Positions 1 through 43,470 of a stretch of 43,470 nucleotides of DNA are shown here, one piece after another; position 1 is the stretch's first letter, and every line of letters starts with the position of its first letter. This stretch comes from Paralimibaculum aggregatum (GTDB lineage: Bacteria; Pseudomonadota; Alphaproteobacteria; Rhodobacterales; Rhodobacteraceae): NCBI RefSeq assembly GCF_030270585.1, contig NZ_BSYI01000047.1:1-43470 (forward strand). The letters are read 5' to 3'. Below the pieces are notes generated by a model. That model worked only from the letters and a program-made list of their open reading frames with translations. It did no database searches and was not told the origin of the DNA. The translations under genes and the position numbers were made by a program.

Positions 1-309
1 GTGGCGCCGCAAGGTGCCGGTCCGCCCGGCAATACCCCACCGGAGGCATGATCCTTGCGGGCGGACAGATGCTGGCCATCGACGTGAGCCGCCTGCGCGC
101 GGAGGCCGAGGAGGAAGCGGCGCGGCTCGATGGGCGGAACGCAGACGCGATCCGTGCCTCGGCGGCGATGGCCCATCTCGTCGGCTGCTTCTGTCCTGCC
201 CAGGCACGCCGGAATGCGGGTTGCGTTCGCACCCTCTGTGAGGCCGGGGGCGGCCAGGCGCAGTCTCCCGGCACGGATCCCGCGCCGGGAGCGGGCCGCG
301 CCCGGCCGC
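1..309 (+). other. Left-edge stretch with possible broken gene pair
   Basis: No recognised gene. A frame entering from the left edge ends at a TGA at 49-51. It overlaps an ATG at 48 in the ATGA arrangement used throughout the neighbouring cluster. The ATG at 48 opens a 94-codon frame that begins with an Ala/Glu-rich helical stretch and then degrades into Pro/Arg/Gly-rich residues typical of non-coding GC-rich frames. This could be the start of a real gene broken by a frameshift or rearrangement, or chance. The frame runs tail-to-tail into the cyclase gene and overlaps its end, which argues against it being intact. Confidence 0.25.
265..291. terminator. Hairpin after the minus-strand catabolic operon
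   Basis: CTCCCGGC at 265-272 and GCCGGGAG at 284-291 form a perfect 8-bp stem with an 11-nt loop. It lies 18 nt downstream of the stop codon of the last minus-strand gene. No T-tract follows in either direction, so a terminator role is inferred from position only. Confidence 0.35.
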
Positions 310-1332
310 TCAGACCGTCGCGACCGGCGTGACGGGTGAGCCCACGGCACGGGGCAGGCGCAAGGGCGGCGCGGTCAGGAAGAAGCGGCTGCGCCCGGCC
401 GCCTTCAGCCACGACGCAAGCTCGGCAAAGTTCCAGAGCTCGCCGAGATGAATGCCCAACCGGAACAGGCACAGGTTGTGGAGCGGCAGGCCGGGATAGC
501 GATCCGTCTCGCCCGGGCGCGAGGGATAGGCCTCGACCGCGAAATTGTCGGCGCAGATTGCCACCAGCCCGCTGTCGTCGATCCAGCGCAGAAGCGCCTC
601 GTCCCGACCATCCAGCACGGCGCAGGCGTTCGCCAGGACTTCCCCGTCCGGGTCACGGTTCATCGAGAGCACGAGCTCGGCGAAGCCGGTGTGAAGGCAC
701 AGGAAATCCCCGGTCTCGACCCCGGTGCCCTGCGCCTCGAGCGCGCGCATCAGCTCGTCATAGCCCACCATCTTGCGCGCGCGGCCATAGGGGGTCTCGA
801 GATCGACCAGCACGCCCCGGCCCTGCACCGCGGTCTCGGCGAGGTTCTCGATCCCGAGCGCGCCGGCGCCCGGGTCCTCCGCCGGCGCGTCATCGGGCCC
901 GACGATCTCCACCCCGGCGCGGTAGCCGTTGTAATAGACCTTCTCCGCCACCCCGTCGCCGTCCGCGTCGAACATCGAGCCCACATGGCCGAGGGCGTCC
1001 CACTGCGTCGAGTATTGCGTGAACAGCAGCACCGCGTCGTCGCTGATCACGTCGCTGAAGATCTCGTTCACGTCCGACAGCGCGTAGTTGTAGTTGTGCC
1101 CGGGGCCGCGCCTGGCATGGTGGAACCGCGGCGGATGGCGATAGGGCGTGAGCTTGTTCGAGCCCGGATAGTCGAGCGGCAGCGAGAGGCAGAAGGCGCG
1201 CCCTTCGCGAATCTCCTCCGCCGCCTTGCGCCGGATCTCGGGGGTCAGAAGGTTCATTCGCCCGATCTGGTCGTCGGGGCCGAAATCGCCCCAGTTCGAG
1301 CCCTCGGGCCGGGTCTTCCAGCGCTCCGCCAT
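310..1332 (-). CDS. Cyclase-family hydrolase (kynurenine formamidase-like)
   Basis: 340 aa, full length for the cyclase family (PF04199), metal-dependent hydrolases that include bacterial kynurenine formamidase and isatin hydrolase. The metal-binding motif of the family, THxDxPxH, appears here as TQWDALGH at residues 109-116, the variant usual in the longer members. No signal peptide, so cytoplasmic. The start at 1332 has a good ribosome site (AGGGAGGACACC before ATG). It is the last gene of the nine-gene minus-strand operon, 27 nt after the PRISE gene. In this context a hydrolytic ring opening of a cyclic ketone, lactone or amide intermediate is a reasonable inference; tryptophan catabolism is not supported because no other kynurenine gene is nearby. 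The family call is solid, the substrate unknown. Confidence 0.85.
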   Translation of the reverse strand: MAERWKTRPEGSNWGDFGPDDQIGRMNLLTPEIRRKAAEEIREGRAFCLSLPLDYPGSNKLTPYRHPPRFHHARRGPGHNYNYALSDVNEIFSDVISDDAVLLFTQYSTQWDALGHVGSMFDADGDGVAEKVYYNGYRAGVEIVGPDDAPAEDPGAGALGIENLAETAVQGRGVLVDLETPYGRARKMVGYDELMRALEAQGTGVETGDFLCLHTGFAELVLSMNRDPDGEVLANACAVLDGRDEALLRWIDDSGLVAICADNFAVEAYPSRPGETDRYPGLPLHNLCLFRLGIHLGELWNFAELASWLKAAGRSRFFLTAPPLRLPRAVGSPVTPVATV

Positions 1333-1359
1333 GGTGTCCTCCCTGTCTTTGTGGCGCGG

Positions 1360-2433
1360 TCAGTCCCGCGGCGGCAGCACGCGCGCCGCCTGCAGCCGGG
1401 CGAACTGCGCGCGAAACATCGCCTCGGTGTCGATGCAGTCGTGAAACCCCGCCTGCCGGAGCGCGATGGTGCTCACCAGCACCGGCGCGGGCGGGCGCTC
1501 CGCCCCGTGGGCGAAGCAGAAATCGGCGTAGTGGTGAGACTGGCCGAGGATGCGGGCGAGATCAGGCTCCGCGAGAGCGTGGCGGCGCGCGATGGCGGCC
1601 CAGGCCTCGGCCGCTGCGGGGAGCGTCTCGGCCAGCCGCACCGGCTCCGGCGGGGCGGGCTCGACCCCCAGCGCATCGGCGAAGGCGGGCCAGAGGTTCT
1701 GCCAGACCATCACGTCGCCATTGGTGATGTTGAAGGTGCGCCCCTTGGCAGCCGGGCTGCTCCCCGCCCAGTCCGCCGCGCGGGCGATGAGGCCCGCATC
1801 CACCGCCTCGAGCACATAGGGCGGGCCACCGGGGAAGGCGAAGCCCCGCCCCTCGGCCCTGGCGAGCGCCGCCAGCACACCGATCACCGGCGTGAGGTTC
1901 ATCGAGACCCCGATGGCGTCGCCGAATACCACCTGCGGGCGGAAGATCGTTGTCGCGAAGCCGCGCTTGGCCGCGTGCTCGGCCAGCCAGTCCTCCTGCA
2001 GCCAGTAGAAGTTGTCGTGCGGATGGCGCGGCCAGCTCTCCTTGGCCGGAACCGGGAAGGGGCGGATATGAACGCCGTAGGCCTTGGTGCCCTGAAACAG
2101 CGTCACATGCTCGAGCGCATCGCCCAGCGGCTCGACGAGGTTGCGCAGCATGGCGAGGTTGGTCGCCATCTGCTCGGGGTCGCGCCAGCCCGCGACCAGA
2201 TCGGCCTTCTCGTGGAGCGCGGCATAGACCACCCGCGCGACCGGCCGCCCGGCGAGCGCCTCGGCCGTGGCCGCGGCGTCGGTGAGGTCGAGCGGCAGAT
2301 GCGTCACCCCCGGCGCGGGCGGCGGCGGGCGGCGCGAGACCGCGATCACCGGCCGCCCCTGCTCTGCGAAATGTGCCACCGCGCCGCGCCCGATCACCCC
2401 GCTCGCGCCCGCGACCAGAACTGTCCCTGCCAT
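1360..2433 (-). CDS. PRISE-type NAD(P)-dependent reductase (extended SDR)
   Basis: 357 aa atypical short-chain dehydrogenase. The N-terminal Rossmann motif is GASGVIG (residues 9-15). Two signatures place it in the PRISE group (progesterone 5-beta-reductase/iridoid synthase), enzymes that reduce activated enones: GTKAY with Lys117 and NFYW-LQED with Tyr143, matching the family's catalytic Lys and Tyr motifs (family form NFYYxxED; here the second Tyr is Trp). Plant members act on steroids and monoterpene dials, and bacterial homologues exist with poorly known substrates. The gene follows the acyl-CoA dehydrogenase by 3 nt and precedes the cyclase-family gene. Inference: reduction of an alpha,beta-unsaturated carbonyl on a cyclic intermediate. 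An ordinary sugar epimerase is the alternative, but the two motifs argue against it. Confidence 0.8.
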   Translation of the reverse strand: MAGTVLVAGASGVIGRGAVAHFAEQGRPVIAVSRRPPPPAPGVTHLPLDLTDAAATAEALAGRPVARVVYAALHEKADLVAGWRDPEQMATNLAMLRNLVEPLGDALEHVTLFQGTKAYGVHIRPFPVPAKESWPRHPHDNFYWLQEDWLAEHAAKRGFATTIFRPQVVFGDAIGVSMNLTPVIGVLAALARAEGRGFAFPGGPPYVLEAVDAGLIARAADWAGSSPAAKGRTFNITNGDVMVWQNLWPAFADALGVEPAPPEPVRLAETLPAAAEAWAAIARRHALAEPDLARILGQSHHYADFCFAHGAERPPAPVLVSTIALRQAGFHDCIDTEAMFRAQFARLQAARVLPPRD

Positions 2434-2436
2434 CCC

Positions 2437-3597
2437 TCAGCCCCGCTGGCTGAAGCGGCGGCCGACCAGCGACGCGGCGATGTTGACCTTCTGGATGTCG
2501 ATCGCGCCGCCGGCGATGCCCCAGCCGAAGCTGTCGCGGAAGCGCTGCTCCATCCCGTACTCGCAGGCATAGCCGTAGCCGCCCATCAGCTGCATCGCCG
2601 CCCCGGTGACCTCGCGGGTCATCTCGTTGGCGAAGCACTTGGCGAGCGAGGCCTCCCGCGGGTCCGGCAGCCCGGTGCCGGCATTGGCGGCGGCGCGGTG
2701 AATCAGCAGGCGCGCGGCCTCGACCTTCATCGCCATCTCGGCGAGGCGGATCTGCACCGCCTGGAAATCCACGATGGACTTGCCGAACTGCCGGCGCTCC
2801 TGCACATAGGCCGTCACCTGCTCGAGCGCGCCGGCCGCGACGCCGAGCGCCATGGTGGCGTTGCCGAGCCGCTCGATGTTGAAGAGCCCCATGAGCTTCG
2901 GAAACCCGCCCGCGGGGACCAGCAGATGGTCCCTGGGCACCCGAACGGCCTCGAAGGTCATGTCGGCGGAGGGAACGCCCCTGAACCCCATCAGCCGCTC
3001 CGCCTTGCCGAAGCTGAGGCCCGCCGTGTCACGATCCACGAACACCGCGCCCACGCCCTTGGCCCCCGGCACGCCGTCGAACCTGCAGAAGACGACATAG
3101 CCCTCCGAATGCCCCGCGCCGGAGCACCAGCGCTTGGTGCCGTCGATCACGATCTCGTCGCCCTCGATGCGCGCGGTGGTGCGCAGATCGGTGAGCGCGG
3201 TGCCGGCATCGGGCTCCGACATGGTGATCGCCACCAGCATCTCGCCCCGCAGCATCGCCGGCATCACCCGCGCCTTGAGCGCCTCCGAGCCGTAGGCCTC
3301 GACGATGCGGACCGGACCCGTGCAGCACTCGAACACCGGGAAGGCGACGCCCACCGAGATCTTCGCGAACTCCTCGAGCACCAGCAGCGCATCGAGCAGC
3401 GGCAGGCCGAGCCCGCCATGCGCCTCGGCCGTGTTGATCCCGAGAAAGCCCATCGCGGCATAGCGCGCGGTCCAGTCATGCGGCACGGGCTCGGCGGTGC
3501 GCTCGACCTCGGCCGCCAGCGCAGGAAGCTCGGCCTCGGCGAATCTGCGCGCGGTCTCCTGCAGGGCGCGCTGCTCGTCGGTGAGGGTGAAGTCCAT
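2437..3597 (-). CDS. Acyl-CoA dehydrogenase, Glu base at the IVD-like position
   Basis: 386 aa FAD-dependent acyl-CoA dehydrogenase of normal length (N-terminal helical, middle beta and C-terminal helical domains). It starts with the family-typical MDFTLTDEQ. The ATG at 3597 is chosen over one at 3600 because the GGAGG upstream then sits 7 nt away; both overlap the MaoC stop. The usual C-terminal catalytic Glu (in YEGTSEIQ-like motifs) is replaced: the aligned stretch is AGGAIDIQ, with Gly363 at the Glu position. A Glu does occur in NIERL (Glu242), the site used by isovaleryl-CoA dehydrogenase. The enzyme may therefore take branched or bulky acyl-CoAs. Its partner at 13170 has the canonical Glu, so the two dehydrogenases probably act on different intermediates. 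Confidence 0.9.
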   Translation of the reverse strand: MDFTLTDEQRALQETARRFAEAELPALAAEVERTAEPVPHDWTARYAAMGFLGINTAEAHGGLGLPLLDALLVLEEFAKISVGVAFPVFECCTGPVRIVEAYGSEALKARVMPAMLRGEMLVAITMSEPDAGTALTDLRTTARIEGDEIVIDGTKRWCSGAGHSEGYVVFCRFDGVPGAKGVGAVFVDRDTAGLSFGKAERLMGFRGVPSADMTFEAVRVPRDHLLVPAGGFPKLMGLFNIERLGNATMALGVAAGALEQVTAYVQERRQFGKSIVDFQAVQIRLAEMAMKVEAARLLIHRAAANAGTGLPDPREASLAKCFANEMTREVTGAAMQLMGGYGYACEYGMEQRFRDSFGWGIAGGAIDIQKVNIAASLVGRRFSQRG

Positions 3598-4463
3598 CAT
3601 GCGTCCTCCCAGAGGAACCGTCCGTTGTTGAGCACGACCGCGTCGCGGGCCGCGACGCGCGCGCGGAAGGCGGCGGCGCCGGGGCCGTCCCGCCAGATGT
3701 CGAGCGCGATCGTGTCGCCCGGGAAGACCGGCGCGGAGAAGCGGCCCCGCACGCTCCGGCAGCGCGCCGGGTCGCCGCCGAGGAGCGCGTCCACCAGCGC
3801 GTTGCCGGCGATGCCGAAGGTCGCGAGCCCGTGGAGGATCGGCCGCTCGAAGCCCGCGGCCTTCGCCGTCGCGGGGTCGGAATGCAGCGGGTTGAGGTCG
3901 CCATTGAGGCGGTAGATCAGCGCGAGCTGCGGGTGCGTCGGCGCCTCGGCGGTGAGGTCGGGCGCGCGGTCCGGCAGCGGCGCGGGCGCGCGGGCCTCCA
4001 TGGTCGAGCCGCCGAAGCCACCGTCGCCGCGGCAGAAGACGGTCTGCCGGATGGTGGCGAGCACGGCGCCCGTGCCCGCATCGGCGATCTCGCGCGTCAC
4101 GTAGACGAGCGCGCCCCTGCCCGCGCCCTTGTCCACGAGCCCCTCGATCCGCGTGCGTGCCGTGACGGTCGCCTCCACCGGCAGCGGCCCGGTCAGCGTG
4201 GTCTCGTGCTCGCCATGCACCACGCGGGTGTGGTCGATCCCGGTGTCGAGATCGCGCATCCAAAAGCCCGGATAGGCCAGAACGTTGGCCATGGTGGGCG
4301 AGGTCGCGAGCTTGGTCTCGTCGACATACTGGAGCTGGCGCTCATCCATCGGGTCGAGCCCGCAGCCGAGCCCGAGGCCATAGAGGATGCACTCGCGCGC
4401 GCCGTAGCTCTGGCGGATCTCGGGGAACTCCAGCGCCATCAGCCGGTCGCGGTCGATCGCCAT
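3597..4463 (-). CDS. MaoC-like 2-enoyl-CoA hydratase, double hotdog
   Basis: 288 aa, the length of a two-hotdog-domain hydratase 2 (as in the hydratase part of peroxisomal MFE-2). The C-terminal half carries the hydratase 2 motif YRLNGDLNPLHSD with catalytic Asp189 and His194, followed by the conserved ILHG segment. The N-terminal half lacks these residues and would be the substrate-binding hotdog. It adds water to a trans-2-enoyl-CoA to give the (R)-3-hydroxyacyl-CoA. The start at 4463 overlaps the upstream SDR stop by one base (TGATG). Pairing with an MFE-2-like dehydrogenase reproduces the two activities of MFE-2 as separate proteins, favouring an (R)-3-hydroxyacyl-CoA route. Confidence 0.9.
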   Translation of the reverse strand: MAIDRDRLMALEFPEIRQSYGARECILYGLGLGCGLDPMDERQLQYVDETKLATSPTMANVLAYPGFWMRDLDTGIDHTRVVHGEHETTLTGPLPVEATVTARTRIEGLVDKGAGRGALVYVTREIADAGTGAVLATIRQTVFCRGDGGFGGSTMEARAPAPLPDRAPDLTAEAPTHPQLALIYRLNGDLNPLHSDPATAKAAGFERPILHGLATFGIAGNALVDALLGGDPARCRSVRGRFSAPVFPGDTIALDIWRDGPGAAAFRARVAARDAVVLNNGRFLWEDA

Positions 4464-5377
4464 CAGACGGGGTCCCAGCTGAAGACGTCGGCCGAGCGCT
4501 CGAGCGGGGTCAGCGTGGGGCCGAAGGCGGTGGGGAGCTGCTCGGCAAGGCTCGCGGCCGTCCAGCCCTCGCCGCGATGGAGGGCGCGGACCGGGCGCGA
4601 CTGGCTCATCAGCCAGACCTCGTTGTTGCGCACGGCGAAGATCTGGCCCGAGACACCGCTCGCCGCCTCCGAGCCGAGGAAGGCGACCATCGGCGCGACC
4701 TTCTGCGGGGTCATGCGCTTGAGCTTCTCCACGCGCACCTTGTCGGCCTCGGTCTCGGTGGGGATCGAGCTCACCATCCGGCTCCAGGCGAAGGGCGCGA
4801 TGCAGTTGGAGCGCACGCCGAAGCGCTGCATGTCGAGCGCGATGCCTCGGCTGAGGCCGACGATCCCGAGCTTCGCCGCCATGTAGTTGGCCTGACCGAA
4901 ATTGCCGATCAGCCCCGAGGTCGAGGTCATGTGCACGAACGACCCGCCGCCCTGGGCGCGGAAATGCACGGCGGCGGCCTTCGAGACGAGAAAGCTCCCG
5001 CGCAGGTGCACGTTGATCACCGCGTCCCAATCGGCGACCGACATCTTGTGGAAGATCGTGTCGCGCAGGATGCCGGCGTTGTTGACCACGAGATCGATGC
5101 GCCCGAAGCGCTCCATCGCGGCGCCGACGATGGCCTCGGCGCCCTCGGGCTCGGCCACCGAAGCGTCGCTCGCGACCGCGCTGCCGCCCGCCGCGCCGAT
5201 GGCGGCCACCACCTCCTCGGCCGCGGAGGGGTTCTCGCTCTCGCCGCTGAGGCTCACGCCCACATCGTTGACGACGACGCTCGCGCCCTCCGCCGCCAGC
5301 CCCTCGGCGATCGCCCGGCCGAGGCCCTGCCCCGCGCCGGTGACGACGGCCACCTTGCCCTCGAGTATGCCGCTCAT
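4463..5377 (-). CDS. SDR dehydrogenase, MFE-2 / 17beta-HSD4 type
   Basis: 304 aa short-chain dehydrogenase. Cofactor motif TGAGQGLG (13-20), NNAG (99-102), catalytic Ser in the SFVHMTSTSG segment, and Tyr165/Lys169 in YMAAK. The C-terminal extension and sequence style match the 3-hydroxyacyl-CoA dehydrogenase domain of peroxisomal multifunctional enzyme type 2. The predicted reaction is NAD-dependent oxidation of (R)-3-hydroxyacyl-CoA to 3-ketoacyl-CoA, directly after the MaoC hydratase encoded next to it. An in-frame start further upstream was rejected because AAAGGAGACTGC lies just before the ATG at 5377. Confidence 0.9.
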   Translation of the reverse strand: MSGILEGKVAVVTGAGQGLGRAIAEGLAAEGASVVVNDVGVSLSGESENPSAAEEVVAAIGAAGGSAVASDASVAEPEGAEAIVGAAMERFGRIDLVVNNAGILRDTIFHKMSVADWDAVINVHLRGSFLVSKAAAVHFRAQGGGSFVHMTSTSGLIGNFGQANYMAAKLGIVGLSRGIALDMQRFGVRSNCIAPFAWSRMVSSIPTETEADKVRVEKLKRMTPQKVAPMVAFLGSEAASGVSGQIFAVRNNEVWLMSQSRPVRALHRGEGWTAASLAEQLPTAFGPTLTPLERSADVFSWDPV

Positions 5378-5393
5378 TGCAGTCTCCTTTGTG

Positions 5394-6542
5394 TCAGATC
5401 GTGGAGGGCGCGCCGAGAATCGCGGTCGCCTGGCTCGACAGCACGCCGCCATTGGCATGGGCGAGCGCGACCTCGGCGCCCGGCACCTGGCGCGCGCCGC
5501 AGCGCCCGCGAAGCTGCTCGGCGGCCTCGATCACGGTGAAGATCCCGTACATGCCGGGATGGTTGCAGGAGAGCCCGCCGCCATTGGTGTTGACCGGCAG
5601 GCTGCCCCCCGGCGCGATGGCGCCCGAGGCGGCGAAGGCCCCGCCCTCGCCCTTGGTGCAGAAGCCGAGATCCTCGAGGAACATCAGCGTGCAGATCGTG
5701 AAGGCGTCGTAGAGCATCACATGGTCGATCTCGCCCGGGCCGAGCCCCGCCATGCGGTAGGCCTCGCGCCCCGACTGCGCCGCCGCGGTGGTGGTGAGAT
5801 CGGGCATCGCGGCGATCTGGCGGTGGCTGACCGCGCTGCCGACGCCGAGGAGATAGACCGGCGCCGCGTGGTCCTTCGCCCGGTCGGCCCGGGTGAGCAC
5901 CAGCGCGCCGCCGCCATCGGTCACGAGGCAGCAGTCGAGCTTGGTGAGCGGGTCGCTGACCACGCGCGAGGCCAGCACGTCGTCGATGCCGAGCGGGCCT
6001 CGCTCCATCGCCGCGGGGTTCATGCGCGCCCAGTCCCGCGCCGCGACGGCGATCGAGGCGAGCTGCTCGCGCGTCGTGCCATGCTCGTGCATGTGCCGCG
6101 CCGCCGCCAGCGCATAGCTCGAGATCGGGTAGAGCGGCCTGTAGGGCAGCTCGTAGGGCTGCGGGTCGGGCATCGCCACCAGCTTGCCGCCGGCGCTGCG
6201 CTGGTTGGAGCCGTAGGTCACCAGCGCCACGTCGCAGAGCCCCGCCGAGAGCGCGCCGAGCGCCGAGCGCAGGTGAAAGACGAAGGACGAGCCGCCCACC
6301 ATCGTGCCATCGGCGTGGCGGAGGGTCAGCCCCAGGCGCTCCGCGACGTTGAGCACCGGCGTGCCGGAGGCCGAGAGCGAGCAGAACAGCCCGTCGACAT
6401 CGCGGGTGGTGAGGCCGGCATCCTCGAGCGCCAGCAGCGCCGCCTCCTGCGCCTGGTCGAAGGCGGTGCGCCCGGGCGCCTCCCAGCGGTTGGTGATGCC
6501 GGTGCCGACGATGGCGATGCGGCCGCGGTTTGCATCTGCCAT
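5394..6542 (-). CDS. Thiolase-like (SCP2/Ltp2-type) protein, probable aldolase
   Basis: 382 aa thiolase-fold protein of the SCP-2 thiolase/lipid-transfer type. The segment that carries the nucleophilic Cys in true thiolases reads GGSSFVFH (83-90), placing Ser86 at the Cys position. The C-terminal CxG motif is also absent (HANGGVLSS). LYDAFT (Tyr278) and HPGMYG (Tyr332) are kept. In Ltp2-type steroid side-chain aldolases, thiolase-fold proteins lacking Cys pair with a DUF35 protein and use tyrosines for retro-aldol cleavage of a hydroxyacyl-CoA. A DUF35 gene sits immediately upstream here with a one-base TGATG overlap. Inference: an aldolase rather than a thiolase. The ATG at 6542 is preferred to a GTG one codon earlier. 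Confidence 0.85.
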   Translation of the reverse strand: MADANRGRIAIVGTGITNRWEAPGRTAFDQAQEAALLALEDAGLTTRDVDGLFCSLSASGTPVLNVAERLGLTLRHADGTMVGGSSFVFHLRSALGALSAGLCDVALVTYGSNQRSAGGKLVAMPDPQPYELPYRPLYPISSYALAAARHMHEHGTTREQLASIAVAARDWARMNPAAMERGPLGIDDVLASRVVSDPLTKLDCCLVTDGGGALVLTRADRAKDHAAPVYLLGVGSAVSHRQIAAMPDLTTTAAAQSGREAYRMAGLGPGEIDHVMLYDAFTICTLMFLEDLGFCTKGEGGAFAASGAIAPGGSLPVNTNGGGLSCNHPGMYGIFTVIEAAEQLRGRCGARQVPGAEVALAHANGGVLSSQATAILGAPSTI

Positions 6543-6949
6543 CACGCCGCCCCCCCTGCCGGCGCGGGGTCGAAGACCAGCACCGGGATGCCGTCCTCCT
6601 CCACGATCCGCGCGGTGAGGGCCATGCCGATGCGCACCGCCTCGGGGTCGCCCTCGACCCGGCTCATCAGACGCGGGCCCTCGGCGAGCTCGACGATGGA
6701 GACGTTGTACGCCCCGTCACGCCGCCTGATCGTCGTGGCGCTGTAGACCGTGGCCTTGCCGCTCGCGTCGACGAAGCCGGGCGCGGGCGCGCCGCAGGCC
6801 CGGCAGAGCAGCGAGGGAGGCGCCTGGTGGGCGCCGCAGCCGCCGCAGCGCTGGATCGCGACGATGCCGCGCGCGAGGCCCGCGTGCCAGGTGGCGTCCG
6901 GCCCCGGCCCGTCGAAGCGCGGGTCGGTGATCTGGGGATCGTCGGTCAT
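6542..6949 (-). CDS. DUF35 OB-fold protein with zinc ribbon, partner of the thiolase-like protein
   Basis: 135 aa. A short N-terminal helix is followed by a rubredoxin-like zinc ribbon (Cys35, Cys38, Cys49, Cys52) and an OB-fold (about 58-128), the DUF35 architecture. Such proteins bind acyl-CoA and form obligate complexes with thiolase-fold enzymes (ChsH2 with Ltp2, DUF35 with archaeal thiolase). Its stop overlaps the start of the thiolase-like gene by one base, and its own start overlaps the upstream gene by 4 nt, supporting stoichiometric co-translation. All four zinc ligands are intact. Confidence 0.9.
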   Translation of the reverse strand: MTDDPQITDPRFDGPGPDATWHAGLARGIVAIQRCGGCGAHQAPPSLLCRACGAPAPGFVDASGKATVYSATTIRRRDGAYNVSIVELAEGPRLMSRVEGDPEAVRIGMALTARIVEEDGIPVLVFDPAPAGGAA

Positions 6950-7509
6950 CTGCTGTCCCTTTCAGCCCGGTGATGCCAGAGGTCGAAGTCGAGCGCCTCG
7001 CGGAGCGGCAGGTTGGCGGCCGCGGTGAGGCTGGCGCGGCGCCGTGCGGCGCCCGGGCCGGCAGCGGCGAGGCGCGCTTCGGCGGCCGCGAGGGGGTCGT
7101 CGGCGACGGTCAGCCGGCCCGTGGCGGCAAGCGCGGCCACGAGGTCTCCGCCCTCGAGCACCAGCGCCCGCGCCGCGGGGCCGAGCGCGCGACTGGCCAG
7201 CGCTGGCGCTCCGGGCGCATCCGGCCAGTCCGCCGGTGCAGCAACCCCCGGCGCCAGGGCGGTGAGATCTGCCACGAGCAGCAGCGCAACGCCGCGCGGC
7301 CCGAGCGGTCCTCGGGCGGCCAGGGCGACCGGAACCGGAGCATCGCCTAGCGCCCCGACCCAGTCGGCAAGGCCCCGCGCATCGTCCATCCCGCCCGAGA
7401 GGTCCCCCGCGATCAGCAGCCCGTCCCCGGCCCGACGCAGCGCCTTGCGGAGCGCCCCGGCCAGGGCGGCATCGCGCATCCCTGCGGCGATCTCGAACCG
7501 CGTCGCCAT
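6946..7509 (-). CDS. Degenerate crotonase-like protein
   Basis: 187 aa, very rich in Ala, Gly and Leu. The layout follows the crotonase fold: the segment VPVALAARGPLGPRGVALLL corresponds to the oxyanion-hole region of enoyl-CoA hydratases (usually KPVIAAVNGxxxGGGxE), and a hydrophobic core follows. The GGGCE and PE catalytic residues are absent, and it is about 70 aa shorter than a normal hydratase. The start at 7509 leaves one base after the stop of the intact hydratase gene; an in-frame upstream ATG inside that gene is less likely. It may be a non-catalytic subunit of the DUF35/thiolase assembly or of the hydratase next door, or a decaying duplicate. Family assignment is tentative. Confidence 0.65.
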   Translation of the reverse strand: MATRFEIAAGMRDAALAGALRKALRRAGDGLLIAGDLSGGMDDARGLADWVGALGDAPVPVALAARGPLGPRGVALLLVADLTALAPGVAAPADWPDAPGAPALASRALGPAARALVLEGGDLVAALAATGRLTVADDPLAAAEARLAAAGPGAARRRASLTAAANLPLREALDFDLWHHRAERDSR

Positions 7510-7510
7510 C

Positions 7511-8296
7511 TCAGCGCCCCTCAAAGCGCGGCGCGCGCTTCTCGAGAAAGGCGGCAGTACCCTCCGCGGCATCCTCGCTGGCGAGCAGCCCGGAGAGGAT
7601 CTCGACCTCGGCCGAGAGCGCCATCTCCAGCGGCGCCCGCCAGGCCCCGCGCATCGCGCGCTTGGCAGCGGCGGCGGCGAGCGGCGCCTTCGCGGCGATC
7701 TCCTCCGCCAGCGCGGTCGCGGCCGTCACGACATGGGCGGAGGGCACCACGCGGTCGGCGAGGCCGAGCCTGCGCGCCTCCCAGGCGTCGATCCGGCGCC
7801 CGGTGAGCGCCGCCTCGGCCTGCGCGCCGGGGCCGGTGCGGGGCGCCCAGAGCAGCGTGCCGCCCGCGCCCGGAATGATGCCGACGGCGATCTCGGGCTG
7901 GCCGAACACCGCCGTGTCGCCCGCGACGATCAGGTCGGTGCCGAGCGCCAGCTCGCAGCCTCCGCCGAGGCACCAGCCCGCGACCGCGGCGACCACCGGC
8001 TTGCGCGCGGCGCGGACGGCGGCGAAGGCGTCGGCGTTGGGGCTCGTCGGGTAGGCGGGCGCGGTGATCCCCGCCAGCGCGTCGAGATCGGCGCCGGCGG
8101 AGAACACCTCCGTGCCCCCGGTCAGCACGAAGGCGCGCACGGCCGGGTTCGCATCGCCCTCGCGAATCGCCGCGGCAAGCTCGGTGAGGACCGCGGGCGA
8201 CAGCGCGTTCAGCACCGCCGGGCGGTCGATCCGGACGATGCGGACCACGCCCGCATCCTCGATGCGGACCGGATTGTCGGGCGTGCTCTGCGGCAT
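7511..8296 (-). CDS. Enoyl-CoA hydratase/isomerase (crotonase)
   Basis: 261 aa, standard crotonase length. Oxyanion-hole segment SAGADL (66-71), GGGCE with Glu115, and QPEIAVGIIPGAGGT with Glu135; both catalytic glutamates of rat-type hydratase are present. It hydrates trans-2-enoyl-CoA, giving the (S)-alcohol, so the operon holds hydratases of both stereochemical types. It is the first gene of the minus-strand operon. The start at 8296 has GGAGGAACGC upstream; in-frame ATGs further up (8308 and beyond) lack a comparable site and run into the operator region. Confidence 0.92.
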   Translation of the reverse strand: MPQSTPDNPVRIEDAGVVRIVRIDRPAVLNALSPAVLTELAAAIREGDANPAVRAFVLTGGTEVFSAGADLDALAGITAPAYPTSPNADAFAAVRAARKPVVAAVAGWCLGGGCELALGTDLIVAGDTAVFGQPEIAVGIIPGAGGTLLWAPRTGPGAQAEAALTGRRIDAWEARRLGLADRVVPSAHVVTAATALAEEIAAKAPLAAAAAKRAMRGAWRAPLEMALSAEVEILSGLLASEDAAEGTAAFLEKRAPRFEGR

Positions 8297-8324
8297 GCGT
8301 TCCTCCATTTGCGATCGGCCTAAC

Positions 8325-8338
8325 ATACTGACTGGTAT
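8325..8338. promoter_or_regulatory. Probable TetR operator, minus-strand operon
   Basis: ATACTGACTGGTAT, an imperfect palindrome with ATAC/GTAT ends, lies 29 bp before the first codon of the hydratase gene. Its reverse complement differs at one base from the site at 8560-8573. The position near a plausible minus-strand -10-like CAGTAT within the site suggests repression of the minus operon by the TetR protein encoded at 14326. Confidence 0.7.
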
Positions 8339-8544
8339 CTCTGGAAGCCCAAAAATCCGCTCCCGGACGCAGCCTGCGCCAAGCCGCCGCAATCGGCAGA
8401 ACGGACCAGGCGGTGCCATTTCCGCCAGGTACACTGGGAGAACTGTCCCTATTATTCTCGATTTACCGGCATTTGAGCCATATCGTTGCGCGCATGTGCA
8501 GCCCCTGCCGGAACCGGAGTCTGTGCCATCGCTGCGAGAATCGG

Positions 8545-8573
8545 TTGACGAGTTTCAACATACCAATCAGTAT
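8545..8573 (+). promoter_or_regulatory. Promoter and probable TetR operator, transporter operon
   Basis: TTGACG (8545-8550) is a good -35 element. ATACCAATCAGTAT (8560-8573) is the second copy of the palindromic operator and occupies the spacer and the presumed -10 (CAGTAT, 17 nt after the -35). A repressor bound here would block RNA polymerase. The binding-protein gene begins 42 nt downstream. The gap 8297-8614 holds nothing else recognised. Confidence 0.65.
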
Positions 8574-8614
8574 GCAGCCAACGATAACACGGATGACCAA
8601 CAGCGGAGGAAACC

Positions 8615-9760
8615 ATGAGATTGATGAAAGTCGCCGTCGCGGCTCTGGCTGCGTTTGCGGCCGCCGCATCGCCGGCCCTCGCCGAAGACCCGATCAAGGT
8701 CGGGGTCATTTTCCCGTTGAGCGGCGGCGCCGGCCCGCAGGGCCAGCACGTGAGCGGCGCGATCGAGGCGATGGCCGCGATCGTCAACGACAATGGTGGC
8801 GTGATGGGCCGCCCGATCGAGATCCTGATCCGCGACGACGAATCGACCCCTGCGGTCGGCGTCTCGCGCGCCTCCGAACTGATCTCGGAGGGCGTCTCGG
8901 TGATCATCGAGGGCTGGAACAGCCCGGTCACGCTCGCCATGCAGCCGGTGATCGCGCGCGCCGGGGTCATGGACATCACGGCGATCTCCAAGGCCGATTC
9001 GATCCTCTCGGGCAGCGGCAACCCGCTCGCGGTGCGGCTCAACAGCTCGAACACCCAGGACGGCGCGGTGATCGCGAGATACATCGCCGACAACGGCCTG
9101 ACCCGCGTCGCCTTCATGACCGAGAACGACGCCTACGGCGAAGGCGCGCAGGCCTCCATCGAGGCGGGGCTGAAGGCGATCGGGCACAGCTACGAGGTGG
9201 TCGCGGTCGAGAAGTTTCCCTTCGCCCAGGCCGATTTCCGCGTGGCGCTGACCAATGTGAAGTCCGCCAATCCGGACGTCACCATCGCGATCAACGCCAA
9301 TGAGGGGCTCGGGATGCCGGCGCTGATCCGCCAGGCGCGCGGGCTCCAGGTGCCGGGCCAGCTCGTCGCCGCGGTCGGCACGGTGGCACCCAGCGTGATC
9401 GACGTCGCCGGCGAGGCGGCCAACGGCCTGATCGGCGCCGACATCTACTTCCCCTCGATCGAGCCCTTCGCGAGCAATCCGGCCAACATCGCCTTCATCG
9501 CCAAGACCGAGGAGATGATGGACTACACGCCGGACAAGTTCATGGCGCTCGGCGCGCTCGCGCTGCAGGTCTGGGCGATGGCGGCGAATGAGCTCCAGAC
9601 GCTGGAGAAGGAAGCCATCGCCGAGCGCATCCGCGGCGGGTCGTTCACGGGTACGATCCTCGGCGATGTGACCTTCGAGGGCAACGGCCAGCTCGGCAGC
9701 AAGCACTACCTGTTCGACGTGACCGATCAGAAGATCGTCGTGCGGGCGGCCGGGCAGTGA
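8615..9760 (+). CDS. ABC transporter substrate-binding protein, branched-chain amino acid type
   Basis: 381 aa with a clear Sec signal peptide (MRLMK, hydrophobic Ala-rich core, ASPALA, cleavage predicted after Ala23). The mature part is a periplasmic binding protein of the LivK/Peripla_BP_6 type, beginning IKVGVIFPLSGG. GGAGG lies upstream of the start. It is the first gene of the plus-strand operon and is followed by two ATPases and two permeases with overlapping codons. Binding proteins of this group take amino acids but also aromatic acids, amides and other carboxylates. With a catabolic CoA cluster on both sides the ligand is likely the cluster's carboxylic acid substrate. Confidence 0.93.
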   Translation: MRLMKVAVAALAAFAAAASPALAEDPIKVGVIFPLSGGAGPQGQHVSGAIEAMAAIVNDNGGVMGRPIEILIRDDESTPAVGVSRASELISEGVSVIIEGWNSPVTLAMQPVIARAGVMDITAISKADSILSGSGNPLAVRLNSSNTQDGAVIARYIADNGLTRVAFMTENDAYGEGAQASIEAGLKAIGHSYEVVAVEKFPFAQADFRVALTNVKSANPDVTIAINANEGLGMPALIRQARGLQVPGQLVAAVGTVAPSVIDVAGEAANGLIGADIYFPSIEPFASNPANIAFIAKTEEMMDYTPDKFMALGALALQVWAMAANELQTLEKEAIAERIRGGSFTGTILGDVTFEGNGQLGSKHYLFDVTDQKIVVRAAGQ

Positions 9761-10584
9761 TGCAGGGCACGGCCCATGCGACGCGGGAGGGCGGCGGCAG
9801 CGCCGTCCTCGATCAGGTCCGCGACACTGTCCTCGAGGTCGAGGGGCTCGCCGTGAGCTACGGGGCGCTGAGGGCGCTCGACGGCGTGAGCTGGCGGCTC
9901 GGGCGCGGCGAGATCCTCGGCATCATCGGGCCCAACGGCGCCGGCAAGAGCACCTGCTACGACGCGGTGACCAACCTCGTTGCGCGCGAGGGCCGGGTGG
10001 TGCTGAAGGGCGAGGACGTCACCCGCGTGCCGGCCTACGGGCTGGCCGAACGGGGGCTGCGCCGCGCCTTCCAGCAGAACGCCTTCTTCGACGACGTGAC
10101 CGTGCTCGACAACATGGTCTCGGTGCTCCAGGACGTCTGGGGCACCTCCTTCGCGGATTGCCTCGTCCGCCCCTTCCGCGAGCGCCGGCGCACCGGCGAG
10201 GCGCGGCGCGCGGCGGCGGCGGCACTGGAGCGGCTCGGCATCGCGCCGCTTTATCACGACCGCTACCCCACCGAGGTGCCCTATGGCACGCAGCGCATGC
10301 TCTCGATCGCGCTGGCGCTCGGCTCGGGCGCGGAGGTGCTGATGCTGGACGAGCCCGCGGCGGGGCTCGGCGGCGCCGATATGGAGGCGCTGGTTGTGGC
10401 GCTCGCGCGGCTGCGCGACGACGGGCTGAGCCTCGTCGTGATCGAGCACCACATGGACCTCATCATGTCCGTCGCCGACCGGATCGTGGTGCTGGATCAG
10501 GGCCGGATGCTGGCCCATGGCACCCCGGCCGAGATCCAGGAGAACGACGAGGTGCTCGACGCCTATCTGGGGCGCGCGGCATGA
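9760..10584 (+). CDS. ABC transporter ATP-binding protein, LivG type
   Basis: 274 aa ATPase of the Liv family. Walker A GPNGAGKST (57-65), Q-loop near QQNAFF, Walker B LMLDEP, and H-loop IEHHMD. The ABC signature is unusual: VPYGTQRML where LSxGQ is expected, a drift seen in some LivG proteins. It forms the cytoplasmic motor with the LivF-like subunit. The ATG at 9760 overlaps the binding-protein stop by one base (TGATG); a GTG one codon earlier is the alternative. Confidence 0.93.
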   Translation: MQGTAHATREGGGSAVLDQVRDTVLEVEGLAVSYGALRALDGVSWRLGRGEILGIIGPNGAGKSTCYDAVTNLVAREGRVVLKGEDVTRVPAYGLAERGLRRAFQQNAFFDDVTVLDNMVSVLQDVWGTSFADCLVRPFRERRRTGEARRAAAAALERLGIAPLYHDRYPTEVPYGTQRMLSIALALGSGAEVLMLDEPAAGLGGADMEALVVALARLRDDGLSLVVIEHHMDLIMSVADRIVVLDQGRMLAHGTPAEIQENDEVLDAYLGRAA

Positions 10585-11309
10585 GCGCGCTGCTCGAGGT
10601 TCGGGACCTCAAGGTCCGCTATGGCGGCAATCTCGCGCTCTCGGTCGGGGCGCTGAGCCTCGGCCATGGCGAGATCATCGGCGTGGTGGGCGGCAACGGC
10701 GCCGGCAAGTCGACGCTGGTCAACGCCGTCGCCGGCTGGTCGCGCGGGGCGCCGCGGGTCGAGGGCAGCGTGCAGCTCGGCGGACGGGACATCTCGGCCC
10801 TGCCGACGCACCGGCGCGTGCGCGAGGGGCTGCTGCTGGTGCCAGAGGGCAAGCTGATCTTCGGCACGATGACGGTGGAGGAGAACCTCGCCGAGGGGAT
10901 CGACGATCCGGGCGAGGGGCGCAAACCCTATTCGGTGGAGGAGATCTACGCGCTCTTCCCCCGGCTCGCGGAGCGGCGCGGCCATCTCGGCTCGCAGCTC
11001 TCGGGCGGCGAGCGGCAGATGCTGGGGATCGGCCGGGCGCTGCGGCTCGCGCCGCGGGCGCTGCTGCTCGACGAGCCCTCCATCGGCCTCGCGCCCAAGC
11101 TCGTGCGCACCGTGCTCCAGAGCGTGAGCGACCTGCGCGCGCACGGGCTCTCGGTGCTGCTGGTCGAGCAGAACGTGAAGGCCGCCATCGAGGTGGTCGA
11201 TCGGGTGCTGCTGCTCGAACGCGGCCAGGTCGTGCTCGAGGGCACGGCTGCCGAGATGCGGAACAACCCGCGCATCGCCGAAGCATATCTGGGAGCCCAG
11301 CGGGCATGA
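10581..11309 (+). CDS. ABC transporter ATP-binding protein, LivF type
   Basis: 242 aa. Walker A GGNGAGKST (37-45), canonical signature LSGGERQ, Walker B LLLDEP with the LivF-typical SIGLAPKLV following, and H-loop VEQNV. It is the second ATPase of the importer. The start is set by the ATGA overlap with livG. The expected reading frame continues upstream through livG without a stop, but no start there makes sense. Confidence 0.94.
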   Translation: MSALLEVRDLKVRYGGNLALSVGALSLGHGEIIGVVGGNGAGKSTLVNAVAGWSRGAPRVEGSVQLGGRDISALPTHRRVREGLLLVPEGKLIFGTMTVEENLAEGIDDPGEGRKPYSVEEIYALFPRLAERRGHLGSQLSGGERQMLGIGRALRLAPRALLLDEPSIGLAPKLVRTVLQSVSDLRAHGLSVLLVEQNVKAAIEVVDRVLLLERGQVVLEGTAAEMRNNPRIAEAYLGAQRA

Positions 11310-12172
11310 ACCTCGGTCAACAGATCCTCAACGGGCTGGTCCTCGGCCATTCCTACGCGCTGATCGCCATCGGCTGGACGGTGCTGCTGGGCGTCGCGCG
11401 GCTGGTCAACTTCGCCCATGGGCAGATGTACATGATGGGCGCCTTCGTCGCCTGGATGGTGATGGCCAAGGTCGGCCTGCCCTACCCGCTCGCGCTGGTG
11501 ACCTCGGTGCTGGCCGGGGTCCTCATCGGCTTCGTGATGCAGGAGGTGATGCTGGGGCTCACGCTGCGCCAGGACCTCGTGTCGATCATGATCGTGACGC
11601 TGGGCTTCGGCTATGTGCTGCACGGGGTCGCCGCGATCGCCTTCGGCTCGACCGGGCAGATCCTCGACACGCCATTCTCCACGATCAACGTCTACTGGAA
11701 CGACATCTGGTTCACCGGGCAGGACCTCTTCATCATCGCGGTGACGGTGGCCTTCTTCATCGCGCTGCAGCTGGTGCTGGCGAAGAGCCGCCTCGGCCGG
11801 CTCGCGCGCATGGTGGCGGAGGATCCCAAGCTCGCGATCCTGGCTGGCGTCGATGTCCGGCGGGTCTATTTCGGGGTTTTCGCCTTTCAGGGCGCGGCGG
11901 TGGCGCTGGCCGGCGCCATCGTGGGGCCGAGGACGCCGATCCTCACCTCGATGGGCTTCGAGGAGGTCATCATCACCTTTTTCGTGGTGGTGCTCGGCGG
12001 CATCGGCAGCGTGCTGGGGAGCTATCTGGCGGGGCTCTCGCTTGGGCTTTTCACGGCGTTCTTCGGCGCGCTGGTCTCGCCCGCCTACACCACCCCCGCC
12101 GCCTTCCTGGTGCTGATCGCCGTGCTGGTGCTGCGCCCCGGCGGGCTGGCGGCCAAACCGGGAGGCGCCTGA
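11306..12172 (+). CDS. ABC transporter permease, LivH type
   Basis: 288 aa polytopic inner-membrane protein with about eight hydrophobic helices. LivH hallmarks include the N-terminal NGLVLGHSYALIAIG and the NFAHGQ motif of the second segment. The EEVIITFFVVVLGGIGSVLG segment is the cytoplasmic coupling region that contacts the ATPases. ATGA overlap with livF and TGATG overlap with livM. It forms half of the translocation pore. Confidence 0.94.
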   Translation: MNLGQQILNGLVLGHSYALIAIGWTVLLGVARLVNFAHGQMYMMGAFVAWMVMAKVGLPYPLALVTSVLAGVLIGFVMQEVMLGLTLRQDLVSIMIVTLGFGYVLHGVAAIAFGSTGQILDTPFSTINVYWNDIWFTGQDLFIIAVTVAFFIALQLVLAKSRLGRLARMVAEDPKLAILAGVDVRRVYFGVFAFQGAAVALAGAIVGPRTPILTSMGFEEVIITFFVVVLGGIGSVLGSYLAGLSLGLFTAFFGALVSPAYTTPAAFLVLIAVLVLRPGGLAAKPGGA

Positions 12173-13170
12173 TGGCTACGGTTTTCGGCACCATCGCGGT
12201 TCTCGCGCTGGCGGTTGCGGGGTTCTTCGTGCCCGCGGCCTTTGGCGGCGGAGGCGCGGTCTACAGCGCCTGCGTGCTGATCGCGATCTTCGCGGTGATG
12301 GCCTACGGGCTCGACCTGATCGTCTCGGATCTCGGCGAGGTGAGCCTCGGCCATCCGGTGTTCTTCGCCTCGGGCGCCTATGCGACCGCGCTGCTCTCCA
12401 CCGAGGCGGGGCTCTCGCCGGTGCTGACCTTCGTCGCGAGCCTCGCCGTCGCCATGGCGCTGGCGCTGCTCGTCGGGTTCATCACGCTGCGCCTGCGCGA
12501 GTTCGTGTTCTCGCTGGTGACCTATGCGGTGACCGTGGTGGCGCTGACGCTGGCGGAGAACTGGTCGGCGCTCGGCGGATCGGACGGGATCGCCGGCATT
12601 CCGCTCTTCACCGTCGATGCGGGGATCGCGAGCTTCCGCGCCGTGACCGACCGGGACCTCTGGCCGGTGGCCTACGGGCTGCTGCTGGCGACGCTGTGGC
12701 TCGTCTCGGCCTTCCGCCGCTCGCGCCTCGGTAACGCCGCGCTCAAGGTGCATCTCAACCCCAGGCTCGCGACCATGTCGGGGATCGACCCGCAGAAGAC
12801 ACGGCTGATGGTGTTTCTGGTCTCCGCCCCCATGACGGCGGCGGCAGGCTGGCTCTATGCCTATCAGCGGGCCTATATCAGTGCCGATCTCCTCTCGCCC
12901 TACTTCCTGATCCTGATGCTGACGGCGGTCGTCATCATCGGACGGCGGCTGCTGCTCGCGCCGCTCATGGGCGTGGCGCTGATCCTGGTGCAGGAGAAGT
13001 TTTTCTCCTTCGGCGGCGACGTCGACCGCATCATCCTCGGCTGCGCGCTGATCGTCTCGCTCGCCTTCCTGCCCGGCGGGATCGCGGGCACAGCCCGGGC
13101 GCTCGCGGCCCGGATACGCCGGTCGGACGACCCCGCCCGGACCAATGCCAAGAACGAAGGAGCCACCTGA
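12172..13170 (+). CDS. ABC transporter permease, LivM type
   Basis: 332 aa, mostly hydrophobic. The LivM-like start (YGLDLIVSDLGEVSLGHPVFF, the counterpart of the LivM GxxSLGHxAF motif) and the C-terminal coupling segment (AVVIIGRRLLLAPLMG) identify it as the second permease. The coupling GGxGSxxG is less well conserved than in LivH. It ends with a short charged tail and overlaps the next gene by one base. Confidence 0.93.
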   Translation: MATVFGTIAVLALAVAGFFVPAAFGGGGAVYSACVLIAIFAVMAYGLDLIVSDLGEVSLGHPVFFASGAYATALLSTEAGLSPVLTFVASLAVAMALALLVGFITLRLREFVFSLVTYAVTVVALTLAENWSALGGSDGIAGIPLFTVDAGIASFRAVTDRDLWPVAYGLLLATLWLVSAFRRSRLGNAALKVHLNPRLATMSGIDPQKTRLMVFLVSAPMTAAAGWLYAYQRAYISADLLSPYFLILMLTAVVIIGRRLLLAPLMGVALILVQEKFFSFGGDVDRIILGCALIVSLAFLPGGIAGTARALAARIRRSDDPARTNAKNEGAT

Positions 13171-14351
13171 TGTCTGTGATCTGGGAACCGGAGCTCGGCG
13201 GCTCTGCCGCGGCGTGGAAGGCCACGGCCGAGCGGCTCACCGAGACCCGTTTCGCTCCGCTGGCCGAGGAGATCGACCGCGAGCAGCGCTATCCGTGGGA
13301 GAGCATCGAGACGATGGTCGAGCACGGGCTCGCCGGGGTCTTCATCCCCAAGGAATATGGTGGGCGGGGCGCGAGCCTCGTCGATACGGTGGCCATCGTC
13401 GAGACCGTGGGCCAGGGCTGCTCCTCCACCGCCGCGATCCTCTGCGCGCTGCAGCTCGGCGCCTTCCCGGTGCTGCTGGCGGGGCGCGAGGAGCAAAAGC
13501 GCTTCTATCTCGGCGAGATGGCCAAGGGTGTCGGCACCAGCTTCGCGCTCTCGGAGCGCCACACGGGCTCGGACGCCGCGGCGATCTCGGCCACCGGCAC
13601 GGCCGAGGGAGACGGCTGGCGCCTGCGCGGCGAGAAATACTGGATCGGGAACGGCGGTGCCTCGCGGTATTATGTGGCGTTCGTCAAGACCGACCCCGCG
13701 GCGGGCGCGCGCGGCATCTCGGCCTTCATGGTCGACAAGGAGGCGGACGGCGCGGTCATCGACGAGCTCTCCGACAAGATGGGCATCCGCGGCACCCAGA
13801 CCTCGAACCTCAAGCTCGACATCGTGGTCGGCGAGGACGCGCGCGTCGGCGAGCCGGGTCGCGCGCTCAAGCTCGCCTTCCAGACGCTCAATGTCGGCCG
13901 GATCATGGTGGCGGCGCAGTCGCTCGGGCTCGCGCTCGCGGCCTATCGCGAGGCCTCCACACGGGCGGTCGCGCGCGAGGCCTTCGGCAAGCCGATCATC
14001 GACAATCAGGGCGTCGCCTTCCGCCTCGCCGATGTGGCGGTGGAGATCTCGGCGGCTCGGATGATGCTCTACGAGGCCGCCCGCGCCTACGATGCCGGGC
14101 GCGATGTCTCGACGCTGGGCGCGATGGCCAAGCTCTACACCTCCGAGGTCGCGCACCGGGCGGCAGATGCGGCCGTGCAGGTCTGGGGCGGCTACGGCTA
14201 CTGCAAGCCCTGCATCGCCGAGCGGCTCTACCGCGACCAGCGGATCCTCGAGGTCTATGAGGGCACTTCCGAGATCCAGCGCCTCGTCCTCGGCCGCAGC
14301 ATCCGCGCCGAGGTCGAGGCCAAGAATGCCGCCCATGCCGCCGCCGAGTGA
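13170..14351 (+). CDS. Acyl-CoA dehydrogenase, canonical
   Basis: 393 aa FAD acyl-CoA dehydrogenase. The middle domain has SERHTGSDAA, the flavin-binding region, and the C-terminal region has the canonical VYEGTSEIQRL with catalytic Glu364 and the GGYGYCK loop. It oxidises an acyl-CoA to the 2,3-enoyl-CoA with electrons passing to ETF. It is the first enzyme gene after the importer and overlaps livM by one base. Compare the 2437-3597 dehydrogenase, whose base is displaced. Confidence 0.94.
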   Translation: MSVIWEPELGGSAAAWKATAERLTETRFAPLAEEIDREQRYPWESIETMVEHGLAGVFIPKEYGGRGASLVDTVAIVETVGQGCSSTAAILCALQLGAFPVLLAGREEQKRFYLGEMAKGVGTSFALSERHTGSDAAAISATGTAEGDGWRLRGEKYWIGNGGASRYYVAFVKTDPAAGARGISAFMVDKEADGAVIDELSDKMGIRGTQTSNLKLDIVVGEDARVGEPGRALKLAFQTLNVGRIMVAAQSLGLALAAYREASTRAVAREAFGKPIIDNQGVAFRLADVAVEISAARMMLYEAARAYDAGRDVSTLGAMAKLYTSEVAHRAADAAVQVWGGYGYCKPCIAERLYRDQRILEVYEGTSEIQRLVLGRSIRAEVEAKNAAHAAAE

Positions 14352-14997
14352 GCCCGAAGCCGCAAACAAGGCGGCCAGGGGCGGCGATTCCGACGCACCG
14401 CGCCAGGAGATCGTCAAGGCGGCGGCGGAGCTCTTCATGGATCTCGGCTACCGCGCGACCTCGATCGACGCGATCGCCGAGCGCATGGGCAGCACCAAGG
14501 GCCGCGTCTACCACTGGTACCGCTCGAAGGCAGAGATCTACTTCGATGTCCAGCGCTCGGCGATGCGGCGGCTCACCGAGCTGGTCGAGCCCATCGCGCG
14601 CGAGGGCGGTCCGCCCCAGCAGCGGATCGAGCGGATGGCGCGCGCGCATGTCGATTGCCTGCTGCACGATCTGCCGATGCAGAAGGTCTCGGTCCAGGGG
14701 CTCGAGACCCATGTGATCACCTCCGACAGCGTGCGCCACGCCAAGGCGATGCGCGAGATCGTAGGCCTGCGCGACGCCTATGAGGCGCTGTTCTGCGAGG
14801 TGATCGACGAGGGCATCCGCGCGGGGGTCTTCGTCGACCTGCCGCCGCGGCTGCTCTCCAAGCCGTTCTTCGGCGCGCTCAACTGGGTGACGATCTGGTA
14901 TCGCCCGCGCCGCCTCCAGACCGAGGACGATCTGCAGATGCTGGGCGAGATGCTGACCGAGTTCGCGGTGCGCGGCATCCTGAAGGAGCGGAATTGA
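14326..14997 (+). CDS. TetR/AcrR-family regulator
   Basis: About 223 aa. N-terminal TetR helix-turn-helix: RQEIVKAAAELFMDLGY, then TSIDAIAERMGSTKGRVYHWYRSKAEI. The C-terminal ligand domain ends with NWVTIWYRP, a pattern frequent in TetR regulators of acyl-CoA metabolism, which often respond to a CoA thioester. It starts inside the dehydrogenase gene (ATG at 14326 or 14335, out of frame) and overlaps the ligase by one base, so it is expressed from the operon it would control. Likely sites are the two 14-bp palindromes at 8325 and 8560, giving autoregulated, inducer-released repression of both arms. Confidence 0.92.
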   Translation: MPPMPPPSEPEAANKAARGGDSDAPRQEIVKAAAELFMDLGYRATSIDAIAERMGSTKGRVYHWYRSKAEIYFDVQRSAMRRLTELVEPIAREGGPPQQRIERMARAHVDCLLHDLPMQKVSVQGLETHVITSDSVRHAKAMREIVGLRDAYEALFCEVIDEGIRAGVFVDLPPRLLSKPFFGALNWVTIWYRPRRLQTEDDLQMLGEMLTEFAVRGILKERN

Positions 14998-16334
14998 TGT
15001 TCATTGAGCCGAAAACCCCGCATTCCGACACGGTGTGGGACGAATGCGAGCTCTGGTCGCGCGACCGGATCGAGGCGTTCCAGCACGAGGCCTTGGCGCG
15101 CCAGCTCGCCCGCGTGGGCCGCACCAGCGCGCATTACGCGAAGGTGTTCGACGAGGCGGGGTTCGACCCGCAGGGCTTCAGCGGCGCGGCCGACCTCAAG
15201 CGCCTGCCGATGACGCGCAAGACCGACTATGTGGCGGGGCTCGCCGCCGATCCGCCCTTCGGCACCTTCCGTGCCGTCGAGGCGCGCGACATGGCGCGGG
15301 TGCATTTCTCCTCGGGCACCACCTCGCGGCCCGCTCCGGTGCTCTGGTCGCATGGCGACCTCGGCCGCTGGGCGGATCTCTACGCGCGGTATCTCTATGC
15401 GCAGGGGCTGCGGCGCGGCGACGTCTTCCACTGCATGTTCGGCTATTCCTGGTTCGTGGGCGGCCTCGGCGCCAGCCTCGCCGCGCACCACCTCGGCGCG
15501 ATGGTGATCCCCGGTGGCTCGGTCGACACCAAGCGCCAGGTCGAGACGATCGTCGAGTACCGCCCGCGCGCGGTGATCGGCACCCCATCCTTCATGGCGC
15601 ATATTGCCGAGGCCGCGGCCGGTATGGGGGTCGACCTGCCGGCAGGCTCGGTCGAGCTCGTGATGGTGGGCGGCGAGCCCGGCGCGAGCGTTCCCGGCAC
15701 GCGCCAGCGCATCGAGCGGCTCTGGGGGGCGAAGATGTTCGACTGCTACGGCGCGCTCGAGGCCCAGCCCATCGCCTGGGACTCCGCGCTCCAGATCGGC
15801 CCGCACATCGCCGAGGATTTCCTCTTCGTCGAGATCGTCGATCCAGAGACCGGCGATGACGTGGCCGACGGCGAGCGCGGGGTGCTGGTCCTCACCCATC
15901 TCGACAAGGAGGCCTGCCCGCTGGTGCGCTGGTGGACCGGCGACGTGGTGATCCGGGACAGCAGCCCCGCGCCGGACGGGCGCACCCATGCGCGGCTGCC
16001 GGGGGGCGTGCTCGGCCGCGCCGACGATATGCTGATCGTGCGCGGGGTGAACCTCTTCCCCTCGGCGGTCGAGGACATCGTGCGCGCCCATCCGGGCACC
16101 TCCAACGAATACGTGCTCGTGGTGCGCGACGCGATGCGCGACCCCAACACCGGCATGCTCAGGGGCATCGGTCTCCGCGTGGAGGCGGCCGGCGGCGCCG
16201 ACCCCGAAGGGCTGCGCGAGGCACTCGGCAGCGTGCTCCGCGACGCGCTGAGCGTGCGCTTCGAGATCGAGGTGCTCCCGCCGGACACCCTGCCCCGCAC
16301 GGTGCACAAGGCCAAGCGCGTGGTGCAGGAATGA
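14997..16334 (+). CDS. PaaK-like acyl-CoA ligase (AMP-forming)
   Basis: 445 aa, the length of phenylacetate-CoA ligase-type enzymes. ATP/AMP motif HFSSGTTSRP (about 103-112), the YGALEAQP segment that corresponds to the adenylation core motif YGxTE, TGD in the WWTGDVV segment, and GRADDMLIVRGVNLFPS at the hinge of the C-terminal domain. PaaK relatives activate aromatic and alicyclic acids to CoA thioesters. This is probably the entry step after import. The ATG at 14997 overlaps the tetR stop by one base. Confidence 0.9.
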   Translation: MFIEPKTPHSDTVWDECELWSRDRIEAFQHEALARQLARVGRTSAHYAKVFDEAGFDPQGFSGAADLKRLPMTRKTDYVAGLAADPPFGTFRAVEARDMARVHFSSGTTSRPAPVLWSHGDLGRWADLYARYLYAQGLRRGDVFHCMFGYSWFVGGLGASLAAHHLGAMVIPGGSVDTKRQVETIVEYRPRAVIGTPSFMAHIAEAAAGMGVDLPAGSVELVMVGGEPGASVPGTRQRIERLWGAKMFDCYGALEAQPIAWDSALQIGPHIAEDFLFVEIVDPETGDDVADGERGVLVLTHLDKEACPLVRWWTGDVVIRDSSPAPDGRTHARLPGGVLGRADDMLIVRGVNLFPSAVEDIVRAHPGTSNEYVLVVRDAMRDPNTGMLRGIGLRVEAAGGADPEGLREALGSVLRDALSVRFEIEVLPPDTLPRTVHKAKRVVQE

Positions 16335-17437
16335 GCCCCGCCGGTCCTCCCATGGCGCTGAAGGGGCGCCGCGTGGTGGAGCTCTCGCAGTTCATCGCAG
16401 GCCCCACCGCCGCGCAGCTCCTGGCCGATTTCGGCGCCGAGGTGATAAAGGTCGAGCCCCCCGGGGGCGACGCCACCCGCCGCCTGCCCGGCACGGAGCA
16501 CGGCAGCGCCTATTACCGCTGCTTCAACACCTCCAAGAGCAACCTGACGCTCGAGATCGGCACGGAGGCCGGCGCGAAGGCGCTCGACGAGCTTCTGGCC
16601 TCGGCCGATGCGGTGGTCTGCAACATCGCGCCGGGAACCCTCGCCCGGCTCGGCCGCGACCCCGAGAGACTGATGCGCGACCACCCGCATCTCGTGGTCA
16701 CGCTGATCTCGGGCTTCGGGCAGGACGACGCTCGCGCCTGCATGGACACCATCGCGCAGTGCGAGAGCGGCTTCGCCTGGATGAACGGCGGGCTCGACGG
16801 CGTGCCGCGGGTTTCGACCTCCTGGCCGGTCGACTACTTCTCGGGGCTCTATGCGGCCTACGCGACCGCGATGGCGCTGGCCGACCCCAGGCGCACGGAG
16901 GGCGTCGTGATCGACGTGCCGATGCTCGAGGTCGCCTCCGCCGTGCTGCTCGGGCCGGCCGCGATCCTCGCGGGCGAAGGCGCGGCGCTCGACGGGCCCA
17001 CCGGCAACCGCGACCGTGCCTCCGCCCCCTCCAGCATCTATGCCTGCGCGGACGGGTACGCCTATGTCTATGCGGGGCTCGACAACTACTGGGCGCGGCT
17101 CGCCCCGGTGGTGGGGGGGCGTGCGGCACCCTTTGGCGACAGGCTGGCGGCCCCGGCCGAGTTCGATGCCGCGGTCGAGGCCTGGACCCGCAGCCGCACG
17201 CGCGACGAGGTGCTGGCAGAGATGGCGCGGCTCGGCATCCCCGCGGGCGCAGTGCGCGACCCGGTGGAGGCTATCGCTGCGCTGCGGGCCACCCGTCCGG
17301 ATGCCGTGACCTCCGAGGGGCCGGAAGGCGCGCGGCTGCCCGTCTTCCCGGCGCGCTTCTCGGGCCAGCGGATCGACCGGCGCCCCGCGCCCCCGCTGCC
17401 CGCCGACAACGCAGACCCAGGAAAGGAAATCCGATGA
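16331..17437 (+). CDS. Family III CoA-transferase (CaiB/BaiF)
   Basis: 368 aa, starting with the typical LKGRRVVELSQFIAGPTAAQLLADFGAEVIKVEPP. The nucleophilic Asp, which forms a mixed anhydride with the substrate, is Asp139 in MDTIAQCESG, the equivalent of the GYDxxxQAxSG motif. The protein is slightly shorter than the usual 390-410 aa. It transfers CoA between carboxylates; donor and acceptor cannot be read. ATGA overlap with both neighbours. Together with the second CoA-transferase at 18247 and a ligase, the cluster has three ways to make CoA esters, so more than one carboxylate may be activated, or the pair may form a heterodimer. Confidence 0.9.
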   Translation: MSPAGPPMALKGRRVVELSQFIAGPTAAQLLADFGAEVIKVEPPGGDATRRLPGTEHGSAYYRCFNTSKSNLTLEIGTEAGAKALDELLASADAVVCNIAPGTLARLGRDPERLMRDHPHLVVTLISGFGQDDARACMDTIAQCESGFAWMNGGLDGVPRVSTSWPVDYFSGLYAAYATAMALADPRRTEGVVIDVPMLEVASAVLLGPAAILAGEGAALDGPTGNRDRASAPSSIYACADGYAYVYAGLDNYWARLAPVVGGRAAPFGDRLAAPAEFDAAVEAWTRSRTRDEVLAEMARLGIPAGAVRDPVEAIAALRATRPDAVTSEGPEGARLPVFPARFSGQRIDRRPAPPLPADNADPGKEIR

Positions 17438-18237
17438 CCGAGCCATCCACACCGCCAAAAGAGGTGCTGCGCCCGGGGCTGCTCGCGGGGACCACAGGGC
17501 TCGTCACCGGCGCGGGCTCCGGCATCGGGCGGGCGGTGTCGCTGCGGCTCGCAGCGCTGGGCATGGCCGTCCACGGCACCGGGCGGCGCGAGGAGGCGCT
17601 GGCCGGCACCGCCACGCTGGCCGAGGGGCTGGCGGGCAGCTTTGCCTACACCCCTTGCAACGTACGCGAGACCGATGCGGTGACGGCGCTTGTGGAGCAG
17701 GTGGCAGCAAACGGGCTCGACCTCCTGGTCAACAACGCGGGCGGGCAGTTCTTCGCCCCCGCCGCCGAGATCAGCCAGAAGGGCTGGAACACGGTCGTCG
17801 ATCTCAACCTCAACGCCATCTTCGCCGTCACCCGGGCCGCCTATCCGCACCTGAAGGCGCGCCGCGGCGCGGTGGTCTCGATGTCGCTCTCGGGGGTGGA
17901 CCGCGGCGGCATGGGCTTCGCGCATTCCATCGCAGCCCGCGCCGGTGTGCTCGGGATGACCCGCTCGCTGGCGCTCGAATGGGCGAGGGACGGCATCCGC
18001 CTCAACTGCATCGGGCCGGGCACGGTCGTCACCGAAGGGCTCGCGGGCGAGGCCGCGCGCGAGATCCTCGACCGTCTGGTCGCCGCGACCCCCATGGGCG
18101 AGCCGACCCCGGTGGAGGAGGTGGCGGAGCTCGTCGCCTATCTCGCGAGCCCTGCCGGGCGGCTGATGACCGGGCAGCTCATCCAGATCGACGGCGCCGC
18201 CCATCTCGGCCCCGGCCTCCACCTGATCGCGAGCTGA
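17434..18237 (+). CDS. SDR, 2,4-dienoyl-CoA reductase-like, altered active site
   Basis: 267 aa Rossmann-fold SDR. Cofactor motif TGAGSGIG (25-32), NNAG (100-103), and MTRSLALEWARDGIRLNCIGPG near the C-terminus, resembling bacterial and peroxisomal 2,4-dienoyl-CoA reductases and trans-2-enoyl-CoA reductases. The classical YxxxK is missing: the segment reads HSIAARAG, with Ser165 and Arg169 at the Tyr and Lys positions. DECR-type enzymes also lack this Tyr but normally keep the Lys. The protein may reduce a double bond by a variant mechanism or be inactive as an oxidoreductase. ATGA overlap with the CoA-transferase upstream. Confidence 0.85.
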   Translation: MTEPSTPPKEVLRPGLLAGTTGLVTGAGSGIGRAVSLRLAALGMAVHGTGRREEALAGTATLAEGLAGSFAYTPCNVRETDAVTALVEQVAANGLDLLVNNAGGQFFAPAAEISQKGWNTVVDLNLNAIFAVTRAAYPHLKARRGAVVSMSLSGVDRGGMGFAHSIAARAGVLGMTRSLALEWARDGIRLNCIGPGTVVTEGLAGEAAREILDRLVAATPMGEPTPVEEVAELVAYLASPAGRLMTGQLIQIDGAAHLGPGLHLIAS

Positions 18238-18246
18238 GGGGACTGC

Positions 18247-19404
18247 ATGACCGCGCTCAAAGATGTCCGCATCCTCGATCTTACCCGTGTGCTCGCTGGC
18301 CCCTGGTGCACCCAGACGCTCGCCGATCTCGGCGCCGATGTCTGGAAGGTCGAACCGCCCGGCCAGGGCGACGACACCCGCGGCTGGCGCCCGCCCGAGA
18401 TCGGCGGCGAGTCGACCTATTTCCACTGCGCCAACCACTCCAAGCGCTCGGTGCATATCGACCTCAAGACCGACGAGGGCCGCGCAGCCGCGCTCAGCCT
18501 GGTCGACCGGGCCGACGTCCTGGTGGAGAACTTCCGAATGGGCGCGCTCGAGCGCTTCGGACTCGGCTGGGAGGCGGTGCATGCGCGCAACCCGCGACTG
18601 ATCTACTGCTCGATCTCGGGCTACGGGCGCACCGGGCCGCGAGCGAGCGAGCCGGGTTACGACTTCTCGATCCAGGCCGAGAGCGGGCTGATGTCGATCA
18701 CCGGGGAGCCGGACGGGCCGCCCTTGAAGTATGGCGTCGCGATCACCGATCTGGTGGCCGGGATGTCGGCGGTGCAGGCGATCCTCGCGGCGCTGATCGC
18801 CCGCGGGCGTACCGGCGAGGGGCAGCATATCGACATTGCCTTGCTCGACTGCGCCGTGGCCGCGACGGCGAACATTGCCTCAGGCTATCTGGCGACAGGT
18901 CGGTCCTCGCGCCGCTATGGCAATGCGCACCCGACCGTCGTGCCCTACCAGCTCTTCGACAGCGCGGACGGGGCCTTCGTCCTGGCGGTTGGCAACGACA
19001 CGCAGTTCGCGACGCTCTGCCGCAAGGTCATCGCCCGGCCCGAACTCGCGGAGGACGAGCGCTACAGCACCAACCGCGCCCGCGTCGCCAATCGCGAGAC
19101 ATTGATCCCCGCGCTGCAGGCAGTCTTCCGGGCCGAGCCCACGGCGGTCTGGATCGACCGGCTGCGGGCCGCGGGCGTGCCGTCCGGCAAGATCCGGAGC
19201 GTGGGCGAGGCGCTCGAATCGCCTGAGATCGCAGCCCGCGGGCTGGTCCACGAGGTGCCCGACGCCTTGCACGGGACGCTGAGGCTGGTGGGCTCGCCGC
19301 TCAAGCTGTCCGCCACCCCGCCGGCGGCACCCAAGGCCCCGCCCCGCGCGGGCGAGCACACGGCGGATATCCTGGACGGCGTGACCGCTCGCCATTCGGG
19401 CTGA
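18247..19404 (+). CDS. Family III CoA-transferase (CaiB/BaiF), second copy
   Basis: 385 aa, closer to the canonical family than the first copy: LKDVRILDLTRVLAGPW at the N-terminus, VENFRMGALERFGLG, and SGYGRTGPRASEPGYDFSIQAESG with nucleophilic Asp139. GAGGGGACTGC precedes the ATG; the 9-nt gap to the SDR is the largest in this arm. It is the last gene of the plus-strand catabolic operon. It may act with the 16331 protein as a heteromer, or on a different acid; the two sequences are clearly paralogous but divergent. Confidence 0.92.
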   Translation: MTALKDVRILDLTRVLAGPWCTQTLADLGADVWKVEPPGQGDDTRGWRPPEIGGESTYFHCANHSKRSVHIDLKTDEGRAAALSLVDRADVLVENFRMGALERFGLGWEAVHARNPRLIYCSISGYGRTGPRASEPGYDFSIQAESGLMSITGEPDGPPLKYGVAITDLVAGMSAVQAILAALIARGRTGEGQHIDIALLDCAVAATANIASGYLATGRSSRRYGNAHPTVVPYQLFDSADGAFVLAVGNDTQFATLCRKVIARPELAEDERYSTNRARVANRETLIPALQAVFRAEPTAVWIDRLRAAGVPSGKIRSVGEALESPEIAARGLVHEVPDALHGTLRLVGSPLKLSATPPAAPKAPPRAGEHTADILDGVTARHSG

Positions 19405-19808
19405 GGCCGTGCGAGAGTGACGCGAAGCGCCATTCGGCAACCCGGAGCCGGGATGCGGGGGACATGGCAGGCCCGCAAGACCCGGCTCCGTTCCCGCGCT
19501 CTCTGCTGCGGGATGCCGGGATCGGGCCGCGTTCCTCGCAACAGGAGTCCCTGGGGCCGATCGCATCGCGACCATTGATGTGCCGGTTCCGGTTGCAATT
19601 GGTGGCAAGGCGAGACCGCACAATCTGTCAGCGACCGTTGCGCGGCTTTCGCCGATCGTGCCGGGCCGCATGAGCGATCGAAGCTCTCGGCTGAAGATCC
19701 TCGTACCGGCAGAACTCGACGCTTTCGCCGTTTCGAGAGGGCGCTGGCATCCAGACGAGAGCCATAGCAATCGCGGGACAGTCAGCCCGCGGCGCTGGAG
19801 CGGCGAAA
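19405..19808. other. Junction stretch without a recognised gene
   Basis: About 400 nt between the end of the catabolic operon and the IS3-type transposase. No frame on either strand looks like a known protein. No OrfA of an IS3 element could be found here although one would be expected upstream of OrfB. Nothing further seen. Confidence 0.5.
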
Positions 19809-20684
19809 ATGCACCCGTTGTCGCGCCAACATGACGATACCCCTCGTGGAGCGGGAGGACGGCAATTGATCCGGACGCTCCGCGAGGGCCTTCTCGCCGA
19901 CGGCGTCGCGATGCCCCCGACCAAGCTCTGCGCCCGGTTCGGTGTGTCGCGGTGTGCGGTCTGCTGCAAGCCGGCCAGGGCGCCCCCGAAGGTCGCCCCG
20001 CGCTTTGCCGAGCCGATCGGGAAGCGCATAGAGGATGACCCCTCCTTCGGCTACCGGACCGTTGCGCACCGTCTCGGGTTCAACAGGAACACGGTCCGAC
20101 GGAACTTCCGGCTCAGGGGCTGGCAGGTCTGGAAGCGGCCGGTGGGCGCGCGGCCGCGGATCGCGGCCATGCCCTCTGTGGCCGCGGCCCCGAACGAACG
20201 CCGGTCGACGGCCCCCTGCCGGGTCTGGACAGGCAAGGACCGCTGGGCCAGGCTTGCGCTTGTCGTGGATCGCCACACCCGGGAGGGCCTCGGCTGGCAT
20301 CTCTCGCATTCAGGCAAGGCGACGACGGCAGCCCCGGCGCTCGAGCACGCCCTTATCGCGAGGTTCGGCACGCTCGGCCGGGTCGGGACGCCGTTCCTGC
20401 TCCGCGCCGACAATGGGTTGGTGTGCACATCCCGGCACGACACCCGGCTCGTGCGACGCTGCGGTCTGAAACAGGCGTTCATCACACCCCACTGCCCGCA
20501 GCAGAACGGCATGATGGAACGCCTGATCCGGTCGCTGGAAGAGCAATGCGTGCATCAGCAGCGCTTCGAAAGCCTGACGCACGCAACCCGCGCGATCGGC
20601 GACTGGATACAGTTCTGCAACACGAGGAGACCACACCGGGCTCTCGGCATCCGGACACCCGCCGAGGTCGGATTGGCGGCCTGA
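19809..20684 (+). CDS. IS3-family transposase OrfB with lost catalytic Asp
   Basis: 291 aa. Residues about 60-110 are the HTH-like region before the integrase core (FGYRTVAHRLGFNRNTVRR), then an rve/DDE domain to the end (RRPHRALGIRTPAEV). Of the DDE triad, Asp201 (LLRADNGL) and Glu237 (NGMMERLI) are present. The first position reads STAPCRVW, with Ala135 where relatives of this IS type, as I recall them, have STDLCRVW. OrfA and clear terminal inverted repeats were not found. Most likely an inactive remnant marking the left side of the mobile region. The reading frame itself is open; the start is uncertain. Confidence 0.8.
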   Translation: MHPLSRQHDDTPRGAGGRQLIRTLREGLLADGVAMPPTKLCARFGVSRCAVCCKPARAPPKVAPRFAEPIGKRIEDDPSFGYRTVAHRLGFNRNTVRRNFRLRGWQVWKRPVGARPRIAAMPSVAAAPNERRSTAPCRVWTGKDRWARLALVVDRHTREGLGWHLSHSGKATTAAPALEHALIARFGTLGRVGTPFLLRADNGLVCTSRHDTRLVRRCGLKQAFITPHCPQQNGMMERLIRSLEEQCVHQQRFESLTHATRAIGDWIQFCNTRRPHRALGIRTPAEVGLAA

Positions 20685-20940
20685 CCCGAGCAGATTCCGC
20701 CGGGTCGATACACCTGGCCGTAAGTGGCGCCATCGCTCGCCAATAGAGCAAGTCTGAGATCGGCGTGGGTATAATCTGGGGAACCGGCCGGCCCGAAATG
20801 CCAGCCGATTGAAATCATTCATCTGATCTTGAGGGATTGGTGGACCAAGAGGGAGAGTTTTCGAACTCCCTTTTTGAGGTTCTACAAGATTGGAATGTCC
20901 AACTCAAGGCACATGAGCGGGACCTGCCGGGACCGCGACC
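20685..20940. other. Region before the mobilisation genes; possible oriT location
   Basis: 256 nt with no gene. It contains TAAGTGGCGCC at 20721-20731, similar to the nic region of RSF1010-type (MOBQ) origins (TAAGTGCGCCCT) but with a one-base difference in spacing and no convincing inverted repeat next to it. A terminator lies at 20851. An oriT is expected close to mobC, so this is a candidate location only. Confidence 0.3.
20851..20876 (+). terminator. Rho-independent terminator with TTCG loop
   Basis: The arm AGGGAGAGTT (20851-20860, with a two-base bulge) pairs with AACTCCCT (20865-20872) around a TTCG tetraloop, followed by a run of T to 20876. This is a textbook intrinsic terminator reading rightward. 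It would isolate the mobilisation genes from transcription coming out of the IS remnant. Confidence 0.7.
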
Positions 20941-21402
20941 ATGACGCAGATCCCGTTGAGAAATCGAGGCGATTCACTTCGGCGCGCATTCGGGGACGCC
21001 ACCGATCTTGCGTCGACGGCTCCCAATGGCGCTGCTTCGCGTCAGAGGCGCCCGACACCTGTGTCGCTCCGGCTGACCGAAGCGGAACGGGCACGACTGG
21101 AACGCGACGCGGCAGGCCGGTCGCTGAGCGCACATATTCGGGAGCGGCTGTTCGGTCAGGCAGCCGCCCCACGCCAAGGTCGGAACCGGGCACCCGTCAA
21201 GGATCACCATGCGCTTGCACGCGTACTCAGCCAGCTCGGTCGCACAGGCCTCGCGAAGGATTTCGAAACGCTGGCCGACGCCGCGGATGACGGCATCTTG
21301 CGTCTCACCCCCGAAACCGAAGCCGCGATCCGCCAGGCCTGCACCGACATAGCTGCGATCCGTCGCGACCTGATTGCTGCCCTTGGGCTCAAGCCGGAGT
21401 GA
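20941..21402 (+). CDS. mobC: MobC-like relaxosome accessory protein
   Basis: 153 aa. A basic N-terminus is followed by a ribbon-helix-helix-like segment (PVSLRLTEAERARLERDAAGRSLSAHIRERLFG, about 40-72). The helical C-terminal region (HALARVLSQLGR through TDIAAIRRDLIAALG) is typical of MobC proteins, which bind oriT and help the relaxase melt and nick DNA. It lies 4 nt upstream of the relaxase gene. The start at 20941 is weakly supported by upstream sequence. Function is inferred from family and from the relaxase neighbour. Confidence 0.8.
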   Translation: MTQIPLRNRGDSLRRAFGDATDLASTAPNGAASRQRRPTPVSLRLTEAERARLERDAAGRSLSAHIRERLFGQAAAPRQGRNRAPVKDHHALARVLSQLGRTGLAKDFETLADAADDGILRLTPETEAAIRQACTDIAAIRRDLIAALGLKPE

Positions 21403-21406
21403 GACC

Positions 21407-22711
21407 ATGATCCTCGTCGGCAATCAGCGCGGGGGCGCTAAGAACCTCGCCCTTCATCTCATGAAGGACGAGAACGAGCGCGTCGAGATCCACGAATTGC
21501 GCGGCTTCGCCTCGACTGATCTGATCTCGGCCTTTCAGGAATCCTACGCCCTCAGCCGCGGCACCCGCTGCCGCCAGCACCTCTTTTCGCTGAGCCTCAA
21601 CCCGCCACCCGAGGAGAGCGTCGCGCCGTCGGTCTTTGAGGATGCCATTGCTCGCATCGAGGCCGAACTCGGTCTGACAGGACAACCCCGCGCCGTCGTC
21701 TTCCACGAGAAGAACGGCCGCCGCCATGCCCATGCGGTCTGGTGCCGGATCGACGCCGACGCCATGCGCGCCGTGCCGCTCCCTTTCACCAAGCGCAAGC
21801 TGCAGGACATCGCGCGCCAGATCTATCTCGAGCAGGATTGGCGCATGCCCCGCGGCTTCGTCCGGTCCGGGGAGCGCGATCCGCGAACCTATTCGCTCGC
21901 CGAGTGGCAGCAGGCAAAGCGCGCGAAGAAGGACCCCGCGGCGCTCAAGGCGATGTTCCAGGATTGCTGGGCGATCTCGGACAGCCGGGCCGGCTTCGCG
22001 CTGGCGCTCCGCGAACGCGGCTACATCCTCGCCCGCGGCGACCGGCGCGGCTTCGTGGCGGTCGACCGCGACGGCGAGGTCTATGCCATCGCCCGATGGG
22101 TCGGGATCAAGACCAAGCAGGTGCGGGCACGGCTCGGCGATGCCGACACATTGCCAGGCACCCAAGCCGCCAGGGCCGAGGCGGCAAAGGTCGTCGCGGA
22201 CCGGCTGCGCGAGATCCGCGAGGAGCAGAAGGCATCGGCTAAGCGCTCCCTGAAACAGTTGGTTGAGAATCACCGTCGCCTTCGAGCCGTACAACAAGCC
22301 GAAGCGGCCTCGCTTGCCAAGAGCCAGGCACGGCGACGAGTGCAAGAGAACGCTGAGCGGTCGGGACGATTGCGAACCGGCCTCCTGGGTCTCCTCGATC
22401 GGCTCACCGGGCGGCGCAAGAAGACGCTCGCTCAGATCCGCTTTGAGGAGACGAAGGCTGCGGAAAGAGATTGCATTGAATCCGCGGCTCTGGAGCGACG
22501 CCACTCCGCTGAGAGCACATCACTACAAGACCGATCGACGACGCTCAAACAGAGTTTTCGCGAGGCCCTTGAGGAGCTCGCGAATGATATTCGTCGATAT
22601 GAGCGAGGTCCTCCGTTCGAGGCGCCTCCGAAGCAGCGCCGTGATGGGCGAGATCTGAGCGAGCGGCCTCGGCGCCGGCGACGACGGGATGGACCCCGCA
22701 TGGAACCATAG
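21407..22711 (+). CDS. VirD2/MobA-like relaxase
   Basis: 434 aa. The N-terminal relaxase domain (PF03432 type, about 1-200) begins MILVGNQRGGAKNLALHLM. The metal-binding histidine motif is FHEKNGRRHAHAVW (first His, then HxH). Tyr residues in the first 60 positions could supply the nicking nucleophile (for example SYALSRG). The C-terminal half is charged and coiled-coil-like, ending in an Arg-rich tail, which fits DNA binding or the transfer signal. It nicks oriT and pilots the strand into the recipient. The ATG at 21407 follows the mobC stop after 4 nt; an in-frame upstream ATG lies inside mobC and is less likely. Confidence 0.85.
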   Translation: MILVGNQRGGAKNLALHLMKDENERVEIHELRGFASTDLISAFQESYALSRGTRCRQHLFSLSLNPPPEESVAPSVFEDAIARIEAELGLTGQPRAVVFHEKNGRRHAHAVWCRIDADAMRAVPLPFTKRKLQDIARQIYLEQDWRMPRGFVRSGERDPRTYSLAEWQQAKRAKKDPAALKAMFQDCWAISDSRAGFALALRERGYILARGDRRGFVAVDRDGEVYAIARWVGIKTKQVRARLGDADTLPGTQAARAEAAKVVADRLREIREEQKASAKRSLKQLVENHRRLRAVQQAEAASLAKSQARRRVQENAERSGRLRTGLLGLLDRLTGRRKKTLAQIRFEETKAAERDCIESAALERRHSAESTSLQDRSTTLKQSFREALEELANDIRRYERGPPFEAPPKQRRDGRDLSERPRRRRRRDGPRMEP

Positions 22712-22766
22712 ATGGCATTTGCGGTCGTCCGAGGGTTTGGTCGCCACGGATCTTCTGGGCACGTTT

Positions 22767-22800
22767 CGGCGCGGCCCGATGGGCCGCGCCGAATTATTCT
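22767..22800. terminator. Bidirectional terminator between convergent genes
   Basis: CGGCGCGGCCC (22767-22777), a three-base loop GAT, and GGGCCGCGCCG (22781-22791) form a perfect 11-bp stem. An AT-rich GAATTATTCT follows on the plus strand. It sits exactly between the convergent relaxase and ardC-like genes. Confidence 0.7.
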
Positions 22801-22807
22801 CTACCGC

Positions 22808-23716
22808 TCAGGCCGCCGCAAACTGCGACCGGCTCTCGCGGCACGACTGAAGGCCGTGCAGGAAATCTGCGGCGCGCTGCGCATGAGCGGCGGCGGTGAA
22901 GATTGCGCGCTTGTCGTTCTTCAGCACTTGCAGCCAGGAGCCGATATAGGCGGCGTGGTCCTCGCGATCCTCGAGCGTGATGCCGAGATCGGCGCAGAGG
23001 AAGGCCGCCCCAAGCTCCGCAACCAGTTCCTCTCGGGCATAGCCGGCATCGCCGAAGCTCTTGCGGCCAAGGTCGCGGTTCAAACGGGTTTCGTGCCGTG
23101 TCCAGTGCGTGCACTCATGCGCGAGGGTCGCATAGTAGCTTTCAGCGTTCCGGAAGGTCTCGAAGTCCGGCATCCGGATCTGATCAAGCGAAGGGATATA
23201 GCAGGCTGAATTTCCGCCCTGGAGGATCTTCGCACCCGTCGCCTCGAAGAAGGCATCCGCTGCGCGGATCCGCTCGTCCGGGTTCTTGGCACGCTCGGCC
23301 AGGGTGGTGAAATGCGCCGGGAGTCCTTCGATCTGCTCGACGTTGAAGACATGGTAGCCCTTCAGGAACGGAATGGCCCGCTCCTCCTCTTCGCCCGTCT
23401 GCTCGTCCAGTTCTGTCTTGACCAGGGTGTTGCAGTAGACCACGGGCGCGCTCTTCTCGCCCTTGCGGACATGCCCGCCAAGCTCCTTGGCCTGTTTGAA
23501 AGTCATCCAGATCGGGGCGGCAAAGCCGCGCTCCATCGCCGTCGCCCAGAGGGTCACGACATTGATCCCGCTATAGGGATGTCCGTTGAACCGCAGCGGG
23601 CGGGAAACCGGCCCGGCGGCATGTGCCGCATTCCAAGGCTGGGTCCAGGGTTTTACACCCATTTCCAAATGCGCGATGATTTGACCGGTGATCCGGGTGT
23701 AAATGTCTGGTTTCAT
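22808..23716 (-). CDS. ArdC-like antirestriction protein (ssDNA-binding / metallopeptidase fold)
   Basis: 302 aa. The N-terminal ArdC-type ssDNA-binding domain (DIYTRITGQIIAHLEMGVKPWTQPW, about 4-130) is followed by a zincin-like domain with HECTH (His200, Glu201, His204) and a downstream Glu in REELVAELGAAF. ArdC proteins enter recipient cells during conjugation or protect single-stranded incoming DNA and counter type I restriction. The start at 23716 is preferred to an ATG 33 nt upstream because GGAAGGAAAACGCC lies before it. The location next to the relaxase and upstream of a type I RM operon fits a leading-region role. Confidence 0.88.
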   Translation of the reverse strand: MKPDIYTRITGQIIAHLEMGVKPWTQPWNAAHAAGPVSRPLRFNGHPYSGINVVTLWATAMERGFAAPIWMTFKQAKELGGHVRKGEKSAPVVYCNTLVKTELDEQTGEEEERAIPFLKGYHVFNVEQIEGLPAHFTTLAERAKNPDERIRAADAFFEATGAKILQGGNSACYIPSLDQIRMPDFETFRNAESYYATLAHECTHWTRHETRLNRDLGRKSFGDAGYAREELVAELGAAFLCADLGITLEDREDHAAYIGSWLQVLKNDKRAIFTAAAHAQRAADFLHGLQSCRESRSQFAAA

Positions 23717-24160
23717 GGCGTTTTCCTTCCATTTTCGAGTTGCGTTCATGCAACCCGACTAGGCCCGCGCCAATGAGCGGGGGGAGAGCGTCAAGTCCGC
23801 AGCGGGCGGAGGGGGATCACCCGCTCTGCACGACCGAAAGGGAGGAAGAGCGGGGATACCGCCCGCGGCGCCCGGAGCGCGCAGCGCGTAGGGTTTAGTC
23901 TTGACACGCGATGGGGCCGCAGGCCCCTCTTGCGCGAGGGATCGAAGCCCGAAGGGCCGAGACAGCAATCAGCGGGCTCGGTTTACGAGAGCCCGGTCCG
24001 GCAACGCCGGACGCGCCAATGTGAGTGCGATTTTGAAAACCCATTTGTTTTCGACTCTAGGAGGACAAATCTGTATCTTGGTCAAGCACATAGGGAAAGG
24101 CCGGACGCTCCAACGGAACCCGGACAAATAAACCCACAAGAAAATAAAGAGAAACGAAGA
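23717..24160. other. Structured intergenic region with three GC hairpins
   Basis: About 440 nt between divergent genes. It contains a consensus-like TTGACA (23901-23906) and GGGGCC-GCA-GGCCCC (23913-23927). It also contains GCCC-GAA-GGGC near 23947 and the perfect 7-bp stem GTCCGGC-AAC-GCCGGAC (23996-24012). After 24020 the sequence turns AT-rich and leads into the helicase gene. Candidates are oriT/leading-strand initiation, a structured leader RNA or promoters for the two divergent genes. No open frame here looks real. Confidence 0.45.
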
Positions 24161-26641
24161 ATGCCGATAAATTTCGATGACCTTCTAGATGATGACTATT
24201 CAATTGTCATTGATCCTCGCGATATTTTCTTGACCCTGGACCGTGACAAGGCATTCGCTTTTCCCCGAGATATTCAAACCGAGGTCATGAAGGACTGGTT
24301 TTCGCAGAGAGACCAAGCCGACACGGTTATTAAGTTGAATGTCGGCAGCGGAAAAACTCTGGTCGGTCTATTGCTGTTACAAAGCTCGCTGAATGAAGAA
24401 ATGGCTCCTGCTGTCTATATCGCACCAGACAAGCAACTAGTCGATCAAGTGATTGCGGAAGCCGATGCACTCGGTGTTGAGGTCACAGACGATCCGCATG
24501 ATACGGACTTCCAGTCGGGCGACAGAATTCTGGTCACAACCATCCACAGGCTGTTCAACGGGAAGTCTGTATTCGGCGTTGGCGCAGAAGGCGTGAAGAT
24601 CAAGTTGGGGGCAGTCGTAATCGACGACGCCCATGCCTGCATTGCAACAGTCACCGAACAGTTCAGGATCGAGCTTCCCAATACGCATGCCGCCTATCAG
24701 GAAATCTTGAAGACTGTTGAACCTGACCTGAAACGGCAAAGCCATGCCCGGTTCCTCGATGTCAATTCGGGTGATCCACGCGCTATGATGGAAGTGCCGT
24801 ATTGGGCGTGGGTCAAGGCTCAGGAAGAGATCATGCAGGCCTTGCACGGTCATAAGAATGAGGACGAGCTGAAATTCTCCTATCCGCTGCTTCGGGATAT
24901 TCTGCCGCTTTGCCGCTGTGTGATCGGCGGCCAGAAGATGGAAATCGAGCCGGATTGTCCGCCAACCGACCTTGTGCGATCCTTCTCCCGTGCTAAGCGC
25001 AGAATCTATATGACGGCAACGCTTGCCGACGACAGCGTGCTCGTTACCCATTTCGGTGCCGACCCCGAAAAGCTCTCCGATCCGATTGTCCCCACGTCCT
25101 CGCAGTCCATGGGCGAGCGCATGATCCTCATGCCGCAGGAACTTAACCCCGAAATCACGTTGAAGGAGATCAAGGCGCTGCTTGTCGATCTGGCGGAAGA
25201 GCAAAACGTTGTCGTTATCGTGCCCTCGAAGAACGCTGCCAAGGACTGGGAGGATGTCGCCGATCAGACGCTCATGGCTTCGAGCGTAGTTAATGGGATT
25301 GAGAAGCTGCGCGATGGGCATGTCGGACTGACCGTCCTCGTGAACAGGTATGACGGCATCGACCTACCGCACGATGCGTGCCGCGTTCTGGTGATCTACA
25401 ATCTGCCCGAGGTGGCATCGTTTTCTGACCTGACGGATATGGCGGTCTTAAGCGATTCCCAATCTGGCTTGCGGCGTCAGATGCAGCGCGTCGAACAAGG
25501 CATGGGGCGCGGCGTGCGCTCCAACGACGATTATTGCGTGGTGCTGCTTGCCGGATCGAAACTCACGCGCCGCGTGAAATCGCCTGACGGCCTCAAGCTG
25601 CTTACCCCTGCCACACAGGCACAGCTCGACCTTTCGAAGAAGATCGCCAAGAAGATCGATGGTGTCGATATAGAAGGGATTGCAGGTGTCATCTACCAGT
25701 GCCTCAAACGCGATCCCTCCTGGGTCAAGATCAGCAAGAAAACACTCCTGAAAGCGCAGGCAAAGACGGGTCTGGTTCTCGACAAAGCCAGCGTCGCGGT
25801 GCGGCTTGCCTTCGACACAGCCCGCTCGGGAGATTACAAGGCCGCCGCCGATCTGCTCAGCACAGCTGCGAACGCCGCGCAGGACGACGATGAAAAGGCA
25901 TGGCTCATGTCGAAACTGGCGGCTATGCAACATCACCTGAACCCGGCCACGTCGCAAAAAACCTTACTGTCAGCGCACCGGCTGAACCCGAACGTCTTAC
26001 GCCCGATGGAAGGCATCGCCTATCAGAAGCTCGCGGCGCAGAAAGGTGCACAGGCGGCGGAAGTGCAATCGTATCATCAGGAGCGCTTTCTCGAAGCTGC
26101 CGACCGGATACTGGAAGTCAACCAGCTTAGCGACGACCTGCGCTTTCAAAGCGTGACGCCGGATAAGTTCGAAGCGGCCATAGATGCTGTTGCCCGGTTC
26201 ATCGGATTGCATTCCCAGCGTCCCGAGAAACAGTTCAATGATGAAGGGCCGGACAATCTGTGGGCGCTCCCCGATGGTTCGTTCCTGATCATAGAGTGCA
26301 AGAATAACGCTACATCCGAGAAAGGCATTTCCAAAACCGATCTGGGCCAACTCGACCAGGCTATGTCATGGTTCTTCGGGAAGTACACGAAGGCTGCCAG
26401 CGGCACGCCCGTCATCATCCATCCCCTCCGGACACTTGGCGACGGTGCATCCGAGGTCGAGGGCATGCGGATCATGACTGAAAACGAGCTAAAGAAGCTG
26501 CGCAAAGCGCTCGCCGATTTTGCGAAATCACTTGGCGATCCGGACATCCTCAACAGCCAGAAGCAGATAAACGAACTTCTCGCCACTCATGGATTCAACG
26601 GCGTGGAGTTTCTGAAACAGTATACTACAATCGTAAAGTAA
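24161..26641 (+). CDS. SF2 helicase (XPD/DinG-like) fused to PD-(D/E)xK nuclease
   Basis: 826 aa. The helicase core has Walker A GSGKT (62-66), DDAH box (155-158), motif III-like TATLAD (285-290), motif V-like VNRYDGIDLPHD (about 394-405), and motif VI QGMGRGVRS (446-454). The large insertion between the DDAH box and TAT resembles XPD/DinG-type helicases, but no Fe-S cysteine set is evident. The middle (about 540-650) is helical, TPR-like. The C-terminal end carries a nuclease signature: Pro697-Asp698, then ECK at 712-714 and GQLDQAMSWF. Base composition is less GC-rich than the catabolic region. Flanked by an antirestriction gene and a type I RM operon, it is probably a single-protein anti-phage or anti-plasmid defence enzyme. 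No partner gene is adjacent on its strand. The ATG at 24161 is the natural domain start. Confidence 0.85.
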   Translation: MPINFDDLLDDDYSIVIDPRDIFLTLDRDKAFAFPRDIQTEVMKDWFSQRDQADTVIKLNVGSGKTLVGLLLLQSSLNEEMAPAVYIAPDKQLVDQVIAEADALGVEVTDDPHDTDFQSGDRILVTTIHRLFNGKSVFGVGAEGVKIKLGAVVIDDAHACIATVTEQFRIELPNTHAAYQEILKTVEPDLKRQSHARFLDVNSGDPRAMMEVPYWAWVKAQEEIMQALHGHKNEDELKFSYPLLRDILPLCRCVIGGQKMEIEPDCPPTDLVRSFSRAKRRIYMTATLADDSVLVTHFGADPEKLSDPIVPTSSQSMGERMILMPQELNPEITLKEIKALLVDLAEEQNVVVIVPSKNAAKDWEDVADQTLMASSVVNGIEKLRDGHVGLTVLVNRYDGIDLPHDACRVLVIYNLPEVASFSDLTDMAVLSDSQSGLRRQMQRVEQGMGRGVRSNDDYCVVLLAGSKLTRRVKSPDGLKLLTPATQAQLDLSKKIAKKIDGVDIEGIAGVIYQCLKRDPSWVKISKKTLLKAQAKTGLVLDKASVAVRLAFDTARSGDYKAAADLLSTAANAAQDDDEKAWLMSKLAAMQHHLNPATSQKTLLSAHRLNPNVLRPMEGIAYQKLAAQKGAQAAEVQSYHQERFLEAADRILEVNQLSDDLRFQSVTPDKFEAAIDAVARFIGLHSQRPEKQFNDEGPDNLWALPDGSFLIIECKNNATSEKGISKTDLGQLDQAMSWFFGKYTKAASGTPVIIHPLRTLGDGASEVEGMRIMTENELKKLRKALADFAKSLGDPDILNSQKQINELLATHGFNGVEFLKQYTTIVK

Positions 26642-27000
26642 GCTTGAGCGTCATATAAAATTGCGAAAATCGTAAACACTATAGGACATGTCCTTGTTTT
26701 GATGAATGGTGTCTGAAAACGCCTTAGAGTAGACAGGTGTAAATGTTAACTGCTTGTGCAATGTGTTGTTGTTCCAATCCATTTTGGTTAGGCCAAGAAT
26801 TCCCTAGCAAGTCTCATGCCGCTCGCCCGCACCCGAAAACGACGCACCAGAACAGGCGATGGCGTGGGCTTCAGAGCCCCTTCTTTATAAACATTGTAAT
26901 TCGAGTTCTTGACGTCAATACCAGCTTGCGGTGGCGCTGACTCGCTCAGGGGAATCCCAACGACGCCGATCTGGCTTTATCGCGCTTTAGTGCAAGTGAC
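26642..27000. other. Convergent intergenic gap
   Basis: 359 nt between the ends of the helicase and hsdR genes, clearly more AT-rich than its surroundings. TATCGCG (26978-26984) and CGCGATA (27006-27012) form an inverted repeat over the hsdR stop and may help termination. A TTGACGTCAA palindrome lies near 26910. No gene or RNA recognised. Confidence 0.4.
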
Positions 27001-29331
27001 TTAATCGCGATAGAGATCCCTCTGCATTGAATTAAAGGCCAGCTTTACAGCAGAAAGCCCGCCGAGCCTCACTTTCCCCTCTCCGACGCTCCCATAACGC
27101 GCGGTCAGGAATGCCCCCAGCTTCTTCGCGGCAAGCTCGCTCTCGCCCCGCTGCTCATATGCCTTGAGGATCGAGAGAAGAAGCTCTCTCGTTTCTTCGT
27201 CAGCGCCCACCACCCCTGTCGAGCGCACGTTATTTGCGCGCTCGTGCCGGGTCTTCGGTGCGTTGGTAAATAGGATATAGCTTAGGACATCGAACAAATC
27301 GCTGTCCGGTGCATCAACAAGTTTGCGTATGTCATTCAACCGGTCCTGATCGTAACCACGATCGGAAAGTTGCTGGAGGAAGCGCTCGCGGTTATCGGGA
27401 TCGCTCCAAACTGCGCGCAACTGATCTTCATCGGCCACGATGCCTGACAGATCACCGAAGAGTCGCTTCAAGAACTCTTGTGCTGAAATCGGCTTGCCCT
27501 CAGGGCTCCAATAGGTAGTGGAGGCGATATACTTGATCTTACGAACGCTACCGTCCGATAGCTTCACAACGATTTTCTCGCGCTGCGGCTCTTCTTCGCC
27601 GCCTCCTTCCGGATCTTCGGGATCACCTTCGGGCCCGAGGTCGGCCTCGCCTAGAGGTGTTCTTGGATCTCTCGGTTCTTCGGGTTCGAGAGGTTCGCCA
27701 TCCCACTCCGGATCGTTGAAGTTTTCATGCGCCTTCACGAAATCCCAGATCGTGAAGAAGTCTTTGCCTTCATAGGTCCGCGTTCCGCGCCCGATGATCT
27801 GCTTGAATTCGATCATGGATCGGATCGGGCGCATCAAGACGATATGTCGGATGTTTCGAGCATCCACGCCTGTTGACAGCTTCTGCGAAGTCGTCAAGAC
27901 GGTCGGGATCGTCTTGTCGTTGTCCTGGAAGTCGCGAAGATGTTGTTCGCCGATTGCACCATCGTCAGCGGTCACGCGATGACAATAGTTCGGATTGGTG
28001 CTGTCCTTCACCTGATTGATCAGGTCGCGGACAAGCGCCGCATGATCCTGGGTGGCGCAAAAGACCAACGTCTTCTGCCGTTGATCGATCTGGCTCATAA
28101 ATTCCCGAACACGGCTGAGCTCGCGTTCTTCTATGATGATCCGCGTGTTGAAATCGCCTTCACCGAAGGAATCGCCGTCTTCAACTTCGCCCGCGACGAG
28201 CTCGTCACTGCCATCATAGACGTACTCATCGATGGTGCTGGCCATCTGGCGCACCTTGAACGGCGTCAGGAAACCGTCTTCGATCCCGTCGCGCAGGGCG
28301 TAGGTGTAGACGGGCTCGCCGAAATAGGCGTAGGTGTCGGCGTTATGCTTGCGCTTGGGCGTGGCAGTCAGCCCAAGCTGAGCCGCTGGTTCGAAATACT
28401 CCAGCAAACGCCGCCACTCGCTTTCGTCCTTTGCCCCGCCACGGTGGCATTCATCGATCACAACGAAGTCGAAGAAGTCAGGCGGATACTGCGTGTAAAC
28501 AGGCTCGCCTTCGCCCGTCATGAAGGTCTGGAAGATCGTGAAGAACAGGCTCGCGTTCTTCGGCGGTTTTCCACGGTTCTTGCGGATGGTGTCAGGGTCA
28601 ATGCGCGTCACCGCGTCTTTCGGAAAGGCGGAAAAGGCGTTATAGGCCTGATCGGCGAGGATGTTGCGGTCAGCGAGGAACAGGATGCGCGGGCGACGAA
28701 CAGGTTCGCCCGAAAGATTCCACTTCGCTTGAAACAGCTTCCACGCAATCTGGAAGGCGATGGAGGTCTTGCCCGTGCCCGTGGCGAGCGTCAAAAGAAT
28801 GCGGCGGTCGCCTTTGGCCAACGCTTCCAGTGCCGCGTTTACCGCCTTGTGTTGGTAGTAGCGCAGCTCCCACTTGCCGCCGTCCGTCTCGAAGTCCACG
28901 GCACCGAAGCGCTCCCGCCAGTCGTTGTGATCGGCAAAGGTGCGGTCCCAAAGTTCATCGGGCGTCGGGAAGGGCAAGTCCATGTCGCCCTCGGCCCCGT
29001 TGGCCATATCAATCTGATACCAGCTGAGCCCGTTAGAGGCGTAGGCATAGCGAGAACCTAATCGTGTGGCGTAGTCCTTGGCTTGACCGATACCGTTGCG
29101 GTGGCTGACGCCTGCGCGCTTGGCTTCCAGAACGGCGAGCTTCTGGCCTTTGTGGATCAGTACATAGTCGGCAGACAGCCCTTTGCCTCGCGTGCCGCCC
29201 GACTGGATGCGCCCAGGGCAGATGACCTCACGCCGAACCTTTGAGCCGTTCTGCCCCCAGCCCGCCGCCGCAAGGACGGGGTCTATGCGCTCGGCGCGGG
29301 TATCGGCTTCGGTTTCGTCGTGAATGCTCAT
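27001..29331 (-). CDS. hsdR: Type I restriction enzyme, endonuclease/translocase subunit HsdR
   Basis: 776 aa. The N-terminal PD-(D/E)xK nuclease has Asp55 (SADYVLI) and Glu69-x-Lys71 (VLEAKR). The SF2 motor has Walker A ATGTGKTS (183-190), DECH (293-296) and LTATP (321-325). An acidic linker at about 600-640 is followed by a C-terminal helical region that would dock on the methylase complex. The subunit cleaves unmodified DNA after ATP-driven translocation. The start at 29331 lies 17 nt after the hsdS stop. All catalytic residues seen are intact, so the enzyme should be active. It is the last gene of hsdM-hsdS-hsdR. Confidence 0.95.
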   Translation of the reverse strand: MSIHDETEADTRAERIDPVLAAAGWGQNGSKVRREVICPGRIQSGGTRGKGLSADYVLIHKGQKLAVLEAKRAGVSHRNGIGQAKDYATRLGSRYAYASNGLSWYQIDMANGAEGDMDLPFPTPDELWDRTFADHNDWRERFGAVDFETDGGKWELRYYQHKAVNAALEALAKGDRRILLTLATGTGKTSIAFQIAWKLFQAKWNLSGEPVRRPRILFLADRNILADQAYNAFSAFPKDAVTRIDPDTIRKNRGKPPKNASLFFTIFQTFMTGEGEPVYTQYPPDFFDFVVIDECHRGGAKDESEWRRLLEYFEPAAQLGLTATPKRKHNADTYAYFGEPVYTYALRDGIEDGFLTPFKVRQMASTIDEYVYDGSDELVAGEVEDGDSFGEGDFNTRIIIEERELSRVREFMSQIDQRQKTLVFCATQDHAALVRDLINQVKDSTNPNYCHRVTADDGAIGEQHLRDFQDNDKTIPTVLTTSQKLSTGVDARNIRHIVLMRPIRSMIEFKQIIGRGTRTYEGKDFFTIWDFVKAHENFNDPEWDGEPLEPEEPRDPRTPLGEADLGPEGDPEDPEGGGEEEPQREKIVVKLSDGSVRKIKYIASTTYWSPEGKPISAQEFLKRLFGDLSGIVADEDQLRAVWSDPDNRERFLQQLSDRGYDQDRLNDIRKLVDAPDSDLFDVLSYILFTNAPKTRHERANNVRSTGVVGADEETRELLLSILKAYEQRGESELAAKKLGAFLTARYGSVGEGKVRLGGLSAVKLAFNSMQRDLYRD

Positions 29332-29348
29332 CTTATCTACTCGTTACG

Positions 29349-30563
29349 TCATTTTAATTCGCCCGCGAAGGCTTTCTGCAAAAGGGATTGGCGGAGATCG
29401 TCGGTGTTCGAAACCTTCCGCGTATAGTCTTCAATCAGTGTATCAAAATCATTGGCCACGCTATCGAGGCGTTCCAATAGGACTTCTTGTTGGGCAACCG
29501 GAGGAACAAAGAAATTGAGTTTTCGAAGATCGCGTATATTGATCTGCATTAGAGCAGCGCCATAGGTTCCCGCCTTGATCTGGTTTTGCACAGGCTTCGA
29601 TAGAAACTGATAGTAACCAAGACGCTGATCCATTTTATCAGGATCGAAGCGAATGGGCACAATGCCTCTCGTTACGTTGACTCCGTCAAGTTCCTCAGAC
29701 GCCATAGCAACTACGCCCGTGCTGCCTCTTACACAAAGTAAGATTTCCGTGCCTTTCAGCTTCGTGCGAGCGTAGCCGTCCGCCTTCGCGGGATCGATAC
29801 GTTTGAGACCGTCCAGAGTAATGATCCTCCGCCCAAGGTCGGTGGGGCGAACAATCGGTAGCCCTCCTAAGACGTCGTCACCAGGTTGAACAATTCCGTA
29901 TGAAAGGCTGCAATCGCTCTCGACAATCTCTTGGAGTGTAGCGCTGATCCAATCGGCGTCATTTCGGGTGAAAAGCGCGCCAAGGAAATTCTCAAACAAT
30001 TCTCGGGCGTTTTGGAGGTTGGTTTCGGCGTGGGCGCGGGCGCGAGCCAGACCCTCGAAGGCCTCGTCCAGAACCGCAACAATCCGCTGTTGTTCTTCAA
30101 GTGGCGGGAGGGGGATTGTTTGAGCCCGCACCTGTTTGTCAGTGACCGCAGGATAACTTGCCCCTGATTGCAGAGACTCCATCGCATCCATGAAATCAGG
30201 GCGGAAGAGCGAGTGCATCAAGAAACGGGCGTCAAGGACAGGCTTTGGCCTTAGAACTATGTAGCCTGTGCTACAAACTTGGCCGTCTAAGTGCTCAGGA
30301 ACTTGCGCTATACGTTGGAGTGTCGGTCGAATGGTGGCAAAAAGGATGTCACCAGAACGGATTTTTCGTCTGGCTCGACTAGGGGCGTCAGCGCCAAGCA
30401 GTCTTTGCGTTTCGCCTATGGTGAAGGTCTCATTCGACACGCTGGAAACATCAACGTAATCGAATTCGTCCTCCGGTGCCTTACGCGGGTCTACTGTCTC
30501 CGTTTTCTCGCAGATGTCCCCTAGCGAGACTTCTTTCCAGCCCTGCTGGGCAAAATCCTTCAC
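29349..30563 (-). CDS. hsdS: Type I RM specificity subunit HsdS
   Basis: 404 aa with two target recognition domains (about 1-150 and 205-350). Each is followed by a conserved helical spacer beginning with a PPLEEQQRIVAVLDEAFEG-type (about 150-200) and a PPVAQQEVLLERLDSV-type (about 350-400) segment. The two half-sites of the recognition sequence are set by the two domains and cannot be predicted here. Its ATG overlaps the hsdM stop by 4 nt, as usual in these operons. Confidence 0.95.
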   Translation of the reverse strand: MKDFAQQGWKEVSLGDICEKTETVDPRKAPEDEFDYVDVSSVSNETFTIGETQRLLGADAPSRARRKIRSGDILFATIRPTLQRIAQVPEHLDGQVCSTGYIVLRPKPVLDARFLMHSLFRPDFMDAMESLQSGASYPAVTDKQVRAQTIPLPPLEEQQRIVAVLDEAFEGLARARAHAETNLQNARELFENFLGALFTRNDADWISATLQEIVESDCSLSYGIVQPGDDVLGGLPIVRPTDLGRRIITLDGLKRIDPAKADGYARTKLKGTEILLCVRGSTGVVAMASEELDGVNVTRGIVPIRFDPDKMDQRLGYYQFLSKPVQNQIKAGTYGAALMQINIRDLRKLNFFVPPVAQQEVLLERLDSVANDFDTLIEDYTRKVSNTDDLRQSLLQKAFAGELK

Positions 30564-32008
30564 AGCATCCCCCGAATGTCTTCGAGGATTTGCGCAGTTT
30601 CGGCATCCCGCGCCAGCATTTCGGCGATGATCTCTTCGGGGCTGCGCAGGGCCTCGGCCTCGGGCGCGTTGGGGTTCTTGACCGACAGATCGCAGGTGTC
30701 CTCGTCCAGATCAGCGCGGTTTACTATCCAGCTTTTTGGTCCGTTGGGTCGCGTACGTTGCAGCTCGACAAACTCTGCCAGATCGTCGTCGTTCAGCGGG
30801 TTGGTCTTACCAAGGCTGCGGCCAGGATCGAGCTGGTAATACCAGATGTCCCGCGTCGGTGCGCCTTTCTCGAAGAACAGCACCACGGTCTTGACGCCCG
30901 CGCCCTGGAAAGTGCCACCCGGGCAATCGAGGATGGTGTGCAGCTCTGCCGATTCCAGCAATTCCTTGCGCAGCGCGATGGAGGCGTTGTCGGTGTTGCT
31001 GAGGAAGGTGTTCTTGATCACCACGGCGGCGCGCCCGCCTGCCTTCAGCTTGCGGATGAAGTGTTGCAGGAACAGGTAGGCCGTCTCGCCCGTGCGGATC
31101 GGGAAGTTCTGCTGCACCTCGCGCCGCTCGCCACCGCCGAAGGGGGGATTGGCGAGGATGACGTCGTGGCGGTCCTTCTCCTGAATATCCATCACGTTTT
31201 CATTGAGCGTGTTAGAGTGGATCAGGTTCGGTGCTTCGATGCCGTGCAGGACCATGTTCATGATCCCGATGATGTAGGCGAGGCCCTTCTTCTCTTGTCC
31301 GTAGAAGGTCTTGGTTTGCAGCGCCTCGTATTCGGATGCGGAGAGCTTGTCGGTGCGCAGATAGTCGTAGGCCTCGCAAAGGAAGCCCGCCGACCCGACC
31401 GCGCCGTCATAGATTGTCTCGCCGATCTTGGGTGCTGTCACCTTGATCATGGCCCGAATGAGTGGGCGCGGCGTGTAGTACTCGCCCCCGTTGCGCCCTG
31501 CATTGCCCATGCGGCGGATGCGGGTTTCATAAAGCTGGGATAGCTCGTGCCGTTCGGCCTGGGTGTTGAAGGACAGGCCGTCCACGGCTTCGAGCACGTC
31601 GCGCAGGATGTAGCCGGAGCGGAATTTGTTGCGCAGTTCGGTGAAGACTTCGCCGATCTTGTACTGGATCGTCTGCGGGCTGGTGGCGGATTGTCGGAAG
31701 GATGCGAGGTACGGGAAAAGCTCCTGATCAACAAACTTGATCAGGTCGTCGCCAATACGGGCTGCGTTGTGGTCAAACTCGCCGTCTTTTTTGGGAGCGG
31801 CCCATTTGTCCCACTGGAAAGCGCCGTCGATGATGGGGGTGTAGTCTTCTCCATCGAGTTCAGCGCGGTCTGCGCGCTCGGTTTCAAGATCGTGCAGGTA
31901 TTTCAGGAACAGCACCCATGAGGTCTGTTCCACGTAATCCAATTCATTGGCGATGCCTTCTTCCGCGCGAAGATCCCGTTCAATCTTGTTAAATGCGTTC
32001 TCGTACAA
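30560..32008 (-). CDS. hsdM: Type I RM N6-adenine methyltransferase HsdM
   Basis: 482 aa. The N-terminal HsdM helical domain is followed by the methyltransferase core with SAM motif I DGAVGSAGFL (201-210; a variant of DPACGSGGFL) and motif IV NPPF (287-290) typical of N6-adenine methylation. Two HsdM and one HsdS form the modification enzyme; adding HsdR gives restriction. It is the first gene of the operon, and its upstream 700 nt are full of repeats and palindromes that may control establishment of modification before restriction. Confidence 0.95.
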   Translation of the reverse strand: MYENAFNKIERDLRAEEGIANELDYVEQTSWVLFLKYLHDLETERADRAELDGEDYTPIIDGAFQWDKWAAPKKDGEFDHNAARIGDDLIKFVDQELFPYLASFRQSATSPQTIQYKIGEVFTELRNKFRSGYILRDVLEAVDGLSFNTQAERHELSQLYETRIRRMGNAGRNGGEYYTPRPLIRAMIKVTAPKIGETIYDGAVGSAGFLCEAYDYLRTDKLSASEYEALQTKTFYGQEKKGLAYIIGIMNMVLHGIEAPNLIHSNTLNENVMDIQEKDRHDVILANPPFGGGERREVQQNFPIRTGETAYLFLQHFIRKLKAGGRAAVVIKNTFLSNTDNASIALRKELLESAELHTILDCPGGTFQGAGVKTVVLFFEKGAPTRDIWYYQLDPGRSLGKTNPLNDDDLAEFVELQRTRPNGPKSWIVNRADLDEDTCDLSVKNPNAPEAEALRSPEEIIAEMLARDAETAQILEDIRGML

Positions 32009-32143
32009 AGTGTCCTCGGTTTTTCCTGTGCTTGGTTTTCCAAGCTGTCGCAGCCACCGAACAGTACAGAGTCAGCCGTCAGCCGATTCTGTCGCTCGCG
32101 ATCCCCCGAAGGAGATTATCAACTTGGTTGGTGCTGCGCACCT

Positions 32144-32165
32144 AGTCTACTACAAGATGTAGACT
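32144..32165. promoter_or_regulatory. Palindrome upstream of hsdM, possible operator
   Basis: AGTCTAC, eight bases, then GTAGACT: a perfect 7-bp inverted repeat about 140 nt upstream of the hsdM start. The spacing suits a dimeric HTH repressor. No regulator gene was recognised nearby. Confidence 0.5.
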
Positions 32166-32327
32166 TTTCCACAGGGTCGTAGCTTTATTCCGACCGCGTC
32201 AGTCGCGTTGGTGGCAAAGTCTGGTATGCAAACAGCAACGGCTTCCTCCCCTGGCCTCAGCTTGCTAACAGCACACCGCGTGAGAACGGTGCGATCCCTT
32301 GGCCGCATTACCAGCAGGGGGTTGCAC

Positions 32328-32347
32328 AGGGGGCGGCACCGCCCCCT
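32328..32347. terminator. GC-rich hairpin
   Basis: AGGGGGCG-GCAC-CGCCCCCT forms a perfect 8-bp stem with a 4-nt loop. It has only TT after it on the plus strand. It could end transcription arriving from the minus-strand membrane-protein gene, or be a structural element of the repeat region. Confidence 0.4.
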
Positions 32348-32378
32348 TGCCGAGGAGCCGACGGCGACGAGACAAGAT

Positions 32379-32397
32379 TGTGGTGTCATACACCACA
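32379..32397. promoter_or_regulatory. Palindrome next to the tandem repeats
   Basis: TGTGGTGT-CAT-ACACCACA, perfect 8-bp arms with a 3-base centre, ending 3 bp before the first 67-bp repeat unit. Its proximity to the array suggests a shared protein-binding function. Confidence 0.5.
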
Positions 32398-32400
32398 CAT

Positions 32401-32609
32401 CTTGCGTCAGTCTCAAACCGCAGACCAATGGCCGAGACCGTGAACCTGTAGGACGCTACCCCGGACGCTTGCGTCAGTCTCAAACCGCAGACCAATGGCC
32501 GAGACCGTGAACCTGTAGGACGCTACCCCGGACGCTTGCGTCAGCGCCAAACCGAAGAGCGAAACCGAGGTCGTGATCCTGTAGGACGATGCCGTGGACG
32601 CTTGCGTCG
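32401..32609. repeat. 67-bp tandem repeat array, three units plus a partial
   Basis: Units at 32401-32467 and 32468-32534 are identical over all 67 bases. The third (32535-32600) is 66 bp and diverged, keeping the start (CTTGCGTCAG), AAACCG, CCTGTAGGACG and the end GGACG. A fourth begins at 32601 and fades after CTTGCGTC. The period is not a multiple of three and no open frame crosses it, so it is not coding. It resembles iterons or a multi-site regulatory array. Confidence 0.85.
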
Positions 32610-32708
32610 GCTAAAGAGAATGACGGAGATTGGGTTTTTTAGGTCTGAGGCGACAAAAATATTCGCCCGCACAAACTCGCCCTTCCTAGGGGGGTGCTGA
32701 TCTACGCC

Positions 32709-33722
32709 TCAATTTCTTGGATCGCTAGCGGTTTTCTTGCTATCTGCGTCAAGAAAATTTCCAGCATCGTGCATCTCTGAGTATTTCCATTTTCTTTCAA
32801 AGTAATCATATAAGTTGTCAACAAAGCTGTTTTCGGGATTTGAACTGCCCCACTCAATGTACGGCATTGCGCTAGAAAATCTATTTAAGTAGAATCCCGT
32901 GTAAACCGACTCGTGTCGCTCCCCTCTCTCCACTACGATCATCGGAACAGATGGCAAGTCCATATAGAATCTAAGCTCGAATGATCCAAGCGGCTTCTTA
33001 TTTTTATCTTTTGATTGATCTATTGCGTTCCTTAACTTCTGCATGTCTTTATAGAAGTTTATCATTGAAATCTGGCTTGTTTTTAGGGATCTCCTATAGT
33101 CTTCCACTGCGTTTTTAATGCTTTCCGGGTCATCCGGATTTCTGCAGGAGTCCTTACCGCGAAACTCTGAACATGGGTTGTCCTTATGCATAAGAAGCAC
33201 GCGAACATTTGTTCCCTTTAGTAAGGCAGTTCGAATATGTTCTTGTGAAACCTCGAGTTCGTTAAATTTTGTGTTCATCCACATTACAGACTTGTTGGAA
33301 GAATCACATATTATTTCCCCATCATCGATTTTCTCTATGACCTGCTGCAAGCCAAGGGAGAATCTTGACAAAATCAAGTTCTCGATCCTGTCAGAAAATT
33401 TTCTCTCAAAACCACTCAACTCACGCCGAAGGTAGTAGGCAATGTTTGTTTTCTCATACAATCGCTCTCCGACCGTTACGAATATCGCAATTATCACAGA
33501 GATAAAAAGAGCATCCGTTAACTTTGTCAAAATAGTTCCCGCGTAAGGACTCCACGAGGAAACATAGTACTGAAACGCGGTAAAAAGCAGAATATATACA
33601 AACAGTGATGTCGCTATTAGAACCAGCGTCATCCTGTATTTTACTATTTTTGCAAATAAATACTCGTAAAGAGACAACGATTCAGAATCTTTACTTTTGA
33701 TTTCTTCTTGAGTATTATGCAT
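32709..33722 (-). CDS. Two-TM membrane protein with large cytosolic domain, unknown
   Basis: 337 aa, not recognised. A short polar N-terminus is followed by two transmembrane helices (about 31-53 and 68-87) and a soluble domain of about 240 aa. Within this, GTNVRVLLMHKDNP (170-183) and the FELRFYMDLPSVPMIVVE segment (248-265) alternate strands and helices and faintly recall phospholipase D-like or DUF5919-type sensory/effector domains; no HKD motif is present. The gene is strikingly AT-rich with rare codons for this genome, a sign of recent transfer. Its position beside the RM operon suggests a membrane effector in defence, but this is inference. Confidence 0.75.
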   Translation of the reverse strand: MHNTQEEIKSKDSESLSLYEYLFAKIVKYRMTLVLIATSLFVYILLFTAFQYYVSSWSPYAGTILTKLTDALFISVIIAIFVTVGERLYEKTNIAYYLRRELSGFERKFSDRIENLILSRFSLGLQQVIEKIDDGEIICDSSNKSVMWMNTKFNELEVSQEHIRTALLKGTNVRVLLMHKDNPCSEFRGKDSCRNPDDPESIKNAVEDYRRSLKTSQISMINFYKDMQKLRNAIDQSKDKNKKPLGSFELRFYMDLPSVPMIVVERGERHESVYTGFYLNRFSSAMPYIEWGSSNPENSFVDNLYDYFERKWKYSEMHDAGNFLDADSKKTASDPRN

Positions 33723-33753
33723 TTCTTCACCATAACTAGGGATACAATGATAT

Positions 33754-34020
33754 ATGGTAGACGCAGAAAAATTTTATGACAAAAGCGAGGAAGAAGTCCA
33801 GGCATATTGCTTGCTACAGTCGGTCAAGGGAATTGCTGCGCTAGGTGCGGTCTCCTTCGTATTTGGCGCTGCGGCCTTAGCGACCGTCAATCTCGTTGGC
33901 GGGGATCATATGCCCGAGATTGATGGATCAGTGAGATCGCCTGCCGCCACGACGGCTGCCGCGCCGAAAATGCGAACGGAGTCTCCGCCTGACAGGTTCT
34001 GGCACTTACGACCTCTGTAA
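33754..34020 (+). CDS. Small membrane protein, possibly a truncated paralogue
   Basis: 88 aa, divergent from the membrane-protein gene with only 31 nt between. An acidic N-terminus is followed by one hydrophobic helix (about 28-48) ending NLVGGD and a low-complexity Ala/Pro tail. The helix and NL(I/V)GGD ending resemble the first helix of the protein at 36086 (GAMLGLAVPNLIGGD), so this may be a broken copy of that gene's start. It could also be a spurious frame; no ribosome site is convincing. Confidence 0.4.
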   Translation: MVDAEKFYDKSEEEVQAYCLLQSVKGIAALGAVSFVFGAAALATVNLVGGDHMPEIDGSVRSPAATTAAAPKMRTESPPDRFWHLRPL

Positions 34021-34189
34021 AGAACCAAAACTGCTCACTGACCTCACTCTATTCAGCAATCCATTGGTTGGACCGATACGAAAAAACATGCTGCTCGGCG
34101 ACTGTCCGTAGAGAAAATTAACCCAAAGATGGGCTAACGCCAGGTGATCGGGTTGACATTCCGGGGTGCGGAAAGTCAGAGGCGGTCCA

Positions 34190-35242
34190 CTATTCATCTC
34201 CATCTTTCATCATGCTTTCGGGAAACAGGAAGCGAGGCCTCTGCTCCAGGGTCCTGGCAAAGGCCGTCAGCGCGCTTCGTGTGACATATCGGCTTCCTGC
34301 CGACGGGGTCTGCATTTGCGTCCTTGCTGCCAGCTTGCCTTCATCGATTGCCGTGTGAAGCATCTGCTTGGTCTCCTCCACTTCCGGCGTCATCGTCCGA
34401 AAGTGGTCCGCGATCGACGGGGGCTCGAAGCCATGCCAGAGGAACGCGGCCTCGTAGACAAGCCATTCGTCGCGAGCGTCATGCTCCAACCAGTCTTCAA
34501 TGATGCGCAGTTCGCAAGGCTCGGCAGGTGTCAGCTTCTCGATCAGGGCGGCGCGATTGCGTAGCATTTCCAATGGATCGCTTGGTGCATCGGGGAAGAA
34601 TGCTTTGGGGCGCATTCCAGCAGCCTGGGCGAAGCTGCGCAGGTCCTCCATGGTCATGACGTATGATGAAAGGCCCACCTCCATCGTCACTTGTGTCGCC
34701 GTGAGCATGCCCGCCGCAATCGATCCGTGCAGCATGCGCTTCGTCTCTTCGACATCCGGCGTCATCAGGAACCAGTGCATGTTGACCGGCGGCGGAGCGC
34801 AACCGTGCCAAAGGAAGGCAACCTGGTAGAGGTAGAGACGATCGGCATCGCCGAATTGGGGGATCTCCGGATCGGAGTCCGTCGTAGCTGGTTGCGGCTG
34901 CTGTGCTAGCCCACCGAGCAACTCGTTTCTCTTCTCGGCAACCTCGTCGGTGAACGTCGGATCGTACTGCGGCTTAGAAAAGTACATTACAAACTTGGCC
35001 ACGTGATGATCTGCAACGTCGCCATTCCGGCGCATCCGCGAAAACATGAACTCATCAACCTGGCCGGATTCACTGCTGGCGCTCTCGTTTATCTCGGAGA
35101 TTATGCGATTTTTGTATAGATTGTTACCGGTTGCAGCTTTGTATTCGCGAATTATTGCGTCAATACGTTGAGCAATAAACCGTTGCAATTCAGGAAAGTA
35201 GTGCTTGCCACTTTCTGGTTTTGGATCGGCGGGGCCAGCCAT
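34190..35242 (-). CDS. Unknown protein with a duplicated 80-residue module
   Basis: 350 aa, family not recognised. The N-terminal part (about 12-90) is helical and charged. It is followed by two copies of one module at 137-217 and 261-341, both with the order AFLWHG, MTP(D/E)VEETK(R/Q)ML, a short strand, and a closing (R)P(K/R)(A/F)(F/L)FP(D/E). The linker between copies is helical. No membrane segments or catalytic motif are evident. It is on the same strand as the repeat protein at 35330, 87 nt downstream of it, so the pair may be co-expressed. Cargo of the mobile element; function unknown. Confidence 0.75.
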   Translation of the reverse strand: MAGPADPKPESGKHYFPELQRFIAQRIDAIIREYKAATGNNLYKNRIISEINESASSESGQVDEFMFSRMRRNGDVADHHVAKFVMYFSKPQYDPTFTDEVAEKRNELLGGLAQQPQPATTDSDPEIPQFGDADRLYLYQVAFLWHGCAPPPVNMHWFLMTPDVEETKRMLHGSIAAGMLTATQVTMEVGLSSYVMTMEDLRSFAQAAGMRPKAFFPDAPSDPLEMLRNRAALIEKLTPAEPCELRIIEDWLEHDARDEWLVYEAAFLWHGFEPPSIADHFRTMTPEVEETKQMLHTAIDEGKLAARTQMQTPSAGSRYVTRSALTAFARTLEQRPRFLFPESMMKDGDE

Positions 35243-35329
35243 GCGTCAAACCCGTTCTGAAGCGATCAGCGCGGCACGTTGCCGATATGCCGATCCTGCG
35301 CATCCCAAGATCGGCGCATGCCAGCCGCC

Positions 35330-35896
35330 TCATGCCGGTCGCGGACCAGATGGGCTGGCTGGACGACCGACGCCTGACGAAGCCTTATCGGCGGTAACTT
35401 CGGTGCCATGGCGATACCAACGAGCTTCTATGACGTTGCCGAACATATCGTACCAAAGAGAGGCCGGCTGACCATCTCTGTGCAGACGGCCGCTCAGAAA
35501 CCATCTCTCGCTCGTAACATGGCCGGACTCTCGATCCCGAGCGATCTCCGCAGGCCCGTCCTCGCGATGGACGACACCGTGGCATACCCACTGCTCCTGC
35601 GTGACAATCCCCGTGTCCGGATCTCGTTCGATGAGGGCTGGACCTGCTGTCCGATGCAGCACGCCGTTGGCCTTCCATGTCTCCAGAACGGCAATGGGTC
35701 TGTCCGCCCCATGCTCAATCACCACATCGACATCATATTTCTCCGTGTAGGCGGTACTCAAGACATTCTCACAATCGGCATCTTGTTGAATATTCCACAG
35801 TATAAATGAAAAATATTGGAAACAATATGCATCAATAAGAAGAAACGATACAGATTCCTGTAATCGTTCGTCTTGGCGCTGCAACACAGCGCTCAA
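35330..35896 (-). CDS. Protein with MORN-like 29-residue repeats
   Basis: 188 aa. From residue 74 there are four repeats of 28-29 residues beginning at Trp74, Trp103, Trp132 and Trp160. They have the pattern W-x3-G-x-(L/V)-H-R-x2-G-P-A followed by a turn with DxxTG or similar. Such W/G/H repeats resemble MORN-like beta-hairpin repeats found in phage and toxin-associated proteins. The first 70 residues are unlike the rest, and the true start may lie further in. The role is unknown; it is upstream of and on the same strand as the duplicated-module protein. Confidence 0.55.
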   Translation of the reverse strand: MSAVLQRQDERLQESVSFLLIDAYCFQYFSFILWNIQQDADCENVLSTAYTEKYDVDVVIEHGADRPIAVLETWKANGVLHRTAGPALIERDPDTGIVTQEQWVCHGVVHREDGPAEIARDRESGHVTSERWFLSGRLHRDGQPASLWYDMFGNVIEARWYRHGTEVTADKASSGVGRPASPSGPRPA

Positions 35897-36085
35897 GTCC
35901 TCTCAAACTTTTTCAACAAGCTTCAAGTGCACGAACAGCGGTCTCCCCGTAGCCCTCGGATGTGTATCGGCGCACAGGACGCCGGGCCCCGCTCTTGGGC
36001 GGGTGAACCCCGCACCCAAAGGCACGGAATCCGCGCAGCGACTTACACGTTCTGCGGGGATCCCAACTCACGCGAGGAGATCGTG

Positions 36086-37339
36086 ATGACCACACATGAG
36101 AAGAAGGCCGGACAGGAGTCGCGGCGGATGCCCGCGAACGACACGAAGCCTGTCGCCACGATGGCTACGGGCGCGCTCGCTGTCGCCTCAGGAGCCATGC
36201 TGGGGCTGGCCGTGCCGAACCTGATCGGCGGCGACTTTGTCTTGGCCAAGACGGCCCTGATTGCCGGCGCCGGGGCGCTCGTCGCGTTCTCGGTGAACCG
36301 GTTGGCCATCGAGAAAGGGGCGCCGCTGGCCGCGCAGCGGGTCGGCATGACCTGGCTTGTCAGCACTGTCTCGATCCTGGCGGTCGGGGCCTGCCTTGCG
36401 ACCGCAACCTATTCCGGCCTCGTGCTCAACGACGTGGAGACGCTCCGGCTGCAGCGGCACGCACAGGACTACACGGCGTTCGTCGAGGAGCAGACCCAGG
36501 CGGCATCGCAGACCAGCCGGATCGCGCCCGCGATGCGGGCTGTGGTGAGCGATATTGCCGCGAAGGAAGCCTGCGAGATCGAGCGCTCCTGCCTGTCGGG
36601 GCGCGGTCGCGGCGGCCAGGGACCGGTCTCGAACGCACTCGCGGCGCTGCGGCAGCGCGCGGAGGCGCTGGTCGCTCAGGTCGAAGCGGGCGAACGCGAC
36701 CGCCAGTCCGCCCTCGCGGCACTGAAGAAGCAGATCGCCGCCTATGCCGACACCATCGAGACCGAGGACCTCTCGCCCGCCGATCGACGCAAGGCGCTGC
36801 AAGGGGTCGACGCGGAGATCCGCGAGCAACTCAATTCGCTCGACGAAGCCGCGCCGATCGCGCTCGTCGCCGCCTACGCAAGCGAGCTCCGGGGCGGCAT
36901 CACGATCCCCGCCCGGCCCGTGGCCAGCCGGAACATCAGCACGGTCCTGCGCGGCCATGGCAAGAGTCTGGCGGATGTTCTGGCGAGCATCGAGGGGTCG
37001 GCGACCAGCCGGCCGCCGATGCCGAAGCGCACGGGCGTCGATGATACCTTCGAGTATATCGGGCACTTCCTCCCCGTGGCCGCGGTGGTGGCGCTCGTCG
37101 AGCTGATCTTCCCGATCACGCTCTGGATCTACACCTACTACTCGCTGATCTGGGCGGGCTTCCGGCGGGACCCGGATCTCTGGCGCAAGCACGCCAAGCG
37201 CGACGAGTTCTCCGAGCTCGTCACGCTTCCCGCTACCGATCTGACGAAGGCCAAGCCCGACGAGGAGCACGAGCCGTCGGTGAAGCGCAAGCCGCGGGCG
37301 AACGGGAAGGCGAAGCTGGACGCTGGGGAGACCTGGTGA
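36086..37339 (+). CDS. Polytopic membrane protein of the transfer module
   Basis: 417 aa, family not recognised. Three hydrophobic helices lie near the N-terminus (about 24-46, 52-72, 88-112). A 200-residue charged, coiled-coil-like domain follows (about 115-320), then a strongly hydrophobic hairpin (GHFLPVAAVVALVELIFPITLWIYTYY) and a basic tail. GAGGAG sits 6 nt before the ATG at 36086. It opens the plus-strand operon that runs to the recombinase and overlaps the next gene by one base. A mating-pair or membrane scaffold role for DNA transfer is inferred from context. Confidence 0.75.
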   Translation: MTTHEKKAGQESRRMPANDTKPVATMATGALAVASGAMLGLAVPNLIGGDFVLAKTALIAGAGALVAFSVNRLAIEKGAPLAAQRVGMTWLVSTVSILAVGACLATATYSGLVLNDVETLRLQRHAQDYTAFVEEQTQAASQTSRIAPAMRAVVSDIAAKEACEIERSCLSGRGRGGQGPVSNALAALRQRAEALVAQVEAGERDRQSALAALKKQIAAYADTIETEDLSPADRRKALQGVDAEIREQLNSLDEAAPIALVAAYASELRGGITIPARPVASRNISTVLRGHGKSLADVLASIEGSATSRPPMPKRTGVDDTFEYIGHFLPVAAVVALVELIFPITLWIYTYYSLIWAGFRRDPDLWRKHAKRDEFSELVTLPATDLTKAKPDEEHEPSVKRKPRANGKAKLDAGETW

Positions 37340-37869
37340 TGTTCGGCTCGGATGGATCGGGCGTCTCGGCGCTCGGGGGCATCGGGCTGACGGTCATCCT
37401 CTATGCGCTTCTGAGCGCGTTCGGCACCGGCCCGCTTATCGGCCAGCGGATGATCGAGCGCGCGGACTGGTCCAGGCGCTGCACGGCGCTGGTGCGCGAG
37501 GAGCTCGCCGCGAGCGCGCCGGACCCGCAATTCGCGCCGCAGATCAACTGCGATTCCGTGCTCGGCATTCTCGGGCCGCAGGGCCGGGCGATCTGCCAGC
37601 ACTACGGGAGCCAGCTGCGGATTCCTTACCTCGACCAGCTGCAGGCGCATCAGCAGCGCCTCCAGGATCTCGCCCAGCGACGCCGCCAGGTAGAGGCCTC
37701 GCGGGCGCTCTCCCGCTGCGACTGCGCGGCGAGCGAGTTCCTGCGCGCGGAGCGCATCGGCCTCGCCATCGCCGCCGGCAGTGCCCGGATCATGGTGCCG
37801 CCGGAGATCGAGAACCTCGAGACGAGCCTCGTTCAGGCCTACCGCTCGCCCGCTTGCGGGTCGCGTTGA
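37339..37869 (+). CDS. Small membrane-anchored protein, Cys-containing
   Basis: 176 aa, not recognised. One N-terminal helix (about 14-34) is followed by a largely helical soluble domain with several Cys (INCDSV, AICQHY, RCDCAASEF, PACG), which suggests a periplasmic domain with disulfides. The ATG at 37339 overlaps the preceding stop by one base, so the two products are probably made together. Part of the presumed transfer module. Confidence 0.7.
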   Translation: MFGSDGSGVSALGGIGLTVILYALLSAFGTGPLIGQRMIERADWSRRCTALVREELAASAPDPQFAPQINCDSVLGILGPQGRAICQHYGSQLRIPYLDQLQAHQQRLQDLAQRRRQVEASRALSRCDCAASEFLRAERIGLAIAAGSARIMVPPEIENLETSLVQAYRSPACGSR

Positions 37870-37884
37870 GAGAAGGAGACTGCC

Positions 37885-38259
37885 ATGATCTTCGGGTCGA
37901 TCTCGATCGATGACGGCGCGGTCAACACGCATCGCGACAGCTACATCCTCGACAGCCTCACGGTCGTCTCCGTGCGGCGCCCGCTGCTTGCCCCCGCCGC
38001 CGTGATCGGCGGGGGCTTCACCGCCTTCTCCTGGGCGAACGCCGATCTCCTCTACCCAACCGAGATCGGCACGCTGGTCGGCGCGTCGATGGTCGCGCTC
38101 GTCGCCGGGCTCTGGCTCGGCCAGTTGAAGCTCCTCTCGCGCGATCTGCGCGGCAGCGAGCTCTCCGGCGCGATCTGGGGTTCCTACCGTCGTCTCAACC
38201 ACAAGCGCGCGGAGATCGTCGCGAAGCGCCGGCGGCTCGGCGGGAGGCCCTTTGCATGA
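37885..38259 (+). CDS. Membrane protein of the transfer module, DUF6232-like
   Basis: 124 aa. The N-terminal soluble strand-rich part (DDGAVNTHRDSYILDSLTVVSVRR) resembles DUF6232-type domains, which is a weak assignment. Two hydrophobic helices follow (about 38-56 and 62-80), then a basic C-terminus. AGAAGGAGACTGCC precedes the start. It overlaps the next gene by 4 nt. Confidence 0.7.
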   Translation: MIFGSISIDDGAVNTHRDSYILDSLTVVSVRRPLLAPAAVIGGGFTAFSWANADLLYPTEIGTLVGASMVALVAGLWLGQLKLLSRDLRGSELSGAIWGSYRRLNHKRAEIVAKRRRLGGRPFA

Positions 38260-38570
38260 TCCCCGGCGCGCGTCCGACCGCGACGATTTTCTCGATCAAC
38301 GCCAAGCTCGCAGGAGCCGCGCTGATGGCGGTGACCGCCTATGCAATCTGGCCCACCTATCCGAAATGGTGGTCCTTCGGCATGATGTCGGTGATCCTCG
38401 CGCTTGCCGCCGTCGGCAACGTCATCGCGGCGATCCGTCAGATGGTCGCGCTCTATCAGCGCGAGAAGGCCATCGCCGAGCTCACCAAAGACGCAGCGGC
38501 ACCGAAGTCGGCGCGGCTCGCTTCCGACGATCACGACCGGCTGCGCGAGGCGGGGGTGCTCGATGACTGA
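38256..38570 (+). CDS. Two-TM protein, probable detached membrane anchor of the coupling ATPase
   Basis: 104 aa. Two transmembrane helices (about 13-31 and 38-60) with a very short turn between, then a charged cytoplasmic tail (QREKAIAELTKD...). This is the topology of the N-terminal membrane part of VirD4/TraG coupling proteins. The ATPase encoded next lacks any such helices and its start overlaps this gene by 8 nt. Inference: the coupling protein is split in two polypeptides. Confidence 0.75.
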   Translation: MIPGARPTATIFSINAKLAGAALMAVTAYAIWPTYPKWWSFGMMSVILALAAVGNVIAAIRQMVALYQREKAIAELTKDAAAPKSARLASDDHDRLREAGVLDD

Positions 38571-39945
38571 GAAGATCCGCCGCATTCTCGGCTTCACCTT
38601 CGACGGCAAGCCGCTTTGGGAGCCGAACAGCACGCTCTCCTCTATCACCTGGGCCGCGACCGGCGGCGGCAAGACCACCTGCACCGCCATGCCGTCGATC
38701 CTGGCGATGCTCGCGGATACCGAGCGCGCGCTCTTCATCAACGACATCAAGGCCGAGATCGCGCCGCAAATCGCCGAGCTCTGCCTGCGCCATGGCCGTC
38801 GCTTCGGCCTCGTCGACCGCTTCGGCGTGCTCGGCGCCGACAACCCGCACCAAATCGAGGTCAACCCGTTCTCCTCGATCACGCTCGCCGCCGCGCGCGG
38901 CGATCAGGACCTGCCGTTCCTGCTCGAGAGCATGACCCACACCTTCATCCCCGAGGTCGAGAAGGACACGCGCAACTTCTACTTCCGCGAGGAGCCCCGC
39001 CAGATGATCAACCTGGCCACACGGCTCCTCCTGCACCGCAAGCCGAGTCTCGCGACGCCCGGCGGTGTCCATGCGCTCCTCGCCGATCCCGAGATCTGGG
39101 AAGGCGCGCTCGAGGCCGCCAAGGAGGAGATCGAGGGGGCGACGCGCGCCATGGCGCAGCACACGCTCTGGATGCGCGAGCACAACAAGGAGCATTACTC
39201 GCAGCATCTTCGGGCGGCGCTCACCGCGCTCAAGATCTTTGCCGAGGGCCCGCTCCATGAGGCGGGCTTCGACCCCGATCTCGCCCATGAGGATCTGATC
39301 CGCGACCATTGGGTGGTCTGCTTCGTCAATCCGACGCGCCATGTCGACCGGCTCGGGCCCTTCTTCGCGCAGCATTTCACCTCGCTCTTCGATGCGCAGC
39401 TTTCGGGGCCCATCGGCAAGTCCGACTATGTAATCGACGAGTTCTGCGCGAGCCCGATGCGCGAGGTGATCAAGAAGATCACCGTCTTCAGGGCGTTCGG
39501 AGCGCGCGGGCACTTCATCGCCCAGTCGCGGATGGACAGCGTGAAGCGCTATGGCGAGCACGAGACCGCGGTTCTCGAGGAGAACTGCGCCATCAAGGTG
39601 TATCTCAAGTTCTCAAGTTACGCCGAGGCCGAGCGCGTGTCCCGTGCCATGGGCGAGACCCGCACCGTCACCCTCGGCATCGGCACTCAGGGCGGCCGGC
39701 TCGACCACTCCCTCAACATCAGCACCGGCCGCGAGCGCGTCTTCTCGGCCGAGGAGCTCATGCGGCTCCCGCCCGAGGAGCAGATCATCCACATCGCCGG
39801 CCTTGGATTCATTCACTGTCTGAAGGTTCGGCAGAACCAGCTCGCACCCTATTGCCAAGAGCTCGGCGAGAACCCGCTCGAGGGCGGGCGGCTCGAGCCC
39901 GATCCGAAGATCACGCTGCCTACGCCAGCGAAGAGGAGGTCCTGA
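38563..39945 (+). CDS. TraG/VirD4-like type IV coupling ATPase (soluble)
   Basis: 460 aa P-loop ATPase. Walker A AATGGGKTT (31-39), the coupling-protein motif LFINDIKAEIA (58-68, counterpart of the DPKGE motif), and Walker B YVIDEF (289-294). The IAQSRMDSVKRYG region is where VirD4-family proteins have the TQ-rich sensor, and the AGLGFIHCLKVRQ end is typical. Coupling proteins deliver the relaxase-DNA complex to a type IV secretion channel. VirD4 proteins are usually 550-650 aa with two N-terminal helices; here the nucleotide-binding domain starts at once, so the anchor must be a separate protein, probably the one at 38256. Confidence 0.9.
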   Translation: MTEKIRRILGFTFDGKPLWEPNSTLSSITWAATGGGKTTCTAMPSILAMLADTERALFINDIKAEIAPQIAELCLRHGRRFGLVDRFGVLGADNPHQIEVNPFSSITLAAARGDQDLPFLLESMTHTFIPEVEKDTRNFYFREEPRQMINLATRLLLHRKPSLATPGGVHALLADPEIWEGALEAAKEEIEGATRAMAQHTLWMREHNKEHYSQHLRAALTALKIFAEGPLHEAGFDPDLAHEDLIRDHWVVCFVNPTRHVDRLGPFFAQHFTSLFDAQLSGPIGKSDYVIDEFCASPMREVIKKITVFRAFGARGHFIAQSRMDSVKRYGEHETAVLEENCAIKVYLKFSSYAEAERVSRAMGETRTVTLGIGTQGGRLDHSLNISTGRERVFSAEELMRLPPEEQIIHIAGLGFIHCLKVRQNQLAPYCQELGENPLEGGRLEPDPKITLPTPAKRRS

Positions 39946-39946
39946 C

Positions 39947-40216
39947 ATGACCCCGTGGCTCTTCCGCCCGAGTTATCTCCTCTGGCTGATCCCTTTAGCC
40001 GCGCTCTGGGTCGGCGCCGAGATCCTCGGTCCGCCGATGGTGATCTGGTCCTATAGCTGGATCGACGACGGTCGCGGGCACGATCCCTTCAACGCCGAGC
40101 GCCAGTACACGCGCTGCACCTGGGTCGGTTTCGACGGATCGGCGGTCACCACCTATCCGACCGATGGGCGCTGCGGCTGGCTCTACTTCCCGAAGCTCGA
40201 AGGAGGTGCCCCGTGA
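39947..40216 (+). CDS. Small secreted/membrane protein
   Basis: 89 aa, not recognised. A hydrophobic N-terminal segment (about 8-34) is either a signal anchor or a signal peptide, followed by a short Trp/Cys-containing domain (CTWVGFDG, GRCGWLYF) with two Cys that could pair outside the membrane. GAGGAGGTCCTGAC precedes the ATG. It lies between the coupling ATPase and the 40.2-kb conflict region. Confidence 0.65.
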   Translation: MTPWLFRPSYLLWLIPLAALWVGAEILGPPMVIWSYSWIDDGRGHDPFNAERQYTRCTWVGFDGSAVTTYPTDGRCGWLYFPKLEGGAP

Positions 40217-40560
40217 CGAGATACACAAAGATGCGCTCAGCGGCCTTGCGGGGCGAGATCCTCGATCCGGTAATGCAGATCCTGGCGCGTCTTGAGGATG
40301 TGGCGGGCCATGTATTTGAGCCCGTCGAGCACGGTGGCCTCATTGGCGTTGCCTCTTTCCACGTCACGCCGCGCACCGGCTTGAGAGGGCAAGTCCTCTG
40401 TCAGGCCAAAGAGTTCGGCTTCGCTCCAGAACTCCTCCCAATCCATTGGCGCGAACCAGGCATCCGCCTCGTCAATGCTGGAAAATGTTTTCATGTCATG
40501 ATCTTAGCACAGATCCGCCGGATCGCTAAATCGATTCCGAACCTGGACTTCCGCCCATGA
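40213..40560 (+). CDS. Hypothetical protein, competing frame
   Basis: 115 aa from GTG at 40213. For it: a strong AAGGAGGT 5 nt upstream, a GTGA overlap with the previous stop and an ATGA overlap with the next gene, matching the operon style. Against it: third-position base use is poor and the protein resembles nothing recognised, while the opposite strand carries a frame with better composition. Possibly the ribosome site belonged to a gene that was replaced. Only one of the two frames is likely to be a real protein. Confidence 0.35.
   Translation: MTRYTKMRSAALRGEILDPVMQILARLEDVAGHVFEPVEHGGLIGVASFHVTPRTGLRGQVLCQAKEFGFAPELLPIHWREPGIRLVNAGKCFHVMILAQIRRIAKSIPNLDFRP
40237..40494 (-). CDS. Small acidic protein, antisense to the operon
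   Basis: 85 aa beginning MKTFSSIDEADAWFAPMDWEEF, acidic at the N-terminus and basic at the C-terminus (LKYMARHILKTRQDLHYR). Codon use has good G/C at third positions and the sequence looks like a genuine small protein. TAAGAT lies 9 nt before the ATG and a TTTAGC hexamer 18 nt further upstream, a possible own promoter. It is antisense to the 40213 frame. Its compact size suggests an antitoxin, inhibitor or regulator, but nothing specific was recognised. Confidence 0.5.
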   Translation of the reverse strand: MKTFSSIDEADAWFAPMDWEEFWSEAELFGLTEDLPSQAGARRDVERGNANEATVLDGLKYMARHILKTRQDLHYRIEDLAPQGR

Positions 40561-41057
40561 CGTCGCGCTTGTCCGACGAGGTCCGCCGGACCTTCGAGCT
40601 CGCCAGCCGCCGCCGTGAGGCGAAGCAGCTTCGCACCGGCGAGGATTGGCGGAGCCTTCAGCAGGTCCAGGTCCACTTCGCCAAAGCCCAGCGCGAGGAG
40701 AAGCGTACCTTCCGCGCCGAATACGAGACACGGGTCGAGGCCGAGAAACAGAAGCTGATCGACAAGGCGGCGGACCAGGATCCCACGCCCAAGCCATGGT
40801 GGTCGCGAGAGGACAAGTTCGGGCGCGCCGCTATCGAGCGTCAGGCGCATCGCAATGTCCGCCGCGCGCACGAGAAGTCTATCGCCCGGCTCGAGGAACG
40901 GGAGAGCGAGGCGCTCAAGACGCTGATGACGCGCGCCGCGAAGCGTGACCGTCTGCGCGAGAAGACCCTGACCGACTTCGCCCGCACCACGGACCGCCGC
41001 TCCGGAGAGGAGCGGCGCCAGAGCCCGCGCCGCGGGCCGCGCATGTCCGACGACTGA
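40557..41057 (+). CDS. Highly charged coiled-coil protein of the transfer module
   Basis: 166 aa, nearly all charged helix (RREAKQL, AQREEKRTF, RRAHEKSIARLEERE), with one break at PTPKPWWSRED (about 76-86) and an Arg-rich C-terminus. No family recognised. Basic coiled coils of this kind in mobilisation regions often bind DNA or the coupling protein. The start overlaps an upstream TGA in an ATGA arrangement. Confidence 0.7.
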   Translation: MTSRLSDEVRRTFELASRRREAKQLRTGEDWRSLQQVQVHFAKAQREEKRTFRAEYETRVEAEKQKLIDKAADQDPTPKPWWSREDKFGRAAIERQAHRNVRRAHEKSIARLEERESEALKTLMTRAAKRDRLREKTLTDFARTTDRRSGEERRQSPRRGPRMSDD

Positions 41058-41077
41058 TCCATGACAAGGAAAGCAAG

Positions 41078-41737
41078 ATGGAACCGAACCGCCACGACCT
41101 GCCGACCGTCGACGAGAGCCAGGCGCGCGAGCGTGCCAAGGCGAGCTATCAGGGCCAGCGCCTCAGCAACGCGCAGTTCGAGGACGCCTGGGCGATCGCC
41201 AAGATCATGCGGACCGAAATCAAGAGCTCCGGCAGCTTCACCGAGAAGCTGACCGACTATGCCCATGCCTTCGCCCGCTCGCAGCGCTTCGATCAGTTGA
41301 AGGGCGAGACGATCATCCGCGACATCTTCAAGGAGCGCTACGGCCAGACCATGAACCAGATGCGCGAGGCGCAGCTCGAGCGCGAAGGAAAGCTCGACGA
41401 CTTCGCCCGCAAGGAAGCGCTGAACGTGGCGCGGGGTGTTCCCGAGCTCATCCAGTCGGGCGAGACCATGCCCTTCTACAAGTCCTACGACATCCAGGCG
41501 ACCACATTTGCCGAGGCCTTCCAGATCAGCGAGGCCACAGCCAAGACGGTGATGAAGGAGGCCTACAAGGAGGCGGAGGGCCGCGATCTCTACGAGGCCG
41601 GCAAGGAGGTTGAGGAGCGCGTCCACCGCCCCAAGGTCGAAGCCGAACGCCGTGCCCGCGAGACCGACCGGCTGAAGCAGAGCTATGGCGAGGCGAGCGG
41701 CCCCCGCCGCGGCTATCAGCGCCGATACGAGCCGTAA
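41078..41737 (+). CDS. Helical accessory protein of the transfer module
   Basis: 219 aa, not recognised. An acidic N-terminus and repeated amphipathic helices fill the first 120 residues. The segment TTFAEAFQISEATAKTVMKEAY (about 145-166) could be a helix-turn-helix-like hairpin, and the basic C-terminal tail includes GPRRGYQRRYEP. AAGGAAAGCAAG precedes the ATG. The last gene before a 168-nt promoter-bearing gap. Confidence 0.65.
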   Translation: MEPNRHDLPTVDESQARERAKASYQGQRLSNAQFEDAWAIAKIMRTEIKSSGSFTEKLTDYAHAFARSQRFDQLKGETIIRDIFKERYGQTMNQMREAQLEREGKLDDFARKEALNVARGVPELIQSGETMPFYKSYDIQATTFAEAFQISEATAKTVMKEAYKEAEGRDLYEAGKEVEERVHRPKVEAERRARETDRLKQSYGEASGPRRGYQRRYEP

Positions 41738-41830
41738 CGTATCGGGTCCATCGGAGCGTGGCCTGTAGTGACGCGATAGTCGAAGAAAGGGTCGAGTTAT
41801 GACTAGGTCGAATAAAAGTACAAAATTACC

Positions 41831-41859
41831 TTGTGGAAATAGGATTGTTGTCCTATGTT
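41831..41859 (+). promoter_or_regulatory. Promoter with internal palindrome before the recombinase operon
   Basis: TTGTGG (41831-41836) and TATGTT (41854-41859) are 17 nt apart and form a plausible promoter. The spacer and -10 contain ATAGGA-N6-TCCTAT (41839-41856), a perfect inverted repeat where a repressor could sit. The start codon is at 41906. The stretch is AT-rich in contrast to both neighbours. Confidence 0.5.
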
Positions 41860-41905
41860 CTATAAATGTTCTTATTCATCATTTCGATCAAGAAAGGAGA
41901 CAGGG

Positions 41906-42253
41906 ATGACCAAGAAACAACCAGAAGCAACCTTCCGGGACGGCGCGCTCAAGCTGACCGTCTGGAAGAACGAGGGCCAGTCCGGCCCCTTTCTCACAAC
42001 CACCATCGCGCGGACCTACCGCACCGAGGCGGGCCATGTCGCCGACACGCAGAGCCTCTCGGTATCCGACCTGCCGCGGATCGCCGCGCTCTGCCAAATC
42101 GCCTATGCGCGCAGCCTCGAGATGCGCCGGGAGCTGGCTGTGGAGGCCGAGACCCTGCCGCTGATCGAGGAGGACCGCCCGCGCAGTGCCTTCGCGCGCG
42201 GGACGCGAGGCCAGGCTCCCGATCGCCCCCATGATCGCCGGAGCCCGCGCTGA
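41906..42253 (+). CDS. Small hypothetical protein upstream of the recombinase
   Basis: 115 aa. An ordered N-terminal part of alternating strands (FRDGALKLTVWKNEGQSGPFLTTTIARTY) leads to a helix (DLPRIAALCQIAYARSLEMRREL) and a disordered Arg/Pro tail. This strand-then-helix layout is common among small proteins next to serine recombinases in alphaproteobacterial islands; function unknown. AGAAAGGAGACAGGG precedes the ATG. First gene of the recombinase unit. Confidence 0.7.
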   Translation: MTKKQPEATFRDGALKLTVWKNEGQSGPFLTTTIARTYRTEAGHVADTQSLSVSDLPRIAALCQIAYARSLEMRRELAVEAETLPLIEEDRPRSAFARGTRGQAPDRPHDRRSPR

Positions 42254-42272
42254 GCCCGAGGAGATGCCAAGC

Positions 42273-42587
42273 ATGACAAACGACACCGACAAGACCCCGC
42301 AGAAGATCGTCGAGATCGACTGGGCGTTCTACGAGACATATCTCGCCGAGGCCGATCTGACCGAGGACGAGAAGCGCCAGTTCCTTGAGGCGCTCTGGTC
42401 CATCGTCGTTGCCTTCGTCGACCTCGGCTACGGCATCCATCCTGTACAGGAAGTCTGTGGACAACTAGGCGATGCCCTCCCTGCTCCGGTGCCGCATGCG
42501 TTAGACTTGGAGGAGCCCCGGCTCGACCGGCGCTTCGCCGCCGCCGCGGAGCGCCCGACAGCTGGGCGGAAAGCGAGGACGCCATGA
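42273..42587 (+). CDS. Small acidic protein coupled to the recombinase
   Basis: 104 aa. An acidic helical core (IVEIDWAFYETYLAEADLTEDEKRQFLEAL, then VVAFVDLGYGIHPVQEVCG) is followed by a Pro/Arg-rich tail. GAGGAG lies 9 nt before the ATG at 42273; an ATG at 42264 is the alternative. It overlaps the recombinase start by 4 nt. The tight coupling invites the idea of a recombination cofactor, but nothing in the sequence proves it. Confidence 0.7.
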   Translation: MTNDTDKTPQKIVEIDWAFYETYLAEADLTEDEKRQFLEALWSIVVAFVDLGYGIHPVQEVCGQLGDALPAPVPHALDLEEPRLDRRFAAAAERPTAGRKARTP

Positions 42588-43470
42588 CCAGCTATGCCAG
42601 CATCGAGGAGGACCGTGACGAGGGCCCGATCCACGCGGTGATATACTGCCGCGTCTCGAGCACCGCGCAGGTGCGCCGCGGCCACGGGCTCGACAGCCAG
42701 GAGATGCGCTGCCGAGAATACGCCGAGTCACAGGGCTACATCGTCGAGGCGGTCTTCCCGGACGATGTCTCCGGCGGCGGCGACTTCATGCGTCGCCCCG
42801 GCATGGTGGCGCTGTTGAGCTATCTCGATGCGCAGACCGGCAAGACCTATGCCGTCATCTTCGACGACCTGAAGCGCTTCGCCCGCGACACCGAGTTCCA
42901 CATCAAACTCAAGCGCGAGCTGCGCCAACGCGGCGCGCGCGTCGAATGCCTCAACTTCCGATTCGAGGACACCCCCGAGGGTGAATTCATCGAGACCATC
43001 CTCGCCGCACAGGGCGAACTTGAGCGCAAGCAGAACGGGCGGCAGGTGGTGCAGAAGATGCGCGCCCGCGTGCTCGACGGCTACTGGCTGTTCTCGCCGG
43101 TGCTCGGCTACCGCTACGATAAGGTGCCGGGCCAGGGAAAGATGCTGGTCCCCGATGAGCCCAACGCCATGATCGTCCGCGAGGCACTCGAAGGCTTCGC
43201 CGCCGGGCGCCTGCAATCGCCCGCTGAGGTGCAGCGCTTCCTCGAACGCTTCCCCTCGATCCCGAAGGACCGCTACGGGCGCGTGCGGCTGCAGCTCGCC
43301 ATCGAAACGCTGCGCCGCCCGCTTTATGCCGGCTATCTCTCGGTGCCCAAATGGGACATCCACCTGCAGCCCGGCCGCCACGAGGCACTGATCGACTTCG
43401 AGACCTGGACGAAGATCCAGGACCGGCTCGACGGTAAGCCGCTGGCGCCCGCACGCAAGGACATCAGCAC
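42584..43470 (+). CDS. Large serine recombinase, 3' truncated by the window
   Basis: At least 295 aa, still open at the right edge. The resolvase-type catalytic domain starts VIYCRVSSTAQ (Ser25 the expected nucleophile) and includes FDDLKRFARD and LAAQGELERKQNGRQVVQK. The recombinase domain (PF07508 type) begins about 165 (GYWLFSPVLGYRY) and includes RRPLYAGYL. The coiled-coil/zinc-ribbon end expected in a 500-aa protein lies outside. Such enzymes integrate and excise phages, ICEs and mobilizable islands at att sites. The ATGA overlap with the preceding gene sets the start. It probably marks one end of the element. Confidence 0.93.
   Translation, partial: MTSYASIEEDRDEGPIHAVIYCRVSSTAQVRRGHGLDSQEMRCREYAESQGYIVEAVFPDDVSGGGDFMRRPGMVALLSYLDAQTGKTYAVIFDDLKRFARDTEFHIKLKRELRQRGARVECLNFRFEDTPEGEFIETILAAQGELERKQNGRQVVQKMRARVLDGYWLFSPVLGYRYDKVPGQGKMLVPDEPNAMIVREALEGFAAGRLQSPAEVQRFLERFPSIPKDRYGRVRLQLAIETLRRPLYAGYLSVPKWDIHLQPGRHEALIDFETWTKIQDRLDGKPLAPARKDIS

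Follow-up and report, generated by a model that had tools for sequence, protein, structure and literature searches.

An Hna-family helicase-nuclease gene on a mobile or conjugative element of Paralimibaculum aggregatum

Hna (helicase-nuclease abortive infection) is a one-gene anti-phage system first described in Sinorhizobium meliloti, and putting back hna alone restored phage resistance in strains without pSymA (accessible text of PMC12445080). In the accessible text of PMC13381803, S. meliloti Hna is described as a 3'-5' ssDNA exonuclease: ATP keeps it restrained as a homodimer until a phage SSB sets it free, the published trigger being a gp2.5-like SSB, and its toxicity comes chiefly from the nuclease activity. 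The assays in that text detected no unwinding, and "helicase" is therefore a description of the fold. The same text reports that joint changes of T30, D31, and P34 abolished dimerisation, and it terms the homodimer loop highly conserved. Structures 10UJ and 9YKJ were deposited with this paper on the Hna anti-phage system. PDC-S28 is listed as a candidate system in PMC11811056, in whose accessible text the name Hna is absent.

We analysed a 43,470-nt stretch of DNA from Paralimibaculum aggregatum (hereafter the window), which is an entire contig and contains the following gene.

24161-26641, forward strand: hna homologue, 826 aa, with SF2 motor (HEL1/HEL2), helical linker, and C-terminal PD-(D/E)xK nuclease

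The open reading frame is intact, with an ATG start and zero internal stops, and the start is backed by two relatives (loci L019 and L020) in which nucleotide similarity to the window starts at 24160. Pfam matches to ResIII (E 1.4e-10, residues 35-186), DEAD (E 2.1e-10, residues 37-163), and Helicase_C_2 (E 1.3e-7, residues 382-470) mark an SF2 motor split in two, and the helices from 483 to 659 in the AlphaFold2 model (mean pLDDT 88.8) form the helical middle. Pfam gave no match for a nuclease domain in this protein; the nuclease was assigned from the alignment to Hna and from the fold. The original prediction had described an 826-aa protein in which an XPD-like SF2 motor is followed by a helical middle and, at the C-terminus, a PD...ECK nuclease, and this anatomy was right, as borne out by the reading frame, Pfam, the motifs, the model, and the Hna alignment.

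Profile, sequence, and fold all place the protein in the Hna family. The PADLOC PDC-S28 model PDLC04986 aligned to residues 3-823 at 1037 bits, and another PDC-S28 model, PDLC04987, scored 423 bits. S. meliloti Hna scored 1020 and 400 bits on the same two models, and its placement under PDLC04987 was rejected since, as for the window protein, its best score is on PDLC04986. A phmmer search against the PDB returned a single full-length match, represented by entries 10UJ, 9YHN, and 9YKJ (E 5.7e-131, residues 14-812), whose Hna chain is identical to an 845-aa frame of pSymA (L002:5956-8493). In Foldseek, the top PDB match of the model was the Hna monomer 9yhn (E 2.7e-64, TM 0.91/0.92, rmsd 2.6), followed by chains A and B of the Hna dimer 9ykj and then by DinG (TM 0.39/0.43). 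The PHROG family phrog_16128, of unknown function, also matched the protein (680 bits).

The dN/dS values of hna against L017, L018, and L019 were 0.05, 0.05, and 0.08, with differences mainly at third codon positions, showing purifying selection among close relatives as an average over the time since they split. Together with the full-length match, these values put the result far beyond chance. We conclude that the window protein is very probably an anti-phage protein of the Hna family, its mode of action being taken from S. meliloti Hna, and that it is an ordinary member of an already described family. The original prediction had not been able to match the architecture to a named defence system, and had counted a strong match of the whole protein to a system already described among the findings against it; such a match exists, to Hna, by PADLOC (PDC-S28, 1037 bits), phmmer, and Foldseek, and the reading as a new system was rejected. 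Its reading as single-gene defence is still the best one and points to the right kind of system, but that system already has a name, which removes one candidate from the list of unknown defence systems.

Residue conservation was assessed in loci from pattern scans, one of which gave only its best 80 matches, so the sample leans to the query and is not random. The fragment loci L010, L013, and L014 are not among the 124 loci; of these 124, two had no read-through in extraction (L009, probably taken from the wrong strand, and L026, with an early stop), leaving 122, and the window made 123 rows. Residue counts refer to 117 rows after L127-L130 (24-27% identity to the window) and L011 and L012 (25-26%) were dropped. 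The positions of interest in the window protein are as follows.

24248-24262, forward strand: loop (residues 30-34) aligned to the S. meliloti Hna homodimer interface (T30/D31/P34), with K30, A31, and F34 here; from alignments
24275-24277, forward strand: Q39, ATP coordination in Hna; 117/117 rows
24344-24358, forward strand: Walker A GSGKT, residues 62-66 (Lys65); G62, G64, and K65 in 123/123 rows
24623-24634, forward strand: Walker B DDAH, residues 155-158; D155 and D156 in 123/123 rows
25013-25021, forward strand: motif III TAT, residues 285-287; motif in sequence
25496-25519, forward strand: motif VI QGMGRGVR, residues 446-453; motif in sequence
26249-26254, forward strand: nuclease P697-D698 (in GPD at 696), equivalent to Hna P712-D713; from the alignment
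26294-26302, forward strand: nuclease E712-C713-K714, equivalent to Hna E727-C728-K729; from the alignment

The SF2 ATP site of Hna (R36, Q39, Walker A and B, motif VI) is present in the window protein, including the equivalent of R36, which 91 of the 117 rows hold. Equivalents of the nuclease residues D713, E727, and K729 were found in 117/117 rows and that of P712 in 114/117, the window protein included; with all 123 rows counted, the residue at K729 is K in 120 rows and H in the other three, which are all among the six dropped. The iron-sulfur cysteines of XPD lie between Walker A and Walker B, an interval with zero cysteines in the window protein. Four cysteines further along the chain, at 160, 251, 253, and 266, are kept in 109, 82, 98, and 60 of 117 rows, respectively; these cysteine counts come from the sequence only.

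By analogy with S. meliloti Hna, the window protein would act as an ATP-restrained 3'-5' ssDNA exonuclease that is set free by a phage trigger. The released nuclease would degrade DNA without control and stop phage production, and the infected cell would then die or stall, which is abortive infection. We infer this exonuclease action and abortive infection from the only member whose biochemistry is drawn on here, to which the window protein is 32% identical. The restraint step is not simply transferable, because the three interface residues are not kept.

T30, D31, and P34 occur together in only 2 of the 117 sampled rows, S. meliloti Hna and L126, and we do not take them as family-defining on these alignments. 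Among 69 clusters at 80% identity, all three residues were found in 2, two in 2, one in 7, and none in 58. The loop has the form PLRP in 8 of the 117 rows, [FYR][PL]xDxQ in 99, and neither in 10. Seven of the eight PLRP rows fall inside the S. meliloti clade, and the remaining one (L124) is a near-duplicate that was left out of the tree; another clade member, L125, has LLRP. The three contact residues are therefore not conserved in the wider sample, in contrast to the published description of the loop as highly conserved, and the published restraint model rests on loop residues absent from most sampled relatives. No description of this difference was found in the accessible main texts of the Hna literature.

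Since T30, D31, and P34 so seldom occur together, the restraint or the trigger-docking surface may differ outside the S. meliloti clade. The loop lies directly next to the Q motif, which binds ATP, so conservation of its common form may reflect ATP binding, and Hna could also dimerise through other residues. We regard it as a tentative, less than even prospect that most Hna members, including that of the window, lack the T30/D31/P34 contact and carry another conserved loop, and that both the restraint and the phage protein releasing it may differ from the gp2.5-like SSB case.

The hna gene is carried on a mobile or conjugative element. Upstream of it are genes for an rve-type transposase, a NikA-like protein, a relaxase, and ArdC, and downstream are genes for HsdR, HsdS, HsdM, and a VirD4/TraG-like protein. 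The features nearest to hna are listed below.

22808-23749, reverse strand: ArdC-like antirestriction protein, divergent from hna; beside hna in L017-L019 too
26654-26922, reverse strand: remnant of a short prokaryotic Argonaute gene, last 90 residues in two reading frames, directly downstream of hna
27001-29331, reverse strand: HsdR, type I restriction subunit, EcoAI family; PADLOC and profile matches
29349-30563, reverse strand: HsdS, type I specificity subunit; PADLOC
30560-32008, reverse strand: HsdM, type I methyltransferase; PADLOC

This setting agrees with the original prediction of a mobile element among restriction-modification genes, as type I HsdR/S/M genes lie beside hna. The differing composition it had noted was also seen, the GC content being 0.549 for hna versus 0.71 for window positions 1-20000 and 0.655 for the relaxase gene. 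ArdC binds ssDNA, and it might shield the transfer strand of the element from Hna. The organism's own genome contains one SSB-family match. There was no tRNA in the window and no Rfam match at gathering thresholds, and the repeats around hna were only short two- or three-copy pairs that were judged to be chance.

Three further reverse-strand genes lie beyond HsdM. The gene at 32709-33722, possibly cargo, encodes 337 aa with hydrophobic N-terminal stretches, has a GC content of 0.395, and has no Pfam, PADLOC, or NCBIfam match at the limits used. Two cargo genes have no family match over curated cut-off: that at 34190-35242 has one sub-cut-off Pfam match (E 0.0086), and that at 35330-35896 has repeats like HREDGPAEI.

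The closest relatives, among the matches listed, were Alpha proteobacterium Q-1 (L017, 96% identical to the window protein), Rhodobacteraceae bacterium HLUCCA12 (L018, 92%), and Chromatocurvus halotolerans (L019, Halieaceae, 91%), the last of which we take to belong to the Gammaproteobacteria. In a quick tree of 101 rows, which has long branches and open forks, the window grouped with L017-L020 (SH-aLRT 100), and S. meliloti Hna fell in a separate clade of eight rows (SH-aLRT 100). Both clades are represented within S. meliloti: pRmeGR4a of strain GR4 (L003) carries a window-type gene with 64% identity to the window, and pSymA of strain 1021 (L002) carries the tested type with 32%. S. meliloti 4H41 (L026) also has a window-type hna, in the extracted sequence of which a stop appears some 54 codons after the match begins.

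Matches to hna were found in 246 of 72,556 plasmid records, 174 of which contain 80% or more of the query at a single place, in one record (Salmonella, 501 kb) among 50,697 phage records, and in 34 viral-contig loci, four of them distant. PDLC04986 matched 6 of 292 genomes of the order, the window's own genome included; among these, one gene (G039) is split over two contigs, one match (G040) covers 128 residues, and two (G078 and G153) are distant. PDLC04987 matched 2 of 101 relatives, again including the window's own genome. Plasmid neighbours of hna (L003-L007) include DNA methylases, Vsr, Shedu, ABC-three-component, and toxin-antitoxin genes. L017 shares with the window genes for relaxase, ArdC, HsdR, and HsdM that are less similar than hna, a pattern suggesting that hna travelled as a module. 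The gene moves by exchange among mobile elements.

Such a distribution bears on whether the protein could instead be a housekeeping helicase-nuclease for DNA repair, of the DinG/XPD or ExoDinG type. In Foldseek, DinG and XPD come next after Hna (E 1.0e-12 and weaker), and residues 267-472 are matched by the profile of a CRISPR-associated DinG (E 6.5e-16). However, these folds rank behind all three Hna chains, with a query-normalised TM of 0.35-0.42 to the listed DinG/XPD chains (target-normalised at most 0.59) versus 0.91 to Hna. The spread is also patchy, with matches in 6/292 genomes of the order (own included, some with fragments or distant matches). The gene occurs in 246/72,556 plasmid records, and an alphaproteobacterium and Chromatocurvus have, among the matches listed, copies that are 91-96% identical. 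Both the distance in fold and the patchiness speak against this explanation, which we consider very improbable.

An equally improbable explanation is that the defence protein needs a neighbouring gene and is hence not a single-gene system, the partner being the divergent ArdC or a convergent Argonaute-SIR2 pair. ArdC adjoins hna in L017, L018, and L019, and an unbroken pair of Argonaute and SIR2-domain genes follows hna in L017 (10491-13672, reverse strand; matching the PADLOC pAgo_I and Aga_SIR2 models) and in L019 (4941-8116, reverse strand). In these two loci, hna, Argonaute, and SIR2 form one shared 5.7-kb block with 86% identity, and L090 has distant Argonaute and SIR2 matches at most 3.5 kb from its hna. 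However, ArdC was matched in only 4 of 127 loci, and Argonaute and SIR2 in 3 of 127. The window retains Argonaute only as a fragment, with no match at a meaningful E-value for the remainder of that gene or for its SIR2 partner, yet its hna is under purifying selection (averaged over the time since divergence from the relatives). S. meliloti Hna acts alone (accessible text of PMC12445080), and no gene was seen to adjoin hna in all five annotated plasmid neighbourhoods (L003-L007). A fixed partner gene was rejected on the small number of loci in which ArdC or the Argonaute-SIR2 pair adjoins hna. That the gene has no adjacent partner, as originally predicted, fits these data, as ArdC adjoins hna in only three close relatives and the downstream neighbour is a gene fragment.

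As an Hna-family protein, the window protein resembles Hachiman, Nhi, and Gabija in that a helicase is joined to a nuclease in anti-phage defence. In PADLOC, with E up to 0.1, none of these three systems was listed for it. Hachiman consists of two proteins in a complex (abstract of PMC12278908), and phage SSBs are said to stimulate both Hachiman and Nhi (accessible text of PMC13381803). With DinG and XPD it shares an XPD/DinG-type SF2 motor, but the fold match is weaker (query-normalised TM 0.35-0.42) and the stretch from Walker A to Walker B lacks cysteine. Hna is said to resemble ExoDinG, likewise a 3'-5' ssDNA exonuclease (accessible text of PMC13381803). The window protein differs from S. 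meliloti Hna (10UJ, 9YHN, and 9YKJ; PDC-S28) in its 32% identity, in having K30/A31/F34 at the place of T30/D31/P34, and in belonging to a separate clade of the quick tree. The two proteins are alike in length, domain order, and whole-chain fold, in R36 and Q39 of the ATP site, in the nuclease P-D...E-x-K residues, and in being encoded on mobile replicons.
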